Source of the DNA: Flavobacterium psychrotolerans
GTDB taxonomy: Bacteria > Bacteroidota > Bacteroidia > Flavobacteriales > Flavobacteriaceae
Direction: 5' to 3'
Length of the DNA stretch: 64,000 bases
Assembly (NCBI RefSeq): GCF_003097635.1
Contig: NZ_QCZI01000012.1
Span: forward strand, 1-64,000
How positions within the stretch are numbered: position 1 is the stretch's first letter; every line of letters begins with the position of its first letter. The notes under the pieces were generated by a model that was not told the DNA's origin, did not search any database, and was given only the letters and a program-made list of their open reading frames with translations. Positions 1 to 64,000 of the stretch are shown here, in pieces. The translations under genes and the position numbers were made by a program.

Positions 1-74
1 TACATCAATAAATTCATATTTGACAGGCCAATAAACAATATTAAAAATCAAACAATTTAATTACACCCAACGGG

Positions 75-1208
75 TTAATACGATACATATTCGGTAATTT
101 CCAGTCCATAACCAATCATTCCAACTCGTTTGGTCTTTTCCGCATTGGATACTAATCTAATTTTTGAAATGTCCAAGTCATGAAGAATTTGGGCGCCAAT
201 TCCGAAATCTTTACTGTCAATAATAATTTTTGGTGCCTTTAGGATTCCTTGGGTTTGTAATAATTTGAGTTCAGTAATACGGTTCAATAAATTGACGGAT
301 TGCATGTCCTGATTGATAAAAACAATAGCACCCTGTCCTTGATCATTAATAATTTTGAAAATATCATCTAACTGTTGCTCGGCATTATTGGTCAATGTAC
401 CCAGCAAATCATTATTTACTTGCGTTGAATTTATTCTGGTTAAAACGGATTCTCCCAAATTCCAAGTCCCTTTTGTCAAGGCAATATGGACCTGCTTATT
501 TGTGGTTTGTTCATAGGCTCTTAACCGGAAAGTTCCAAATCGAGTTTCAACTTCAAAATCCTCTTTTTTTACAATTAGGCTGTCATGTTGCATCCGATAC
601 GCCACTAAATCTTCGATAGAAACCAGTTTTAAATCGAATTTTTTGGCCACTTCTGATAATTGTGGCAATCGTGCCATTGTTCCATCTTCATTCATGATTT
701 CTACAATTACGCCAGCTGATTTAAAACCCGCTAGTCTTGCAAAATCGATTGCGGCTTCAGTATGGCCTGTTCTTCTCAAAACACCACCTTGCTTGGCAAC
801 CAATGGAAAAATATGTCCCGGCCTAGCCAAATCATAAGGTTTGGTATTTGGATTTACTAAAGAAAGGATGGTTTTTGCTCGGTCGGCAGCTGAGATTCCA
901 GTTGTGACTCCATTTCCTTTTAAATCTACAGAAACCGTAAAGGCCGTTTCCATGTGATCAGTATTGTTGCTCACCATGGCTTTTAATTCGAGTTCTTTGC
1001 AACGGCTTTCAGTCAATGGTGCACAAATTAATCCTCTTCCGTGTGTTGCCATGAAATTGATCATTTCTGGAGTTACTTTTTCGGCAGCAGCAAGAAAATC
1101 ACCTTCATTTTCACGGTCTTCATCATCAACAACAATAATGATTTTGCCTTGACGGATATCCTCAATGGCTTCTTCTATTGTATTGAGTTTTATTTTTTCG
1201 ATTTGCAT
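75..1208 (-). CDS. ribB: 3,4-dihydroxy-2-butanone 4-phosphate synthase with degenerate GTP cyclohydrolase II half
   Basis: A 377-residue RibBA-shaped protein of riboflavin synthesis. Residues 1 to about 205 are a normal RibB domain, which turns ribulose 5-phosphate into the four-carbon riboflavin precursor: the acidic metal-binding motif [10 protein letters not shown] and the [13 protein letters not shown] stretch are intact. The remaining ~170 residues align with GTP cyclohydrolase II (RibA), but the zinc-binding cysteines and the catalytic arginine/tyrosine region are gone; the place of the usual GDVFGSLRCDCG reads [14 protein letters not shown] infer that only the RibB reaction is made here and that a separate RibA exists elsewhere. 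It is the last gene of the minus-strand run that includes lptF/G and lolA; only 8 nt separate it from the lptF/G stop. Confidence 0.93.
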
Positions 1209-1216
1209 GAGGGAAT

Positions 1217-2650
1217 TTAATTTTGTGGTGGAAATATTTTTTTCAATAATTTTTGAAAAGGCAACAGTAAAACATCAATGTTGATTAATCCAATATCGTT
1301 TGTTGCTCGATATGTTAATAATATTGCAATTGGAGTAAGCACAATAGATGACATCCAACAACCCAAGAATGGCGTTATTCCATTTTCTTGTGCCACTTTT
1401 TTTCCAAAAGTATTGATGAAATGATAAATGATAAATATTAAAACAGCAAAAACCATAGGAAGTCCCAATCCACCTTTTCTTATAATTGCCCCTAATGGTG
1501 CTCCTATAAAAAACATTAAGATACAAGCAAATGCAATGACAAATTTATCGTAAAGGGCAATCCAGTGGCTATTAATCACTTTTTGTTTTGCTTCCATTTC
1601 CGTTTTTGAAGCATCAATAGAATAACTGGAACTCACAATAGTATTGTTGGCAAAGTTTAAAATTTCGGACTGTTCCTTCGGATTAAAATTAGAAAGCAAA
1701 TTGGGTTTTAAAACAGTTTTTTTGATTTCGGGATTATAGCCGTAACGATTTGCCACTCCAGTTCTTTGATAAATGTTTTCAGTAAAGGATAGAATATCTT
1801 TTTTATAACTTTTATTGAGAGAATCGATGGTATACTTTAATTCATTCAAATTAAGCATGGTATTCGTATTCGTAATTTTATAGTCCTGACCTTCAGAATT
1901 GTTTAATTTTGATAAATCAATATTGATAATGTATTTTTTGAATGAACTTTTGGCAAAGGGTAAATTCTTCCTCTCTTCATATTTTTTGGGTACGATATCT
2001 TCATAATAAAACCCGTCATTTAAGACTAATTTTAGAATATTAGATTTTTTATTACTGATTAATTCCCCTGTTTTTGCCTTAATAACGTTTTTGCTCCCAT
2101 CAAAATTGTTCGATTTTTTATGGATAGTAATTCCCTTCAATAAATTGCCGTTTTCTCCCGACTTTTTATCAACTTTAATGTTATAATTTCCCACATCACT
2201 AAACTGTCCTTCGGCAATAGCCATAGCCGGTTTCATTTGCGCGATGTCTTTTCTGAAATTTATAAACTTATACTCTGCAAAAGGAATTACATTATTGGCA
2301 AAAAAGAAGGCTGCCAAACTTAAACCCAGAATTAGGAAAAACAAACTTTTCATGGTTCTTTGCAATGAAATTCCGGCTGATTTCATAGCAGCAAACTCAT
2401 AATTTTCAGACAGATCCCCAAAGGTCATTATCGAGGATAACAAAACAGATAATGGAAGTACCAAAGGAAATAAACTGGGCATTTTGAAAAGTAAAAATTT
2501 AAATATCAAAACGACATCTAAATCTTTTCCTGCAAGTTCAGAAATGAACAGCCAAACCGTTTGTAGAATAAATATAAAAAAAAGGATTACAAATACGGAA
2601 GTAAATGTAATCGCAAAGGTTTTTAAAATGTATTTGTCTAAAATTTTCAC
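1217..2650 (-). CDS. LptF/LptG-family lipopolysaccharide export permease
   Basis: A 477-residue YjgP/YjgQ-family membrane protein, the inner-membrane permease of the LPS transport (Lpt) machine. Three hydrophobic segments lie in the first ~115 residues and three more at about 365-450. Between them is a ~250-residue hydrophilic region expected to form the periplasmic jellyroll that receives LPS. The N-terminal MKILDKYILKTFAITF is typical of the family. It sits 6 nt downstream of the lolA-like gene, so the two are probably cotranscribed, which would couple lipoprotein and LPS delivery. Whether it is LptF or LptG cannot be told from sequence alone, as Bacteroidetes often keep the two apart. Confidence 0.92.
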   Translation of the reverse strand: MKILDKYILKTFAITFTSVFVILFFIFILQTVWLFISELAGKDLDVVLIFKFLLFKMPSLFPLVLPLSVLLSSIMTFGDLSENYEFAAMKSAGISLQRTMKSLFFLILGLSLAAFFFANNVIPFAEYKFINFRKDIAQMKPAMAIAEGQFSDVGNYNIKVDKKSGENGNLLKGITIHKKSNNFDGSKNVIKAKTGELISNKKSNILKLVLNDGFYYEDIVPKKYEERKNLPFAKSSFKKYIINIDLSKLNNSEGQDYKITNTNTMLNLNELKYTIDSLNKSYKKDILSFTENIYQRTGVANRYGYNPEIKKTVLKPNLLSNFNPKEQSEILNFANNTIVSSSYSIDASKTEMEAKQKVINSHWIALYDKFVIAFACILMFFIGAPLGAIIRKGGLGLPMVFAVLIFIIYHFINTFGKKVAQENGITPFLGCWMSSIVLTPIAILLTYRATNDIGLINIDVLLLPFQKLLKKIFPPQN

Positions 2651-2656
2651 TTAAAA

Positions 2657-3298
2657 CTAATCTAACTTATTGATATAGTATTTTGGATATTTACTAGGTT
2701 CAAAGGTAAATTGATTTTTTGACAATGGTTGGTTGGTTTTAAAAGAATTTACGGTTAATGTGGTTTTGGTCCCATTTTTTCCGATCTCAATTAAATTGTA
2801 AATGTTTTTGGTTTGATTATCAATACCTAAAAGTATTTCTTTACGCTGATCCTTAGGGCTTGTGGGAGTAAGTTTGATGTATTGAATTTTTCGCCCTTTA
2901 ACATCCTGTAAAATATCCCAACTAAATTTATATCCCGAATTAAAAAAAGTCAGCATTTTTGAAGGAGTTATGGCATTGTCATCCTTTTCGTTGAATTTTG
3001 AAATACTAATCTCTTCATCTTCAGGATTTATGGTATAAGTTTTTTTTCCGTCAAAAAGTTTTGTCACGCCCATGAGGTTCAATACATATAAATTGTCCTT
3101 CATCATTACGTTTCCTTTGCTTTCCTGATTGATGTTTTCTTTTGAGTTATTCAGGGTGTATTTGAAATCAATCACAATATTATTGTAGGTTTTTATTTTT
3201 GTAGTAACCTGATCTAAAAGGTCTTTGGCTTTTTTATCTTGTGCTTGAATTGAAAAACTAAAAATTAGTAATGCGAACACAGAAAATATTTTTTTCAT
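2657..3298 (-). CDS. LolA-like outer-membrane lipoprotein carrier
   Basis: About 213 residues, with a signal peptide (MKKIFSVFALLIFSFSIQAQ) and a LolA/YdbA-like beta-rich body containing DFKYTL, KGNVMMKDN and a LLGID strand. LolA-type proteins ferry lipoproteins across the periplasm. I start it at 3298, not at 3319: the ATG at 3298 lies one base past the ftsK stop codon and begins a classic signal peptide, while the longer form would overlap ftsK and add seven charged residues before the signal. It forms a tight run ftsK-lolA-lptF/G-ribB. Bacteroidetes LolA homologues are divergent, so the cargo is inferred. Confidence 0.85.
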   Translation of the reverse strand: MKKIFSVFALLIFSFSIQAQDKKAKDLLDQVTTKIKTYNNIVIDFKYTLNNSKENINQESKGNVMMKDNLYVLNLMGVTKLFDGKKTYTINPEDEEISISKFNEKDDNAITPSKMLTFFNSGYKFSWDILQDVKGRKIQYIKLTPTSPKDQRKEILLGIDNQTKNIYNLIEIGKNGTKTTLTVNSFKTNQPLSKNQFTFEPSKYPKYYINKLD

Positions 3299-3299
3299 T

Positions 3300-5789
3300 T
3301 TATGAATTATTTTGTTCATTGTTAAAAAACAGATCCAGAGAACTCAAGTCTAAAATGTTTACGGCTCTTGCTTTGCTACCTTCAAAAGAACCAACGATTC
3401 CGGCAGCTTCCAATTGATCGATCAATCTTCCCGCTCTGTTGTAGCCCAGTTTCAGTTTTCGTTGCAACAATGAAGCCGAACCCTGTTGCGCTGTAACAAT
3501 AATTTCAGCTGCTTCTCTAAACAATGAATCTCTTTCGGAAATATCCATATCAAGATTAATGCCACTTTCTTCTCCAATGAATTCTGGAAGCAAATAAGCG
3601 TCCGGATATGCTTTTTGGGAGCCTATGTATTCCGTAATTTTTTCAACTTCTGGGGTGTCAATGAAGGCACATTGCACCCGAACCACATCGTTTCCATTTG
3701 TGTATAACATATCTCCACGGCCTATTAACTGATCCGCCCCTTGAGTATCCAGAATGGTTCTTGAATCAATTTTAGAAGTTACCCTAAAGGCGATTCTTGC
3801 TGGAAAATTCGCTTTGATTAAACCTGTAATAACGTTTACCGAAGGTCTTTGAGTAGCAATAATCAAGTGAATCCCAATAGCACGAGCCAATTGAGCCAAT
3901 CTCGCAATTGGGGTTTCTACTTCTTTTCCGGCGGTCATAATCAAATCGGCAAACTCATCCACCACCAAAACGATATATGGCAGAAATCGGTGTCCGTTCT
4001 CAGGATTTAATTTTCTGGATTTGAATTTGTCATTGTATTCCTTAATGTTTCGCACCATTGCATCTTTCAATAGCGAATACCGATTGTCCATTTCCACACA
4101 AAGAGAATTTAAGGTATTGATAACCTTTGTATTGTCGGTAATTATCGCATCTCCTGAATCCGGCAGTTTGGCTAAATAATGTCTTTCAATTTTATTAAAA
4201 AGGGTCAATTCCACCTTTTTGGGATCAACCAAAACAAACTTCACTTCCGCGGGATGTTTTTTATACAATAAAGAAGTCAATACGGCATTTAATCCTACCG
4301 ATTTTCCTTGTCCCGTTGCTCCAGCCATCAATAAGTGAGGCATTTTAGCTAAATCGACCACAAAGGTTTCATTTGATATTGTTTTTCCCAGAGCAATTGG
4401 CAATTCCATTTCCGCTTCTTGAAATTTGGCTGAACCAATCACACTTTTCATTGAAACCATCGTCGGGTTTTTGTTGGGAACCTCAATACCAATAGTTCCT
4501 TTTCCTGGAATTGGCGCTATGATACGAATTCCTAAAGCCGAAAGGGACAGTGCAATATCGTCTTCCAGGCTTTTAATTTTAGAAATACGAATTCCTGCTT
4601 CGGGTACAATTTCATACAATGTTACCGATGGCCCAACGGTCGCTTTAATCTGGGCAATTTCGATTTTGTAGTTGCGGAGCGTTTCTACAATACGATTCTT
4701 ATTTTCCTCTAATTCTTCCTGATTAATGGTAATTCCCCCCGTGGAGTATTCTTTCAATAAATCTATTGTAGGGAATTTGTAATTGGATAAATCTAAAGTT
4801 GGATCAAATAATCCAAAATCAGCGACCAATCGGGAAGCTAAATTCTCTTCGACAACTTCCTCTTCCGGCGCTTTTTCAATGACAAATGTTTCATCGTTGG
4901 TATGAATGATTTGCTTTTCGGGTTCGCTAATACTATGGGCAGGAGCAGGGGAAATGGTCAAAGGCATTTGCTTGGAACTGGTTTCCAACTGTATTTCCGA
5001 AGAATTTAGAATCGTGGGCCTTAAATTTTCTTTGTTGATTTCAAATTTAGAAATAGGTTTTAGTTCGGGTTCTTCTTCAATTTCCTCTTCCTCGATTTCC
5101 ACTTCTTCTTTTACGGCAAATTCTTCAAGGTTGTAATCGCTGGTAGCAGCTGGAGTTTTAAAAGTTTTAAAATCGTCGTCAATTTCTTTTTTGCTTCTTT
5201 CAAAAAAAGATTTTACAGTCTCGGGGGATATTTTAATTTTAAAAATCAAATAGATAATTATGCCAAAGATTAAAATTAATGAAGTTCCAATTTTTCCAAT
5301 ATAGGCTTGCAAAAATAAGTTCATTTCATAACCTATTGTTCCTCCTAATTCTGGTAATCTGGTAAAAGAAAATCCAAAGAAAATTGAGAATAGAATGATA
5401 ACAAATAAATCCCAAAACCAAATATTTTTTAGTCTTTTCAATGAAATATCCAACACCAAAAAGGATCCGGTAAGGAAAAATAATTTTACAAATAAAAACG
5501 AAGCCACGCCAAAACCTCTGTAAACAAATATGTCGGCTATAAATGCCCCAAATTTGCCCAGCCAGTTGTTTACGGTCTGACTTCTGTCAGCCAATTCTAA
5601 AACCGCACTTTGGTCTTCTTGTCCGTGTATGAAAAAGGAAATAAAAGCGACCAATAGTGCAACGGAAAATAAGACAAACAAACTACCTAAAAGCATTTTG
5701 TATTGTCGGTTCATTTTCCAGCTTTTTTTCTGTTCAATAGTATTGTCAGATTTTTTATCGGGTGCCGTAGTCTTAGTTGTTTTTGCCAT
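3300..5789 (-). CDS. ftsK: FtsK/SpoIIIE DNA translocase
   Basis: An 829-residue septal DNA pump for chromosome segregation. Four hydrophobic segments lie within about residues 30-190. An acidic, low-complexity linker follows (EEVEIEEEEIEEEPEL). From about residue 330 comes the motor, with Walker A GATGQGKS and Walker B VLVVDEFADL. The C-terminal winged-helix gamma domain includes SASLLQRKLKLGYNRAGRL, which in the family reads the polar KOPS sequences. Length and order are ordinary for Flavobacteria. The stop codon abuts the lolA start with a one-base gap. Confidence 0.97.
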   Translation of the reverse strand: MAKTTKTTAPDKKSDNTIEQKKSWKMNRQYKMLLGSLFVLFSVALLVAFISFFIHGQEDQSAVLELADRSQTVNNWLGKFGAFIADIFVYRGFGVASFLFVKLFFLTGSFLVLDISLKRLKNIWFWDLFVIILFSIFFGFSFTRLPELGGTIGYEMNLFLQAYIGKIGTSLILIFGIIIYLIFKIKISPETVKSFFERSKKEIDDDFKTFKTPAATSDYNLEEFAVKEEVEIEEEEIEEEPELKPISKFEINKENLRPTILNSSEIQLETSSKQMPLTISPAPAHSISEPEKQIIHTNDETFVIEKAPEEEVVEENLASRLVADFGLFDPTLDLSNYKFPTIDLLKEYSTGGITINQEELEENKNRIVETLRNYKIEIAQIKATVGPSVTLYEIVPEAGIRISKIKSLEDDIALSLSALGIRIIAPIPGKGTIGIEVPNKNPTMVSMKSVIGSAKFQEAEMELPIALGKTISNETFVVDLAKMPHLLMAGATGQGKSVGLNAVLTSLLYKKHPAEVKFVLVDPKKVELTLFNKIERHYLAKLPDSGDAIITDNTKVINTLNSLCVEMDNRYSLLKDAMVRNIKEYNDKFKSRKLNPENGHRFLPYIVLVVDEFADLIMTAGKEVETPIARLAQLARAIGIHLIIATQRPSVNVITGLIKANFPARIAFRVTSKIDSRTILDTQGADQLIGRGDMLYTNGNDVVRVQCAFIDTPEVEKITEYIGSQKAYPDAYLLPEFIGEESGINLDMDISERDSLFREAAEIIVTAQQGSASLLQRKLKLGYNRAGRLIDQLEAAGIVGSFEGSKARAVNILDLSSLDLFFNNEQNNS

Positions 5790-5824
5790 TCTTGTTTTTA
5801 AATAGGTTCTATAAAAAAGGTATG

Positions 5825-6199
5825 CTATAGAAACTTTGGAATATAGATTAGTAAACCAATTGCGATAGCCGTCATTGCTGCAAAAAATACAGCGCCAGCG
5901 GCAATATCTTTGATAAAACCAATTTTTTCGTGGTATTCTGGATGTATAAAATCTGCAATTTTCTCAACAGCGGTGTTCAATCCTTCAATGCTTAACACCA
6001 ATCCGATGGCCAAGGTTTGAAACATCCATTCGGAGGCGGTAATATTAAAATAAAAACCAGCAAAAACTAATGCAATGGCTAAAGAAAACTGAACCATTAC
6101 ACTGTGTTCCGTGGTAATAAGTTTAATGGCGCCCTTTAAAGCAAACCCCATACTTTTTAACCTTCCTGTAAAGAAAGTATTGTCTTTTTGAAATTCCAT
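5825..6199 (-). CDS. dgkA: Diacylglycerol/undecaprenol kinase family protein
   Basis: A 124-residue integral membrane kinase of the DgkA family, which phosphorylates diacylglycerol or undecaprenol to recycle lipid carriers at the inner membrane. Three hydrophobic helices are visible, and the family signature EGLNTAVEKIADFIHP holds the catalytic glutamate and asparagine. It lies 9 nt downstream of tpx on the same strand and upstream of ftsK. Gram-positive-type proteins of this size usually use undecaprenol, so lipid preference is open. Confidence 0.93.
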   Translation of the reverse strand: MEFQKDNTFFTGRLKSMGFALKGAIKLITTEHSVMVQFSLAIALVFAGFYFNITASEWMFQTLAIGLVLSIEGLNTAVEKIADFIHPEYHEKIGFIKDIAAGAVFFAAMTAIAIGLLIYIPKFL

Positions 6200-6207
6200 C
6201 CTTTATA

Positions 6208-6705
6208 TTATAGTGATGCTAATGCGTTTTCGTAGTTTGGTTCGTTTGCAATTTCAGGAACTTGCTCAGTATATTTTACAATTCCGTTTTCGTCTAAAAC
6301 AATAACCACTCTTGAATTCAACCCTGCTAATGGTCCGTCTGTAATTTCCAATCCGTAATTTTTTCCAAAACTACCGTTTTTAAAATCAGATAAGTTAATG
6401 ACATTTTCTAATCCTTCCGCACCACAAAAACGTTTTTGGGCAAAAGGCAAATCTCTGGAAATGCACAATACTTTCGTGTTTTCTAATTTGCTGGCACTTT
6501 CATTGAATTTTCTAACTGAAGTCGCACATGTTCCAGTGTCGATACTAGGGAAGATGTTTAAAACCAAACGACTTCCGGCAAAATCAGCTAAAGTTGCTAT
6601 TGATAAATCGTTTTTTACCAATTGAAATTCGGTTGCTTTAGAACCAATTTTTGGTAATTCACCATTAGTGTGTATAGGATTTCCTCCCAAAGTAATAGAA
6701 GCCAT
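6208..6705 (-). CDS. tpx: Thiol peroxidase (Tpx)
   Basis: A 165-residue atypical 2-Cys peroxiredoxin that reduces hydroperoxides using thioredoxin. The peroxidatic cysteine lies in [14 protein letters not shown] and the resolving cysteine in [12 protein letters not shown] choose the start at 6705 (MASITLGG), which gives the family's usual length. An in-frame ATG at 6729 would add eight residues (MMLKNLKI) not seen in the family. It is divergent from the arsenic operon and heads the tpx-dgkA pair. Confidence 0.95.
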
Positions 6706-6804
6706 AATTTTTAAATTTTTAAGCATCAAAAGTATGAAATTTATTTGAGATTAAGTTTTACAATTTTTAACAACTTTATAGGATGCTTTTTAATTAATAT
6801 ATCG

Positions 6805-6818
6805 TAATATTGCAATAT
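6805..6818 (+). promoter_or_regulatory. arsR promoter with overlapping ArsR-type operator
   Basis: A perfect 12-bp palindrome ATATTGCAATAT lies at 6807-6818, 15 nt before the arsR start. It overlaps TAATATTG (6805-6812), a 7-of-8 match to the Bacteroidetes -7 element, and a further ATAT-rich half follows at 6822-6828. An operator sitting on the -7 box is what arsenite-relieved ArsR autorepression would need. The regulator's binding here is inferred. Confidence 0.6.
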
Positions 6819-6832
6819 AACAATATATAAAC

Positions 6833-7156
6833 ATGGGCACATCAAAAACAGCTTCTTTTTCTGAAAAACAAAACGAACTGGCGATTCTTTTTAAAGCGCT
6901 TTCTCATCCAGCTCGAGTAGCTATTATCGAATATTTATTAACTGTTGATACTTGCATCTGTGGAGACATTGTAAACGAATTACCATTAGCACAACCTACA
7001 GTTTCTCAGCATTTAAAGGAACTTAAAAATGCCGGAATCATCAAAGGAAATATTGAAGGAACGGCTATTTGCTACTGCTTAAATCCCGAAACGCTCAAGA
7101 AATTTGAAGAATACTTTTTTGCAATTACTAAAAAATTAAAAGAGAAATGTTGTTAA
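6833..7156 (+). CDS. arsR: ArsR/SmtB-family metalloregulator
   Basis: A 107-residue winged-helix repressor that leads the arsenic operon. The DNA-reading helix is in LPLAQPTVSQHLKELKNAG. A likely arsenite site is the cysteine pair in DTCICGDIV just ahead of the recognition helix, with more cysteines at ICYC and at the C-terminus (EKCC). Promoter palindromes upstream suggest autorepression. Metal specificity is inferred from the operon (ACR3 pump, ArsC-like protein). Confidence 0.93.
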   Translation: MGTSKTASFSEKQNELAILFKALSHPARVAIIEYLLTVDTCICGDIVNELPLAQPTVSQHLKELKNAGIIKGNIEGTAICYCLNPETLKKFEEYFFAITKKLKEKCC

Positions 7157-7173
7157 TTTAAAAATAAGAAACT

Positions 7174-7647
7174 ATGAAACTTTCCCAATTTAAAAACAGT
7201 TTGTCTACTATTGAAAATTTCAATATCGAACTTCCTAACGGAGCTTTAGTCCCTGTACACTTTCATATTACCGAAATGGGTTTGCAAACCAAAAAATTCA
7301 TCGATTGCGGTAATACCATCCGAGAAGAAAATGTAGTGACTTTTCAGGTATGGTATGCTGGCGATTTTGACCACCGATTGACACCATCTAGAGTATTCAA
7401 AATTATTGAAGCTTCTAAAAATCTTATTGGTGATGCCGATTTAGAAATAGAAGTTGAATATCAAGGGAAAGATACTATTGGTAAATATGGCTTGGAATTT
7501 AACAACGGGAATTTTATTTTAACTCCAAAAGAAACTACTTGCTTGGCCAACGACCATTGTGGTATTCCTGCAGAAAAAATGAAAGTAACTTTAAAAGAAC
7601 TGCAAGCGCAAACCTCTTGTTGTACTCCAAATTCGGGTTGTTGTTAA
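7174..7647 (+). CDS. DUF6428-like protein with Cys-rich tail, arsenic operon
   Basis: A 157-residue soluble protein of unknown function that resembles the family (DUF6428, by recall) found next to arsR in Bacteroidetes. The body looks alpha/beta with no membrane segment or signal. The C-terminus ends TSCCTPNSGCC, and a further cysteine pair lies in TTCLANDHCG, giving at least six cysteines in the last ~30 residues. That is well suited to holding As(III) or another soft metal. It starts 17 nt after arsR. A role as an arsenic chaperone or sink is my inference. Confidence 0.8.
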   Translation: MKLSQFKNSLSTIENFNIELPNGALVPVHFHITEMGLQTKKFIDCGNTIREENVVTFQVWYAGDFDHRLTPSRVFKIIEASKNLIGDADLEIEVEYQGKDTIGKYGLEFNNGNFILTPKETTCLANDHCGIPAEKMKVTLKELQAQTSCCTPNSGCC

Positions 7648-7649
7648 TC

Positions 7650-8261
7650 ATGGAAAAGAAAGAACATTGGGAAGCTGTATTTGCTGCCAAAAAAGAAACC
7701 GAAGTGAGTTGGTATCAGGGATATCCTCAAACATCAGTCAATTTTGTTAAAAAATTATATCTTCCTCTAAGTGCTAAAATTATTGATATTGGCGGTGGCG
7801 ACAGCTATTTTATTGATGCCTTGTTAGATTTGGGTTATACAAATTTAACCCTATTGGATATTTCGGAAAAAGCCATAGAAAGGATAAAAACCAGATTAGG
7901 AACGAAGGCTCAAAAGGTACATTTTATCGTTTCGGATGTGTTAGATTTTAATCCTACAGAAACCTTCGATTTCTGGCATGATAGGGCTTCATTTCATTTT
8001 TTGACGGAGCCCAATCAAATTAAAAAGTATGCTGAAATAGTTTCGAAAGCGGTTGCAAATCCTGGTAATATGGTGATTGGAACTTTCTCTGAAAACGGTC
8101 CTAAAAAATGCAGCGGTTTAGCTATTACCCAATATAATGAAGGTAAAATGAAGGCTATTTTCAACGAAAACTTTGAAATAATCAACTGTTTTTCCGAAGA
8201 CCATAAAACCCCTTTTGACACGATTCAAAACTTTATTTTTTGTAAATTTTTAAAGAAATAA
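7650..8261 (+). CDS. Class I SAM-dependent methyltransferase, arsenic operon
   Basis: A 203-residue Rossmann methyltransferase. The SAM-binding motif I is IIDIGGGDSYFIDALL, followed by the acidic residue in LTLLDIS and a VSDVLDF motif. The start at 7650 is chosen because it lies 2 nt after the preceding stop and begins the family N-terminus HWEAVFAAKKETEVSWYQ; an earlier start would run inside the previous gene in another frame. It lacks the cysteine set of ArsM arsenite methyltransferases, so it is not an obvious arsenic methylase. The target is unknown, but it sits firmly between the Cys-tailed DUF and the ArsC-like gene. Confidence 0.85.
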   Translation: MEKKEHWEAVFAAKKETEVSWYQGYPQTSVNFVKKLYLPLSAKIIDIGGGDSYFIDALLDLGYTNLTLLDISEKAIERIKTRLGTKAQKVHFIVSDVLDFNPTETFDFWHDRASFHFLTEPNQIKKYAEIVSKAVANPGNMVIGTFSENGPKKCSGLAITQYNEGKMKAIFNENFEIINCFSEDHKTPFDTIQNFIFCKFLKK

Positions 8262-8264
8262 TTC

Positions 8265-8876
8265 ATGTATTCTAACTTAAAAAATACGTTAGCAACAATT
8301 GTAACAATACCAATTTCAGAAGAAAGAAAAGAAATTCTTCAGCCTTTAGTAGATTATATTCAGGGTAACATTGATAATCAAAATACGATTAGATTGAATT
8401 TTATTTGTACCCATAATTCCAGACGAAGTCATTTGTCACAAGTTTGGGCACAAACCATGGCTTTTCATTTTGATATTAAAAACGTTTTCTGTTATTCTGG
8501 CGGAACGGAAGCAACAGCAGTATTTCCAAAAGTTGTTGAAACACTAGCAAATCAAGGGTTTCAAATTCAAAAGCTAAGCGAAACCAACAATCCGGTTTAT
8601 GCCGTAAAATTTGCCGAAAATGAGGCCGCAGTAATTTGCTTTTCGAAAATTTTTGATGATTCTTTTAATCCAACAACTCAATTTGCAGCCATAATGACTT
8701 GTTCCTCTGCTGATGAAGGTTGCCCATTTATTGCTGGAGCAGAAAAGCGTTTGCCTATTCGTTTTGAAGATCCAAAAGCATTTGACGGAACTGATTTGAT
8801 GAATGCCAAATATGCGGAGCGAAGTTTAGAAATAGCTTCTGAAATGTATTATGTTTTTTCAAATATTAAACAATAA
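8265..8876 (+). CDS. Arsenate reductase-like low-molecular-weight phosphatase
   Basis: A 203-residue member of the LMW protein-tyrosine-phosphatase/ArsC superfamily. The phosphate-binding loop FICTHNSRRSHLSQ follows the CX5R plan, and a later MTCSSADEGCPF segment supplies cysteines that could act in a thiol relay. It is longer than ordinary thioredoxin-linked ArsC (about 130-140 residues), with extra N- and C-terminal helices. It lies 3 nt after the methyltransferase and 72 nt before the ACR3 pump. Arsenate reduction is inferred from context and the loop. Confidence 0.85.
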   Translation: MYSNLKNTLATIVTIPISEERKEILQPLVDYIQGNIDNQNTIRLNFICTHNSRRSHLSQVWAQTMAFHFDIKNVFCYSGGTEATAVFPKVVETLANQGFQIQKLSETNNPVYAVKFAENEAAVICFSKIFDDSFNPTTQFAAIMTCSSADEGCPFIAGAEKRLPIRFEDPKAFDGTDLMNAKYAERSLEIASEMYYVFSNIKQ

Positions 8877-8948
8877 CAAATTCAATGACAATTTTAACCT
8901 TAAAGAATCTTAATAGTTTAAAACAAAAAAACTAAATTTTTTAAAAAC

Positions 8949-9980
8949 ATGAAAAAAAGACTTTCCTTTTTAGATAATTATCTAACGCTATGGATTTTTT
9001 TAGCAATGACAATAGGAGTGGGGATAGGTTATTTTATCCAAACTTCATCTCATTTTATCAATTCCTATTCATCGGGGACAACAAATATTCCCTTGGCAAT
9101 AGGATTAATTTTAATGATGTATCCGCCATTGACAAAAGTCGATTTTTCTAAAATTCCTTCTATGTTTGAAAAACCAAAATTATTAATTGCATCTTTTATC
9201 ATCACTTGGATTGTAGGGCCATTTTTAATGTTTCTCTTGTCTATTTTCTTTTTAAAAGATAACCCAGAATACATGACAGGGCTTATAATTATTGGACTCG
9301 CTCCTTGTATTGCTATGGTTATTGTTTGGAACGAACTGGCCGAAGGCAATCGGGAATTAACTGCTGGTTTAGTAGGGATTAATAGCTTGTTGCAGGTTTT
9401 CTTTTTTAGTTTGTATGCCTATTTTTATTTAGAAATTATGTTGCCTTTATTTGGAATTAAAGGATTGGCAATAAACATTACGGTTGCAGAAATTGCCAAA
9501 ACGGTCGGGATTTATCTTGGTATTCCTTTTGCAGCAGCAGTTATCAGCCGATTTGTAATTAAAAAATTCATTGGTGATAAATGGTTCAACCAAAAATTCC
9601 TTCCTTTTATTTCCCCTATCACTCTTATTGCGTTGCTATTTACGATTGTGGTAATGTTCAGTTTAAAAGGCGGGATGATTGTTGAAATTCCGTTTGATGT
9701 TCTAAAAATTGCACTTCCTTTAGTTATCTTTTTCGGCATCATGTTTTTCTTGATGTTCTTTGTAGGTAAATATATTGGTGCAAGTTATAGAGACAATGCT
9801 GCACTTTCATTTACAGCTTCTGGTAATAATTTCGAATTGGCTATTGCTGTTTCCATTGGTGTTTTCGGCATCAACAGCGGACAAGCTTTTGCGGGAGTAA
9901 TTGGACCTTTAGTAGAAGTTCCAGCATTGATTTTATTGGTAAAAGTCGCTTTTTGGTTAAAGAAGAAGTACTATAAATAA
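8949..9980 (+). CDS. ACR3-family arsenite efflux permease
   Basis: A 343-residue polytopic protein with about ten hydrophobic segments. It carries the ACR3 signature LAPCIAMVIVWNELAEGN, whose cysteine is essential in studied ACR3 pumps, and a conserved GNNFELAIAVSIGVFG stretch in the penultimate helices. It exports As(III) using the proton motive force and closes the arsenic operon. It is followed by a hairpin at 9984-10013. Confidence 0.95.
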   Translation: MKKRLSFLDNYLTLWIFLAMTIGVGIGYFIQTSSHFINSYSSGTTNIPLAIGLILMMYPPLTKVDFSKIPSMFEKPKLLIASFIITWIVGPFLMFLLSIFFLKDNPEYMTGLIIIGLAPCIAMVIVWNELAEGNRELTAGLVGINSLLQVFFFSLYAYFYLEIMLPLFGIKGLAINITVAEIAKTVGIYLGIPFAAAVISRFVIKKFIGDKWFNQKFLPFISPITLIALLFTIVVMFSLKGGMIVEIPFDVLKIALPLVIFFGIMFFLMFFVGKYIGASYRDNAALSFTASGNNFELAIAVSIGVFGINSGQAFAGVIGPLVEVPALILLVKVAFWLKKKYYK

Positions 9981-9983
9981 AAA

Positions 9984-10013
9984 TCTCGTAACGCTAAAGT
10001 TAGTGTTGCGAGA
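9984..10013. terminator. Bidirectional hairpin between acr3 and the trx/DUF operon
   Basis: A 14-bp stem (9984-9997 with 10000-10013, two G-U pairs) starts TCTCG and ends CGAGA. On the minus strand it is followed by a T-rich run (ATTTTTATTT), so it looks strongest as the terminator of the minus-strand 10.0-11.3 kb genes. It can also fold for the plus-strand arsenic operon. Confidence 0.75.
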
Positions 10014-10029
10014 AATTATATAAAAAAAA

Positions 10030-10287
10030 CTACTTGTCAATCGAACCTAAAACGCGTTTCATAAAAGTGTTCAAAGCTTCTTTTTTATCCATGCCATCTT
10101 TTACCATTTTATGAACTTCAAGAGCACCATACATATTGGAAATTAATTCACCAATGATGTCTAATTCTTCATCTTTTAAGGAAGAGATTTCGGTCATAGC
10201 TTCAAGAACTTCGATGGTTTCAATAAGATAATCTTGGTCATTTTCTTCAATAAATAAAGATAAATGTTTAATTACAGGTAACTTCAT
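10030..10287 (-). CDS. Small conserved protein (DUF6952-like) next to thioredoxin
   Basis: An 85-residue acidic, mostly helical protein (MKLPVIKHLSLFIEEND at the start, MKRVLGSIDK at the end), with no signal or membrane segment and no cysteine. I recall it as a flavobacterial family of unknown function (probably DUF6952) that travels with thioredoxin and peroxiredoxin genes, as here: it begins 2 nt after the thioredoxin-like gene. A role in peroxide handling is suggested only by that linkage. Confidence 0.75.
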   Translation of the reverse strand: MKLPVIKHLSLFIEENDQDYLIETIEVLEAMTEISSLKDEELDIIGELISNMYGALEVHKMVKDGMDKKEALNTFMKRVLGSIDK

Positions 10288-10289
10288 GA

Positions 10290-10598
10290 TTACTTGATTT
10301 CGTTAACCAATTCAGCTAAAACTTCAGCTTTATTCGTTTGGGTTTCGTTCAATAATTTTCCGTTTACAAAAGTGGCAAAGGTGGGTAAGTTACTCACATT
10401 TGCTAACTTTCTTGATTCTGGCGAATTTTCAGCATCAACTAAAACAAAAGTAATGTTTTCATTTTCCGAAGCCATTTTTTTGAATTTAGGCTTCATAATT
10501 CGACAATTGCCACACCAAGAGGCTGAAAATTGAGCTACAACTTTTTCGTTTTTTGCAACTAAATCTTGTAAAGTGTCTTCGTTTAATTCAATTAACAT
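10290..10598 (-). CDS. Thioredoxin-family protein with CGNC active site
   Basis: A 102-residue thioredoxin fold. The redox motif is WCGNCRIMKPKF, not the usual WCGPC. Losing the proline normally raises the redox potential, making the protein more oxidising or changing its partners. The cis-proline is present in NLPTFATFVNG. It lies between a peroxiredoxin and the small DUF, so the likely partner is that peroxiredoxin. The start follows a normal A/T-rich leader. Confidence 0.92.
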   Translation of the reverse strand: MLIELNEDTLQDLVAKNEKVVAQFSASWCGNCRIMKPKFKKMASENENITFVLVDAENSPESRKLANVSNLPTFATFVNGKLLNETQTNKAEVLAELVNEIK

Positions 10599-10612
10599 AG
10601 TTTTTAAATTTA

Positions 10613-10677
10613 AATGGCAATTTCAAAATTCAATATCAACATTAAATATTGAAATTACCATTATTATTGATATTGAA
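10613..10677. repeat. Interleaved inverted repeats between peroxiredoxin and thioredoxin genes
   Basis: Two inverted repeats cross each other. Arms 10613-10626 and 10649-10662 pair over 14 nt with one mismatch; arms 10629-10639 and 10667-10677 pair perfectly over 11 nt. The second left arm can also pair locally with 10646-10653. Such arms make either a pseudoknot or mutually exclusive hairpins in the minus-strand leader between the two genes. No T-run follows, so it is not a plain terminator. Confidence 0.5.
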
Positions 10678-10679
10678 AA

Positions 10680-11318
10680 TTAGTGAGAACCTAAATATTC
10701 AGCAGTGCTTTTTCGGTCAGCATGCATCGCATCTTTTCCTTTTTCCCAGTTTGCAGGGCAAACTTCACCTTTTTCTTGAATATGAGTATACCCATCAATC
10801 AAACGTAAATATTCGTTTACATTTCTACCTAACGGCATATCGTTTACACTTTCGTGGAAGATTTTACCCATTTCGTCAATTAGATAGGTGGCTCTATACG
10901 TTACATTTGAACCTTCAATAATTACAGAATCAGTATCTTCGCTGTAGCTTGTAGATTCGATATCTAAGATTCCAAGAATGTTTGATAAGTTTCTGTTAGT
11001 GTCTGCAAGAATTGGATAGGTTACACCTTCAATTCCACCGTTATCTTTAGGGGTATTTAACCAAGCAAAATGCACTTCGTTAGTGTCGCATGAAGCGCCA
11101 ATTACAAGGGTATTTCTTTTTTCGAATTCACCTAACGCAGTTTGAAAAGCGTGTAATTCGGTTGGACATACAAAAGTGAAATCTTTTGGATACCAAAACA
11201 AAAGCACTTTTTTGTTTTTTGAAGTAGCTTCTTCAAAAATGTTAATTTTCAAATTGTCTCCCATTTCAGAAATGGCGTCAACGGCAATGCTTGGGAATTT
11301 TTTTCCTACTAATGACAT
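10680..11318 (-). CDS. Peroxiredoxin (AhpC/Prx1-type)
   Basis: A 212-residue typical 2-Cys peroxiredoxin. The peroxidatic cysteine lies in the FVCPTELHAFQ motif and the resolving cysteine in EVCPANWEKG near the C-terminus. It reduces hydrogen and alkyl peroxides in the cytoplasm. No AhpF is present. The adjacent CGNC thioredoxin-like gene downstream on the same strand is the probable electron donor. Confidence 0.94.
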   Translation of the reverse strand: MSLVGKKFPSIAVDAISEMGDNLKINIFEEATSKNKKVLLFWYPKDFTFVCPTELHAFQTALGEFEKRNTLVIGASCDTNEVHFAWLNTPKDNGGIEGVTYPILADTNRNLSNILGILDIESTSYSEDTDSVIIEGSNVTYRATYLIDEMGKIFHESVNDMPLGRNVNEYLRLIDGYTHIQEKGEVCPANWEKGKDAMHADRKSTAEYLGSH

Positions 11319-11448
11319 ATTTTATGATTTTAATGTTATTTTGAACAAGACAAAAATAACTATTTATTCGTGGTCTAAGAATAAGTTTTTATTATATTTT
11401 CTTATTTTATAATAATTTTATCTTATGATTCAAGGTGCGTTAATGTAA

Positions 11449-11483
11449 AAGGCGTTTCAAGAGTATTGAAACGCCTTTTTTTA
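11449..11483. terminator. Terminator after katA
   Basis: A perfect 12-bp stem (11449-11460 with 11466-11477, loop GAGTA) centred on GGCGTTTCAA, with T-runs on both sides. It lies just past the katA stop on the minus strand and ahead of the peroxiredoxin gene, so it separates the two transcripts. Confidence 0.85.
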
Positions 11484-11498
11484 AAATTGTCAGTTGGC

Positions 11499-12980
11499 TT
11501 ATCGCAGTATTTCCATATCTACTTCAACGCCCAAACCTTTGGAGATGCCCATTCCTAATTTCGGATCGGCCCTAAACCAATGGCATATTTGTCTGTTAAT
11601 GATTTCTAGTTTTTTTGATCCCTCGATGCCTGACATGGCACCAATGATGTTATTGATGGTGTTTTGTTGTTGATCCTCAGTCATGAGTCTAAATAAATTA
11701 CCGGGTTGTGAATAATGATCATTGTCACTTATGCCGTTTCGGTCATACCAATCGGCAATTCCACCGCCAAAATTCCAAGCAGGCTCTTCGTAGGAGGGGT
11801 CAACTTCCAGACTGTCAAAACTGTTGGGGAAATAATTGGGACTTCTTCCGCCATTGCTGTCCACTCGCATTTGTCCATCCCGCTGGTAATTATTTGTCGC
11901 AAAGGGGCAACGATTCACTGGGATTTGCTCATAATTTGTTCCCAATCGATAGCGATGGGCATCTGGGTAGGACAATAGGCGTCCTTGTAACATTTTATCA
12001 GGAGAATATCCGATGCCATCCACTACATGGGCGGGAGCAAAAGCGGCTTGCTCGATATCCTGAAAATAGTTTTCAGGATTTTGATTGAGCTCCAGCGTTC
12101 CCACATCAATCAACGGATAATCACCATGTGGCCAAACTTTAGTCAAGTCGAATGGATTGATGTGATAGTTTTTGGCTTCGGCTTCTGTCATCACCTGAAT
12201 TTTTAAATGCCATTTAGGGAAATTTCCTGCATCGATGTTTTCTAACAAATCCCGCTGTGAAAAATCCATATCCTGTGCCTTCATTTGCACGGCTTCACTA
12301 TTGGTAAAATTTTTGATGCCTTGGGCAGTTATGAAATGGAATTTTACATAATGACGGATATTACTTTTATTGATCATAGAATAGGTATGACTGCCAAAGC
12401 CATGCATGTGGCGGTACCCGTAAGGCGTTCCCCTGTCTGACATCAATATCAGCACCTGATGCAAACTTTCAGGATTTAAGGACCAATAATCCCACATCAT
12501 GGTAGGGGATTTCATGTTGGTGTAGGGATCACGTTTTTGGGTATGGATAAAGTCGCCAAATTTCTTTGGATCTTTAACAAAAAAGACGGGCGTATTATTT
12601 CCTACTAAATCCCAATTGCCGTCTTCCGTATAAAACTTCATGGCAAAACCTCTTGGATCCCGTTCAGTATCTGCAGAACCTTTTTCGCCTCCCACGGTGG
12701 AAAAACGCATGACTATTTTGGTCTCTTTACCTATTTGATCAAATATTTTTGCTCGTGTATATTTAGCAATGTCATGGGTTACCGTAAACGTCCCAAAGGC
12801 TCCTGAACCTTTAGCGTGAACCACACGTTCTGGGATTCGTTCCCTGTTAAAATGCGCCATTTTTTCATGCAAAATATAATCCTGTAATAAGATGGGACCA
12901 CGCGGACCTACAGTTTGCGAATTTTCATTTTCAACAAAGGGACGTCCAGACGCAGTGGTGAGTTTATTGTGATTTTTCAT
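11499..12980 (-). CDS. katA: Monofunctional heme catalase
   Basis: A 493-residue small-subunit (clade 3) catalase that breaks down hydrogen peroxide. The distal histidine is in RIPERVVHAKGSGAFG, the distal asparagine in GNNTPVFFVKDP, and the proximal heme tyrosine in RLLSYPDAHRYRLG. Length is ordinary for the clade. It lies close to peroxiredoxin, thioredoxin and, 11 kb on, oxyR/dps. Control by the OxyR of this window is plausible but not shown. Confidence 0.97.
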   Translation of the reverse strand: MKNHNKLTTASGRPFVENENSQTVGPRGPILLQDYILHEKMAHFNRERIPERVVHAKGSGAFGTFTVTHDIAKYTRAKIFDQIGKETKIVMRFSTVGGEKGSADTERDPRGFAMKFYTEDGNWDLVGNNTPVFFVKDPKKFGDFIHTQKRDPYTNMKSPTMMWDYWSLNPESLHQVLILMSDRGTPYGYRHMHGFGSHTYSMINKSNIRHYVKFHFITAQGIKNFTNSEAVQMKAQDMDFSQRDLLENIDAGNFPKWHLKIQVMTEAEAKNYHINPFDLTKVWPHGDYPLIDVGTLELNQNPENYFQDIEQAAFAPAHVVDGIGYSPDKMLQGRLLSYPDAHRYRLGTNYEQIPVNRCPFATNNYQRDGQMRVDSNGGRSPNYFPNSFDSLEVDPSYEEPAWNFGGGIADWYDRNGISDNDHYSQPGNLFRLMTEDQQQNTINNIIGAMSGIEGSKKLEIINRQICHWFRADPKLGMGISKGLGVEVDMEILR

Positions 12981-13135
12981 AATAAATTGACTTTTAATTA
13001 AGTGTACTAAAATTACAAAAAATATGAATTCTAAGACAGAATAATTGATTATATATTTTTTGTTTTCAAATGGACTTTCAATATGACAAAGAAGTTAAAA
13101 TTCCATGGATACCATTATATTCCATATTGGTTTTT

Positions 13136-13143
13136 TATATTTG
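13136..13143 (+). promoter_or_regulatory. -7 promoter element of the amino-acid permease
   Basis: TATATTTG matches the Bacteroidetes TAnnTTTG consensus exactly, 63 nt upstream of the permease start, in the katA-permease divergent region. No operator was recognised. Confidence 0.5.
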
Positions 13144-13206
13144 TTTCCACTTACTGTTAAGAATGTGTTATAACGGTATTGATAATTTATCAAACTCTAA
13201 TAATTT

Positions 13207-15138
13207 ATGAATTTTTCCAATTTATTTCGAAAAAAAACCGTTCAGGATATTTTAAACCAAGTGGCGAAAAATGAGGCCGACGGACATGAAGCTTTAGGGA
13301 AGCATTTAAAAACAAGAGATCTAGCCGCATTCGGTATTGCTGCCATTGTAGGCGCCGGAATTTTTAGCACCATAGGGAAAGCCAGTTTTGACGGTGGTCC
13401 AGGAGTTATTTTTTTATTCTTATTTACCGCTATTGCTTGTAGTTTTGCCGCTTTTGCTTACGCCGAATTTGCCTCCATGGTTCCTGTTTCAGGGAGTGCC
13501 TATACTTATTCTTATGTTGCTTTTGGCGAAATCATTGCCTGGGTTATTGGCTGGGCATTAATTATGGAATATGCCATTGGCAATATCACCGTGGCCATAT
13601 CCTGGAGCGATTATTTTACCGGATTGCTCGACAGTATGGGAATTCATTTGCCGCAATACGTACAAATGGACTATCTCACGGCGTCCAACGGTTTTAAAGA
13701 CGCCACCGCACTAATGCAAGGCGGGAAAACATTTGAAAACCTGAGTGCTGGGCTTCAAAGTGCCTATACCGCCTGGACCACTTCGCCAACCTTGGGTTCC
13801 TTTCACTTTGTTGCCGACTTGCCCGCGCTGTTCATCATCATCATCATCACCGCCTTGGTTTATCGGGGTATGAAGGAGTCCAGAAACGCCAGCAACTTTA
13901 TGGTTATTGTGAAATTATGCATCATTTTATTGGTTATTGCCGTTGGCGTATTTTATGTGGACACTAACAATTGGCATCCGTTTGCGCCTAATGGCGTGGG
14001 GGGAATCCTAAAGGGGGTTTCGGCGGTTTTCTTCGCCTATATTGGGTTTGACGCCATATCGACCACCGCCGAGGAATGCGAAAATCCGCAACGGGATTTG
14101 CCTCGGGGAATGATGTGGGCCATAATTATTTGTACCGTTTTGTACATCGTAATTGCCTTGGTTTTGACGGGAATGGTTCATTACAGCGAGTTGAATGTGG
14201 GCGATCCGTTGGCATTTGTATTCGATAAATTGCATTTAAAATGGATGTCGGGAATCATCGCCGTGAGTGCCGTTATAGCCATGGCGAGCGTGCTGTTGGT
14301 GTTTCAAATGGGGCAACCCCGAATTTGGATGAGCATGAGCCGTGACGGTTTGTTACCCAAACGGTTCTCTAAGGTGCATCCTAAATTCAAAACGCCATCT
14401 TATGCCACGATTGTGACCGGATTTGTGGTGGCCATTCCAGCCTTATTTTTGAACCTGACCATGGTGACCGATTTGTGCAGCATTGGAACCTTGTTTGCCT
14501 TTGTGCTGGTTTGCGCCGGAGTTTTGGTGTTGCAAAATCAAACCGATATTCCCCGCGGAAAATTCAAAACGCCCTATGTAAATTCTAAATTTATTTTGCC
14601 GGTTCTAATGGGTATCGGATTGATTTTTGCCTTTGGGTACAACCAAAAAGCAACTATGGATTTCCTAACGAATGAGAAACAAATCAACACGCCCGAAGCG
14701 ATTGTGACGGCATTAAACAAAAACCAATCGGAAAAAGTGTATGACTATTTGGCGAATTTCGATAAAGAAAACGCAACCACCACGACACCCGATTTGGAGC
14801 AAATATTGAGCAAATACCAAGAGAATGAAGCCCAGTATGCTGCCGTAATTACTGCCTTGCCTATTGATTATTCCCTGAAATACCAAAGTGGTTTCGGCCT
14901 TTTTAAACACAAAATTCCGATGTGGATTTTCCTGATGGTCTTAATGGGACTGATGGTGTGGTCCTACAGGCAAAACCTCTCCTTAATTCCCCTTTTGGGA
15001 CTAATTTGCTGCTTGTACATGATGGCCGAACTCAGCGTTTGGAACTGGATTTACTTCACCTGTTGGCTCTTGATAGGCTTGGTGATTTACTTTGGCTTTA
15101 GCCGAAAAAACAGCAAACTCAATAGCAAAGAGGCTTAA
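13207..15138 (+). CDS. APC-superfamily amino acid permease with large extramembrane inserts
   Basis: A 643-residue cationic-amino-acid-transporter-type permease. The family motif AFGIAAIVGAGIFSTIG is near residue 40 and about twelve to fourteen hydrophobic segments follow. Two features stand out: a ~50-residue loop at about 155-200 and a ~95-residue hydrophilic domain at about 480-570 (with NKNQSEKVYDYLANFDKEN) before the last two membrane segments. These lengthen it by roughly 150 residues over a standard permease. Base composition is GC-richer than the neighbouring arsenic and RavA/ViaA genes. Substrate is not determinable. Confidence 0.88.
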   Translation: MNFSNLFRKKTVQDILNQVAKNEADGHEALGKHLKTRDLAAFGIAAIVGAGIFSTIGKASFDGGPGVIFLFLFTAIACSFAAFAYAEFASMVPVSGSAYTYSYVAFGEIIAWVIGWALIMEYAIGNITVAISWSDYFTGLLDSMGIHLPQYVQMDYLTASNGFKDATALMQGGKTFENLSAGLQSAYTAWTTSPTLGSFHFVADLPALFIIIIITALVYRGMKESRNASNFMVIVKLCIILLVIAVGVFYVDTNNWHPFAPNGVGGILKGVSAVFFAYIGFDAISTTAEECENPQRDLPRGMMWAIIICTVLYIVIALVLTGMVHYSELNVGDPLAFVFDKLHLKWMSGIIAVSAVIAMASVLLVFQMGQPRIWMSMSRDGLLPKRFSKVHPKFKTPSYATIVTGFVVAIPALFLNLTMVTDLCSIGTLFAFVLVCAGVLVLQNQTDIPRGKFKTPYVNSKFILPVLMGIGLIFAFGYNQKATMDFLTNEKQINTPEAIVTALNKNQSEKVYDYLANFDKENATTTTPDLEQILSKYQENEAQYAAVITALPIDYSLKYQSGFGLFKHKIPMWIFLMVLMGLMVWSYRQNLSLIPLLGLICCLYMMAELSVWNWIYFTCWLLIGLVIYFGFSRKNSKLNSKEA

Positions 15139-15147
15139 AATAGAAGC

Positions 15148-15188
15148 ACCTACTAAAATCATAAGAGAACCTATCAAAACCATAGGAG
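15148..15188. repeat. Imperfect 21-bp tandem repeat after the permease
   Basis: ACCTACTAAAATCATAAGAG (15148-15167) is followed directly by ACCTATCAAAACCATAGGAG (15169-15188), sharing 16 of 20 bases. It lies between the permease stop and a transposase remnant. Its function is unknown; it may be debris from the insertion. Confidence 0.55.
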
Positions 15189-15204
15189 TTGACCCCTCCT
15201 AAAA

Positions 15205-15477
15205 TTACTTGACACATTTTGTTATTAATTCTTTTTCTAGTTTTCTAGAACTTCGGATTCCGTTGAGATAGCCGTATAAATAGATTTTTAAAAATACTTG
15301 GGGGTTGTAACTCGGACGCCCTTCTTTCTTGAGGGGCTGTATGGTAAATCCAAGCTTGCAAAGATCTATAAACACTACAAAAGCATCTATAAAACGGACT
15401 TGATTATCGGGTGAGATAGCGTCTTCCAAAGAAGAAATACGCATTTGATGGCGGGAGGTTCCTGTGATGTGTTGCAT
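15205..15477 (-). mobile_element. IS1182-type transposase remnant
   Basis: A 90-residue N-terminal fragment of an IS1182-family transposase. The MQHITGTSRHQMRISSLED start and the GRPSYNPQVFLKIYLYGYLN and GIRSSRKLEKE segments are those of the DUF772-like N-terminal domain. Full proteins are about 450 residues or more, so the DDE catalytic part is absent. The reading frame ends just after KLEKELITKCVK, next to TGACCCCTCC...TTGACAC, which could be an element end. It is a dead element and marks an integration-prone spot beside the RavA-ViaA genes. Confidence 0.8.
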
Positions 15478-15567
15478 CCCTAAAAATACGAAAAATCCTG
15501 TTTTTATTAAAGGTTTTTGTTATATTTGTTGAGGGCAGTCTAAACGGAGGTTTTTTCACAGACTGAC

Positions 15568-15576
15568 GTTATGGGC
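15568..15576 (+). repeat. Possible left boundary of the RavA-ViaA segment
   Basis: GTTATGGGC lies 55 nt upstream of the ravA-like start. The core TATGGGC recurs in direct orientation at 19070-19076 beyond viaA, and both copies are followed by similar A/C-rich sequence with ACAAACAAAA. This may mark a transferred block. It is short enough to be chance. Confidence 0.3.
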
Positions 15577-15630
15577 AAGCATACCCGACCGACAGTGCAA
15601 ACATTAAACAGACAAACAAAATATTGACGA

Positions 15631-17385
15631 ATGACAATAAAACCTAAAATTACAGAACTCCTCAAACGACTTAATGACGGAGTATTTGAAAAGGAAGATG
15701 TAATCGCTTTGACACTTCTTTCAGCAGTTGCAGGAGAAAGTATTTTTCTTTTGGGTGCTCCAGGTGTTGCAAAAAGTTTAATTGCCAGACGACTAAAATA
15801 TGCTTTCAAAAACGGCAGTTCATTTGAATATTTAATGAACCGTTTCAGCACACCAGACGAAATTTTTGGCCCCGTTTCAATTAAACAACTTCGTGACGAA
15901 GACAAGTATCAAAGGGTTGTAGAAAATTATTTGCCCACAGCTACAGTTGTTTTTCTTGACGAAATTTGGAAGGCTGGACCTTCAATACAAAACGCATTAC
16001 TTACAATCCTAAACGAAAAAATTTACAGAAACGGAGATTTAATAATTGACCCAGTTCCAATGAAAGCATTAATTTCTGCATCAAACGAACTACCGAGTAA
16101 AGGTGAAGGACTTGAAGCACTTTGGGACAGGTTTCTTGTTCGCATTGTTGTTGAAGGTGTGCAAGACAAACAGAATTTTAATGATATGATTTCAAAATCA
16201 TTAAACTCATATTCCGACACAGTTACTGAGATTTTAAAAATTTCAAATGAAGAATATGATAAATGGAGTAAAGACATTGACAATATTGAAATTCCTGTAA
16301 ATGTTTTTAATGTAATTCACATCATTCGCAAATACATAGACCAGCACAACAACCGAGAGGAAAATATTGAAAAACAAATTTACATTTCCGACCGTAGATG
16401 GCGAAAAACGGTGAGATTAGTAAGAACATCAGCATTTTTAAATGACCGCAATGCGGTTGACTTAATGGACTGTTTCTTAATAAAAGACTGTCTTTGGAAT
16501 GAAACCGAACAAATACAAACTGTTTCGCAGTTTGTAAAAGATGCAATTAAAAAACACGGCTATTTATTAACTTTAAATCTTACCGATATTAAAGAAGAGC
16601 TATCAGAATTTTGGCACGAAGTTAAAGACGAAACAAGTCATATGAAGCCAATTAAAACAATAAAGAAACATCACAATGACTATTACTCTATTGAAGGTTT
16701 TGATTATCCTTTAGTGAAAATAACTGACTATGACGCATTAGGTGACGATTATAAAAACATTACGTTTTATTACAAACCCAATGATCGTTATTCTTATAAA
16801 AACGATTCCATTAAATTAAGCAACAAACCAAATCATATCGTTCACGATGGACAACTAAAAAAAATGGTTGTTGAAGATTTTGAAAAGCTAGCAACTAAAA
16901 GACCACATCCTGCTGTTAAAAAAGATTGGGATAAAAGAGTTAAAGTTGTATTGACAACAACAAGTAATTTAAAATCTCAAATTGAACATTTCAAATCAAA
17001 TGACTTGAAACACATTAGAGTAAATTTATTTGTCAATCAAATGTTTGCTGACATTGTAGAAGAGAATTTGTTTCAAATTGGAAAAGAAATTGAAAAATTA
17101 GAACTGGAAGTAAACCGTATTCAACACTATTATGAAAATGTTGAAAATGATGTTCTAATTGAAGGTACTATTCAAGGGCTTTTACAAAACACCGCTTTTG
17201 ACTTGCGTGAATTATCTGAAGAGTTAGACGAGTGGATATTTGATGAATTGGAAAACTACGACATAATTACATCAAATGATTTTCTTGCTAAAGATTTGAA
17301 TTATTACGAAGAAAATACTCAAATAGACGAGGACACTTTTAATGATTTGAAAAACGCAATTGACACAAAGTTGAGAAATGGATAA
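15631..17385 (+). CDS. RavA-like MoxR AAA+ ATPase
   Basis: A 584-residue AAA+ ATPase of the MoxR/RavA branch. Walker A is LGAPGVAKSLIARRL (about residue 45) and Walker B is VVFLDEIWKAGPSIQN. The ATPase core spans roughly residues 5-310. The remainder is a charged helical tail longer than that of E. coli RavA (498 residues), ending in an acidic coiled-coil-like stretch. RavA works with ViaA and has been linked to iron-sulfur and respiratory complexes. Its stop overlaps the start of the VWA gene by 8 nt, indicating translational coupling. The flanks (IS remnant, structured repeats) suggest acquisition. Confidence 0.9.
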   Translation: MTIKPKITELLKRLNDGVFEKEDVIALTLLSAVAGESIFLLGAPGVAKSLIARRLKYAFKNGSSFEYLMNRFSTPDEIFGPVSIKQLRDEDKYQRVVENYLPTATVVFLDEIWKAGPSIQNALLTILNEKIYRNGDLIIDPVPMKALISASNELPSKGEGLEALWDRFLVRIVVEGVQDKQNFNDMISKSLNSYSDTVTEILKISNEEYDKWSKDIDNIEIPVNVFNVIHIIRKYIDQHNNREENIEKQIYISDRRWRKTVRLVRTSAFLNDRNAVDLMDCFLIKDCLWNETEQIQTVSQFVKDAIKKHGYLLTLNLTDIKEELSEFWHEVKDETSHMKPIKTIKKHHNDYYSIEGFDYPLVKITDYDALGDDYKNITFYYKPNDRYSYKNDSIKLSNKPNHIVHDGQLKKMVVEDFEKLATKRPHPAVKKDWDKRVKVVLTTTSNLKSQIEHFKSNDLKHIRVNLFVNQMFADIVEENLFQIGKEIEKLELEVNRIQHYYENVENDVLIEGTIQGLLQNTAFDLRELSEELDEWIFDELENYDIITSNDFLAKDLNYYEENTQIDEDTFNDLKNAIDTKLRNG

Positions 17386-18967
17386 TCAGTTTAGCAAGTT
17401 TGAAACTTTCGGCACAATTGCGGACCCTGTTAAACGAAAAAAATTAGCACAAACAATTTATGAGCAAATAACAAAAGAAACAAATAATGGAATTGGCTTC
17501 GCTAATTCCGATACTGATAATTTTGCTGATGCTATTAAAATTATTCTTGCTAATGAAACAATGAAAGAACTTTGTAAGCAGGACAAAGAACTTGCTGAAA
17601 AAATTACTCAAGACATTCTTGATTTTATCAATAAAACTAAAAAGCTTATTAATAAGGTGGATAGCCCTTTTGAAAAGGAAACAGAGCTATTAACCGACTT
17701 TGATAACACAACTAGAACTAAGTTTGAAAATGACTGGAAAACGGTTAATCCTTTTATTGGACAGACCTATGAAAGAAAAGAGTTGGACAACAATTTTTAC
17801 AAAAAGGAATTTAATAAGAGTTTAGACGAGAAATTAAAGAACAACAAAGACAAGCCAAGTTTTGAAAGTGTAAAAGAACATTTCACAGAAAAGTGGGAAG
17901 AATTACTTTTCAAAAAGAAAACGAAATGGGAACTTGAAATAATTGAAGTACAACAAAAGAAATTTTGCAAAGAATTATACAAGCAAATTGAAGAACTTAA
18001 AAAACTTCAAGAAGCTTTAGAACCCTTTACAAATGAGTTAGGCAGACTTTGGGATATGAGTAAAGGAAATTGGCAAAGAGTCAATTTGGATATTTTGAAA
18101 AGGTATGCAGAACTTTTAAAGAAAGACAAATCACTCAAAGACCTTGCAGTAATGTTAGGTAAAATGCGACAAGCCGAAAAAGAATTTGAAGAAGATATTT
18201 TTAGCAACATTTCCATAAAACCAGAATGGAAAGCTGAACACGCTAGTAAATCAGACCTAATTGGAATAAGAGAAAGTGATGATTTAAGTAGCTTGTTACC
18301 TTCCGAAACTGCTTTACTTTCTGACGAAACTATGCAATCAGTTTTCTTCAAAAAGTTTGCAGAAAAGAAACTTCAAACATTTGAATATCAAGCCAAGGTT
18401 TTATCTTTCAAAGAAGAAGTGTTTCTAGACAAACGACAAAAGGAAAAAGATGAAGCACAAGGGCCTTTTATCATTTGCGTTGACACAAGCGGTTCTATGC
18501 ACGGAACACCCGAAACAGTTGCAAAGACACTTTGTTTTGCTATCCTAAAAATTGCAATTCGAGACAATAGAAAATGTTATCTTATTTCATTTTCAACAGG
18601 CATTGAAACTTTAAACCTAACTGACCTTAAAAATTCACTTGACAAAATCATTCAATTTTTATCTATGAGTTTTAACGGAGGCACAGACGCAACACCTGCA
18701 ATGAGAGAAGCACTTCGTATGCTGACAACAGCAGACTATAAAAAGGCAGACGTAATTATGCTATCCGACTTTGTAATGTCAGCGTTCGACAAGACAACTC
18801 AAGAACAAATTTTGAAAGCAAAAGAAAACAAAACAAAATTTCATAGTTTGGTAGTCGGCAATAGTCAAAATCCAGCGACAATTGCGGACTTCGACAACAA
18901 TTGGTTTTACGACACGAACAACCCAAACAGTATTTTGACACTTGTAAAAAATATAAGCGACCTATGA
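17378..18967 (+). CDS. ViaA-like VWA-domain partner of RavA
   Basis: A 529-residue protein. The first ~340 residues are helical and lysine/glutamate-rich. The last ~180 form a von Willebrand A domain with an intact metal site: DTSGSMHG, then GGTDATPAMRE, then MLSDFVMS. That is the ViaA layout, and the 8-nt overlap with the upstream MoxR ATPase confirms the pair. ViaA stimulates RavA ATPase activity and binds targets. Length is close to the E. coli protein (483 residues). Codon use is AT-rich, unlike the GC-richer permease upstream. Confidence 0.9.
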   Translation: MDNQFSKFETFGTIADPVKRKKLAQTIYEQITKETNNGIGFANSDTDNFADAIKIILANETMKELCKQDKELAEKITQDILDFINKTKKLINKVDSPFEKETELLTDFDNTTRTKFENDWKTVNPFIGQTYERKELDNNFYKKEFNKSLDEKLKNNKDKPSFESVKEHFTEKWEELLFKKKTKWELEIIEVQQKKFCKELYKQIEELKKLQEALEPFTNELGRLWDMSKGNWQRVNLDILKRYAELLKKDKSLKDLAVMLGKMRQAEKEFEEDIFSNISIKPEWKAEHASKSDLIGIRESDDLSSLLPSETALLSDETMQSVFFKKFAEKKLQTFEYQAKVLSFKEEVFLDKRQKEKDEAQGPFIICVDTSGSMHGTPETVAKTLCFAILKIAIRDNRKCYLISFSTGIETLNLTDLKNSLDKIIQFLSMSFNGGTDATPAMREALRMLTTADYKKADVIMLSDFVMSAFDKTTQEQILKAKENKTKFHSLVVGNSQNPATIADFDNNWFYDTNNPNSILTLVKNISDL

Positions 18968-18979
18968 CGACCGAAAGAA

Positions 18980-19080
18980 TGCCAGCCGCCAACAGCTAAG
19001 GATTTCGTTGCGTGCGCAGCACGAACAATGAAACCCGTGTTGAACGGAACCGATTACAAGTCCGTTAACTATGGGCTAAC
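18980..19080. repeat. Structured attC-like region downstream of viaA
   Basis: This 100-bp non-coding stretch is GC-richer than its surroundings and full of imperfect inverted repeats: CGTGC-GCA-GCACG with extending arms (about 19011-19024), GTTGAACGGA (19039-19048) facing TCCGTTAAC (19061-19069), and GTTAAC...GCTAAC (19064-19080). The build resembles integron attC recombination sites, but the GTTRRRY/RYYYAAC core boxes do not match cleanly. A recombination site is only a hypothesis. Confidence 0.35.
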
Positions 19081-19147
19081 ACAAGCAAACAAAAACGGCA
19101 ACGGTAAGTTAAAGTTTTTTTAATATCAATAAAATCATAAAAAACGA

Positions 19148-19172
19148 TAGCTTTGTTGCTTTAAAACAAAGC
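19148..19172 (+). promoter_or_regulatory. Promoter and start-proximal hairpin of the LETM1-related gene
   Basis: TAGCTTTG at 19148-19155 is an exact TAnnTTTG -7 element, and transcription should start only about 11 nt before the ATG at 19174. GCTTTGTT (19150-19157) and AACAAAGC (19165-19172) form an 8-bp inverted repeat overlapping the same spot. The mRNA would have an extremely short leader with no clear ribosome binding site. Confidence 0.5.
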
Positions 19173-19173
19173 A

Positions 19174-20376
19174 ATGATTAACCCATCGGCACCAGGTTGG
19201 ATTGATAAATTTTTTATCAAACAGAAATTTTCAGAACATACGGTTTCTAAGACTACGGATTCTTTTTATCTGAAAGTGAGAAAAACGGGCTTTATTTACG
19301 GGCATATCGTTTCGTTTGATACCGCAATTCCTATCGAAACCAAAGGATGGTTTAAAACCGAAATCTCTAAAGTAGCGTTACTAAATACCCTGTTTGATGT
19401 TTTTTGCCTGACCACTAAAGATGCGGATTCGGTGCATTTTATTTCCCAAACCGTGTCGTTCTACAATCAGATGAACCCACAGGGATTTAGCTTGTTCAAA
19501 AACATATTGCCCAAACATTCTCCATCCCTAACCTTGGAAAAAATAATTGACGAACGCGTTCAAACCAACGAGAGTATCATCAGCAAAAATTTTTCCCATT
19601 TGGTAACCAATGCCTTATTGTTTATAGATGTTTTGGCTTTTCGGCAATATTTAATCCACGATGCCATTCCGGAGAAGTACCTAAAAAAAATGGAGGAAAC
19701 GGTGGTGAATGTGGTTACGCTGGCTCTGAAAACCAAGTCGAATAAATCGCAACACGATGATGTATTGATTAAGCTTTTTGAAGCTTCCATACGATATAGC
19801 AAATTTTCTACTGTTGTGATTCAGAATTTAGATGCCTTAAAATTGGATTATTTTGCCAATGAATTGGAGCAACAGTATTTAATAGATATGGCTGGAATTG
19901 CTTTGTGGAGCGATGGTATAATTGAAAAAAATGAGGCTTATTTTTTGCATTCCTTGGCAAAGGCCTTAGCCATTCCCGACGATTTTGTAACGCAGAGCAT
20001 TATTGATACGAATGACTTTATTGAAAAATACAAAAAGGAGATTCCTTATTTTAACCATCCTAATCCGGTCAAACATTTTTATGAGCATACCACTCAAAGT
20101 GTGGTGACTTTAATTTCCCGCAATAAAAACAGACTGGTAAAGGAAATTGTTCAAAGTAAAGAACTGATGCTGCTATTAGCTCATTCCACTAGAAGAGATT
20201 TGAATGACAAGGAAAAGAAAAAGGTGAAAAGGCAGTTGCTGGACATTTGCAAAACCATTCCTTCGTTGACCATTTTTTTGCTTCCGGGTGGCAGTTTGTT
20301 ATTGCCTATTTTAATTAAATTTATCCCAACCCTTCTGCCTTCTGCTTTCAATGAGAATCTTGAAAACGAAGATTAA
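19174..20376 (+). CDS. LETM1-related biofilm-associated protein
   Basis: A 400-residue protein of a Bacteroidetes-specific family that ends in a LETM1-like segment: a helical HSTRRDLNDKEKKKVKRQLL stretch followed by the hydrophobic signature IFLLPGGSLLLPILIKFIP. In mitochondrial LETM1 this region spans the inner membrane and contacts ribosomes. The first ~330 residues are soluble and helical with no signal peptide. The family is annotated by recall as biofilm-associated, and no mechanism is established. It stands alone, with its own promoter and a terminator downstream. Confidence 0.82.
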   Translation: MINPSAPGWIDKFFIKQKFSEHTVSKTTDSFYLKVRKTGFIYGHIVSFDTAIPIETKGWFKTEISKVALLNTLFDVFCLTTKDADSVHFISQTVSFYNQMNPQGFSLFKNILPKHSPSLTLEKIIDERVQTNESIISKNFSHLVTNALLFIDVLAFRQYLIHDAIPEKYLKKMEETVVNVVTLALKTKSNKSQHDDVLIKLFEASIRYSKFSTVVIQNLDALKLDYFANELEQQYLIDMAGIALWSDGIIEKNEAYFLHSLAKALAIPDDFVTQSIIDTNDFIEKYKKEIPYFNHPNPVKHFYEHTTQSVVTLISRNKNRLVKEIVQSKELMLLLAHSTRRDLNDKEKKKVKRQLLDICKTIPSLTIFLLPGGSLLLPILIKFIPTLLPSAFNENLENED

Positions 20377-20394
20377 CTTTTTGTAGTAAAATAA

Positions 20395-20420
20395 AAAAAC
20401 TGCCCGAAAGCAGTTTTTAA
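20395..20420. terminator. Terminator between LETM1-related gene and carbonic anhydrase
   Basis: A 9-bp stem AAAAACTGC/GCAGTTTTT (20395-20403 with 20410-20418) closed by a CCGAAA loop, with A/T-runs on both sides. It can stop the plus-strand gene and the convergent carbonic anhydrase gene. Confidence 0.8.
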
Positions 20421-20440
20421 TATTCATAAGTGGAGTTCAA

Positions 20441-21076
20441 TTAAAATTTCAATTGATATACATCGTCCAAATCTACATCGGAACTGATATTTACATCCAA
20501 ATCGGTTACAAAACCCGAATTGAGCCCGTAAGCCCAACCGTGAAGGGTTAATTCCTGACCGTTTCTCCAAGCGGATTGTACAATGGAAGTTTTGGCCAAA
20601 TCAAAAACCTGTTCTTTTACATTTATTTCCACAAAAGCATTGAACCGGTCGTTTTCATTCGGGATGGAATCTAAATAGGTTTGATGCAAACGATAAATAT
20701 CTTTAATGTGACGAATCCAGTTGTCAATAATCCCGATAGAATCATTTCCCATCGCCGCTTTAATCCCACCGCAGCCATAATGACCACAAACCAGAACGTG
20801 TTTCACTTTTAAAACATTCACGGCATAATCCAGAACGCTTAACATGTTCATATCGGAGTGGATTACCATATTGGCGATGTTTCTGTGAACAAAAACTTCT
20901 CCTGGCTTTGCTCCAATAATTTCGTTTGCAGGTACTCTACTGTCCGAACAGCCTATCCAAAGTAATGGGGGGGTTTGTCCTTTAGCTAAATCTTGAAAAT
21001 AATTGGGATCAATCTCTAAAGATTTTTCTACCCATTTTTTGTTATTATCTAATATTTTTTTATAAAAATCGTTCAT
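20441..21076 (-). CDS. Beta-class carbonic anhydrase
   Basis: A 211-residue zinc enzyme interconverting CO2 and bicarbonate. The zinc ligands are visible in CSDSRVPA (Cys, Asp) and HYGCGG (His, Cys). No signal peptide is present, so it is cytoplasmic. It lies 91 nt downstream of a SulP transporter on the same strand; the pairing suggests bicarbonate uptake coupled to CO2 supply or pH control. Confidence 0.95.
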   Translation of the reverse strand: MNDFYKKILDNNKKWVEKSLEIDPNYFQDLAKGQTPPLLWIGCSDSRVPANEIIGAKPGEVFVHRNIANMVIHSDMNMLSVLDYAVNVLKVKHVLVCGHYGCGGIKAAMGNDSIGIIDNWIRHIKDIYRLHQTYLDSIPNENDRFNAFVEINVKEQVFDLAKTSIVQSAWRNGQELTLHGWAYGLNSGFVTDLDVNISSDVDLDDVYQLKF

Positions 21077-21167
21077 AGTTGTTGTTTTTAGTAATGTATA
21101 AAATCTGCCGTATTAAAGTTGTGATGTAATTGAATTTAATGGTTCAAATATAATGTAGTTGTAGGTC

Positions 21168-22820
21168 TTATTCAGTAAATACCTCATGTTTTATTTCCTT
21201 TTTTACCATTACCCTTTTTGCAAAGTCATAGTGGCTCTCTATGGTGACATGATTTAGGGTATCGGAACTGTTTTTCAATAGGTACGCTTTTTTAAATCCT
21301 TTAAGTTTAACCTTGATGTTATCATCTATTGCTCTGGTCTTCTTAAATTCACGAATTAAATCTAAAATATCATGAGCGATATAAACCGTGTCATGCGCAT
21401 TGATAATCACTTTGGAATTCACCGGAATATCATTTAGGGTAGATTTGATTGCCGCTTTATTTAAAAAGGAAACTTCTTGTGCTAAATCAATATGAATCAC
21501 ATCACCATCTTCATACTTTTCTTTTCTAAAACTATAGGCTCTTTTAAGATTTCCTTTTAGTATGAAAATAATACTAATGATGATACCCAAAGCGACACCT
21601 TTGAGTAAATCCAAGAATACTACCGCTAATAATGTGGCAATAAAAGGGATGAACTGGTATTTCCCGTTGTCCCAAAAATGCTTGAATGTTGCTGGTTTTG
21701 CCAATTTATATCCCACTAAAATTAAAATTGCAGCTAAGGTAGCCAACGGTATTTTATTCAAAATAAACGGAATGGTTAAGACACTTAGCAATAACAAAAC
21801 ACCGTGAATGATAGTTGACATTTTAGATTTGGCTCCTGCATTATTATTGGCAGAAGAGCGTACTACCACAGAGGTCATTGGTAATCCGCCTAAAAGCGAA
21901 CTGACAATGTTTCCAATTCCTTGGGCTTTCAGCTCTACATTGGTATCGGTGTAACGTTTATGGATATCCATCCTGTCAGAGGCTTCAATACATAATAATG
22001 TTTCTATTGAGGCCACTATGGCAATAGTCAAACCTACAATCCAAACCTGTGGATTGGTTATTCCTGAAAAATTTGGCGTCACAATAATTTGCTTGAATTC
22101 CTCTAAAGTGGTAGGAACCGGTAAGGATACTAAGTGTTGTTTCATTATAGCCAAGGAACTTCCGGTTGCAACAAAAATTTCATTTAATAGCACACCAACA
22201 ACTACCGCCACCAATGCACCGGGAATTAATTTTAATTTTTTTAAAAAAGACACTTTATCCCAAATAAGCAATATAAAGATGGATACAAAACTAATGAGTA
22301 TGGATCCCAATTGGACATAATTTAAAATGCCCAATAAGGCCGAAAACGTATTGCTTCCGTCGGATTGTGAAAAAGACAAATCTCCTTCAAAATCGCTATC
22401 ATAACCAAAAGCGTGGGGCAGTTGTTTTAAAATTATTATAATCCCGATTCCGGCTAGCATTCCCTCAATAACATTTGTTGGAAAATAATTTGAAATACTT
22501 CCCGCCTTGACAAATCCAAGCGCCAATTGAATTAAACCAGCAATGAAAACAGCTGTTAAAAAAACATCAAAGGCCCCTAAATCGGTAATGGCCGTTAAAA
22601 TTATCGCAGTCAAACCAGCTGCGGGTCCAGAAACACTAATATGGGATTTACTTAAATAGCCCACTACAATTCCTCCAATAACTCCAGAGATGATTCCGGA
22701 AAATAACGGGGCACCTGAGGCCATTGCAATACCTAAACACAATGGGAGCGCCACCAAAAAAACCACTAAACCAGATGCGAAATCGGATTTAAGGCTGGCA
22801 AAAAGATTTATTTTTTTCAT
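21168..22820 (-). CDS. SulP-family anion (probably bicarbonate) transporter
   Basis: A 550-residue SulP/SLC26 permease. It has about ten to twelve membrane segments, opening with SDFASGLVVFLVALPLCLGIA, and the conserved SGPAAGLTAI stretch near residue 65. The last ~110 residues form a shortened STAS-like domain. Linkage to carbonic anhydrase points to bicarbonate rather than sulfate as cargo, as in BicA-type proteins; that assignment is inference. Confidence 0.9.
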   Translation of the reverse strand: MKKINLFASLKSDFASGLVVFLVALPLCLGIAMASGAPLFSGIISGVIGGIVVGYLSKSHISVSGPAAGLTAIILTAITDLGAFDVFLTAVFIAGLIQLALGFVKAGSISNYFPTNVIEGMLAGIGIIIILKQLPHAFGYDSDFEGDLSFSQSDGSNTFSALLGILNYVQLGSILISFVSIFILLIWDKVSFLKKLKLIPGALVAVVVGVLLNEIFVATGSSLAIMKQHLVSLPVPTTLEEFKQIIVTPNFSGITNPQVWIVGLTIAIVASIETLLCIEASDRMDIHKRYTDTNVELKAQGIGNIVSSLLGGLPMTSVVVRSSANNNAGAKSKMSTIIHGVLLLLSVLTIPFILNKIPLATLAAILILVGYKLAKPATFKHFWDNGKYQFIPFIATLLAVVFLDLLKGVALGIIISIIFILKGNLKRAYSFRKEKYEDGDVIHIDLAQEVSFLNKAAIKSTLNDIPVNSKVIINAHDTVYIAHDILDLIREFKKTRAIDDNIKVKLKGFKKAYLLKNSSDTLNHVTIESHYDFAKRVMVKKEIKHEVFTE

Positions 22821-22913
22821 AATACCTTACTTAAAATTGAATACAAAGAGTTATCTCACATTGAAAAATGTGAGAAATAATCATAATTTCAAACTGTTGA
22901 AATTAGAGTTGTA

Positions 22914-23195
22914 TTAAACGTGTTCGGGTGGGGGGATAAAAATTTTTGAAGCAATTTTATCGTGTTTCGACAAATTCTCAGAATGAATTAGACTGGAATT
23001 TAAATCGCACAATTGGAGTGTTTCGTAGGTAACGTCAAAATGAAATATTGCTTTAATTTGTTTGCTGGAGTGTTCTTCTTCAGAAAAACCGTAAAATACT
23101 GAAATGTCTGTATTTTTCTCGATTAAGCAAACAACAGTTGGCGTGATGAGAAAAGTGACAAAGATAAACAATACTATACCTGCTATTATTTTCAT
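22914..23195 (-). CDS. Small hypothetical membrane-anchored protein
   Basis: A 93-residue protein with one N-terminal hydrophobic segment (IIAGIVLFIFVTFLITPTVV) and a short exported tail ending FIPPPEHV. I do not recognise the family for certain; similar short proteins occur in Flavobacteria. It sits alone between the SulP gene and dps, on the same strand as both. Coding status rests on the clean start, the hydrophobic-then-polar design and the lack of any competing frame. Confidence 0.65.
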   Translation of the reverse strand: MKIIAGIVLFIFVTFLITPTVVCLIEKNTDISVFYGFSEEEHSSKQIKAIFHFDVTYETLQLCDLNSSLIHSENLSKHDKIASKIFIPPPEHV

Positions 23196-23324
23196 TGCGA
23201 CAAAAATAGAATTAAAAGGAATGAAATTTAAAAAACAAGATTAAAATTTAAAACAAATTTAACACTATAAAAAGCTAAAATTAGGGTGTTTGTTTTGGCT
23301 TTCTTTGGCGGTAGGGTTGAAATC

Positions 23325-23804
23325 TTATAACGTTTCATCCAGCCATGCCTGCATCATCCAAATGGTTTTTTCCTGTTCTCCAATAAAATCACTCATCATA
23401 GAATTAGTTCCTTCGTCATTAATTTGAGATGCTTTGACAAGTATACCCCTTTCAATTTTTAGCAAATGGGATACAGAATCTACAATTAGGTGAATCGCTT
23501 TTTCATCATTTGAAACATTTTTGCCAACAACCAATTGATTGTATTTGATGTAATCCTCAAAGGTATGCAATGGCCTTCCTCCAAGTGTGAGCACGCGCTC
23601 GGCTATCAGGTCAATTTTTAATTGGGAATCATTGTACAATTCTTCAAATTTAACATGTAAATCAAAAAAACGCTTGCCACGGATATTCCAATGAATACCT
23701 CTTAAATTCTGATAATATACTTGGAAATTGGACAGTAAGACATTTAATTCTACTATGATTAATTCTGATTTTTCTACGGGTAATCCTAAGATATTAGTTT
23801 TCAT
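23325..23804 (-). CDS. dps: Dps-family DNA-protecting ferritin
   Basis: About 159 residues. Dps assembles as a 12-mer that binds iron and protects DNA under peroxide stress. The ferroxidase-site residues lie in HWNIRGKRFFDLHVKFEELY and the following DSQLKIDLIAERV helix. I start it at 23804 (MKTNILGLP): the ATG at 23822 lies inside a consensus -7 element (23821-23828), so transcripts would begin after it. It is divergent from oxyR, the classic arrangement for OxyR-controlled dps. Confidence 0.94.
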   Translation of the reverse strand: MKTNILGLPVEKSELIIVELNVLLSNFQVYYQNLRGIHWNIRGKRFFDLHVKFEELYNDSQLKIDLIAERVLTLGGRPLHTFEDYIKYNQLVVGKNVSNDEKAIHLIVDSVSHLLKIERGILVKASQINDEGTNSMMSDFIGEQEKTIWMMQAWLDETL

Positions 23805-23820
23805 TGTTTTTATTTTGAAC

Positions 23821-23828
23821 AAATTTAG
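23821..23828 (-). promoter_or_regulatory. -7 element of dps
   Basis: Read on the minus strand this is TAAATTTG, an exact TAnnTTTG match, about 17-24 nt upstream of the chosen dps start. It decides the dps start codon. Confidence 0.6.
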
Positions 23829-23872
23829 AGAATAATCGAACGGACATATTATAAATTAAATTGATTGTTTTT

Positions 23873-23880
23873 ATATTTGC
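23873..23880 (+). promoter_or_regulatory. -7 element of oxyR
   Basis: TATATTTG, an exact TAnnTTTG match, lies 18 nt before the oxyR ATG. Only ~44 bp separate it from the dps -7 box, so one OxyR tetramer could cover both promoters. Confidence 0.6.
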
Positions 23881-23898
23881 ATCAAAAATTACTATATA

Positions 23899-24840
23899 AT
23901 GACCATTACCCAACTAAAATACGTGCTGGCTGTTGCAGAGTATAAAAACTTTACACTTGCTGCCGAGAAATGTTTTGTAACTCAACCTACATTGAGTATG
24001 CAAATTCAAAAAATAGAAGACGAATTAAGTATTTTAATATTTGACCGAAGCAAAAAGCCCATTCAGCTTACCGATATAGGGCAAAAAATTGTTACCCAAG
24101 CCAAAAATATTGTCAATGAAGCCGATAGGATTCAAGATATAGTAGAACAGCAAAAAGGGTTTATTGGTGGGGAATTTCGATTGGGAATAATCCCAACAAT
24201 TATGCCTACCATATTACCTATGTTTTTGAATAATTTTATTAAAAAATATCCAAAAGTAAAATTAATCATTGAAGAGCTAAATACAGATGAAATCATTGCT
24301 AAACTCAATAACGGTAACCTTGATGCCGCTATAGCCGCAACACCATTAGCTGAAGAAAAGATCAAAGAAATCGTATTGTATTTCGAGCCATTTGTAGCCT
24401 ATGTTCCCGAAAGTCATACCCTTTTTAAGAAAGAGGAAATAGAAGTTTCAGATTTAAACTTGGATGATATTTTATTGTTGCAGGACGGCCATTGTTTTCG
24501 TGACGGCATCATGAATTTATGCAAAAGCTATCATAAAAACGAATTCAACCGGTTCCAAATTGAAAGCGGCAGTTTTGAAACCTTAATTAAATTAGCTGAT
24601 GAAGGTTTAGGAATGACTTTGCTACCTTATTTACACACCTTAGACCTAAAGGAAAATGACAAATTAAAATTAAGGCATTTCAAAGAGCCCAAACCTGCTC
24701 GAGAAGTCAGTTTAATCTACCCCAAAAGCGAATTGAAAATACATATTATAGATGCCCTACGAACCACTATTGCTGGAGTTGTAAAAGGAGCAATTGTTTT
24801 TCAAAATGTACAAATCATTAGCCCGATCGCTAAGAAATAA
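23899..24840 (+). CDS. oxyR: LysR-family peroxide sensor OxyR
   Basis: A 313-residue LysR regulator. It has an N-terminal winged helix (TLAAEKCFVTQPTLSMQIQK) and a C-terminal sensing domain. The peroxide-sensing cysteine pair is present in GHCFRDGIMNLC, the same spacing as C199 and C208 of E. coli OxyR. It is divergent from dps, with katA and peroxiredoxin within 13 kb, so it is the likely master of the peroxide response. A terminator follows directly. Confidence 0.95.
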   Translation: MTITQLKYVLAVAEYKNFTLAAEKCFVTQPTLSMQIQKIEDELSILIFDRSKKPIQLTDIGQKIVTQAKNIVNEADRIQDIVEQQKGFIGGEFRLGIIPTIMPTILPMFLNNFIKKYPKVKLIIEELNTDEIIAKLNNGNLDAAIAATPLAEEKIKEIVLYFEPFVAYVPESHTLFKKEEIEVSDLNLDDILLLQDGHCFRDGIMNLCKSYHKNEFNRFQIESGSFETLIKLADEGLGMTLLPYLHTLDLKENDKLKLRHFKEPKPAREVSLIYPKSELKIHIIDALRTTIAGVVKGAIVFQNVQIISPIAKK

Positions 24841-24841
24841 T

Positions 24842-24869
24842 AAAAAGGAGCAATTTGCTCCTTTTTTTT
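24842..24869 (+). terminator. Terminator of oxyR
   Basis: An AAAAAGGAGCAA / TTGCTCCTTTTT hairpin followed by a run of T, starting one base past the oxyR stop codon. Confidence 0.9.
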
Positions 24870-25048
24870 GTAGGACTCCAATATTTTTGAGAAGTCCCTA
24901 TGCCGTTTTATTTGACGGAAGTTTTATCGATGCTTAAGGCATAAAATATAGCGTTGATGCCTTAATTGAAATTTTATGAGTGTTATGTGTTAACCTCTAT
25001 TAAAGCGATTTAAAAGTTTAACACAATATTTTGTTTATGTATTTTTTT

Positions 25049-25091
25049 GTATCATTAAACAAATTGTATCTTTACAGGAGTTTAATGATAC
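25049..25091 (+). promoter_or_regulatory. Perfect 12-bp inverted repeat bracketing the tetR promoter
   Basis: GTATCATTAAAC (25049-25060) and GTTTAATGATAC (25080-25091) are exact inverted copies separated by 19 nt. Between them lies TATCTTTA (25067-25074), a 7-of-8 match to the -7 element. The right arm ends 10 nt before the ATG at 25102. Two arms around the promoter suit binding by the TetR-like product and looping or steric repression. Confidence 0.6.
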
Positions 25092-25101
25092 TATCAAAAT
25101 T

Positions 25102-25773
25102 ATGGCAACCGCAAAAAAAGCAACTACAAAAAAGGATATAATAGATGATAATCAAATTATTTCCTATTATATGGATTCTGTTTTAGAAAATAATCAGGCT
25201 CCAAAAAATGTCTTTCTTTTTTGTAAAGACAAGAAGATTGATGAAGCCGATTTTTATTCTTTCTTTGGTTCGTTCCGTGGCGTAAAACAAGCAATATGGG
25301 TAAAGTTTTTTGAAAATGCAGTATCCACAATAGAGAAAGAGGAAGGTTTTTCATCCTATACTTATAAGAATAAAATGTTGACGTTATATTTTACATTATT
25401 CGAAATACTGACGCTCAACAGAAGTTATGTTATTTATGCTTTGGAAGAGAATCAGGAAGGCTTGAAAAATTTAAAAGACTTGACACAATTCAGAGATCAT
25501 TTCAAATCGTTTATAGTTGAAATTATAGAAACAAATGCCTCGGAAAGTGTTGTGAATCTGGATAAAATTAAAAAGCCTCTTTTTTCGGAAGGGGCTTGGA
25601 TACAGTTTTTGTTTATTTTGAAATTCTGGATGGAAGATACGTCTAAAAGTTTTGAAAAAACAGATATTGTTATTGAAAAATCAGTAAATACCGTTGTCGA
25701 TTTATTAGATACAAAGCCTTTGGAAAGCTTATTTGATTTAGGGAAATTTCTTTGGAAAGAACGCAAAATGTAA
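25102..25773 (+). CDS. TetR-like regulator upstream of an ABC1 kinase
   Basis: A 223-residue TetR-family protein. Residues ~15-65 hold a loosely conserved helix-turn-helix (DEADFYSFFGSFRGVKQAIW is the recognition-like segment), and the remainder is an all-helical ligand domain. The HTH is divergent, so DNA binding is likely but not certain. A lysine-rich N-terminus (MATAKKATTKKD) precedes it. It is followed after 53 nt by an ABC1 kinase and preceded by a perfect inverted repeat, implying autoregulation of the pair. Confidence 0.82.
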   Translation: MATAKKATTKKDIIDDNQIISYYMDSVLENNQAPKNVFLFCKDKKIDEADFYSFFGSFRGVKQAIWVKFFENAVSTIEKEEGFSSYTYKNKMLTLYFTLFEILTLNRSYVIYALEENQEGLKNLKDLTQFRDHFKSFIVEIIETNASESVVNLDKIKKPLFSEGAWIQFLFILKFWMEDTSKSFEKTDIVIEKSVNTVVDLLDTKPLESLFDLGKFLWKERKM

Positions 25774-25826
25774 TATTTAGTAATTGTTAGCAGTAATCCA
25801 TAGAATTTACATTTAAACCATATTAG

Positions 25827-27146
25827 ATGAAAACATTAGATAAAATTCCGACAGGAAAAATTGAGCGTGCCAGTCAACTGGTGAAAACCGGTTTTAAGGT
25901 TGGAGGAAATTATGTGGCATACTATGGAGAAAAAATAATCAATCCTTCATTGACCAAGGAAAAGCTGAATGAAAGTAATGCGGAAGATATTTATGACGGT
26001 TTACAGAATTTGAAGGGAAGTGCCTTGAAGGTTGCCCAGATGTTGAGTATGGACAAAAGTATTATGCCACAAGCTTATGTAGATAAATTTTCGTTATCAC
26101 AATTTTCCGTTCCGCCATTATCGGCGCCATTAGTCAGAAAAACATTTAAAAAATATTTAGGTAAATTCCCGGAAGACCTATTCGATACGTTTACCCCAGA
26201 TTCCATAAATGCAGCAAGTATCGGTCAGGTACACTCGGCTACAAAAGACGGAAAGAAACTTGCCGTTAAAATTCAATATCCTGGAGTTGCAGAGAGTATA
26301 AGTTCTGATTTGGCATTGGTAAAGCCTTTTGCTACCAGAATGTTCAATCTGAAAGGTAAAGATTCTGAGAAATATTTTATAGAAGTAGAACATAAATTAT
26401 TGGAAGAAACCAATTATGTTTTAGAGCTCCAACAAAGCATAGAAATGGCTGAAGCCTGTAAAAACATCAAAGATTTACGATTTCCGAAATATTACCCCGA
26501 ATTGTCATCAGAAAAGATTTTGACCATGGATTGGATGGAAGGGGAACATTTGTCTGAATTTGTGGCTCATAATACCGATAGAGCAAAAGGGGACAAAATC
26601 GGTCAGGCGCTTTGGGATTTTTATATGTTTCAGATGCATGAGTTGCGACAAGTACATGCAGATCCGCATCCCGGTAATTTTTTAATCGACAAAGAGTCTC
26701 TTTTGATGCCGATTGATTTTGGATGTATTAAGAAAGTGCCGGAGGAATTTTATGTGCCTTATTTTGAATTGGCAAATCCAAAATTTATTAATAATCCAAT
26801 ACTATTTAAAGAAAAATTATATCAATTAGAAATATTGAGACCCGACGATTCTAAAATAGAGATTACGTATTTTACAGAAATATTTCATAAGCTATTGAGT
26901 TTGTTTACCAAACCGTTCCATGTGGATTATTTTGATTTTTCGGACGAAGCCTTTTTTGCAGCCATTGCAACCATGGCAGAAGAATTTACAAAAGACACCC
27001 AGTTAAGGAAGATGAATGGGAATAGAGGTTCCAAACATTTTTTATATATAAATAGAACATTTTTTGGATTATACAATCTCCTGAATGATTTGAAAGCAAG
27101 AGTTGATACTAAAAATTATATGATATATAATAGTGTTGAAAAATAG
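25827..27146 (+). CDS. ABC1/UbiB-family atypical kinase
   Basis: A 439-residue AarF/ABC1/UbiB-type protein. The alanine-rich nucleotide loop NAASIGQVHSA is present, along with AVKIQYPG, the HADPHPGNFLID catalytic stretch and the metal-binding PIDFGC. The family's KxGQ motif reads KVAQMLSM, glycine replaced by alanine. Homologues support quinone or lipid metabolism, but the organism is probably menaquinone-based, so the role is open. It is cotranscribed with the TetR-like gene. Confidence 0.9.
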   Translation: MKTLDKIPTGKIERASQLVKTGFKVGGNYVAYYGEKIINPSLTKEKLNESNAEDIYDGLQNLKGSALKVAQMLSMDKSIMPQAYVDKFSLSQFSVPPLSAPLVRKTFKKYLGKFPEDLFDTFTPDSINAASIGQVHSATKDGKKLAVKIQYPGVAESISSDLALVKPFATRMFNLKGKDSEKYFIEVEHKLLEETNYVLELQQSIEMAEACKNIKDLRFPKYYPELSSEKILTMDWMEGEHLSEFVAHNTDRAKGDKIGQALWDFYMFQMHELRQVHADPHPGNFLIDKESLLMPIDFGCIKKVPEEFYVPYFELANPKFINNPILFKEKLYQLEILRPDDSKIEITYFTEIFHKLLSLFTKPFHVDYFDFSDEAFFAAIATMAEEFTKDTQLRKMNGNRGSKHFLYINRTFFGLYNLLNDLKARVDTKNYMIYNSVEK

Positions 27147-27172
27147 TTAGTTTGTTGGTTATTATGTTGATT

Positions 27173-27213
27173 ATAAGAGCGTCTTTTTTGGGGAAATTCG
27201 CTCTTATTTTTTT
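27173..27213 (+). terminator. Terminator after the ABC1 kinase
   Basis: Stem ATAAGAGCG / CGCTCTTAT (27173-27181 with 27199-27207) with a 17-nt loop and a T-run after it. Confidence 0.8.
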
Positions 27214-27299
27214 GTATAAAATAATTTTATCTGAAAGAATGTCCCATGCTTCCATTCTTTATTTAAATTTGAAATTTAATTTCAATATTTTTTCAATTT

Positions 27300-28247
27300 A
27301 TGTTAATCGTCAATAATATTTCCTTTTCCTATAACGACACCCCTGTCATACAGAATATCAGTTTTACTATTCAGAAAGGACAAAATATAGCTATAATTGG
27401 GGAAAGTGGATGTGGGAAAAGCACGCTTTTAAAATTAATATATGGGTTATATGATTTAGATAAAGGGGAAATAGTTTATGATAATAAACAAATTTTAGGG
27501 CCTAAATTTAACCTAGTGCCTGGAGAAGATTACATTAAATACTTGGCGCAAGATTTCGATTTAATGCCTTATATTAACGTAGAAGAGAATATAGGCAAGT
27601 TTCTTTCGAATATGAACAAAGATAAAAAGGCTGCTCGTGTCCGCGAATTATTGGAAATGGTAGAAATGACGGAATTTGCAAAAATAAAACCTAAATATTT
27701 AAGTGGAGGACAGCAACAACGGGTGGCCTTAGCCCGAGTTTTAGCATTAGAGCCCGAGGTCTTGTTATTAGATGAACCTTTTAGCCAAATAGATACTTTT
27801 AGAAAAAGTGCTCTTCGAAGAAATCTATTTCAATATTTAAAGGCAAAACAAATCATTTGTATCATTGCCACACATGACAGTAAAGATATTCTGGCATTTT
27901 CAGACGAGACGATTGTCATTCAAAACGGGAATCTTATAGTTAAAGACCAAACCCAAAAAGTTTATGAACTTCAAAAAAGTAAATATATAGCCTCTCTCTT
28001 TGATGAGGTAAATGAAATTCCTTCACATTTGCTTCAATCTTCAACAGATAAAGAAACTATACTTTTAGTTTATCCGTATCAACTTCAAGTGGTAGAAAAA
28101 TCAGATTTGAAAGTTCGGATTCAGAATTCTTTTTATAAAGGGAACGGGTATTTAATTGAAGCTGTTTTTGAAAAGCAACGGCTCTATTTTGAGAGTTTAA
28201 CAGCGCTGGAAAAAGAAATTTTTATTTTTCTGGCATTAAAAAAATAA
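27300..28247 (+). CDS. Orphan ABC-transporter ATPase
   Basis: A 315-residue ATP-binding subunit. Walker A is GESGCGKST, the signature YLSGGQQQRVALARVL, and Walker B LLLDEPFSQID. After about residue 225 comes an extra domain (from SHLLQSSTDKETILLVYP) resembling the TOBE-type regulatory fold of importer ATPases. No permease or binding protein is near, so the substrate is unknown. It stands between two terminated transcription units. Confidence 0.9.
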   Translation: MLIVNNISFSYNDTPVIQNISFTIQKGQNIAIIGESGCGKSTLLKLIYGLYDLDKGEIVYDNKQILGPKFNLVPGEDYIKYLAQDFDLMPYINVEENIGKFLSNMNKDKKAARVRELLEMVEMTEFAKIKPKYLSGGQQQRVALARVLALEPEVLLLDEPFSQIDTFRKSALRRNLFQYLKAKQIICIIATHDSKDILAFSDETIVIQNGNLIVKDQTQKVYELQKSKYIASLFDEVNEIPSHLLQSSTDKETILLVYPYQLQVVEKSDLKVRIQNSFYKGNGYLIEAVFEKQRLYFESLTALEKEIFIFLALKK

Positions 28248-28337
28248 TTAAATATTTCGTATTGTTTTAAGATAAATAAAGGACTTAATAAGAGAATGTA
28301 TGGATATTTATTTTATTTTAGCAAAAAATAATCCCAC

Positions 28338-29612
28338 ATGAAAAAGTATTACTATTTGTTACTTTTATTTTCAATTTCCCTGACTGCACAATTGCAATGG
28401 AGACCGTTAACTTCAATTTTATCTAACGGAAATAACCAACGTTTTGATGATGTTTTTTTTCTAAATGAAAACTTGGGTTGGGCATTAAATGGTGCCTATG
28501 CAGCTGTTTTCAAAACCACTGACGGAGGAACAACCTGGACTCAGCAATTATCAGAAAAATCGGCTTCACTACCGGGCAATTATTATTTTAGAAATATTGA
28601 ATTCCTTAATGAAAATGTTGGCTTTGTAGGCACTCTAAATGGGGCTTTCTTTAAGACCGTTGATGGAGGTAACACCTGGACAACCGTAACGAATTTTTCA
28701 ACTAATCCTCCAGCGATATGTGGACTTGATACAGTTGGAGCTACTACGGTTTATGGATGTGGAGCCTATTTTTCACCGGCTTACATCATAAAATCCATCG
28801 ATAGTGGTGAAACATGGCAGTTTATCGACATGAGCGCATATGCAAATGCCCTTGTAGAAATTTTATTTTTGGATGAAAATATAGGATATGTTTCCGGAAA
28901 AAGTACTACTGGTGGGGTTGTCCTAAAAACGACAGACGGCGGAAACTCTTGGACGGAGATTTACAATACCAATATTGCTGGAGAATACGTTTGGAAGCTA
29001 CAAATTCTTGGCTCAGATTCAAAGGTATTATTTGGTTCAGTTGAAACTGAAGCTCCCAATACGGGAAGGCTAATCCAGTCATTAGATGCAGGTGTTAATT
29101 GGACGAGCAAAGTTTTTCCTGATACCAATGTTCAGGCTGTTGGTTTCTTGACCGAAAAACACGGTTGGATGGGTGGACATGCGACAGGTTTTTATGAGAC
29201 TACTGACGGTGGAGATACTTGGACAAATACTACTATTGGGAGTAATTTAAACAGAATATTTATTTTGAATGATAATTTAGCATACGCATCAGGAACTACA
29301 ATTTATAAATTTAACGATTCCAATTTAGCAACTACTGATTTTGTTGAAAAAGCCAGAATGCCTTTAAAAGCATTTGTACAGCCCAATCCAGTTAAGGACA
29401 AATTAAATGTCACTATAGGATTTACTGAAAGTGACCATGTCATCATTGAACTTTATGACAGTTTGGGACATCGGATTAAAGAGCTTCAGAAAGATGATAT
29501 TAATAAGGCATCGTCAAAAACGTATACTTTCGATTTTCCATATTCAACTGGAGTTTACATAATAAATCTGCATACAAATACGGGAAGACAATCGATAAAG
29601 TTTGTGAAATAA
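28338..29612 (+). CDS. T9SS-secreted protein with YCF48/BNR-like Asp-box repeats
   Basis: A 424-residue exported protein with a signal peptide (KYYYLLLLFSISLTAQ). At least six Asp-box repeats follow: TTDGGTTWT, TVDGGNTWT, SIDSGETW, TTDGGNSWT, SLDAGVNWT and TTDGGDTWT, forming a predicted beta-propeller. The last ~75 residues are a type A type IX secretion sorting domain (VQPNPVKDKLNV ... GVYIINL ... SIKFVK). It should be secreted or attached to the cell surface. No enzyme motif is seen; repeats of this type occur in photosystem-assembly-like and sialidase-like proteins. Confidence 0.92.
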   Translation: MKKYYYLLLLFSISLTAQLQWRPLTSILSNGNNQRFDDVFFLNENLGWALNGAYAAVFKTTDGGTTWTQQLSEKSASLPGNYYFRNIEFLNENVGFVGTLNGAFFKTVDGGNTWTTVTNFSTNPPAICGLDTVGATTVYGCGAYFSPAYIIKSIDSGETWQFIDMSAYANALVEILFLDENIGYVSGKSTTGGVVLKTTDGGNSWTEIYNTNIAGEYVWKLQILGSDSKVLFGSVETEAPNTGRLIQSLDAGVNWTSKVFPDTNVQAVGFLTEKHGWMGGHATGFYETTDGGDTWTNTTIGSNLNRIFILNDNLAYASGTTIYKFNDSNLATTDFVEKARMPLKAFVQPNPVKDKLNVTIGFTESDHVIIELYDSLGHRIKELQKDDINKASSKTYTFDFPYSTGVYIINLHTNTGRQSIKFVK

Positions 29613-29746
29613 GTCCTTAATTAATCTATTTTTTTTGGTAAATAATTGATGGTTGTCAATTTATAAAAATACCGTATCTTGTGGCTCAATAATGTACGGA
29701 TTATTTAAATTTGGCTTCCTTTTTTTAATAAAATACTAAAAATACC

Positions 29747-30760
29747 ATGATATACCATTCAAAAATATCAGGACTAGGCTACTTTGTTCCTGAGAATATT
29801 GTGACCAATGATGATTTGGCAAAAATTATAGACACTAACGACGAATGGATTCAGGAAAGAACAGGAATTAAAGAGCGAAGACATGTTGTAAAAGGAAGCG
29901 GAGAAACTACAACAACGATGGGTGTAAAAGCGGCTAAAATTGCCATTGAACGCTCAGGATTGGCAAAAGAGGCTATCGATTTTATCGTTTTCGCAACGAT
30001 TTCTCCCGACTATTATTTTCCTGGTCCGGGTGTAATGCTACAAAAAGAATTGGGCTTAAGAACAGTAGGAGCTTTGGATATTCGAAACCAATGTTCTGGA
30101 TTTATTTATGCTTTGTCTATTGCTGATCAATATATTAAGACCGGAATGTATAAGAACATTCTGATTGTTGGTTCTGAATTGCAATCTCTGGGTTTAGACA
30201 TGACTAATCGGGGACGTGGGGTTTCTGTGATTTTTGGCGATGGTGCAGGAGCAGCCATATTGAGCAGGGAAGAAGATCTTACCAAAGGAATTTTATCGAC
30301 GCATTTGCATTCCGAAGGGGAACATGCTAAAGAGTTGGCGGTTTTAGCGCCAGGAATGGGAGGGAGATGGGTTACGGATATCCTTGCGGATAATAATCTG
30401 GATGACGAAAGTTATTTTCCACACATGAACGGGCAATTTGTGTTTAAAAATGCAGTTGTTCGTTTTAGTGAAGTGATTAATGAAGCTTTGCAAGCTAATA
30501 ATTTGCAAGTGTCTGATATAGATATGTTAATTCCTCATCAGGCTAATTTGAGGATTTCACAATTTATTCAAAAAAAATTTAGTTTAAGGGACGACCAAGT
30601 TTTTAATAACATTCAAAAATTCGGGAATACCACGGCAGCTTCTATACCTATTGCATTGACTGAAGCTTGGGAAAAAGGAAAAATTAAGTCTGGAGATACG
30701 GTAGTTTTAGCTGCGTTTGGAAGTGGGTTTACTTGGGCTAGTGCCATAATTAAATGGTAA
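29747..30760 (+). CDS. 3-oxoacyl-ACP synthase III (KAS III) family protein
   Basis: A 337-residue thiolase-fold condensing enzyme. The catalytic Cys is in IRNQCSGFIYAL, the His in IPHQANLRI and the Asn in KFGNTTAASIP. KAS III (FabH) starts fatty-acid chains by joining acetyl-CoA to malonyl-ACP. It is not in a fatty-acid cluster, so it may be a second copy with a different primer or used in pigment or special lipid synthesis. A shared terminator follows. Confidence 0.9.
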   Translation: MIYHSKISGLGYFVPENIVTNDDLAKIIDTNDEWIQERTGIKERRHVVKGSGETTTTMGVKAAKIAIERSGLAKEAIDFIVFATISPDYYFPGPGVMLQKELGLRTVGALDIRNQCSGFIYALSIADQYIKTGMYKNILIVGSELQSLGLDMTNRGRGVSVIFGDGAGAAILSREEDLTKGILSTHLHSEGEHAKELAVLAPGMGGRWVTDILADNNLDDESYFPHMNGQFVFKNAVVRFSEVINEALQANNLQVSDIDMLIPHQANLRISQFIQKKFSLRDDQVFNNIQKFGNTTAASIPIALTEAWEKGKIKSGDTVVLAAFGSGFTWASAIIKW

Positions 30761-30784
30761 AAATACTTGTGATTTGCTGAAATC

Positions 30785-30817
30785 AAAAAAACCGAGACAT
30801 ATATCTCGGTTTTTTTG
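30785..30817. terminator. Bidirectional terminator after KAS III
   Basis: ACCGAGA (30791-30797) and TCTCGGT (30804-30810) form a 7-bp GC-rich stem flanked by A- and T-runs. It serves the KAS III gene and the small minus-strand gene at 30839-30949. Confidence 0.85.
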
Positions 30818-30838
30818 AAAAAATCTTTATTAGAATTT

Positions 30839-30949
30839 TTAATCTCTTTTAGGACTATTTTTCTTGTCTCTTTTTTCTTCTTTCTTTTCTTTTGCCGTTT
30901 TAAGTGGTTCTTTTTTTACGGTTTTCTTTGCGTCTTGACTTTTGGCCAT
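30839..30949 (-). CDS. 36-residue lysine-rich small protein
   Basis: A short open frame of 36 residues, MAKSQDAKKTVKKEPLKTAK and then a highly charged EKKEEKRDKKNSPKRD tail. About 40% is lysine/arginine and it is predicted disordered. Very similar micro-proteins, by recall, are present in other Bacteroidetes, and the frame ends just before a good terminator. It could bind nucleic acid or ribosomes. No function is established. Confidence 0.55.
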   Translation of the reverse strand: MAKSQDAKKTVKKEPLKTAKEKKEEKRDKKNSPKRD

Positions 30950-31144
30950 GATATTTTTTTTAAAGTTAGTTTTAAAATTTATTCAAGTAAAGATAAATAT
31001 TATTTTTGAGTTTTTTTAAAGACCCAATTCTTTTTTAAGACTTCTATCAAAAAGTCTCAAAATACAGGCTTTGAGCAGTATGATTCCAGTGTAATACCTT
31101 TCATTAATTGGTGCGGTTTTGTTTCAAACGGCATACTTTTTTCA

Positions 31145-32680
31145 TTACCCAAGCCATCCATCCCTATCTAAACTGCGATACTGTATTGCCTCTGCAATAT
31201 GTGAAGCGCCAACATCCTTAGTTCCTTCCAAGTCCGCAATGGTCCGGGAAACTTTTAATATTCGATCATAGGCACGCGCGGATAAATTCAAACGTTCCAT
31301 GGCGGTTTTCAATAACTGAAGGGAAGTCTCATCAAGTTTGCAAAATTCACGAATGTGTTTCGTATTCATTTGTGCATTATAATTTACGGTTTCATTCGAT
31401 TCAAAGCGTGACGTTTGAATTTCTCGGGCTTGTGTCACTCTGGCACGTATATCAACACTACTTTCGGCTTTTCTGTCATCAGATAATTTTTCGAAAGGAA
31501 CTGGGGTCACTTCAATATGAATATCGATTCGGTCTAAAAGAGGCCCCGAAATTTTACTTAAATACCGTTGCATTTCATGAGGTGAGGAGGTTTGTGGTGA
31601 ATCAGGGTCATTAAAAAAACCACTCGGACTCGGATTCATACTTGCCACTAACATAAAAGAGGATGGATAGGTCACGGTAAACTTGGCTCTAGAAATTGTG
31701 ACTTCTCGGTCTTCTAAGGGTTGACGCATGACTTCTAAGACATCACGCTTGAATTCTGGTAATTCATCCAAAAACAAAACGCCATTATGAGCCATTGAAA
31801 TTTCCCCTGGCTGCGGGTAACTTCCACCGCCAACAAGTGCTACATTTGAAATCGTATGGTGTGGGCTTCGAAACGGTCTTTGATTCATCAATCCTACTTC
31901 TTTTAATTTTCCCGCAACACTGTGGATTTTTGTGGTTTCGAGTGCTTCGCGCAAAGTCATAGGTGGTAAAATGCTTGGCAAACGTTTGGCTAACATGGTT
32001 TTTCCAGCCCCAGGAGGGCCAATAAGAATAATGTTATGGCCGCCTGCAGCCGCAATTTCCATACAACGCTTAATACTTTCTTGGCCTTTTACATCACTAA
32101 AATCATGTTCGGGAAAATCCAATGTTTTATAAAATTCGGCACGAGTATCAATCGTTGTGGGTTCTAGTATTCCTTTTCCTTCAAAAAAATCAATAACCTC
32201 TTGTACGTTTTCAACACCATATACATCTAAACCCGTTACGATTGCAGCCTCCTTCACATTTTGAATGGGGAGGAAGAACCCTTTAAACCCCTCTTCTTTG
32301 GCCTTTATGGCAATGGGGAGAGCGCCTTTTATGGGTTGTAGACTGCCATCCAGAGACAATTCTCCCATGATGATATATTTGTCGACTTCATCGGCTTTAA
32401 TTTGGGTAGAGGCAACCAGAATCCCAATAGCCAATGTTAAATCATAGGCTGAACCTTCTTTACGTAAATCGGCTGGAGCCATATTTATGGTAATTTTTTT
32501 ACCTGGCATGTTATATCCGTTGTTTTTTAGTGCAGCGGCAATACGGTAACTACTTTCTTTAATCGCATTATCGGGTAAGCCAACAAGGTGGTACCCAATT
32601 CCTTTATCCATGTTTACTTCTACGGTGATTGTCGTTGCTTCTACACCAAAAACGGCGCTTCCAAATACTTTAATTAGCAT
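31145..32680 (-). CDS. YifB/ComM-family Mg-chelatase-like AAA+ ATPase
   Basis: A 511-residue protein with an N-terminal ribosomal-S5-like domain (residues 1-170), a central AAA+ module with Walker A GPPGAGKT and Walker B LFLDELPEF, and a C-terminal Mg-chelatase domain. ComM homologues act as branch-migration helicases in natural transformation. Length and layout are standard. Confidence 0.95.
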   Translation of the reverse strand: MLIKVFGSAVFGVEATTITVEVNMDKGIGYHLVGLPDNAIKESSYRIAAALKNNGYNMPGKKITINMAPADLRKEGSAYDLTLAIGILVASTQIKADEVDKYIIMGELSLDGSLQPIKGALPIAIKAKEEGFKGFFLPIQNVKEAAIVTGLDVYGVENVQEVIDFFEGKGILEPTTIDTRAEFYKTLDFPEHDFSDVKGQESIKRCMEIAAAGGHNIILIGPPGAGKTMLAKRLPSILPPMTLREALETTKIHSVAGKLKEVGLMNQRPFRSPHHTISNVALVGGGSYPQPGEISMAHNGVLFLDELPEFKRDVLEVMRQPLEDREVTISRAKFTVTYPSSFMLVASMNPSPSGFFNDPDSPQTSSPHEMQRYLSKISGPLLDRIDIHIEVTPVPFEKLSDDRKAESSVDIRARVTQAREIQTSRFESNETVNYNAQMNTKHIREFCKLDETSLQLLKTAMERLNLSARAYDRILKVSRTIADLEGTKDVGASHIAEAIQYRSLDRDGWLG

Positions 32681-32771
32681 GTCATAAATTTAGCATGTTA
32701 AATTAATAAAATATTGGTTGTAACAAGAAGTAATTTACCATAATTTTGAAATTCAAAAAAAAATAATAATT

Positions 32772-33149
32772 ATGGGAATATTCAATGCTATTTTAGGCAA
32801 CGCATCAGAAGTAAATATAGAAAACGTTTCAAAAGAATTTGAACCTATCTTAATTGATGGTGAAATTATTGAAAAGGCCTATAAAGTGATTAAAGACATG
32901 TTTGTTTTTACGAATAAACGATTAATTTTGGTAGAGAAACAATTGGTAGGTACTAAAGTGGATTATATGTCAATTCCATATTTTAATATCCAAAAGTTTT
33001 CTAAAGAAAGTGCTGGAATACTCGATTTGGATGCGGAGTTGAAAATTTGGCTTAAAAGTGAACATACTCCAATATCCAAACAGTTCGGAAAAGGAGGCAA
33101 TAATATCAATGAGGTTTATCAGATTTTGAGTCAACACACATTAAAATAG
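32772..33149 (+). CDS. Bacterial PH-domain protein
   Basis: A 125-residue protein that is a single bacterial pleckstrin-homology domain of the bPH type: strands such as MFVFTNKRLILVEKQ and a C-terminal helix ending YQILSQHTLK. No signal or membrane segment. Family function is unclear. It is monocistronic, with a terminator at 33170. Confidence 0.88.
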   Translation: MGIFNAILGNASEVNIENVSKEFEPILIDGEIIEKAYKVIKDMFVFTNKRLILVEKQLVGTKVDYMSIPYFNIQKFSKESAGILDLDAELKIWLKSEHTPISKQFGKGGNNINEVYQILSQHTLK

Positions 33150-33169
33150 AGACTTACAATTATCTATAA

Positions 33170-33213
33170 AAAATGCATCAATTGTTTTTAGTACACTTGG
33201 TGCATTTTTTATT
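33170..33213 (+). terminator. Terminator of the PH-domain gene
   Basis: AAAAATGCATCAA (33170-33182) pairs with TTGGTGCATTTTT (33199-33211) with one wobble, followed by T-rich sequence. Confidence 0.75.
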
Positions 33214-33298
33214 GGTAAACAATGTATTTACACTCCGAAAAGGGCATTATTTATTAAAATCAGTATTGCTGAATTGTAAATATTGGTATTGAATTATC

Positions 33299-33325
33299 AT
33301 ATACCCCTAAAATTTGGTGGTATAT
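33299..33325. promoter_or_regulatory. Inverted repeat upstream of the ammonium transporter
   Basis: ATATACC (33299-33305) and GGTATAT (33319-33325) are exact inverted copies with a 13-nt spacer, about 95 nt upstream of amt. It may be an operator for nitrogen control. No known consensus fits. Confidence 0.35.
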
Positions 33326-33420
33326 TTTGAAATAATGATAAAAATTAAATAATAAAACGTGTTTTTAATGGGGGTTTCAAATGTTTTTATACTTTTATCA
33401 AAATTTTAAAACTAAAAACA

Positions 33421-34746
33421 ATGCGAAAAATTATTTTAAGTGTGATTCTAATCACGATTTTGGTATTATCCATTTTCTCCATTTATTTATTTCCGGATGT
33501 TACAACATTAGGAGCGCACGTTGTTGCCCTAAAATTAGACACTGGTGATACGGCTTGGATGATAGTAGCCACCGCTCTTGTACTGATAATGACACCAGGA
33601 CTTGGTTTCTTTTATGGAGGTATGGTTGGGAAAAAGAATGTAATTAGTACCATGTTGCAAAGTTTCATGGCAATGGTAATTGTAACGGTTTTATGGGTAG
33701 TTATTGGATTCGGATTGTGTTTTGGACCAACTATTGGTGGTTTCATAGGTAATCCAACATTCAATATGTTTTTTCAAGGGGTAAGCGCTAATACGGCTTG
33801 GGAATTGGCTCCAACTATTCCAATGCTTTTATTTGCTTTTTTTCAAGCAAAATTTGCTATCATCACGCCAGCGTTAATCACAGGGGCTTTTGCAGAACGT
33901 ATCCGTTTTTGGGCATACTTGTTATTTATGGTTTTATTCATATTATTAGTATATGCACCTTTGTGCCACATGACTTGGCATCCTGATGGAATGTTCTTCA
34001 AAATGGGAGTTCTTGATTTTGCAGGAGGCACAGTAGTACACATGAGTGCAGGTTGGGCAGCTCTTGCAGGAGCAATGTTTTTGGGAAAAAGAAAAGTTCA
34101 AAAAGTAAACCCGGCTCGTATTACATATGTGTTGTTAGGGACTGGTTTGTTGTGGTTCGGTTGGTTTGGTTTCAATGCGGGTTCTGCAGTAGGTGCTAGT
34201 AGTCTTGCTGCTCAAGCACTAGGAACTACAACTGTTGCTGCCGCTGCTGCTGCAATGGCTTGGGTATTTCTTGATAAAATTTTGGGTCACAAATTATCAG
34301 CAATGGGAGCCTGTATAGGAGCTGTTGTGGGGTTGGTTGCGATTACGCCAGCTGCAGGTTTCGTTTCAATTCCTTCTGCAATTGCCATTGGTGTAATTGC
34401 AAGTATTGTAAGTAACCTTGTAGTGAGTAAATTCCCTAAAGGAAAAATTGACGATGCTTTGGATGTATTTGCCTGTCACGGTGTAGGTGGTATGGTTGGT
34501 ATGCTTTTAACGGGTGTATTTGCTTCAAAATCAGTGAATCCTATTGTTGGCGACAACCAAGGTTTGATTTTTGGTGACGCCACTTTATTTTTAATCCAAT
34601 TAAAAGCATTGGTTTTGGTATCAATATTTGCTTTTGCAGTTTCATACGCTTTATTCTTTATTGTGAACAAAATTACTCCATTAAGAGTAAGTGAAGAAAA
34701 AGAAGAATTAGGTTTAGATATTTCTCAACATGGTGAATATTTGTAA
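33421..34746 (+). CDS. amt: Ammonium transporter (Amt)
   Basis: A 441-residue Amt/Mep channel. About eleven to twelve membrane helices follow an N-terminal signal-like segment. Family landmarks are GLGFFYGGMVG, the pore histidine region VVHMSAGWAALAGA and FACHGVGGMVGMLLTG. No glnK/PII gene is adjacent, unusual for amt generally. It lies 3.5 kb from the nitrate region and would supply the same nitrogen pool. Two terminators follow. Confidence 0.96.
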   Translation: MRKIILSVILITILVLSIFSIYLFPDVTTLGAHVVALKLDTGDTAWMIVATALVLIMTPGLGFFYGGMVGKKNVISTMLQSFMAMVIVTVLWVVIGFGLCFGPTIGGFIGNPTFNMFFQGVSANTAWELAPTIPMLLFAFFQAKFAIITPALITGAFAERIRFWAYLLFMVLFILLVYAPLCHMTWHPDGMFFKMGVLDFAGGTVVHMSAGWAALAGAMFLGKRKVQKVNPARITYVLLGTGLLWFGWFGFNAGSAVGASSLAAQALGTTTVAAAAAAMAWVFLDKILGHKLSAMGACIGAVVGLVAITPAAGFVSIPSAIAIGVIASIVSNLVVSKFPKGKIDDALDVFACHGVGGMVGMLLTGVFASKSVNPIVGDNQGLIFGDATLFLIQLKALVLVSIFAFAVSYALFFIVNKITPLRVSEEKEELGLDISQHGEYL

Positions 34747-34766
34747 GTCATTTAAATAAAGAAATC

Positions 34767-34801
34767 AAAACACTCTAGAGATTCGTTTTTAGAGTGTTTT
34801 T
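34767..34801 (+). terminator. First terminator after amt
   Basis: AAAACACTCTA (34767-34777) pairs exactly with TAGAGTGTTTT (34790-34800), 12-nt loop. Confidence 0.85.
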
Positions 34802-34824
34802 GATTTTAAATACATAAAAAACAA

Positions 34825-34857
34825 AAAAAGCTCCGTTTGATGTAAACGGAGCTTTTT
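34825..34857 (+). terminator. Second terminator after amt
   Basis: AAAAAGCTCCGTTT (34825-34838) pairs exactly with AAACGGAGCTTTTT (34844-34857), loop GATGT. A strong second stop, so amt and grpE are insulated. Confidence 0.9.
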
Positions 34858-35125
34858 ATTTATAAAATTTTTTGAATTAATAATATTTTAGAAGCTTAAC
34901 ACTAACCTTAAGTTTCAATTTTAGCAAATTAAAATTTACTGAGACAAACTTAATGAAAACGAAAACGAAATAGTCTTAAAATTTTATTAATTTTAATTAT
35001 ATTTTTAAAGACATTTTACCCAATATATTTAGATGCTAGTTCTGTTAAATCCCCAATGATGACTAAAACAGTGACAATTTGACAATTTTTTATAAATGGC
35101 AGTAATTTTGATTATAAAGTTTGCA
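34858..35125 (+). other. grpE leader region
   Basis: A 268-bp AT-rich stretch between the amt terminators and grpE. I see no gene, no CIRCE-type inverted repeat and no exact TAnnTTTG element. A tandem ACAATTTGACAATTTT near 35072-35090 is the only local repeat. It presumably holds the grpE-dnaJ promoter. Confidence 0.4.
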
Positions 35126-35704
35126 ATGAAATTTAAAAATATATTCAAAAATAAAAGCAAGATGACCACTGAAAATACAGAACGAGATCAGGAAATAGAC
35201 GATGCTACATTAGAAGCAAATGCCAATGGAGAACAACTTATCGTTGAAGAGTTGTCTTTGGAAGAGCAATTAGCGCAAGATTTAGTTAAGGAAAAAGATA
35301 AGTTTTTAAGACTTTTTGCCGAATTCGAAAATTATAAAAGACGAACTGCCAAAGAGCGTTTGGATTTATTTAAAACTGCCAATCAGGAAGTTTTACAAGC
35401 TATGTTGCCCGTAATGGATGATTTTGACAGGGCATTGACTGAAATAAAGAAGTCGGACGATGATCTTTTGTTGAAAGGAGTGGAACTCATTCACGAGAAA
35501 TTAAAAAACACTTTAATTTCGAAAGGTTTAGAAGAGGTTGAAATAAAAGTGGGTGATATTTTTAATGCCGATTTTGCTGAAGCAATTACTCAAATTCCAG
35601 CCCCATCGCCTAATTTTAAGGGAAAAATTGTTGATGTTTTAGAAAAAGGGTACAAACTGGGCGATAAAATCATCCGTTTCCCAAAGGTAGTTATAGGTAA
35701 CTAA
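35126..35704 (+). CDS. grpE: Nucleotide exchange factor GrpE
   Basis: About 192 residues. An acidic, helical N-terminus is followed by the GrpE core with FAEFENYKRRTAKERLDLFK and the LPVMDDFDRAL motif, and a beta-wing ending GYKLGDKIIRFPKVVIG. It releases ADP from DnaK. I choose the ATG at 35126 (MKFKNIFKNKSKM), which fits the usual flavobacterial N-terminus; an ATG at 35096 adds ten hydrophobic residues unlike the family. It leads the grpE-dnaJ unit. Confidence 0.94.
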   Translation: MKFKNIFKNKSKMTTENTERDQEIDDATLEANANGEQLIVEELSLEEQLAQDLVKEKDKFLRLFAEFENYKRRTAKERLDLFKTANQEVLQAMLPVMDDFDRALTEIKKSDDDLLLKGVELIHEKLKNTLISKGLEEVEIKVGDIFNADFAEAITQIPAPSPNFKGKIVDVLEKGYKLGDKIIRFPKVVIGN

Positions 35705-35804
35705 ATACCATTTTCTACAAACTGGAACTAATTTTTATATTGAATAAGAAATTTAGAAAGTGGGACAAAATCCTAAATTTAAATTCTTTAATCCCGATCG
35801 AATT

Positions 35805-36923
35805 ATGAAAAAAGATTTTTACGAAATATTAGGCATTACCAAAAATGCTAATGAAGCTGAAATTAAAAAGGCTTACAGGAAAAAAGCAATAGAATTTCAT
35901 CCTGACAAAAATCCCGGAGATCCTGTTGCAGAGGAAAACTTCAAGAAAGCTGCCGAAGCGTATGAAATTTTGAGTGATCCTAACAAAAAAGCGAAGTATG
36001 ACCAATACGGTCATCAGGCTTTTGATGGCAACGGCGGCGGTGGTTATGGCGGTCATGGCGGGATGAATATGGATGACATTTTTAGTCAGTTTGGAGATAT
36101 TTTCGGAAGCGCATTTGGCGGCGGTGGCGGTTTCGGTGGCGGTGGCGGTCAGCGTCGAATGAAGGGGAGCAATCTTCGTATCAAAGTAAAATTGACATTG
36201 GAAGAAATTGCCAATGGCGTGGAGAAAAAAGTAAAGGTAAAACGTAAAGTTCAGGCGCAAGGGGTTTCTTATAAAACGTGTTCTACTTGTAATGGTCAAG
36301 GTCAGGTGATGCGCGTGACTAATACCATTTTAGGCAGAATGCAATCGGCTTCCACTTGTCCTACTTGTGGTGGATCGGGGCAAATTTTAGATAAAAAACC
36401 AGCAAATGCAGATTCACAAGGAATGATTTTAGAGGACGAAACGGTTTCTATAAAAATCCCGGCTGGAGTTGTTGACGGCATGCAACTTAAAGTGTCCAAT
36501 AAAGGAAATGATGCTCCAGGAAACAGTATTCCAGGAGATTTAATCGTTGCTATTGAAGAATTAGAACATGATTTTTTGAAACGCGAAGGCGAGAATTTAC
36601 ATTACGATTTGTATATTAGTTTTGCAGAAGCCGTTCTCGGGATTTCAAAAGATATTGAGGCTGTAAACGGGAAAGTAAGAATAAAATTGGAAGAAGGAAT
36701 TCAATCCGGAAAAATTCTGCGATTGAAAGGAAAAGGGATTCCTAATATTAATGGTTATGGAAATGGCGATTTATTAGTTCACGTAAATGTTTGGACGCCT
36801 AAAACATTAAATAAGGAACAAAAACAATTTTTCGAGAATAATCTGTCCGATGAAAATTTCATTCCTAATCCTGAAAAGAGTGACAAATCGTTTTTTGAGA
36901 AAGTCAAAGACATGTTCTCCTAA
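35805..36923 (+). CDS. dnaJ: Chaperone DnaJ with half-size zinc finger
   Basis: 372 residues: J domain with YRKKAIEFHPDKNPGD (HPD intact), Gly/Phe-rich linker, zinc-finger region, and two C-terminal substrate-binding domains. Only two CxxCxGxG units remain (CSTCNGQG and CPTCGGSG) instead of four, enough for one zinc ion. That shortening is usual in Bacteroidetes. The start at 35805 (MKKDFYEILG) is the family start; the GTG at 35760 is not. It is 100 nt downstream of grpE, with a terminator at 36993. Confidence 0.95.
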   Translation: MKKDFYEILGITKNANEAEIKKAYRKKAIEFHPDKNPGDPVAEENFKKAAEAYEILSDPNKKAKYDQYGHQAFDGNGGGGYGGHGGMNMDDIFSQFGDIFGSAFGGGGGFGGGGGQRRMKGSNLRIKVKLTLEEIANGVEKKVKVKRKVQAQGVSYKTCSTCNGQGQVMRVTNTILGRMQSASTCPTCGGSGQILDKKPANADSQGMILEDETVSIKIPAGVVDGMQLKVSNKGNDAPGNSIPGDLIVAIEELEHDFLKREGENLHYDLYISFAEAVLGISKDIEAVNGKVRIKLEEGIQSGKILRLKGKGIPNINGYGNGDLLVHVNVWTPKTLNKEQKQFFENNLSDENFIPNPEKSDKSFFEKVKDMFS

Positions 36924-36992
36924 ATTGGAAGCAGTATATTACATTTGAGTTTTTTCCGGAAACGGGTAATTCGTCTTTATGTAATTTTTTTT

Positions 36993-37022
36993 CCATCCTT
37001 ACGCAAACAAGGGTGGTTTTTT
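36993..37022 (+). terminator. Terminator of grpE-dnaJ
   Basis: CCATCCTT (36993-37000) pairs with AAGGGTGG (37009-37016) with one G-T pair, followed by TTTTTTG. Confidence 0.8.
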
Positions 37023-37132
37023 GTTAATGAACGATTCAGAAGTAACCTAAATTTTAAAAATTTCATATACAAAAATATCAGGCCAATTCGTATTTTTGAA
37101 ACACAGTTACCGCACTTTAATTTTAATCTTGC

Positions 37133-37891
37133 ATGAAAATAGTTATTTCTCCAGCCAAATCTTTAGATTTTGAAACCCAATTGCCCATGCCAGAATTTTC
37201 TGAATCGCGCTTTATCAAAGAAAGTAAAATCATTAATAAAGAAATAAAACTAAAATCACCCAAAGAATTGTCAGAATTGATGTCAATTTCAGATAAATTG
37301 GCCGATTTAAATTGGCAACGTAATAAAGACTGGAAAACACCTTTTAATCCTGTAAATGCCCGTCCAGCTGTTTATGCTTTTGCAGGTGATGTATATGTTG
37401 GAATACAGGCGCAGACCATTCCGTTAGAGAAAATACCCATTCTTCAGGATCACTTGCGAATTTTATCGGGTTTGTATGGTTTGTTGAGGCCTTTGGATTT
37501 AATACAACCGTATAGACTGGAAATGGGTACTAAAATCGCTATTGGGAATTATAAAAATCTGTATGAGTTTTGGGGAAAAAAAATAACGGATTCTTTAAAC
37601 AAGGAACTTAAAAAGGAGGAACTATTTATCAATTTGGCAAGCAACGAATATTTTTCGGCAATTGATGCTAAAAATTTGAAAGTTCCTGTAATCACTCCTA
37701 ATTTTATGGACTATAAAGATGGTAAATTAAAAATAATAAGCTTTTATGCCAAGAAGGCCAGAGGGTTGATGGTGCGTTATATTATTGATACTAATGCAGA
37801 AACTCTAGATGATTTAAAAGGGTTTAATTATGAAGGTTATCAGTTTGACTCCAATTTATCAAGTGGGAATAAATTAGTTTTTACACGTTAA
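37133..37891 (+). CDS. yaaA: Peroxide stress protein YaaA
   Basis: A 252-residue DUF328/YaaA-family protein, matching the family length. Landmarks are MKIVISPAKSLDFE at the start, RPAVYAFAGDVYVG in the middle and the C-terminal SFYAKKARGLMVRYII with its helix-hairpin-helix-like basic patch. In E. coli YaaA lowers free iron during peroxide stress and is OxyR-controlled. Confidence 0.94.
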   Translation: MKIVISPAKSLDFETQLPMPEFSESRFIKESKIINKEIKLKSPKELSELMSISDKLADLNWQRNKDWKTPFNPVNARPAVYAFAGDVYVGIQAQTIPLEKIPILQDHLRILSGLYGLLRPLDLIQPYRLEMGTKIAIGNYKNLYEFWGKKITDSLNKELKKEELFINLASNEYFSAIDAKNLKVPVITPNFMDYKDGKLKIISFYAKKARGLMVRYIIDTNAETLDDLKGFNYEGYQFDSNLSSGNKLVFTR

Positions 37892-38264
37892 TAGCAGATT
37901 GGTAATTTTTTTAACAGATTTTGAAAGTTTTGGGATTGTTTTAGAGCAACGTTTAAAGGGATGAATTGGTTGTAATTCTCAGCAATAATAAATTTTGTTG
38001 ATGAATATTTCAACGGGACTTTCATTTGTTAGAGTAAAGACTATTATTCTTAACGCGATTTTTCTTTGTTAATAGTCGTGAAAAACACTTTTTATCCTCC
38101 TTTTATATTTTTTTGGAATTATATCATTTATTTTTGTTCCAATGAATTCATGAATTTTATTCAATAAATGTTTAATTAAGTCTTCTTTTTTGCGGTCACG
38201 TCTTCAGATAAGTTTTAAATTCACATATTCATACCAAATAAATTCAGTTAATTTTTGTCCCAAC
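37892..38264. other. Non-coding stretch between yaaA and moeA
   Basis: A 373-bp AT-rich region without a convincing gene on either strand. It has a weak GACTATT/AATAGTC inverted pair near 38040-38090 and a 10-bp palindrome ATGAATTCAT near 38150. The moeA control elements begin directly after it. Confidence 0.4.
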
Positions 38265-38305
38265 TAAATATAATTACTTATATTTGCAATAAGTATTTTT
38301 ACTTA
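38265..38305 (+). promoter_or_regulatory. Promoter and two nitrate-regulon palindromes upstream of moeA
   Basis: TAAGTATTTTTACTTA at 38290-38305 is a perfect copy of the palindrome TA(A/C)GTA-N4-TAC(T/G)TA. A second copy with one mismatch, TAAATATAATTACTTA, sits at 38265-38280. An exact -7 element TATATTTG (38279-38286) begins where the upstream copy ends. The arrangement suggests activation from the upstream box and repression or fine control from the downstream one, 15 nt before the start codon. Confidence 0.65.
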
Positions 38306-38320
38306 GTTTTTGAAATATAT

Positions 38321-39493
38321 ATGATACAAGTCGACCAAGCCTTATCGATTATTGCAGAGAATTGTTGCAAGATGCCTATCAGAAAAATTAAGGTAGCCAA
38401 ATCACTTGGTTTTATTTTGGCGGAAACTATATTTTCTCCAATGGATATGCCACCTTTTCGACAGTCATCAATGGATGGATACGCATTTTTGCATAGTGAA
38501 TTGCAACAGTTTGATGTGGTAAATACTTTACAAGCTGGTGGTTTTTTGAATAAGGAAATAAAGAAAAATCAGGCTGTCAGAATATTTACAGGAGCATTTG
38601 TTCCAGATCATCTGGATACAGTTGTTATGCAGGAACATACTACCGTTGAAAATAAAACGGTTGAAATTACCAAAATGCCATCCCGTTTTGCAAATGTGAG
38701 AAATAAAGGGGAGCAAATAAAAGAAAACGAACTGGTATTCGAAAAAAACACCTTGATAACTCCTGCGGCTATAGGTTTTTTAGCTTGTTTAGGAATTACG
38801 GAAATTAGGGTTTATGCCAAGCCAAAAGTGGCGATTGTAGTTACAGGTAACGAATTGGTAAAAGCTGGAAAAAAATTGCCTAGAGGGAAAATTTTCGAAA
38901 GTAATTCCATTATGCTTAATTCTTGTTTGCAGGGAGTGGGAATTAAGAAAATAGAAGCATTCCGAGTAAAAGATAATTTGAAAGCGACGGAAAAAATTTT
39001 GAAACACTGTCTCTCTGCTTTTGATGTTGTACTTGTTTCCGGCGGAATTTCGGTTGGGGATTATGATTTTGTTAAGGAAGCGCTTTTATCTAATGGCGTG
39101 GAAGAGTTGTTTTATAAAATCAATCAGAAACCCGGAAAGCCTTTGTTTTTTGGGAAAAAAGATAAAACCATAGTTTTTGCCTTGCCTGGAAATCCGGCTT
39201 CAACATTGACTAGTTTTTACATTTATGTTCATCCCGCACTAAAAATAAATATGGGATTTGAAGCGATTCATTTGCCGAAAATTAAACGTAAAATAAGTTC
39301 TGCAATAGAAAATACATCAGGGAAAACGTTATTTTTGAAAGGGTTTTACGATGACGAAAAAGTTTCGGTTTTAGAGAGCCAAAGTTCAGCCATGTTAAAC
39401 ACTTTTGCGGTTGCAAATGCCTTAATCTATTTGCCATATGATGTGGCAAATATTGAAAAAGACCTGGAAGTAATGGTTATACCACTTAATTAG
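38321..39493 (+). CDS. moeA: Molybdopterin molybdotransferase MoeA
   Basis: 390 residues. MoeA inserts molybdate into adenylylated molybdopterin. Family landmarks: PPFRQSSMDGYAF, IFTGAFVPDHLDTV, VVTGNELVKAGKKLPRGKI, GGISVGDYDFVKE and the FALPGNPAST loop. I start it at 38321 (MIQVDQALSII); the longer TTG frame from 38255 would run through the promoter. It opens a plus-strand Moco operon reaching 45604, and its stop abuts the tauE-like ATG. Confidence 0.95.
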   Translation: MIQVDQALSIIAENCCKMPIRKIKVAKSLGFILAETIFSPMDMPPFRQSSMDGYAFLHSELQQFDVVNTLQAGGFLNKEIKKNQAVRIFTGAFVPDHLDTVVMQEHTTVENKTVEITKMPSRFANVRNKGEQIKENELVFEKNTLITPAAIGFLACLGITEIRVYAKPKVAIVVTGNELVKAGKKLPRGKIFESNSIMLNSCLQGVGIKKIEAFRVKDNLKATEKILKHCLSAFDVVLVSGGISVGDYDFVKEALLSNGVEELFYKINQKPGKPLFFGKKDKTIVFALPGNPASTLTSFYIYVHPALKINMGFEAIHLPKIKRKISSAIENTSGKTLFLKGFYDDEKVSVLESQSSAMLNTFAVANALIYLPYDVANIEKDLEVMVIPLN

Positions 39494-40240
39494 ATGCAGA
39501 TGTCAATAATAAATACAGATTTTTTAATTTTATTTGGCGTATTATTAGCGGTAGTTGCGTTTTTGTACTCCAGCGTAGGACATGGGGGTGCTTCGGGTTA
39601 TTTAGCGTTGATGGCGCTTTTTGCATTCCCTATTTCGGTGATGAAGCCTTCGGCCTTATTATTGAATTTATTTGTTTCGGCAATTTCTTTTTTCTTTTAT
39701 TTTAAAAAAGATTTTTTCAAGCCCAGACTGTTTTATCCTTTTGCAATTACTTCGGTTCCAGGTGCTTTTATTGGAGGAATGATTCCTAATAATAGCTTTT
39801 ACAAGATATTATTGGGAATGGTGTTGATTCTGGCGGCACTACGATTGTTCGGATTTTTTAATTCTAAAGAAAGAGAAACCACTAAAATAAATATTCCATT
39901 GGCTATGGGAATAGGTTTTGGAATCGGTTTATTATCCGGAATGCTAGGTATTGGTGGAGGTGTCATCCTGAGTCCGATACTTTTATTATTGGGTTGGGCG
40001 ACGTTAAAAGAAACGGCTGCAATATCAAGTTTGTTTATCTTTGTCAATTCGGTTGCGGGACTTTCGGGTTATTTTATGGGAGACAAAACGTTTCCTACAG
40101 AAAGTTTTTATTTAGTTCCGGTAGCCATTCTTGGAGGGGTATTAGGAGCGTATTATGGTAGTGGCTATTTTTCCAATAAGGTGTTAAAATATGTATTAGC
40201 AACGGTAATTCTTTTGGCAAGTGTGAAGCTTATTGTTTAA
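39494..40240 (+). CDS. TauE/SafE-family membrane transporter in Moco operon
   Basis: A 248-residue TSUP-family permease with about eight helices and the repeated signature GHGGASGYLALMALF and GMLGIGGGVILSPILLLLG. The family moves sulfite, sulfoacetate or other oxyanions and organic anions. It starts directly after the moeA stop codon, so it is translationally coupled to Moco synthesis. Possible cargoes include sulfite, nitrite or molybdate; the sequence does not say which. Confidence 0.9.
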   Translation: MQMSIINTDFLILFGVLLAVVAFLYSSVGHGGASGYLALMALFAFPISVMKPSALLLNLFVSAISFFFYFKKDFFKPRLFYPFAITSVPGAFIGGMIPNNSFYKILLGMVLILAALRLFGFFNSKERETTKINIPLAMGIGFGIGLLSGMLGIGGGVILSPILLLLGWATLKETAAISSLFIFVNSVAGLSGYFMGDKTFPTESFYLVPVAILGGVLGAYYGSGYFSNKVLKYVLATVILLASVKLIV

Positions 40241-40330
40241 TTTTTTTAAAATAATAAAGCTATGATTGAAGTAGATGTTTCTAAATATAAGTATTTATGA
40301 ATTAAATTTGAAATAATTAAATTATTTTTT

Positions 40331-40903
40331 ATGCAAGTGTCAATTCTTTGTGGAGGAAAAAGCAGTCGAATGCAATCGGAAAAAGGTTTGGTATTGTATC
40401 AAAATAAACCCTTTATCGAGCATATTATTGAAGCGGTTTTGCCAATTTCGAGCAACATACAATTGGTTACCAACACGAATGATTATGACTATTTAGCTTA
40501 CAAAAAAATAAAAGATATAGTGTTTGATAAAGGACCTTTGGGTGGTTTGTATTCGGCGCTGGTACATTCGACAACTAACATGAATTTGATATTGAGTTGT
40601 GATATTCCATTAATTTCAACCGAAATACTATTGGAATTAGTTGAAAAACACAATTCAAATTTTGATGTTTCCGTTTTTGAAGATTCGGAACGAATTCATC
40701 CTTTGGTAGGGATTTATTCAAAAGAAATATTGCCAATTTTGAAAAAGGCAATTGATTCAAGTGATTTAAAAATGATGCGTTTCATTTTAAAAGTAACCCA
40801 TCAACTGATACCGATTGCAGGTAAAAAAAGAGAACTGTTTAAAAATATAAATTCTGTTACAGAGTTAAACGAATTGAATGCCAATTTATTCCAGTTAAAA
40901 TGA
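40331..40903 (+). CDS. mobA: Molybdenum cofactor guanylyltransferase MobA
   Basis: A 190-residue nucleotidyltransferase with the GTP-binding LCGGKSSRMQSEKGLV loop, then FDKGPLGGLYSAL and LILSCDIPLIS. It adds GMP to Moco to make the MGD form that nitrate reductase of the NasC type needs. It overlaps cobA by 4 nt, showing tight coupling. Confidence 0.93.
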   Translation: MQVSILCGGKSSRMQSEKGLVLYQNKPFIEHIIEAVLPISSNIQLVTNTNDYDYLAYKKIKDIVFDKGPLGGLYSALVHSTTNMNLILSCDIPLISTEILLELVEKHNSNFDVSVFEDSERIHPLVGIYSKEILPILKKAIDSSDLKMMRFILKVTHQLIPIAGKKRELFKNINSVTELNELNANLFQLK

Positions 40904-41697
40904 AAAATTCAAATACGCCAAAATTGACGATTGTCGGTGCAGGTCCCGGGGATGTAGAGCTGATTACTTTAAAAGCAATTAAAGCATTGGAAAGCGCCGA
41001 TGTTGTTCTATACGACGCACTTGTAAATGAAGAATTGTTGCAATATGCGACCCGTGCGGAAATCATTTTTGTTGGAAAACGTTTTGGGTGCCATTCTTAT
41101 AGTCAAGATCAAATTAATGAATTGATTGTGTCGATGGCAAATCGTTTTGGTCACGTCGTTCGATTGAAAGGCGGAGATCCATTTGTTTTTGGAAGAGGAA
41201 GTGAAGAGATAGAATATGCCGAAACATTTGATTTGGAAACAGCTATTGTGCCTGGGATCTCATCTGCTTTAGGAGTGCCGGCATCTAACGGAATCAGTTT
41301 GACCCAGCGAGGAATTGCTGAGAGTTTTTGGGTAATTACCGGAACCACCTCAGATCATAAATTGTCTAAAGATGTGGCTTTGGCTTCACAATCATCCGCA
41401 ACGGTAGTTATCTTGATGGGAATGAATAAATTGGATGAAATTATTTCTATTTATCAGAGCAACCGAACCGATGATTTGCCTGTTGCTATCATTCAAAATG
41501 GAACAAAAGACACGGAGAAAAAAGTGGAGGGCACGTTAAGTTCTATTAAGAAACTCGTGGAAGAGCAGCAACTCTCCTCTCCGGCAATTATTATAATTGG
41601 GGAAGTTGTCAAACACGCTTCAAAATTGACCAACTATTTTCAAGTGGAATTTTTAGAAGAGGAGTTTATTTTTCAAAACTTAAATTTAACGGCATGA
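40900..41697 (+). CDS. cobA: Uroporphyrinogen-III C-methyltransferase (siroheme step)
   Basis: A 265-residue SUMT. Motifs: TIVGAGPGDVELITLKAIKA, GGDPFVFGRGSEEIEYA and GISSALGVPASNGISLTQR. It makes precorrin-2 from uroporphyrinogen III, the first step to siroheme, the cofactor of assimilatory nitrite and sulfite reductases. Its place inside the Moco operon (4-nt overlaps on both sides) ties siroheme supply to nitrate reduction. No CysG-type dehydrogenase/chelatase is fused or adjacent. Confidence 0.93.
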   Translation: MKNSNTPKLTIVGAGPGDVELITLKAIKALESADVVLYDALVNEELLQYATRAEIIFVGKRFGCHSYSQDQINELIVSMANRFGHVVRLKGGDPFVFGRGSEEIEYAETFDLETAIVPGISSALGVPASNGISLTQRGIAESFWVITGTTSDHKLSKDVALASQSSATVVILMGMNKLDEIISIYQSNRTDDLPVAIIQNGTKDTEKKVEGTLSSIKKLVEEQQLSSPAIIIIGEVVKHASKLTNYFQVEFLEEEFIFQNLNLTA

Positions 41698-41930
41698 TTG
41701 CAGTAAAGTATTTTGGTATGATAGCTGAGAAAACAAAAACTGAAGGAGAGGAATTCTCTTTTTCAGGGATGCAATTAGTTGATTTATTATCGACATTAGA
41801 ACAAAAATATCAATTGGGTCAGTTGTCTTTTAGTGTAGCAATCAATCAGAAAATAGTTCAGGACACAGCAGATTACAAATTGAAAAGTAATGATATTATT
41901 GCATTATTGCCACCGTTTGCCGGAGGATAA
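41694..41930 (+). CDS. moaD: Molybdopterin synthase sulfur-carrier subunit MoaD
   Basis: A 78-residue ubiquitin-fold protein ending in the required double glycine (LLPPFAGG), which is adenylylated and thiocarboxylated by MoeB. It overlaps cobA by 4 nt. Confidence 0.93.
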   Translation: MIAVKYFGMIAEKTKTEGEEFSFSGMQLVDLLSTLEQKYQLGQLSFSVAINQKIVQDTADYKLKSNDIIALLPPFAGG

Positions 41931-42020
41931 GGATTTCTGATTGAAGATTTTTGATTAACGATTTTTGATTTAAAAAAGTTTGGCATTCGGCAACAAAACG
42001 TTTGTTTTAAACATAAATTT

Positions 42021-43115
42021 ATGAATACTACACGATATAACCGACAAATCATACTTCCAGAAGTGGGTGTTATTGGTCAACAAAAATTGCAACGAGCCAA
42101 AGTTTTAATCATTGGTGCAGGTGGATTAGGTGTGGCTGTTTTGCCTTATTTGACTGCGGCCGGTATAGGTGAAATTGGGATTATGGATGATGATAAGATC
42201 GATGTGACCAATTTGCACCGTCAAGTGATTTATAAAAGCAGTTCGGTGGGAAAAAGTAAAGTTCTTGAAGCGACAGCAATGGCTTTGGAACTAAATCCTT
42301 CAATAAAAATCAATGCAATTACCGAAAGGTTAAATCATAAAAATGCGATTTCGTTATTCGAACAGTATGATATTATAGTCGATGCTACCGATAATCTGAA
42401 TACAAAATATTTGATTAATGATGCTTGTTGTGTAACAAACAAGCCTTTTGTTTACGGATCTATTTATAAATTTGAAGGACAGGTTTCCGTTTTTAATTAT
42501 GAGGGTGGACCAACCTATCGTTGTTTATTTCCGGATGAAACGAGTGATTTTAGGGGTTGTAATGAGGCTGGAGTCTTGGGTATTTCAGTAGGAATTATTG
42601 GAATGTTTCAAGCAAATGAAGTTTTAAAAATTATTCTAGGAATAGGAGAGGTAATGTATGGTAAATTATTGGTTTATAATATTTTGAATAACGAACAACA
42701 AAAATTTGAATTTTCAAAATCAACTACCGTTACTATGGATAAGTTGAGTTTTGAAAAGAAATATGTTTTGTCTGAAAATCCTATTTTTGAAATCGCTGCC
42801 ATTGTCGCTTTAAAGCAAATTAATAATCCTAAAGTGGTTTTTTTGGATGTTCGAAATTCCGATGAATATCCAAAAATGGCTATCCATAGCTGTGTCCAAA
42901 TTCCATTAGATGAATTGGAAAAGGAATGGCATCGGTTGGACAGTACAGCAACGCTGTATGTTTTTTGTCAATCCGGAATTAGAAGTAAAAAGGCCGTTGA
43001 AATCCTTATGAAACATAATTTTGAGAATGTTAAGAGTATTGCGGGTGGTGCTAAAAAAATGGATAAAATAGGATATAACAAAACTGCTTCAGTTTCTAAT
43101 AGCATAAATAATTAG
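42021..43115 (+). CDS. moeB: MoeB/ThiF-type adenylyltransferase fused to rhodanese
   Basis: 364 residues. An N-terminal E1-like domain (residues 1 to ~240) with GAGGLGVAVLPYLTAAG and DATDNLNTKYLINDAC activates MoaD. A C-terminal rhodanese domain (~265-350) with VFLDVRNSDEY and active-site FCQSGIRS can supply sulfur. The zinc CxxC pairs of E. coli MoeB are not complete: the first reads PTYRCLFP and no C-terminal pair is seen. It starts 90 nt after moaD and ends 1 nt before moaE. Confidence 0.92.
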   Translation: MNTTRYNRQIILPEVGVIGQQKLQRAKVLIIGAGGLGVAVLPYLTAAGIGEIGIMDDDKIDVTNLHRQVIYKSSSVGKSKVLEATAMALELNPSIKINAITERLNHKNAISLFEQYDIIVDATDNLNTKYLINDACCVTNKPFVYGSIYKFEGQVSVFNYEGGPTYRCLFPDETSDFRGCNEAGVLGISVGIIGMFQANEVLKIILGIGEVMYGKLLVYNILNNEQQKFEFSKSTTVTMDKLSFEKKYVLSENPIFEIAAIVALKQINNPKVVFLDVRNSDEYPKMAIHSCVQIPLDELEKEWHRLDSTATLYVFCQSGIRSKKAVEILMKHNFENVKSIAGGAKKMDKIGYNKTASVSNSINN

Positions 43116-43116
43116 C

Positions 43117-43554
43117 ATGGGTAAGAAAACTGTTTTTATAGAGGGACCAATTCCTTCGGAATTTATAGGGCAGTCGATTGCCAAACACCAATCGAAAATG
43201 ACTATTGGCGCGCACAATATTTTTTTGGGACAAGTCAGAGCCGATGAAATTGATGGCAATACAGTTGTTGCAATTGATTACACGGCTTATGAAGAAATGG
43301 CAAACGAAGCCATGGACGCCATTAGAGAGCGCGCTTTTGCTCAATTCGATTTGATTTGCATGCACATTTATCATAGTTTGGGCGTGGTTAAAGCAGGAGA
43401 GATCTGTTTGTTTGTCTTTGTTTCGGCAACCAGAAGAAAGCAAGTGTATGAAGCAACGGAAACGATTGTGAATTGGATTAAAACAGACGTACCTATTTTT
43501 GGTAAAGAAATATTTGAAAACAGTACTTTTACCTGGAAGAAAAATAGTTTGTAG
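43117..43554 (+). CDS. moaE: Molybdopterin synthase catalytic subunit MoaE
   Basis: A 145-residue MoaE: GAHNIFLGQVRADEIDGN, IYHSLGVVKAGEICLFVFVS and the catalytic lysine region near ATRRKQVYEATE, ending FTWKKNSL. With MoaD it turns cyclic pyranopterin into molybdopterin. It starts 1 nt after moeB. Confidence 0.94.
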   Translation: MGKKTVFIEGPIPSEFIGQSIAKHQSKMTIGAHNIFLGQVRADEIDGNTVVAIDYTAYEEMANEAMDAIRERAFAQFDLICMHIYHSLGVVKAGEICLFVFVSATRRKQVYEATETIVNWIKTDVPIFGKEIFENSTFTWKKNSL

Positions 43555-43695
43555 TCTAAATGTCATAAAGTCGAAGGTTGAAAGTCTTTTTGAATACTAT
43601 AAATAGAATAATCCAAACGAATTAAAAATAACAGTTTTATAGTTTCAAGAGGCTGACCTTGCAACTTTAGGTTTTAAAACTTTAGACACATAAAA

Positions 43696-44610
43696 ATGGT
43701 CGATATCACACATAAAATAAGTACGCTCCGTACTGCAACAGCAAAAGCAACGGTAATTGTGAGTCTTCAAGCCACAATTGATGCCGTTGTAAATAATCTG
43801 GTTCCAAAAGGAAACGTACTTGAAATGGCTAAAACGGCAGGTTTATTTGCGGTGAAAAATACGCATTTATCCATTCCTGATTGCCATCCTATTCCAATTG
43901 AGTTTACATCGGTTGAATATGAAATCAACGAATTAAGTATTGATATTATCTTCAAAGTGAAAACGGTTTACAAAACCGGAGTTGAGGTCGAGGCGATGCA
44001 CGGTGCTTCTATTGTGGCGCTTACGATGTATGATATGCTCAAACCTATTGACAAAAATATAGAGATTTCGACGATTAAATTAATCAGTAAAGAAGGCGGA
44101 AAATCGTCTTTCAAAAATAGATTTCCATCCGCCATTAAAGCGGCGGTTTTCGTTTGTTCCGATTCTATTTTTGCGGGAGATAAAGAAGATCGTTCGGGTA
44201 AAATAATTGTTGAAAAACTGGAAGGTTGCGGAGTCGAAACTACGCATTACGAAATAATTCCGGATGAAATTGATGTAATTCAAGAGCGAACTAAAGCTTT
44301 CGCAAAAGAAAATCAATTGATCATTTTTACCGGAGGAACCGGGCTTTCGCCAAGAGACGTTACACCGCAAGCATTGGAGCCATTATTAGAAACCCGAATT
44401 CTGGGAATTGAAGAAGCCATACGTAGTTATGGGCAACAGCGCATGCCGTATTCCATGCTTTCTAGAACAGTCGCAGGAACTTTAGGAAATTCGTTGGTAT
44501 TGGCTTTGCCGGGTTCGACAAATGGCGCAAAGGAGTCTATGGATGCTGTATTTCCTCACGTGTTACATGTTTTTCATATTTTAAAGGGCAATAACCATGA
44601 TGTCGAATAA
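43696..44610 (+). CDS. moaCB: Bifunctional MoaC-MogA/MoaB fusion
   Basis: 304 residues joining two enzymes. Residues 1 to ~150 are MoaC (cyclic pyranopterin synthase: TATAKATVIV, LSIPDCHPIPIEFTSVEY, EAMHGASIVALTMYDM). Residues ~155-304 are MogA/MoaB (adenylylation of molybdopterin: VFVCSDSIFAGDKEDRSG, IIFTGGTGLSPRDVTPQAL). Such MoaCB fusions are known in several bacteria. It overlaps moaA by 14 nt. Confidence 0.94.
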   Translation: MVDITHKISTLRTATAKATVIVSLQATIDAVVNNLVPKGNVLEMAKTAGLFAVKNTHLSIPDCHPIPIEFTSVEYEINELSIDIIFKVKTVYKTGVEVEAMHGASIVALTMYDMLKPIDKNIEISTIKLISKEGGKSSFKNRFPSAIKAAVFVCSDSIFAGDKEDRSGKIIVEKLEGCGVETTHYEIIPDEIDVIQERTKAFAKENQLIIFTGGTGLSPRDVTPQALEPLLETRILGIEEAIRSYGQQRMPYSMLSRTVAGTLGNSLVLALPGSTNGAKESMDAVFPHVLHVFHILKGNNHDVE

Positions 44611-45604
44611 CACGCTTTTAACGGATGATTTTGGACGCAAACACAACTATTTGCGTATTTCTTTAATTGAGAAATGCAATTTGCGTTGCACTTATTGCAT
44701 GCCTGCTGACGGAATTGTTCTAAGCCCTAAAACGTCCTTAATGAACGCTGAAGAAATTCATGCCATCGCCCAAACATTTGTCAATAATGGTGTTGATAAA
44801 ATAAGACTTACCGGAGGAGAACCGTTGTTAAGAAAAGATTTTCCCGAGATTATAGCCAAACTGGCATCGCTGGGAACCGAAATCTCCATCACTACAAATG
44901 GAATTTTAATTGACAAACATATTGCGGTTTTAAAGGAGTTTAATGTAGCGAAAATCAATCTGAGTCTGGACACTTTGGTTCCTTCCAAATTTCAGACAAT
45001 TACCTTACGAAATCAGTTCGAAAAGGTACTTGGTAATTTGTATTTATTATTAAATAATGACTTCAAAATCAAGATTAACGTGGTTTTGATTAAAGGGTTT
45101 AATGAAGTCGAAATTATTGATTTTATAAAGCTTACTGAATTTTTGCCGCTTTCCATCCGATTCATAGAATTCATGCCATTTGCAGGAAACGAGTGGGACA
45201 GAAGCAAAATGGTTTCACAAAAGGAGATTCTCGATCTGGTGCAACATCATTTCTCAGAATCCCATTTAGAGAAATTGGAAGACGATAAAAACTTTACGGC
45301 AAGGGAATTCAAAATAAAAAACTACTTGGGAAGTTTTGGTATTATCAGTTCCATTACCAACCCTTTTTGTGACGGATGCAACAGAATTCGCCTGACGGCC
45401 AATGGGAAAATAAAAAACTGTCTGTTCTCTAACTCCGAAACAGATTTGCTGACTCCTTTTAGAAATGGGGAATCAATAGACCAGTTGATTGCTTTTGCCA
45501 TTAAAAATAAAAAGAAAGTTCGAGCGGGAATGACTACTATCGAGGAGGTAAATAATCCTGCTTTGAATCAAGATAACCGCAGCATGATTGCGATTGGGGG
45601 GTGA
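44597..45604 (+). CDS. moaA: Radical-SAM GTP 3',8-cyclase MoaA
   Basis: 335 residues. The radical-SAM cluster motif is CNLRCTYCMP and the C-terminal cluster lies in NPFCDGCNRIRLTANGKIKN with a further cysteine in KNCLFS. It ends SMIAIGG, the conserved GG tail. It carries out the first Moco step from GTP with MoaC. It is the last gene of the operon. Confidence 0.96.
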   Translation: MMSNNTLLTDDFGRKHNYLRISLIEKCNLRCTYCMPADGIVLSPKTSLMNAEEIHAIAQTFVNNGVDKIRLTGGEPLLRKDFPEIIAKLASLGTEISITTNGILIDKHIAVLKEFNVAKINLSLDTLVPSKFQTITLRNQFEKVLGNLYLLLNNDFKIKINVVLIKGFNEVEIIDFIKLTEFLPLSIRFIEFMPFAGNEWDRSKMVSQKEILDLVQHHFSESHLEKLEDDKNFTAREFKIKNYLGSFGIISSITNPFCDGCNRIRLTANGKIKNCLFSNSETDLLTPFRNGESIDQLIAFAIKNKKKVRAGMTTIEEVNNPALNQDNRSMIAIGG

Positions 45605-45667
45605 TTTATTACAAATTATTTTGTCTTTAAATGGACTGAACTATATGCCAATTTTGTAAATAATATT

Positions 45668-46135
45668 ATGAAAACTACAAAAAAATACAACAGCCTGACA
45701 ATTCCAATATTTTTTGTATTAAATATAAGTTCTTGGATTTGTATTGGGCAAACTAATATTGATTCAATTAAATTTATTAAGCATGGAACAAGTTTCGGAA
45801 TGTGTAGTGGATATTGTTTTAATGAAACAAAGTTTGAAAGTGGTTTGATAACTTCATACAGCAAATCGTGGGGAAAGGGTAAAAATAATGCAAATCCTGA
45901 CAAAACAGACACTTTATTAATTGATAATAATAAGTGGAAAGTACTTGTTGAAAATGTAAATCTTATCGAATTCAATAAACTTCCAAACACAATTGGCTGC
46001 CCAGACTGTGCTGATGGAGGGGTAGAATGGATTGAAATAGGAACTAGTAAAAAAAAATATAAAGTAGAATTTGAATACGGAAAAGACATAGAAGTGCTTA
46101 ATAAATTATTAGAATTATTAAGACATAAAAAATAA
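45668..46135 (+). CDS. Hypothetical exported Cys-containing protein
   Basis: A 155-residue protein with a signal-like hydrophobic N-terminus (SLTIPIFFVLNISSWICIG). The mature part carries GMCSGYC near residue 43 and IGCPDCADGG near residue 117, two cysteine pairs likely to form disulfides in the periplasm. I do not recognise the family beyond similarity to small uncharacterised Bacteroidetes lipoprotein-like proteins. AT content is higher than that of the moa genes before it, and it breaks the nitrate region between moaA and the reductase genes. Confidence 0.7.
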   Translation: MKTTKKYNSLTIPIFFVLNISSWICIGQTNIDSIKFIKHGTSFGMCSGYCFNETKFESGLITSYSKSWGKGKNNANPDKTDTLLIDNNKWKVLVENVNLIEFNKLPNTIGCPDCADGGVEWIEIGTSKKKYKVEFEYGKDIEVLNKLLELLRHKK

Positions 46136-46215
46136 CTTTTTTTTTAAATACGTAGCAAAACAGTCTTTTTAGATTCTATAGGAAATTAGTTTTTTTTAAA
46201 ATTAATAACTAATAG

Positions 46216-46764
46216 TTACTGCAATTCTACCTTAACATTATACTGATTTTCACTCAAAATACTTTCTATAGATCCAAAAGTGGCAATGCTCCTTTGATAT
46301 TCCTTCTCTTTTTTCAAAGCGATTTGTTTGACACAGTTTTGAAAACGCCCCACTTCCTTAAGATTAGTGAGAATTAATCCGGGAACAGCTGCTTTATTTC
46401 CTTCTTTATCCTTGGAAACCATCGTAAAATAGGAGGAATTACAATGTTTTATAATTCCCGTTTGGATATTTTCTGCCTCAACCCGAATGCCAACAATCAT
46501 GGAGCTGCTTCCTACGTAATTTACAGATGCTTTCATGGTCACCAATTCGCCAACTTCAATAGGTTTTAAAAAATTAACGGTATCTACAGAGGCCGTTACG
46601 CAGTAATTTCCTGAAAATTTGGAAGCACAGGCAAAAGCGATTTGATCCAGTAATGATAAAATGTACCCACCGTGAATTTTTCCGCTAAAATTGGTATAGG
46701 AGGGAAGCATTAATTGAGAAATACAGACGTGTGATGAACTTACCGTTTTGAAATTTGGATTCAT
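46216..46764 (-). CDS. Acyl-CoA thioesterase (hotdog fold)
   Basis: A 182-residue YciA/BFIT-type thioesterase with the hotdog motif GGYILSLLDQIAFACASKFS and VDTVNFLKPIEVGELV. It hydrolyses acyl-CoAs in the cytoplasm. It sits between the Moco operon and the reductase genes, 44 nt downstream of the rubredoxin gene on the same strand, but no link to nitrate metabolism is evident. Confidence 0.9.
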   Translation of the reverse strand: MNPNFKTVSSSHVCISQLMLPSYTNFSGKIHGGYILSLLDQIAFACASKFSGNYCVTASVDTVNFLKPIEVGELVTMKASVNYVGSSSMIVGIRVEAENIQTGIIKHCNSSYFTMVSKDKEGNKAAVPGLILTNLKEVGRFQNCVKQIALKKEKEYQRSIATFGSIESILSENQYNVKVELQ

Positions 46765-46808
46765 TTAGAGATACTTTTAGTTGTATTGAATTTACTGCTG
46801 AAAATTTT

Positions 46809-48248
46809 TTATAAAATGTCTATTTTTTGCCCTGTCAATGGTGTGAAATTTATTTTTGGAGATTCGCATAAGGAGCAGCAATAATCTTGCGGTAAATCCT
46901 TAAACAAAACCCCTTTTTCAATTCCTTGAATAATATCGCCGTATTCAGAATTGTATACCGTCAAACATTCGGGGCATTGGTGAATATCTTGTGCTGCTTT
47001 TTCTTTTTTTATGGAAGTTGTATTTACTTCAATAATTAAATTGCCTAAATCTTCAAAATACTTCCTGCTCAATTCAATCAAAATCGTTGGTAATTCGAGT
47101 TTGTCAACATCTTGGGTATGAACGATATATTCCTTGGTGTTTGGGTCAAAATTTTTGGCATACAACACGTTATAGGTATCCCTAATTTTGATGGATTCTA
47201 AGTCCTTTGGCAATTCATTTTTTTCGATTACTATTGAAGTGAAATAATGTCCCTCCCGATTGTAATCGGATATGCCAAAGGTAAGTCCGTATGTGCTAAT
47301 GTCAAATTGATCCAGCGTTCGAACCAAAAAAGTTTTAAGATTTAAAGCCCATTCCATCGCAACCGGTAAATGCCAGTTGAGTTCTAAGAGGGAATGACGC
47401 ACATTAATTCCTTTTTTTCCCAGGAATTTTTCCCAGTCCAGTTTTCGGTCTTTCGGAATCCCTTTTACAATAAAGGATTTCCATGGCGTAATACATATTT
47501 TACCAATTTTGCAATCAAAACATAAATCGCACATTTCTTTCAAAAATTCCAAGTCATAGAGGTTGTTTCTCCAGTATAATCCCAGCCAATATTGGTCAAT
47601 TCCCAGTTTGTTCATTCCTTCGTAATAAGGGAAAGGGTAGAATGGAATGTTTAGGGGTTTGTCGATGGTACGATTGTTTGTGTCTAAAGCATCGCTGACC
47701 AATTGAAAAATCATATCAACAGAATCAGGTTCTTCAATTAGTATTTTTTCAATCTCTGAATAGACTTCAGCTATATTCCAACTGTAAATCAATACGGGAT
47801 ACAGTTCCATTTTGTCCCATTTTGGCAAACGGATATATAAAAACCAATAATCTTCATGTTCTGAAGCAATAAAGTTGATATGCCCCGTAAACAAAGGAAC
47901 TAATTGTTGTTTTGGATCCGTTATATTTACTTTTAACTTTGGATGTTCTTTAAATTGCTCTAATATATATAAAAATTTATTTCCGGTAAGCCAAGGTGTG
48001 TTTCGGAAAATGTCCGTGGATACGTAGGAAGAAACGATGTTATTACCGCTTTTTTCATTGGGATAAACAAAATGATTTTTCCCTGTTTTAGTCTTGTCAA
48101 TTGGGGTAAAGCCTTTAGGGAATATAATGTCTTGCCTAGAACCAAAAGAGATGGCATTTATCCCTTGCTCTAATCCCATATTTACAATTTCTCGCAATTC
48201 ACCAGGTGAAATTACGCCTCCTTTTACTATTAATCTTGTCAATTCCAT
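46809..48248 (-). CDS. Nitrite/sulfite-reductase-like half-domain protein with C-terminal rubredoxin
   Basis: 479 residues. The N-terminus (KGGVISPGELREIVNMGLEQ and a following SFGSRQDIIFP) resembles the ferredoxin-like half-domain of nitrite/sulfite reductases and CobG. Near residues 240-260 is a cysteine-rich motif C-x2-C-x2-C-x5-C followed by ITPWKSFIVKG, again CobG/SiR-like. The last ~65 residues are a rubredoxin: CPECLTVYN and, after a 20-residue insert, LPQDYCCSLC. The usual siroheme cysteine pattern is not seen. It lies 28 nt downstream of the nitrate reductase gene, so I infer an electron carrier or a divergent reductase serving it. Confidence 0.75.
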   Translation of the reverse strand: MELTRLIVKGGVISPGELREIVNMGLEQGINAISFGSRQDIIFPKGFTPIDKTKTGKNHFVYPNEKSGNNIVSSYVSTDIFRNTPWLTGNKFLYILEQFKEHPKLKVNITDPKQQLVPLFTGHINFIASEHEDYWFLYIRLPKWDKMELYPVLIYSWNIAEVYSEIEKILIEEPDSVDMIFQLVSDALDTNNRTIDKPLNIPFYPFPYYEGMNKLGIDQYWLGLYWRNNLYDLEFLKEMCDLCFDCKIGKICITPWKSFIVKGIPKDRKLDWEKFLGKKGINVRHSLLELNWHLPVAMEWALNLKTFLVRTLDQFDISTYGLTFGISDYNREGHYFTSIVIEKNELPKDLESIKIRDTYNVLYAKNFDPNTKEYIVHTQDVDKLELPTILIELSRKYFEDLGNLIIEVNTTSIKKEKAAQDIHQCPECLTVYNSEYGDIIQGIEKGVLFKDLPQDYCCSLCESPKINFTPLTGQKIDIL

Positions 48249-48276
48249 ATTAGTTTCTTTTAAATTTTGAAACAGT

Positions 48277-51200
48277 TTATTTACATTTTGATAAAATTTC
48301 TTTCACTTCGGTTTTGCAACTTCCACAACCCAATCCAGCCCCCGTAGTTCTACATAATTCAGTAAAATTGGTTGTTCCGGCTTTTATGGCCTCTTCAATA
48401 TTTCCGCGTCCTACTTGGCTGCAAGAACAAACGAGTTTTCCTAAAACGGGTTTGGCATTCGAACTTCCTCTTAGTAAAGTATTTCTTTTATCAGATAACT
48501 CTATCTTGCTTTCAATTAGTGTTTTAAATTCAGCAAACTCGTTTTTATCGCCCATCAGAATTGCACCTACCAACAAATCGTTTTTGACCACACATTTTTT
48601 ATAATATCTTTTCCCCAAATCGGCAAACACGATTTCTTCATAGGAATCATCATTTTCCTGGATTTCAATTTCTCCGATACTACACAGATTGATATCTTCC
48701 AATTTCAGGATATTCATCAAAACGGAGCCTTTATAAAAGCTACTGATATCGCCGGCCATATAATTAGCTAATACGTCAGCTTGTTCTTCTGCCGCAGAGG
48801 TGATTCCGAACAATTGGTTGTTGAATTCGGCTATTTCTCCAATGGCAAAAACATTTGGTATTGACGATTGCAGGTACTGGTTTACTTTCACTCCACGTCC
48901 GCATGAAATTCCGGATTCTTTGGCTATTTCTATATTTGGAATTGTACCAATCGTATACACAATGGCATTGGCAGTGATAATTCGTCCACTTTTCAGGGCA
49001 ATTTCTAGTTCATTCGGATTTTCTGTTTCGAATACCGTACTAACTTCGTTATCAAAATAAATTTGAATGTCTCGAAGTTGTACTTCTTCTGCCAGTAATT
49101 TACTGGAAATACGATCCAGTTGACGTTCCATTAACCGGGAGGCTCTTTGAATTATTGTTATTTTTACTTTTTTATGCTTTAGGGCTGCGGCCAATTCCAA
49201 TCCTAATAATCCACCACCTACGATAACTACATGTTGTTCTTCTGCAACTAAATTAGTGCCGTCCAGATAGTTTTTCAATCGGTCTGCATCCTCTTTTTTC
49301 CGAATGGTGAATCGACCCGGTAAATGCAATTGCGCGTTTTCAGGAACAAAAGGTCGGCTTCCAGTAGCTAATATTAAGGAATCAAAAGCATGGATTGTAC
49401 CTTCACTATCGACAATTGTGTTTTCTTTGGTGTTTACATTGTCTATTGAAACACCCGATTTCATAGTGATATTCAGCTTACTTAACGCCTCGTCTTTTAT
49501 TTTCAAAAGCTGTTCCCAAGAAAGCTCCGCAGTTACGTATTCCGGTAATAAAACCCTGTTATAAAAAGGATTTTCCTCATTGGAAAACACAATAATTTCA
49601 TCGGTAGTATTGATTTCCCGGTAGTTTTGTATGAATCGGAATGCAGCGGCACCGGCACCCACAACTGCTATTTTCTCGAAAGGTTTCACATATTTAGAGA
49701 CGGAAACAGTGGTATATTTAAAATCGGGTTCTTTCGACACAGGGTCTACAAGAGTATTGGTTAAATTATTGGTTCGATTCAAATCGTTTTCCAATTGTTT
49801 TCCCCAGTGCATCGGCAAGAATAGAACACCTTCCCGAATTGTGTCGGATACTTTTGCTTTTACGCGAACAGTTCCGTTTTTGCTGGTTACGACAACAATA
49901 TTGCCGTTATTTATTGATGCTTTATAAGCATCAATAGGATTTATTTCGAGCACCGGACTCGGGATATGCGTCATCAATCGGGATACTTTGCCCGTTTTAG
50001 TCATGGTATGCCATTGGTCCCTAATGCGCCCCGTGGTAAGGATATACGGAAATTGATTATTAGGTTGTTCCGAAGTATTTTCAATGGCCGTTGGGATGTT
50101 GAAAATCGCTTTTTGCGAAGGGGTATAGAATTTTTTATCGGCAAATAAACGGGGTGTTCCAGGGTGTCCGTAATCTGGAACCGGCCATTGAAAAGTACCT
50201 TCGTTTTTGAGTCGATTGTAATTTAAAAAGGAAATATCGATGGTGGTGTTTTTTGTCATCAAACAATATTCCTTATAAACATCTTCGGGAGTGTTGAAAT
50301 TGAACCCGCTGAAATTCATTTTTTTCGCAAAACGAGTCAGAATTTCCACATCCGAAAGTGCTTCGCCTGGAGCATTTATGCCTTTCGGTAAATAAGAAAT
50401 ACGCCTTTCGGAATTGGTCATGGTTCCTTCTTTCTCCAGCCAACCAGCTGCGGGCAATAATAAATCGGCAAATTTTGACGTATCGGCATTATGAGAAATA
50501 TCCTGAACCACAACGAATTTGGCATTTGCCAATGCTTTTTCAACCCTGCGGGAATCGGGTAAACTGACCAAAGGATTGGTGCAAATAATCCAAATTGCCT
50601 TCATTTTTCCGGATTCCAAAGCATCAAACATTTCCGTAGCCGTCAACCCAGGTTTTTCGGATATCTCATCCTCGATTCCCCAAAAATCAGCCACTTCCTT
50701 GCGATGAACCGGATTATTCAATTCTTTATGAACCGCCAGTAAATTGGCCATTCCACCCACTTCACGACCTCCCATGGCGTTGGGTTGTCCCGTTAGTGAA
50801 AAGGGACCTGAGCCCGGTTTCCCCACGTGTCCGGTTAATAAGGAAAGGTTGAGCAAGGCCGTATTTTTATCCACGCCAATGGCACTCTGATTAAGTCCCA
50901 TTGCCCAAAGTGAAAGAAAACCTTTGGCTTTGCCTATCATGTCGGCTGCCAATTTGATGTCGTTTACGGATATTCCGCATAGTTTTGAGGCTTTCTCCAG
51001 CGAACTGGACATAACCAAGTCTTTATATAAGTTGAAATTTTCGGTGTGGTTTTTAATGAAATCATTGTCGGCATATCCTTTTTCGATCAACCTTTTGCCC
51101 AAGGCATGGTACAGAATAATGTCGGTACCCGGAACGATTTGTAAATGCAGATCAGCTGCTATTGCCGAATCGGTTCTTCTGGGATCGATTACGATAATTT

Positions 51201-51792
51201 TTACTTTCGAATTTTTCTCTTTGTGCTGTTCAATTCGACGAAAGAGAATAGGATGACACCAAGCAGGATTGGCTCCGGTTATCAAGAAAGTGTCCGCCAA
51301 TTCGATGTCGTCATAAGCAATGGGTACGGAATCTTCTCCAAATGTTTTTTTGTAACCCGCCACCGCCGAACTCATGCACAAGCGGGAGTTGGTATCGATA
51401 TTGTTGGTTTTTAGAAATCCTTTTACCAGTTTGTTTACGAGGTAATATTCTTCGGTTAGGCATTGTCCCGAGATGTAAAACCCTACGCTATCTGGCCCAT
51501 GTTTTTTTATTATGGAAGAAAAAACAGCGGCTGCACGATCTAAAGCAGTATCCCAGCTCACCCTCTCTTTGGGATGGGATTTGCTCCAACGCATTTCAGG
51601 ATAAAGTATTCTGTCGGAAGTGTCGTTCACAACATAATGAAGGTTCATGCCTTTAGAGCAGAGCATTCCTTTGTTCACCGGATGGTTTACATCTCCTTTT
51701 ACGCTTACCCCGTTTTTAGGATCATTGGTTACTATAATTCCACATCCCACTCCACAATAGGAACACGTGGTTTTGATTTCTGATTTTTGCAT
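48277..51792 (-). CDS. nasC: Assimilatory nitrate reductase: MGD domain fused to FAD-NirB-like and BFD domains
   Basis: 1171 residues. Residues 1 to ~690 are a NasC/NapA-type molybdopterin oxidoreductase with the [4Fe-4S] motif C10-x2-C13-x3-C17-x27-C45 and the Mo-ligand cysteine in NSRLCMSSAV. From ~695 to ~1090 is a NAD(P)H/FAD reductase like the N-terminus of NirB (VVGAGAAAFRFIQNY, VVIVGGGLLGLELAAAL). The end is a BFD [2Fe-2S] domain (CSCSQVGRGNIEEAI ... GLGCGSCKTEV). The fusion makes one polypeptide able to pass electrons from NAD(P)H to nitrate. It is divergent from the FNR-type regulator, with palindromes between. Confidence 0.93.
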   Translation of the reverse strand: MQKSEIKTTCSYCGVGCGIIVTNDPKNGVSVKGDVNHPVNKGMLCSKGMNLHYVVNDTSDRILYPEMRWSKSHPKERVSWDTALDRAAAVFSSIIKKHGPDSVGFYISGQCLTEEYYLVNKLVKGFLKTNNIDTNSRLCMSSAVAGYKKTFGEDSVPIAYDDIELADTFLITGANPAWCHPILFRRIEQHKEKNSKVKIIVIDPRRTDSAIAADLHLQIVPGTDIILYHALGKRLIEKGYADNDFIKNHTENFNLYKDLVMSSSLEKASKLCGISVNDIKLAADMIGKAKGFLSLWAMGLNQSAIGVDKNTALLNLSLLTGHVGKPGSGPFSLTGQPNAMGGREVGGMANLLAVHKELNNPVHRKEVADFWGIEDEISEKPGLTATEMFDALESGKMKAIWIICTNPLVSLPDSRRVEKALANAKFVVVQDISHNADTSKFADLLLPAAGWLEKEGTMTNSERRISYLPKGINAPGEALSDVEILTRFAKKMNFSGFNFNTPEDVYKEYCLMTKNTTIDISFLNYNRLKNEGTFQWPVPDYGHPGTPRLFADKKFYTPSQKAIFNIPTAIENTSEQPNNQFPYILTTGRIRDQWHTMTKTGKVSRLMTHIPSPVLEINPIDAYKASINNGNIVVVTSKNGTVRVKAKVSDTIREGVLFLPMHWGKQLENDLNRTNNLTNTLVDPVSKEPDFKYTTVSVSKYVKPFEKIAVVGAGAAAFRFIQNYREINTTDEIIVFSNEENPFYNRVLLPEYVTAELSWEQLLKIKDEALSKLNITMKSGVSIDNVNTKENTIVDSEGTIHAFDSLILATGSRPFVPENAQLHLPGRFTIRKKEDADRLKNYLDGTNLVAEEQHVVIVGGGLLGLELAAALKHKKVKITIIQRASRLMERQLDRISSKLLAEEVQLRDIQIYFDNEVSTVFETENPNELEIALKSGRIITANAIVYTIGTIPNIEIAKESGISCGRGVKVNQYLQSSIPNVFAIGEIAEFNNQLFGITSAAEEQADVLANYMAGDISSFYKGSVLMNILKLEDINLCSIGEIEIQENDDSYEEIVFADLGKRYYKKCVVKNDLLVGAILMGDKNEFAEFKTLIESKIELSDKRNTLLRGSSNAKPVLGKLVCSCSQVGRGNIEEAIKAGTTNFTELCRTTGAGLGCGSCKTEVKEILSKCK

Positions 51793-51865
51793 TATTGATT
51801 GAATTTCTTTAGTAATAATGAAAGTCTTATACGGTAATCTGTTTTATCTAACGAAAGTGTAAAAA

Positions 51866-51891
51866 TAAGTATTTTTACGTATAAATACGTA
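51866..51891. promoter_or_regulatory. Two overlapping nitrate-regulon palindromes between nasC and fnr
   Basis: TAAGTATTTTTACGTA (51866-51881) and TACGTATAAATACGTA (51876-51891) overlap by one half-site. The second is a perfect palindrome. They lie 74-99 nt upstream of nasC and 83-108 nt upstream of the regulator gene, so one site cluster could control both and give autoregulation. Confidence 0.65.
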
Positions 51892-51910
51892 TAAAACGAA
51901 TATTATTTTA

Positions 51911-51918
51911 TATTTTTG
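51911..51918 (+). promoter_or_regulatory. -7 element of the FNR-type regulator gene
   Basis: TATTTTTG, an exact TAnnTTTG match, 55 nt upstream of the ATG and 20 nt downstream of the double palindrome. Confidence 0.5.
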
Positions 51919-51973
51919 TTTAAAATAAATAATAAGAGCTGAATTATTTTGTGAACGTTTATAAATTTTCCCC

Positions 51974-52678
51974 ATGAAAGAAGAAGTAGCAATTTGTAAT
52001 GCCTGCTCAAATGTAAATTGTTTTATTAAAAAACACATTCATTTAGATCAAATGAAAGATTACATTGATAGAAAGCGCAGTTTTGGTTGTAAAAAATCGC
52101 AACAATTTATCATTGAGGGCGCACCAATTCAGGGGTTGTATTTTATTTATAAAGGAAAAGTCAAGACCGTTAAGACAGGAATCAACGGAAGGGAGCAAAT
52201 CGTGAGATTCACTAAAGACGGGGATACTGTTGGTTTTAGGGGTTTTGGCGCAAGCAAAAGATACCTTATTGGCGCTTACGCTCTGGAAGATACCCTATTG
52301 TGTAATTTCAGCAACGAAGATATGTTAGACATCCTTCGAAATGTTCCTGAGATTACTTTTGATTTAATGTTATTTTATGCAGACGAGTTAAATAAAAGTG
52401 AAAATAAGATTAGAAAAATTGCCCAAATGAACGTGAGGGAAAGGGTAATTGATACCTTATTATATATTCACAAAAAATTTGGTCAAATTAACGGCATAAT
52501 TGAACTTGATTTGTCCAGAAAGGAAATCGCCGATTTTGCAGGAACTACTGAAGAGCAAGTAATACGGGTCATTTCAAGCCTAAAAAAAGAATTGCTGATA
52601 AAATCCGTTGGCAAGAAAATAGGCTTAATTAATATAGACAAACTACAGTCCGAAATAAGGGAGCATAAGTATCTATAA
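51974..52678 (+). CDS. FNR-type Crp-family regulator with four cluster cysteines
   Basis: A 234-residue Crp/Fnr protein. The N-terminus carries C8-x2-C11-x4-C16, and C110 lies in ALEDTLLCNF, which aligns with ALETSMVCEI around C122 of E. coli FNR; together these match the four [4Fe-4S] ligands of FNR. The cyclic-nucleotide-like beta barrel spans ~30-130, followed by the dimer helix and a winged helix with recognition helix GTTEEQVIRVISSLKKE. Relative to FNR the helix keeps the Glu and Arg but has Ile for the selective Ser. I infer an oxygen- or NO-sensitive regulator of the surrounding nitrate genes. Confidence 0.88.
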   Translation: MKEEVAICNACSNVNCFIKKHIHLDQMKDYIDRKRSFGCKKSQQFIIEGAPIQGLYFIYKGKVKTVKTGINGREQIVRFTKDGDTVGFRGFGASKRYLIGAYALEDTLLCNFSNEDMLDILRNVPEITFDLMLFYADELNKSENKIRKIAQMNVRERVIDTLLYIHKKFGQINGIIELDLSRKEIADFAGTTEEQVIRVISSLKKELLIKSVGKKIGLINIDKLQSEIREHKYL

Positions 52679-53134
52679 ACGGAATTCGATTCATCATATA
52701 ATTCACATTGATAACAACCTGATTGTCACTAGTAATTAGGTTTTGTTTTAATTCTTTAATGGTTATCATTATTTTTTCAATGGATTTTATTAATTCTTGA
52801 ATAGTTATCATTAATATTTTGATATTTACCATAAATACTTCAATGTTTTGGTTCTCAGCCAATTTTTACACTTCGTAACTTTTATAGAACACCATTTCAT
52901 TCTTGTTGGTTAAGGTAATGGATTGATAAGACTGCAAAAATTGAAAAGCCAAAAGTCCCCCTGCAAAAAATAGGTATAAAAATAAGTAATTGCAAATACG
53001 TATTTGACGGTTGCATAGGCCAAGCCATACTTGGCTTTTGCTCTATTTCCTGCGAAAAAGCAGTAAATAAACTGTTAGAATAATCCTGTTTTGGGTATTA
53101 AAAGACTGTTTTTATCTGTTTTATCTCATAATTC
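52679..53134. other. Non-coding region with a 42-bp-period repeat
   Basis: A 456-bp AT-rich gap between the regulator and the porin. A 24-nt segment at 52748-52771 recurs at 52790-52813 with two mismatches (period 42). TAAGTA (52983-52988) and TACGTA (52997-53002) are half-sites of the nitrate palindrome, but 8 nt apart. A 77-residue minus-strand frame (52629-52862) crosses the repeat and overlaps the regulator; I do not call it a gene. Confidence 0.4.
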
Positions 53135-53160
53135 TACGTAAAAATACTTACGTATATTTG
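53135..53160 (+). promoter_or_regulatory. Promoter of the porin-nrt operon with nitrate-regulon palindrome
   Basis: TACGTAAAAATACTTA (53135-53150) is followed after 2 nt by an exact -7 element TATATTTG (53153-53160). The box thus occupies the place of the -33 element, the position expected for an activator touching RNA polymerase. The porin ATG is at 53185. Confidence 0.65.
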
Positions 53161-53184
53161 TACCGAACCAATAAATCAAATAAA

Positions 53185-54636
53185 ATGGAAAAGATTAAAA
53201 CAACACTTTTAAATATTTTGGGTTTAGGAAAAATAGAAACCCAAAAAGTAAAAATTTCAAAATCACTAATTTGCGGCATAACCTTATCATTAATAAGTTA
53301 TAACAATGCCAATGCGCAATTAACCGCCACTGGACAAATAAGAACCAGGACCGAAATGAGAGCGGGTCAGGGTACACTTCAAAAGCTAAGCGATAACCAT
53401 GCACTATTCACTTCTCAAAGAAGCCGATTAAATTTAGGATTTACAGGTTACCGATTCAAAGTATTTACGGCATTGCAAGATGTTCGTGTTTGGGGACAAG
53501 ATGCTTCTTCCATTAACAGAACAACCACAGAGGCAAATAACGGTGTGATGCTTCATGAAGCTTGGGCGGAAGTGATGTTAAATGACACGATTAGCAGTAT
53601 TCAAAACCTGTCATTAAAGGTTGGGCGTCAGGAAATTGCCTACGATGACCAAAAAGTATTAGGGGGCTTAGACTGGTTGCAACAAGGCCGAAGACACGAT
53701 GCGATTGTTTTAAAATTCGCCAATAAAGGATGGATTGCCGATGTTGGAGCCGCCTTTAACCAAAATAAGGAGCTGCCCGCGGGAACGGTTTATAATGGAA
53801 TACCTACGGCTTATGGGGCGGGGACTAATGGCATTGGTACAATGTACAAATCGTTTCAATATGCTTATATAGACAAGAAATTCTTTTTTGGAGACCTGTC
53901 ATTTCTGTACTTTAAGGATGATTTTAACAAATATACCAGCGTGACTTCCGGAGTACCTGCCGTGACGACTATTACCTCTGGTACTGGAGTTTGGAGCCGC
54001 AACACGACCGGAATTTACTTTAATACGACTATTAAAAGAAAATTAAACCTAACAGGAAGTGCATACTACCAAGGTGGGCATGATAAGGATGGAAGGTCTA
54101 TAAAAGCCAATTTAGCATCTATAACTTCAACATTACAAGTGGGAAGAAAATTATTTGTAGGTCCCGGGGTTGATTATTTGTCCGGAGATGACGGAACAAA
54201 AACTGTTACGGCTTCGTCAGACAATAACCGCTTTGATCCACTTTATGGTACGCCACACAAGTTTTGGGGAGGTATGGATTATTTTTATGCCGCCAGCGGA
54301 TTTGGAAAACAGGGTCTCTTGAACTATTTCTTTAAGGCAAAATATAATATGAAAGACAATTTGACTTTTTTATTAGAAGTTCATGGTTTTGAAGCAGCAA
54401 ACAAGCTGTCTAATGGAACTGGAGGTACAAGAGATTCTTATTTAGGGACAGAATTAGACTTTATTGTAAAATACAATCTAACCAAAATGGTCAATTTTGA
54501 AGCAGGATATTCTATCATGAAAGCCACAAATTCAATGGCATCAGCGCAGGTGAAAAATGTTACAACTCCGGATTTAAGTCCACAATTTGCCTATGTGACA
54601 TTAAACATCAAACCGAATTTCTTAGCTAAGAAATAA
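53185..54636 (+). CDS. Alginate-export-family outer-membrane porin
   Basis: About 483 residues. A signal-like N-terminus (SLICGITLSLISYNNANAQ) is preceded by an unusually long cytoplasmic stretch, and the remainder is beta-barrel sequence of the alginate_exp type (QIRTRTEMRAGQG, LNLGFTGYRFKVFTALQDVR, a GRQEIAYDDQKVLG turn). I start it at 53185 (MEKIKTTLLN); the TTG frame from 53158 overlaps the promoter. As first gene of the nrt operon it probably admits nitrate or nitrite through the outer membrane, not alginate. Confidence 0.85.
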   Translation: MEKIKTTLLNILGLGKIETQKVKISKSLICGITLSLISYNNANAQLTATGQIRTRTEMRAGQGTLQKLSDNHALFTSQRSRLNLGFTGYRFKVFTALQDVRVWGQDASSINRTTTEANNGVMLHEAWAEVMLNDTISSIQNLSLKVGRQEIAYDDQKVLGGLDWLQQGRRHDAIVLKFANKGWIADVGAAFNQNKELPAGTVYNGIPTAYGAGTNGIGTMYKSFQYAYIDKKFFFGDLSFLYFKDDFNKYTSVTSGVPAVTTITSGTGVWSRNTTGIYFNTTIKRKLNLTGSAYYQGGHDKDGRSIKANLASITSTLQVGRKLFVGPGVDYLSGDDGTKTVTASSDNNRFDPLYGTPHKFWGGMDYFYAASGFGKQGLLNYFFKAKYNMKDNLTFLLEVHGFEAANKLSNGTGGTRDSYLGTELDFIVKYNLTKMVNFEAGYSIMKATNSMASAQVKNVTTPDLSPQFAYVTLNIKPNFLAKK

Positions 54637-54656
54637 TAACAATTAACTTCTACAAG

Positions 54657-55892
54657 ATGAAAAATTTTAATACACAAATAAAAAGACTTTTAACAAGATC
54701 AATGTTAGCCTTGGTTACAATGCTCATTTCATTATCGGTAACAACAACCAATGCCCAGTCTAAAGAACCGATTAAGTTGGGATTTATTCCACTGACAGAT
54801 TGTTCTCCTATAGTTATGGCAAAAGAATTGGGTTTGTTCAAAAAATATGGAGTTGATGTTGTAGTGACCAAAGAAACTTCATGGGCCAATGTTCGCGACA
54901 AGATTTTAACTGGAGAACTGGACGGGGCACACTGTTTGTATTCTATGCCATTCTCAGTATATACAGGGGTTGGCGGCAAAGCAGGATCAGAAATGATGAT
55001 TGCCATGATGCTAAACGTAAACGGTCAGGCCATAACGCTTTCGAATGATTTTTGCGGAAAAGTAGGTTTTAAGCAAATGAATAAGGTAACTCCGGTTGTT
55101 GCGGCAAAATTAAAGGCAGAAAAAGAAGTAACCTTTGCCATGACATTCCCTGGGGGGACTCACGATTTGTGGTTGCGCAATTGGATGTCATTAGCGGGAT
55201 TGAATCAAAGAGCAGTTAAAATCATTACGATTCCTCCTCCTCAAATGGTGGCCAACATGAAGGTTGGAAACATGGATGGCTATTGCGTAGGAGAACCATG
55301 GGGCGGTGTTGCCGTAAAACAAGGCATTGGTTTTACCCAAATTGCATCTCAAGACATCTGGAAAGACCATCCTGAAAAAGCATTAGTCGTAAACAAGGAA
55401 TTCAGCAAGGAACGCAGAGAGGATCTTAAAAAAGTGATGAAAGCGATTATGGAAGCCTGTATTTGGCTTGACAGCCCTGCAAATCGGAAAAAAGCGGCTG
55501 CAATTATCGGAAAAGCACCTTACGTAAACGCTCCTGCCGATGTGATTGAAGCCCGATTGATGGGAGATTACAATTTGGGTTGCAACCAAGGGGTAGAAGT
55601 GTATGACAACGACTATATGTTGTTTCACAAAGGCGGAATGGTCAACTTTCCTCGAAAATCCTACGCCATTTGGGCAATGGCACAATATGTACGATTCGGA
55701 TATTTGAAAGAAGCTCCCAATTACAAAGCGATTGCAGATAAATTGATTTTGGATGATTTGTATAAAGAAGTGGCTGCCAGCATGAAGGTAAAAGTGCCGA
55801 ATGATGACATGAAACCGTTTTCTCTCACCATGGACAAAACCGTTTTTGACCCTTCAAATCCCGAAGCCTATTTAAAAGTCGTAAAAAGATAA
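54657..55892 (+). CDS. nrtA: NrtA/CmpA-type periplasmic nitrate-binding protein
   Basis: A 411-residue ABC substrate-binding protein with a signal peptide (LALVTMLISLSVTTTNAQS) and no lipobox cysteine, so it is a free periplasmic protein. The body is of the NrtA/CmpA/SsuA type: IKLGFIPLTDCSPIVMAKEL, GELDGAHCLYSMPFS and VGEPWGGVAVKQGIG. Nitrate is the expected ligand from context; bicarbonate or nitrite are the alternatives within the family. It is followed by an intra-operon hairpin. Confidence 0.92.
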   Translation: MKNFNTQIKRLLTRSMLALVTMLISLSVTTTNAQSKEPIKLGFIPLTDCSPIVMAKELGLFKKYGVDVVVTKETSWANVRDKILTGELDGAHCLYSMPFSVYTGVGGKAGSEMMIAMMLNVNGQAITLSNDFCGKVGFKQMNKVTPVVAAKLKAEKEVTFAMTFPGGTHDLWLRNWMSLAGLNQRAVKIITIPPPQMVANMKVGNMDGYCVGEPWGGVAVKQGIGFTQIASQDIWKDHPEKALVVNKEFSKERREDLKKVMKAIMEACIWLDSPANRKKAAAIIGKAPYVNAPADVIEARLMGDYNLGCNQGVEVYDNDYMLFHKGGMVNFPRKSYAIWAMAQYVRFGYLKEAPNYKAIADKLILDDLYKEVAASMKVKVPNDDMKPFSLTMDKTVFDPSNPEAYLKVVKR

Positions 55893-55910
55893 AACGATTG
55901 AATTAAACAG

Positions 55911-55950
55911 CATTCTTATCCCTCTTTTTTGCAGGGAGGGATAATGAATG
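55911..55950 (+). promoter_or_regulatory. Intra-operon hairpin between nrtA and nrtB
   Basis: CATTCTTATCCCTC (55911-55924) pairs with GAGGGATAATGAATG (55936-55950) along 14 bp with one bulged base. No T-run follows. A stable hairpin here could protect the nrtA message or partly stop transcription, giving more binding protein than permease. Confidence 0.6.
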
Positions 55951-55990
55951 ATTGCGTAACAAAAACATAATTAAACTAAACTATATTACC

Positions 55991-56878
55991 ATGTCTGATA
56001 AAGATACATTAACCATCGACGAACTAGATCAAACAATCTGTGTTTTGACAGAAAGCAAAACGGAAAGTTTTGCTGAAAACGAAAAGCTAAAATCAGCATT
56101 AAATATTTTAATTTTAAAATCGAAATCGGTACTTTTTCCCTGTCTTGGTTTACTGATTTTTGCAGGATTTTGGAGTCTGGTAAGCATTTATACTAAAGAG
56201 GCATTGCCTGGGCCAAAAGCTACATTAACCGTTTTATACGAAATGTTGCGTGATCCATTTTATGATTACGGCCCTAACGACAAAGGCATCGGATTGCAAT
56301 TATTCGTTTCGATAAAAACGGTACTTTCTGGCTTTTTGCTAGGGTCATTAATTGCAATTCCAATCGGGATTTTGATGGGAGCAAGCGCCATTTGTAAACA
56401 AATTTTGTATCCAATTGTGCAACTGCTAAAACCGGTTTCTCCCTTGGCCTGGTTTCCAATAGGTTTGGTGGTTTTTAAAGATACGGGAATGGCCACCATA
56501 TTTATTGTATTTATTACGTCTTTATGGTCAACTTTAATTAATACCTCTTTTGGTGTGGCTTCAATTCCGCAAGATCATAAGAATGTGGCTAAAGCATTTG
56601 GTTTTTCAAAAATGAGATATTTAACAAAAATATTGATTCCATACAGTTTGCCCCACATCATTACGGGATTGCGTTTGAGCATCAGCGTGGCATGGTTGGT
56701 AATTGTGGCTGGCGAAATGTTGTCAGGCGGGGCAGGAATCGGGTTCTTTGTATGGGACAGCTGGAATGCCTTGAGCTTAGAAAAAGTAATATCAGCCATC
56801 ATCATTATAGGTGTTGTAGGATTACTATTTGACAGAATCTTCACTTTTATCGAAAACAAAGTAGCTTATAAAGCTTAA
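55991..56878 (+). CDS. nrtB: Nitrate ABC transporter permease NrtB
   Basis: About 295 residues. After a ~45-residue cytoplasmic head come about six helices of the SsuC/NrtB permease family. The coupling loop lies near PQDHKNVAKAFGFSKMRYLT, with the conserved LPHIITGLRLSISVAWLVIV helix after it. I start it at 55991 (MSDKDTLTID); an in-frame TTG at 55952 falls close to the hairpin. It is followed 21 nt later by nrtD. Confidence 0.92.
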   Translation: MSDKDTLTIDELDQTICVLTESKTESFAENEKLKSALNILILKSKSVLFPCLGLLIFAGFWSLVSIYTKEALPGPKATLTVLYEMLRDPFYDYGPNDKGIGLQLFVSIKTVLSGFLLGSLIAIPIGILMGASAICKQILYPIVQLLKPVSPLAWFPIGLVVFKDTGMATIFIVFITSLWSTLINTSFGVASIPQDHKNVAKAFGFSKMRYLTKILIPYSLPHIITGLRLSISVAWLVIVAGEMLSGGAGIGFFVWDSWNALSLEKVISAIIIIGVVGLLFDRIFTFIENKVAYKA

Positions 56879-56899
56879 TAACATAAAAAAATCACAACC

Positions 56900-57706
56900 A
56901 TGAGTTATTTAGAAATCAAAGATTTGGAAATTTCGTTTCCAACTCCAAAAGGGAAATATGTTGCGGTAAGAGACATTAATTTGTCCATCAAAAAAGGGGA
57001 AATTATCTCCATCATCGGACATTCAGGTTGCGGAAAATCGACCATCATGAATGCCATAGGAGGGATGCTTACGCCAACGGGGGGAACGGTAGAATTAGAC
57101 AGTAAAAAGATAAAAGGGCCGGGACCGGATCGAGGAATTGTTTTTCAGAATTATTCCCTTTTGCCTTGGATGTCAGTGCATGAAAATATCTTTCAGGCGG
57201 TAGATTCAGTAATGGATTGTTCCAAGAAAGAAAAACATGAAATCGTGGACAATAATCTTAAAATGGTTAATTTATTGGAACACCGAGATAAATTACCAGG
57301 ACAATTGTCCGGTGGGATGAAACAAAGAGTCGCCATTGCCAGAGCCTTTGCCATCAATCCAGGAGTTTTATTGCTTGATGAACCTTTTGGCGCGCTTGAT
57401 GCCCTTACTAAAGGCTCCATGCAATTGGAGGTTTTGAAATTATGGAACTTGAACAACAGAGATAAAACGATTGTCATGATTACCCATGATATAGAGGAAG
57501 CCTTGTTTTTGTCAGACAGAATTGTGGTGTTAAATAACGGTCCCGCTTCTACTATTCGAGAAATCGTTGAGGTGCATTTGCCAAGGCCAAGAAACAAAAT
57601 TGAAATCGTGAAAATGCCTGAATATATTGAATTAAGGGATAAATTATTGCACCTATTAACCGATAAATTCTCTATTGAAGATATGGGAATGGTGTATAAA
57701 AATTAG
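56900..57706 (+). CDS. nrtD: Nitrate ABC transporter ATPase NrtD
   Basis: A 268-residue ATP-binding subunit. Walker A is GHSGCGKST, the signature LSGGMKQRVAIARAF, Walker B LLLDEPFGALDAL, and the switch histidine is in MITHDIEEA. It is the NrtD/SsuB type with no extra C-terminal sensing domain. A terminator follows at 57731. Confidence 0.94.
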   Translation: MSYLEIKDLEISFPTPKGKYVAVRDINLSIKKGEIISIIGHSGCGKSTIMNAIGGMLTPTGGTVELDSKKIKGPGPDRGIVFQNYSLLPWMSVHENIFQAVDSVMDCSKKEKHEIVDNNLKMVNLLEHRDKLPGQLSGGMKQRVAIARAFAINPGVLLLDEPFGALDALTKGSMQLEVLKLWNLNNRDKTIVMITHDIEEALFLSDRIVVLNNGPASTIREIVEVHLPRPRNKIEIVKMPEYIELRDKLLHLLTDKFSIEDMGMVYKN

Positions 57707-57730
57707 TTTGGTTAATTTTGTTTAGTTAGG

Positions 57731-57769
57731 AATCCCTGTAATAGTTGCTATTATGGGGATTTTTTTTTG
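57731..57769 (+). terminator. Terminator of the porin-nrt operon
   Basis: AATCCCTGTAATAG (57731-57744) pairs with CTATTATGGGGATT (57748-57761) with two G-T pairs, then a run of T. Confidence 0.88.
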
Positions 57770-57982
57770 TTTTGGAATGGTTACGAATAAAATAATAATT
57801 TATAATATTTTAATTTGTTTGGTTAATTCATTTTTTCTTTTAAATTTATATTTAATGAGTAGGGGTAAATTATTTGGTTATGATTGAGAATGTAATTCAG
57901 AATATATAAGCAAAAAGTCAAATTGGCAGTATCAATTTAGTCCCATAAAAAATGTTTTCTATTGTTTAAAATATAAAATTGC

Positions 57983-60900
57983 ATGATGTACCAAAACGGC
58001 ATTTATGAGCAACTAATAACCAAATTAGTATTTTCAAAAATCAATGATTTAGACAAAGCAAAGTTTTATATCAAACAGAATGAAATTGATAAAAACGAAG
58101 CAGCAAGATTATTTTCACAATATTTGTCAGAAGTAATTAGATTTGCTCTGAACCTAATTTCCGGAGATGATAGTGTTGAAAAACAAATTGAACTTTCTAA
58201 CAAAATTATTAATCTTTTAAAGAAGGAATTAAATAATAATGAGTTTGACGAAGATTTAATAGCTACTGAAGCACGGATTCTTTCTGCAATTTTCTCAAAA
58301 TTAAATGCTAATTTTTCTGATTTTGAAAAACATCTCAAAGAGATTACTCCATATACAAGATTGTCTCAAAGTGAATTATTTACAGGAAGTAATGCTGGAA
58401 TTTCACTTGAAAGTGAAATTAAAAAAGAAATTTTGTCATCTGATAAAATAAACTTCCTAGTTTCATTTATTAAATGGACAGGTATTAGAATTTTTGAAAA
58501 AGAATTGTCTGAATTTACCGAAAGAGGAGGTGAATTAAAAATCATTACAACATCCTATATGGGAGCTACTGATTTGAAAGCAGTAGAATATTTATCAACT
58601 TTAAAAAATACAGAAATCAAGGTTTCATACAATACAGAAAATGAAAGACTTCACGCAAAAGCGTATTTATTTTATAGAAATACTGGTTTTCATACTGGTT
58701 ATATTGGATCTTCTAATATTTCACGTTCAGCATTAACGAGTGGTTTAGAATGGAATTTGAAAGTTACTACAAAAGAGGTGGGTCATATAATTGATAAATT
58801 TCAAAAAACATTTGAAACCTATTGGCAAGACAAAGAATTTGAATTGTTTGACAAATCGAAAGATACTGAAAAATTAAGAATCGCTTTAAAAAAGGAAAAA
58901 TCGTATGAAAAAAATAATTCATCAGCTTATTTTGACTTAAAACCTTTTCCATTTCAAGAAGAAATTTTAGAAAAATTAGAAACGGAAAGAATTGTACATA
59001 AACGATATAAAAATTTAATAGTTGCAGCAACCGGGACAGGAAAAACAGTAATTTCAGCTTTTGATTTTAAATTTTTCAAGAAAAATAATCCAAGTGCTAA
59101 ATTATTGTTTGTTGCGCATCGTAAAGAAATTTTACAACAAGCACAGGCAACATTCCAAGGTGTTTTAAAAGATAATAATTACGGCGAATTATGGGTTGAT
59201 GGAATTGAACCAGAAAAATATGATTGTGTTTTTGCGTCTGTTCAAACGTTGAATAATAGAATAGATTCTTTACAACTTTCTAATACATTTTATGATTTCA
59301 TTATTGTAGATGAAGTTCATCATATAGCCGCATCGAGTTACAGATCAATTCTAAAACATTTTGAACCTAAAATACTTTTGGGCTTGACCGCAACTCCTGA
59401 AAGGATGGATAATGAAGATATTCTTAAGGATTTTTGTAATGTAATTGCTGCTGAAATACGATTACCTGAAGCGCTTAATAGAAAATTACTTTGTCCTTTT
59501 CAGTATTTTGGAATTACAGACAGTATTGATTTATCTAATGTTACTTGGCAAAATGGAAGATATTCACCAAGTGAGCTTACAAATATTTATACTAGAAGTG
59601 ATAAAAGAATTGGTGAAATAATTTCAAACCTAAACAAGTATCTTACAAATATAAAAGACGTAAGAGCACTTTGCTTCTGTATCAGTCAAGAACATGCTCA
59701 ATTTATGGCAGAGAAATTTTTACTTTCAGGTTTGAAGGCTGATTATTTAGTGAGTTCAAGAAATGAAATAAGAGATGATATTAGAAAAAGATTCTCTAGC
59801 AAACAGATTAATTATCTTTTTGTTGTAGATATTTTCAATGAAGGAGTTGATATTCCAGAAATAGATACAGTTTTATTTCTAAGGCCAACAGAAAGTTTAA
59901 CTGTTTTTCTTCAACAACTTGGTAGAGGTTTGAGATTAGCAGAAGATAAAGAATGTTTAACAGTGTTAGATTTTGTTGGAAATTCAAGACCAGAATATGA
60001 TTATGAAGGTAAATTTAGAGCTCTGGTAGGGAAAACAAATACCTCAATTCAAAAAGAATTGGAAGATAATTTTCCGCATTTGCCATTGGGCTGTTCCATT
60101 AATTTAGAAAAAAAGGCAAAAGATTATATATTAAAAAACATTCATAATGCTACAGCTTTAAATACCAATCAACTTTTAAATAAAATCCGTAATTATAAAC
60201 ATCAAACGACTTTACCACTAACATTAAAAAACTTTTCGAATTTTTATCATATTCCATTACAATTGATTTATAAAAAAGGAAATTGGAAAAGATTGTGTGT
60301 GAAAGCTGAACAAATTGAGAATTACGTACCCATAAATGAAACCGAAATTTACAGAGCGATCAATAAAAAGTGGTTTTCTTGTAATTCATTTTCTTATTTT
60401 CAATTTATAATAAAATTGGCTAAAGACAATTTTATTATTGATTTTGAAAAACTTTCTGATGAAGAAAAATTAATGTGTTTGATGCTTCATTATGATGTTT
60501 GGCAAACTGTAGGAACTTTAGATTCTCTAGAAGAAAGTATTAGGTTGATAGGTAATAATAAAGTCTTGACAAATGAAATAATAGAAGTACTTGAATTATT
60601 AATTGATAGGATAGATTTTATTGAAAAAGAAGTTCAACTTGATTATTCACAGCCTTTAAAAGTACACAGTCGTTATACTAGAGAACAAATCTTAGCCGCT
60701 TTTGGAGATAGTACCTTTTTGAAAAAATCTAGCAATAGAGAAGGAGTTGTTAATTTGGAAGATAAGAATACAGAGCTCCTGTTAGTAACGTTAGAAAAAG
60801 CAGAAAAAAATTATTCGCCAACAACAATGTATAATGATTATGCCATTAATGAAGAAATTTTTCACTGGCAATCACAAAATTCATCAAAACCAGAAATTGG

Positions 60901-61126
60901 AAAAGGATTATCATATATCAATCATCAAAAAAACAAAAAGAAAATATTACTTTTTGTAAGAGAACAAAATACCAATCAGTTTGGGAATACAATGGGATAT
61001 GTCTTTTTGGGAGATGTAAATTATCAAAAACATTATGGTACAAAACCCATGAGTATTAATTGGAAACTAAACGAACCTTTGCCTCCTTATTTATGGAAAT
61101 CGACAGTTAAAATGTCTGTTGGATAG
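57983..61126 (+). CDS. PLD-nuclease/DEAD-helicase/DUF3427 protein
   Basis: 1047 residues in three parts. Residues ~130-270 resemble a phospholipase-D-type nuclease (ERLHAKAYLFY ... GYIGSSNIS; the H-x-K is present but the usual Asp is not). Residues ~320-680 are a superfamily 2 helicase with AATGTGKTV, DEVHHIAASSY, GLTATPER and QQLGRGLRLAEDKE. The C-terminus (~780-1047) is DUF3427 (NEEIFHWQSQNSS, PMSINWKL). The design suggests DNA processing in defence or repair. AT content is higher than that of the nrt genes. It converges on a broken restriction endonuclease gene, overlapping it by 20 nt. Confidence 0.88.
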   Translation: MMYQNGIYEQLITKLVFSKINDLDKAKFYIKQNEIDKNEAARLFSQYLSEVIRFALNLISGDDSVEKQIELSNKIINLLKKELNNNEFDEDLIATEARILSAIFSKLNANFSDFEKHLKEITPYTRLSQSELFTGSNAGISLESEIKKEILSSDKINFLVSFIKWTGIRIFEKELSEFTERGGELKIITTSYMGATDLKAVEYLSTLKNTEIKVSYNTENERLHAKAYLFYRNTGFHTGYIGSSNISRSALTSGLEWNLKVTTKEVGHIIDKFQKTFETYWQDKEFELFDKSKDTEKLRIALKKEKSYEKNNSSAYFDLKPFPFQEEILEKLETERIVHKRYKNLIVAATGTGKTVISAFDFKFFKKNNPSAKLLFVAHRKEILQQAQATFQGVLKDNNYGELWVDGIEPEKYDCVFASVQTLNNRIDSLQLSNTFYDFIIVDEVHHIAASSYRSILKHFEPKILLGLTATPERMDNEDILKDFCNVIAAEIRLPEALNRKLLCPFQYFGITDSIDLSNVTWQNGRYSPSELTNIYTRSDKRIGEIISNLNKYLTNIKDVRALCFCISQEHAQFMAEKFLLSGLKADYLVSSRNEIRDDIRKRFSSKQINYLFVVDIFNEGVDIPEIDTVLFLRPTESLTVFLQQLGRGLRLAEDKECLTVLDFVGNSRPEYDYEGKFRALVGKTNTSIQKELEDNFPHLPLGCSINLEKKAKDYILKNIHNATALNTNQLLNKIRNYKHQTTLPLTLKNFSNFYHIPLQLIYKKGNWKRLCVKAEQIENYVPINETEIYRAINKKWFSCNSFSYFQFIIKLAKDNFIIDFEKLSDEEKLMCLMLHYDVWQTVGTLDSLEESIRLIGNNKVLTNEIIEVLELLIDRIDFIEKEVQLDYSQPLKVHSRYTREQILAAFGDSTFLKKSSNREGVVNLEDKNTELLLVTLEKAEKNYSPTTMYNDYAINEEIFHWQSQNSSKPEIGKGLSYINHQKNKKKILLFVREQNTNQFGNTMGYVFLGDVNYQKHYGTKPMSINWKLNEPLPPYLWKSTVKMSVG

Positions 61127-61750
61127 AATGTGATTTTAAATAATCTTGGATTACAAATTTCAATTTATTTTGGAGTTTAGAAAGTGAGTTCACTTTACTA
61201 CTCAACAAATCATAAAAACTATGACCAGATATTTTGAATACATTTTTGTGGCTTACTTTATACTCTTCATTTCCAATAACCCATTTTTCAAAATAATTTG
61301 TATCAATAGTGAAATCAATTAAATAGAATTTTGCTTTTTTAAATATTTGAGCATCTTTTGAGAGTTTTTCAAAAATACAGTCTTCAATATTTTTAGGAAT
61401 TTCATTAAATTTAAAAACAGCAAATAAAGTATTATCGTTAGCTTTTATATCAAATCCACTTAAATTTCCAACTTCAAAACCCTTAATTCCCCCAAAATTT
61501 GTTCGTGAAACGTTCCGATTGAATTATTTATAGACTTGTCAATTTGACGTAATACTTCTGCTTGTATTAAGGTTTCCTCATTGATATCATTAAATTTTGC
61601 ATCAAAAGTTAACTTAATAGTATCAACTTTATTGCTGTAAAAATTCTTCTTCGTGATATTATTTTTAGCTTTTAAGTATGCTTTGTGAAGATTTGCTACA
61701 CAACTTAAAAAATGTTCATCCGAAATAAAATTTACATACTTGTTCTTCAT
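61107..61750 (-). pseudogene. Frameshifted Eco47II-like type II restriction endonuclease
   Basis: The first ~96 codons from 61750 read as an Eco47II-family N-terminus (YVNFISDEHFLSCVANLH, then RQIDKSINNSIGTFHEQILG). The frame is lost at a run of five C on the plus strand (61489-61493) and stops at 61460. In the next frame the homologous sequence goes on (GFEVGNLSGFDIKAND, ..., KVSHKNVFKISGHSFYDLL) to a stop at 61107. By recall of the family, the catalytic stretch should read like FADIKNKHNT; here it is FAVFKFNE, with the acidic residue replaced and a few residues missing. So both frame and active site are damaged. No methyltransferase gene accompanies it. Confidence 0.78.
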
Positions 61751-61855
61751 AAATATTGGCAATAGGATTATTTAGCTAAAGTAGTGATTTTTCATTCATT
61801 TTTTAAACTCCTGTTTTTAATTATTAGACACTCCCAATAATAAATTCAATACACA

Positions 61856-61891
61856 AAAAAGGCTTTTGAACGCATTCAAAAGCCTTTTTAT
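61856..61891. terminator. Terminator after narK
   Basis: AAAAAGGCTTTTGAA (61856-61870) and TTCAAAAGCCTTTTT (61875-61889) are a perfect 15-bp stem with a CGCA loop and T-runs on both strands, 23 nt past the narK stop. Confidence 0.92.
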
Positions 61892-61913
61892 AGAACCTAT
61901 TTTTTGATTGGAA

Positions 61914-63392
61914 TTATTTTTTTCTGTCCATTTCCCTAGACAGGCTAGGTTCTTTTTCGTTCATGATTTTAGTCACCGTAATATGCATCCAAATCAAACA
62001 AATGGCAGAAAACAGCAATATAAAGATCCAAGAACTGGACCAAATACCAGTTGCGGTCAGTAAATAACTAAAGATAATGGGGCCGAAAAAACCACCCAAT
62101 CCGCCAATCATTCCTACCATTCCGCCCACAACGCCCACTTCTGTAGGGAAATATTCTGGGATGTGTTTGTAAACGGCCGCTTTTCCTATTCCCCAAGAAA
62201 TTCCAATCAGAATCACCAAAACTAAGTACACCCACATGTTGGCGTCAAAATGAATATGGGTAATTCCCTTGGCCACCAATTCTTTTTTCTTAACTTCTTG
62301 ATTTTGGGTTACTACCACTTTTTGCCAAGAAGTTCGTATTGGAAAAATGGAACTTTCCTGAGGGCTTTCATTCATTTGAACAATTGGGAAATCCTTATCG
62401 TCAATTTTTACGTTGGTATTAGAAACCGTAGTAATTGTTCCTTTTTTAGTGGCTAACACGCCAGGTCCGGTAGTGGTGACATCCATTTTAGGAACCATGA
62501 GCAAGGCACTTAATACAACTGAAGATGACAAAACCCAATACATCACTTTTCGGGCTCCGAATTTGTCCGACAAATACCCTCCAAAAGCACGAATCACTCC
62601 GGAAGGCAAACTGAACATGGTGGCAAACAACCCGCCCATAACCAGACTGGTTTGGTACACGTTCATGAAATTGGGCAAGAGCCATTGCGAATAGGCAACA
62701 AAACATCCGAAAACCAAGAAATAATACGCCCCAAATCGCCATACTCTCACGCTTTTTAATGAGCCTAACATTTGGGAAACAGTTTTGGATTGGTTTTCTA
62801 TTTTTTTGTTTTTGGCAAAAATTAAGAACGCAACACCAATAACAATTAAGGCGCAACCATATATAATAGGCAATATTTTCCAGCCATTTTGCGGATCAGC
62901 TATAGAGAAATGATTCAGTAATGAAGGAGCCATAAAAGTGGTAATGGCCGCACCAGCATTTCCCATTCCGAAAATGCCCAATGCCCTTCCTTGCCATTCT
63001 TTTGGATACCAAATGGAGGTATAGCCAATACCAACGGCGAAACTAGTTCCTACCATTCCGAATAAAAAGCTCAGCACGGCGAATAGGAAAAAGCTGTTAG
63101 CTAATGGAAGCAGAAACAAAGGGATGGAACAGAGGAGGAGCAACGTTGAAAATACGTATTTTCCGCCAAATTTGTCAGTTAAAATGCCGATTGGTAATCG
63201 CATGATGGAACCCGTTAAAATGGGTATACCTAAAAGCCAGCCTACTTGTACAACGCTCCAGTGAAAAATGCCATTGTCTACCAAAAAGGTGACCAATACG
63301 CCATTTAATGTCCAACAAGCGAAACAAACGGTAAAGGCAAGTGTGTTTAAAAATAAAATTCCGTGCGATTGGGATAAAGAATTTGGGTTTTT
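61914..63392 (-). CDS. narK: NarK-type nitrate/nitrite MFS transporter with an extra soluble domain
   Basis: About 492 residues with roughly twelve helices. The family signatures GMVGTSFAVGIGYTSIWYP and GNAGAAITTF appear, and GGMVGMIGGLGGFFGPI near the end is the second nitrate signature. An ~85-residue beta-like soluble insert (about residues 300-385, from KMDVTTTGPGVLATKKG to KGITHIHFDAN) separates two helices. I start at 63392 (MKNPNSLSQSHG), since the ATG at 63416 lies inside the -7 element. The nitrate palindrome is upstream. Confidence 0.93.
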   Translation of the reverse strand, partial: KNPNSLSQSHGILFLNTLAFTVCFACWTLNGVLVTFLVDNGIFHWSVVQVGWLLGIPILTGSIMRLPIGILTDKFGGKYVFSTLLLLCSIPLFLLPLANSFFLFAVLSFLFGMVGTSFAVGIGYTSIWYPKEWQGRALGIFGMGNAGAAITTFMAPSLLNHFSIADPQNGWKILPIIYGCALIVIGVAFLIFAKNKKIENQSKTVSQMLGSLKSVRVWRFGAYYFLVFGCFVAYSQWLLPNFMNVYQTSLVMGGLFATMFSLPSGVIRAFGGYLSDKFGARKVMYWVLSSSVVLSALLMVPKMDVTTTGPGVLATKKGTITTVSNTNVKIDDKDFPIVQMNESPQESSIFPIRTSWQKVVVTQNQEVKKKELVAKGITHIHFDANMWVYLVLVILIGISWGIGKAAVYKHIPEYFPTEVGVVGGMVGMIGGLGGFFGPIIFSYLLTATGIWSSSWIFILLFSAICLIWMHITVTKIMNEKEPSLSREMDRKK

Positions 63393-63413
63393 CATAATAC
63401 TTATATTTTTACA

Positions 63414-63421
63414 CAAAAATA
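63414..63421 (-). promoter_or_regulatory. -7 element of narK
   Basis: On the minus strand this reads TATTTTTG, an exact TAnnTTTG match, 22-29 nt before the chosen ATG. A half-site TACTTA of the nitrate palindrome abuts it (63420-63425 on the plus strand reads TAAGTA). Confidence 0.6.
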
Positions 63422-63472
63422 AGTAGTTATGTGGAGGATAAACCTGCGTTTTCGCAGTTTTTAAATAATAAT

Positions 63473-63488
63473 TAAGTATTTATACTTA
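63473..63488. promoter_or_regulatory. Nitrate-regulon palindrome upstream of narK
   Basis: TAAGTATTTATACTTA, a perfect copy of the shared motif, about 52 nt upstream of the narK -7 box. A further 12-bp palindrome ATATACGTATAT lies at 63501-63512. Confidence 0.65.
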
Positions 63489-63537
63489 ATTTTAATGTAC
63501 ATATACGTATATTTAAATATTTGCTGAATAAATAAAG

Positions 63538-64000
63538 TTACAGCAAAGAAAATTCATTGGCTTTATTAGAAAGTTCCATAAGGTTTTTGACTTTTAATTT
63601 TTTCATCAAATTAAAACGATGAACTTCTGCGGTTCGTTTGCTGATGTCTAAAGCTTCCGCAATTTCCTTGTTTCCTTTTCCCGATAACAGAAGTTTGAGG
63701 ATTTCTTTTTCTCTTTTGGTGATTAACAGTTCTTCCTCTAAAGAGTGTTTCGATTCTAAAGGTAGTGTTGGATGGGTTAGTTGTCCAATCAATATGGAAG
63801 AAATATCGCCACTAAAATATTTTCCGCCATTTGCAACCGTGTGAAGTGCTTTAAGGAATTCTTCTTTACTGGAACCTTTCAACAAGTAGCCGTCGGCACC
63901 CGCTTTAATTGACTTCAAAACATATTCTTCGGATTCATGCATGGAAAGCATAACAATTTTAACCAAATTATTTTGGCTTCTTAATTTTTCAACCACTTCA
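63538..64000 (-). CDS. NarL/LuxR-type response regulator (partial, 5' end outside window)
   Basis: At least 153 codons are visible. The C-terminal part of the receiver domain (IVMLSMHESEEYVLKSIKAG and GYLLKGSS with the conserved lysine) is followed by a LuxR helix-turn-helix (TKREKEILKLLLSGKGNKEI, then KRTAEVHRFNLMKKL). The phosphorylated aspartate and the first ~55 residues lie beyond the window edge, so the ATG at 63996 is internal. Adjacency to narK suggests a nitrate/nitrite two-component system whose sensor kinase would be upstream. Confidence 0.88.
   Translation of the reverse strand, partial: EVVEKLRSQNNLVKIVMLSMHESEEYVLKSIKAGADGYLLKGSSKEEFLKALHTVANGGKYFSGDISSILIGQLTHPTLPLESKHSLEEELLITKREKEILKLLLSGKGNKEIAEALDISKRTAEVHRFNLMKKLKVKNLMELSNKANEFSLL

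Follow-up and report, generated by a model that had tools for sequence, protein, structure and literature searches.

The window analysed here, the whole stretch of 64,000 nucleotides at positions 1 to 64,000 of contig NZ_QCZI01000012.1 of Flavobacterium psychrotolerans, carries on its minus strand (46809..48248) a gene for a protein of 479 amino acids, recognised from its open reading frame, domains and homologues as a pseudo-sulfite-reductase joined to a rubredoxin. We conclude that the ~400-residue core of this protein has a complete siroheme-reductase fold, in which the NIR_SIR_ferr and NIR_SIR halves follow one another twice, and is not a single half-domain. As far as aligned sequences can tell, the core is shown to have lost its cofactor site, all four cluster cysteines being gone. 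In the sampled Bacteroidota, the core protein is inherited together with the nitrate-to-ammonia pathway. The reading we favour, with a probability of roughly 0.4, is that the protein assists electron transfer as an accessory subunit of NasC-NirB(D), the assimilatory system that turns nitrate into ammonia, with the rubredoxin as carrier and the core as a docking or ligand platform.

The 479-codon frame is intact and starts 28 bp past the stop of a nasC-like gene on the same strand. This partner gene (48277..51792, minus strand) encodes a fused NADH nitrate reductase of 1171 amino acids, in which a 4Fe-4S/molybdopterin enzyme is joined to an FAD/NADH module comprised of Pyr_redox_2, Rubredoxin_C and BFD [2Fe-2S] domains according to Pfam. 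The pairing with a nitrate reductase equipped with its own NAD(P)H module, pointed out in a preliminary description of this DNA, is thus borne out. A gene for a Crp/Fnr-type regulator, identified by its frame and domains, diverges from the pair (51974..52678, plus strand). Also on the plus strand are the genes of a porin (Alginate_exp) and a nitrate/nitrite-type ABC transporter (53158..57706), the binding protein of which matches Pfam NMT1_2, the permease and ATPase being named by eye. An MFS transporter, named by eye as NarK-like, is encoded at 61914..63416 on the minus strand. The contig (G000:C12) continues shortly beyond the window with a DUF4202 gene, a nirD-sized gene and nirB, at about 66-70 kb; the sulfite reductase gene of this genome is located on another contig (C3). 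Pfam assigns NIR_SIR_ferr and NIR_SIR to NirB, and NADH/FAD and [2Fe-2S] modules of their own to both NirB and NasC.

The organization of the gene pair is regular. The surroundings of 19 full-length copies were read (L115-L133), and in all of them nasC is followed, on its own strand, by the gene for the homologue of the 479-residue protein, directly in 17 and with one intervening ORF in two (L131, L133). With starts chosen by rule, the two frames overlap in six loci (L117, L118, L119, L122, L125, L132). NasC and the protein diverge in step (r = 0.84, 20 paired loci), a correlation to which shared ancestry alone also gives a positive sign. Left out of this count were L131 and L166, where the start chosen made the protein too short or too long, L120 and L121, which the motif filter did not catch, L133, where the protein was not picked up, and L165, in which NasC is incomplete.

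To characterize the core, we aligned residues 1-407 of the window copy with 28 diverse relatives that share 30-86% identity with it (A3, 29 members in all) and set this alignment against 37 sulfite/nitrite reductases of the tandem-repeat type, picked from the sampled genomes by their cysteine motifs, with the enzyme of genome G388 present twice. With this pool, hhalign gave 96.6% (E 5.1e-10) in a collinear match of 402 columns, while 40 column-shuffled alignments reached at most 0.9% and a reversed alignment 0.2%. The match depends on the comparison set: 91.8% over 382 columns was obtained with 17 short reductases, 75% with a first set of five reductases, 32% over 89 columns with 15 long ones, 15% with five NirA, and 5.7% with NirB. 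The similarity to tandem-repeat reductases (SiRHP/CysI and NirA, with NIR_SIR_ferr + NIR_SIR twice) therefore extends over a profile alignment of about 400 residues, with the two half-domains in the same order. NIR_SIR_ferr (PF03460) was matched at E <= 1 by 28 of the 29 members, and the NIR_SIR 4Fe-4S domain (PF01077) by none of them at this threshold. A search of solved structures with the core profile returned no reductase, with proteasome subunits (E 0.06) as the best chance matches; where the profile-profile comparison succeeds, searching individual PDB chains with a sequence profile thus fails.

Predicted structures were of low quality. AlphaFold gave pLDDT 43.8 and pTM 0.28 for the whole protein (A1, 50 Flavobacterium-type sequences), and 50.7 and 0.41, which is still poor, for the core (A5, 80 sequences, residues 1-407). 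Only the two half-domains of the core model are predicted at fair confidence, and its second catalytic half (283-407) was hardly probed by the fold search. The top 31 chains in Foldseek are all sulfite/nitrite reductases, 13 of them at E <= 0.001 (best E 3.4e-6), with low TM-scores (0.20-0.32) and high rmsd, as matches of a low-confidence model mainly in residues 1-283. In VIA-align, the best SiRHP entries and M. tuberculosis NirA reached Z 9.1-10.5, plant nitrite reductases 6.1-6.7, and the first unrelated entry 4.5; against 1aop, 111 residues are superposed at 2.3 A, model residues 3-282 on chain residues 81-422. The top fold matches are E. coli SiRHP and M. tuberculosis NirA. The preliminary description had seen the beginning of the protein as a half-domain of siroheme reductases and had proposed a structural comparison as a check. 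The kinship stands, in view of the contrast with the shuffled alignments, a NIR_SIR_ferr score above gathering and the reductase folds retrieved, though with a poor model (pLDDT 50.7). The term half-domain does not, since NIR_SIR_ferr occurs in two stretches and the similarity is whole-length.

In the Pfam scan of the window protein, NIR_SIR_ferr scores 29.3 bits (gathering 24) in two stretches, the best at residues 232-274, and Rubredoxin 37.6 bits (gathering 23) at 423-468. These are its only Pfam domains at E <= 1, and so no Rieske, ferredoxin or known output domain was detected. The other NIR_SIR_ferr stretch is placed at the N-terminus by profile alignment and model; this first half-domain comprises residues about 3-60 (48069..48242; this and all following features are on the minus strand), with invariant R38-Q39 at the place of the TTRQ motif. 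It is followed by a first diverged NIR_SIR-like half traced by hhalign (residues about 61-206, 47631..48068), in which N70, S74, W86, Q114, P118 and N125 are invariant and K106 is kept in 117 of 120 homologues. The second NIR_SIR_ferr half-domain, placed by Pfam and model, covers residues about 221-280 (47409..47588), and is modelled as a helix (233-245), two strands (250-254 and 258-262) and a further helix (266-278). The second diverged NIR_SIR-like half, residues about 281-400 (47049..47408), is where the cluster and siroheme cysteines would be expected and are absent.

This absence was followed through 120 distinct rows, the window protein included, of which 88 are at least 75% identical to it and 32 fall below. 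C-x5-C and C-x3-C are both missing from every row over the stretch that corresponds to residues 253-424, where the window protein has no cysteine at all, in agreement with the earlier remark that the usual siroheme/4Fe-4S pattern is missing. The protein, as a relative of siroheme reductases that fails their defining cofactor test, should therefore not be filed as a sulfite/nitrite reductase. It differs from SiRHP/CysI and NirA in lacking these cysteines (0/120) and PF01077 (29 members scanned), and in having a C-terminal rubredoxin and a cysteine pair of its own, C240-x2-C243 (47520..47531). This pair is nearly universal in the family (C240 in 119/120 rows, C243 in 120/120) and is not known from canonical reductases.

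The motif C-x2-C-x2-C-x5-C followed by ITPWKSFIV, listed in the preliminary description, is present in the window protein as C240/C243/C246/C252, but it is general only as far as C240 and C243: of the 32 rows that share less than 75% identity with the window protein, one retains C246 and 15 retain C252. As these two vary, a [4Fe-4S] cluster on the four cysteines was rejected as a general feature; it is possible within Flavobacterium. The ITPWKSFIV segment falls inside the NIR_SIR_ferr stretch 232-274, and its T254-P-W-K257 (47478..47489; W256 and K257 in 120/120 rows, T254 in 119/120) is aligned with the T-x-x-Q that sulfite reductases have in their second half-domain. The ferredoxin-like half-domain of precorrin-3B synthase, CobG, carries a TPW-K/R segment as well. 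Apart from this motif, our protein differs from CobG in having no cluster cysteines, and NCBIfam matches at E <= 1 comprised only two rubredoxin-type models and no CobG model, although the HMMER filters may drop weak ones.

Despite the lost site, 32 core positions are unchanged in all 120 rows, including the ten that lack a rubredoxin. Among them are R38, Q39, N70, S74, W86, Q114, P118, N125, P207, Y208, E210, G211, W221, G223, Y225, R227, C243, W256, K257, N282, R284, H285, E289, K305, D316 and N370. The block N282-x-R284-H285-xxx-E289-L-N291 (47376..47405; N282, R284, H285 and E289 in 120/120 rows, N291 in 119/120) lies near the place of C-x5-C. R38-Q39 is aligned with the TTRQ motif of sulfite reductases, with some uncertainty in the fine alignment; the arginine of this motif is a siroheme contact. 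The anion-binding residues of E. coli sulfite reductase are R83, R153, K215 and K217. K106 falls at the second K of RKFK, position 104 varies, and position 5 is R or K in 116/120 rows, the alignment of these single residues with the reductases being uncertain.

The core is connected by a linker, poorly conserved in the alignment (residues 401-422, 46983..47048), to the C-terminal rubredoxin (PF00301; residues 423-468, 46845..46982), which finds PDB rubredoxins with a best E of 1.2e-7. Its C-x2-C pairs, C425/C428 and C458/C461, make up the FeCys4 motif of a 46-residue domain, within the range of 45-54 residues. It resembles rubredoxins in these features and differs from them in being a fused C-terminal domain instead of a free carrier. 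The insert attributed to it earlier has no place, because the 46 residues from 423 to 468 fall on the 46 profile positions 2-47 (of 47). Each of the four cysteines is kept in 109-110 of the 120 rows; the failures are the ten rubredoxin-less rows and, for the second pair, L026, which is cut by a contig end.

Occurrence of the protein was assessed in a draw of 392 Bacteroidota genomes, with the core called at E < 1e-60. Matches at E <= 0.001 were found in 100 genomes, in 67 of them in the rubredoxin part only and in 33 with the core. Full-length fused NasC is present in 36 genomes: 31 carry a close form (>1400 bits, with 57% identity or more to the NasC of the window along almost the entire protein) and five a distant one (1075-1348 bits). 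NirB at E <= 1e-150 was detected in 31 genomes. These are the same 31 that have close NasC; the core protein is present in every one of them, and no other genome of the 392 has the pair. The match extends through the rubredoxin in 30 of the 31, and stops at residue 434 in G370, the rubredoxin of which is shortened. The two remaining core-positive genomes (G388 and G126) have short copies of 431 and 429 aa without rubredoxin. Since NirB and close NasC co-occur perfectly, the sample does not separate one from the other as the partner of the protein. In the genus of the window, 13 of 26 genomes carry core protein, close NasC and NirB, and the other 13 none of them at these thresholds; one of the genus, G285, has only a 37%-identical molybdoenzyme match to NasC.

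The five genomes with distant NasC (G219, G050, G008, G155, G179) have neither the core protein nor NirB at E <= 1e-150. In all five, a NirA-type reductase frame is found in the same 16-19 kb stretch as NasC, in G155 together with flavodoxin and FNR-like genes, and two of these NasC scanned by Pfam have the same FAD and [2Fe-2S] modules. Full-length fused NasC can thus be found without the protein (5/36), which counts against an accessory role; the five are distant in sequence and may represent one event.

A second sample was family f4 (195 genomes, five of them also in the phylum draw, so that the two samples are not fully independent). The core is present in 44 genomes and NasC (E <= 1e-150) in 35, all among the 44. 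In eight of the nine core-positive genomes without NasC, the rubredoxin-less form is the sole version. The remaining one, G411, has a full-length NirB, and its frame of 508 aa starts close to the end of a contig, on account of which its NasC may have been lost to assembly.

The rubredoxin is missing from ten genes, which stop at 419-432 aa. In a core tree of 38 rows, built by a quick method, they make up one side of a single branch (SH-aLRT 100), nested among full-length copies under a midpoint root; one clade has lost the rubredoxin. No nasC lies beside these genes in the stretches read (4.4-18 kb, L134 and L162 being cut by contig ends), and no common neighbour was seen, with Pfam run on chosen neighbours at six of the ten loci and also at L161. 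Two of the genomes, G520 and G480, have a full-length copy adjoining nasC in addition to the rubredoxin-less gene. The other eight genes reside in genomes without NasC at E <= 1e-150, in which no second NIR_SIR locus was found besides sulfite reductase, and a direct search for NirB gave only partial flavin-type matches of at most 105 bits (one of these genomes, G425, is 83% complete). Pairwise comparison of eight of the ten genes (28 pairs) shows 2.1-3.1 times as many differences at third as at first codon positions, which indicates that the core is under selection away from nasC. Its persistence in these eight genomes without NasC, NirB or rubredoxin means that the core is not confined to nitrate reducers and also has a function of its own. 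The two checks by which the preliminary description could have been refuted, structure and occurrence, did not refute it: the fold matches are reductases, and 31 of the 33 core-positive genomes of the phylum draw have close NasC and NirB, though the eight genomes of the rubredoxin-less clade stand outside this association. In addition, second full-length copies located away from nasC in G398 and G557 (L161, L164) count against a strict rule that the rubredoxin goes with nasC.

The preliminary description had offered an electron carrier, a nitrite channel and a divergent reductase as possible roles, and the context is most in keeping with a carrier or coupling function. In the accessory-subunit reading, the rubredoxin, with its canonical FeCys4 motif, would be a tethered one-electron carrier. 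The FAD/[2Fe-2S] module of NasC, which resembles rubredoxin reductases, or that of NirB could supply it with electrons, and these would be passed on within a putative NasC-NirB assembly. The cofactor-less core would dock the carrier on its partners, perhaps binding an anionic ligand such as nitrite in the remnant of the old active site. Nitrate reduction may in this way be coupled to nitrite reduction, similarly to the job suggested for NasG in Paracoccus, which has been proposed to mediate electron transfer linking the NADH module with the nitrate site and the nitrite site (PMC4724949). If the protein couples NasC to NirB, this would explain how these bacteria avoid the release of nitrite. 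That it tracks NirB-type and not NirA-type clusters agrees with the NasC-NirB link. Besides the five genomes with fused NasC but without the protein and the second full-length copies away from nasC, the following speaks against the accessory carrier: NasC and NirB have NADH/FAD and [2Fe-2S] modules of their own, so no electron carrier is obviously missing, and the core kept in the eight genomes described above suggests a job beyond pure docking on NasC.

The same distribution would suit a non-redox scaffold or nitrite conduit, whose core would, by mimicking the fold, bring NasC to the siroheme domain of NirB and hand on nitrite, the rubredoxin being a structural metal knob or docking tag. NirB does contain NIR_SIR_ferr and NIR_SIR, the presence of the protein follows NirB and not the NirA type, and the rubredoxin was lost in the clade unlinked to nasC. 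We nevertheless regard such a scaffold as unlikely: compared directly with NirB, the profile matches weakly (5.7%), the four rubredoxin cysteines are retained wherever a row extends to them, and the core is conserved in genomes without NirB.

Also unlikely, in our estimate, is that the core is still an enzyme, with a redox site rebuilt from invariant polar residues and the tethered rubredoxin in place of the lost [4Fe-4S] relay. Iron or zinc bound by C240, C243, H285 and E289, or a heme or siroheme without cysteine ligand, are examples of such a site. The 32 invariant core positions, including R38, Q39, R227, K257, R284, H285, E289, K305 and D316, and the selection on the core away from nasC are in its favour, set against a sequence without any recognisable cofactor motif. 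Siroheme in particular is spoken against by the rubredoxin-less genome G407 (98% complete), where no NIR_SIR match, cobA-type methylase or CysG N-terminal domain was found; this evidence is weak, because genes of this kind frequently occur in clusters, so that a single gap in the assembly could account for the absence of all three. What argues most for keeping an enzyme with a new site in consideration is that the core persists without NasC, NirB and rubredoxin. Its most specific form, which we consider distinctly unlikely, is a stripped siroheme-reductase fold with a site of C240/C243, H285/E289 and basic R38, R227, K257 and R284. With the rubredoxin replacing the relay, it would be a new redox enzyme or a subunit handling nitrogen oxides, acting with NasC or, in one clade, without it. 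An active core would be a case of a siroheme-reductase fold that functions in the absence of its normal centre.

A siroheme chaperone or assembly factor is improbable. In this case, a siroheme-binding fold without the catalytic cluster would load NirB, or sulfite reductase in the rubredoxin-less genomes. Genes for cobA-type methylases do occur in several clusters (L116, L118, L120, L127, L130, L168), the rubredoxin-less gene of G388 lies between the sulfite reductase gene and hem/cysG genes, and R38 is aligned with the siroheme-contacting arginine of TTRQ. Such a factor leaves the rubredoxin unexplained, siroheme/hem reference genes are in none of the stretches read around eight other rubredoxin-less genes, L151, L152, L153, L155, L156, L157, L159 and L162, G407 appears to lack siroheme enzymes and synthesis, and the five NasC/NirA genomes manage without the protein. 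A regulator, a pseudo-enzyme sensing nitrite or redox state and controlling NasC with the rubredoxin as reporter, is very improbable: it would agree with a conserved core without recognisable cofactor site and with the close pairing with nasC, but Pfam detects no known output domain and the core persists in the eight genomes without NasC.

Returning to the accessory subunit of NasC-NirB(D), its likeness to NasG/NirD of proteobacterial nas operons concerns the proposed role only (PMC4724949). It differs from them in having no Rieske or ferredoxin domain, and a separate NirD-sized gene is present beside nirB in the same cluster. No description of the protein was found in open-licence literature, nor in the passages of PMC4724949 and PMC13381448 considered. 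Bacteroidota thus appear to assimilate nitrate with the help of a component to which our searches found no described counterpart. As a genomic marker, the rubredoxin-bearing form occurs in exactly those genomes of the phylum sample that have close fused NasC plus NirB, with the rubredoxin of G370 shortened.

One scan of viral contigs found no relative, PADLOC gave no match for the protein, and PHROGs a single one at E 0.15. Relatives are present on plasmids in four records, all from genera of Bacteroidota, and two of these copies are annotated as 'rubredoxin'. As an illustration, the 'rubredoxin' WP_245126150.1 (a database name only) of a Hymenobacter volaticus plasmid is 34.7% identical to the window protein over 96%, and its locus has the same gene order nirD - MFS - nitrate reductase - protein - cobA.

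Second full-length copies of the 479-aa protein, which joins a sulfite-reductase-like core to a C-terminal rubredoxin, are located away from the fused NADH nitrate reductase gene nasC in genomes G398 and G557 (loci L161, 9385-10866, and L164, 9172-10653). The copy in L161 is adjoined by a RelA/SpoT gene. Orphan paralogues comprised of the core only, without rubredoxin, occur within one bacterial family at ten loci (L135, at 7825-9120, and L134, L151, L152, L153, L155, L156, L157, L159 and L162). No common neighbour gene was seen across these ten loci; in genome G388, the rubredoxin-less gene lies between a sulfite reductase gene on one side and hem/cysG genes on the other.

A copy adjoining nasC, at L132 9493-10941 (the same gene as in L113), carries a shortened rubredoxin in which only 8 residues separate the two C-x2-C pairs. 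An alternative type of nitrate cluster (L139, 3116-11700) is composed of genes for a narK-like protein, NirA, flavodoxin, an FNR-like protein and fused NasC; it is without the core-rubredoxin protein.

Just beyond the window, after a nirD-sized gene, a DUF4202 gene was observed (L114, 6149-6736, minus strand). It is present in further nas clusters (L117, L118, L130 and L168), and is another undescribed companion of nitrate assimilation.

Flanked by nitrate ABC transporter genes and an MFS (narK-like) gene, window positions 57983-61126 (plus strand) encode a 1047-aa PLD-nuclease/helicase/DUF3427 protein, which matches mREase_IV, the PADLOC model for type IV methyl-directed restriction enzymes, at E 2e-227. 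The molybdenum-cofactor gene set of the window includes a MoaC-MoCF_biosynth (Mog-like) domain fusion (43696-44610, plus strand), and a fusion of a ThiF/MoeB-like protein with a rhodanese domain is encoded nearby (42021-43115).
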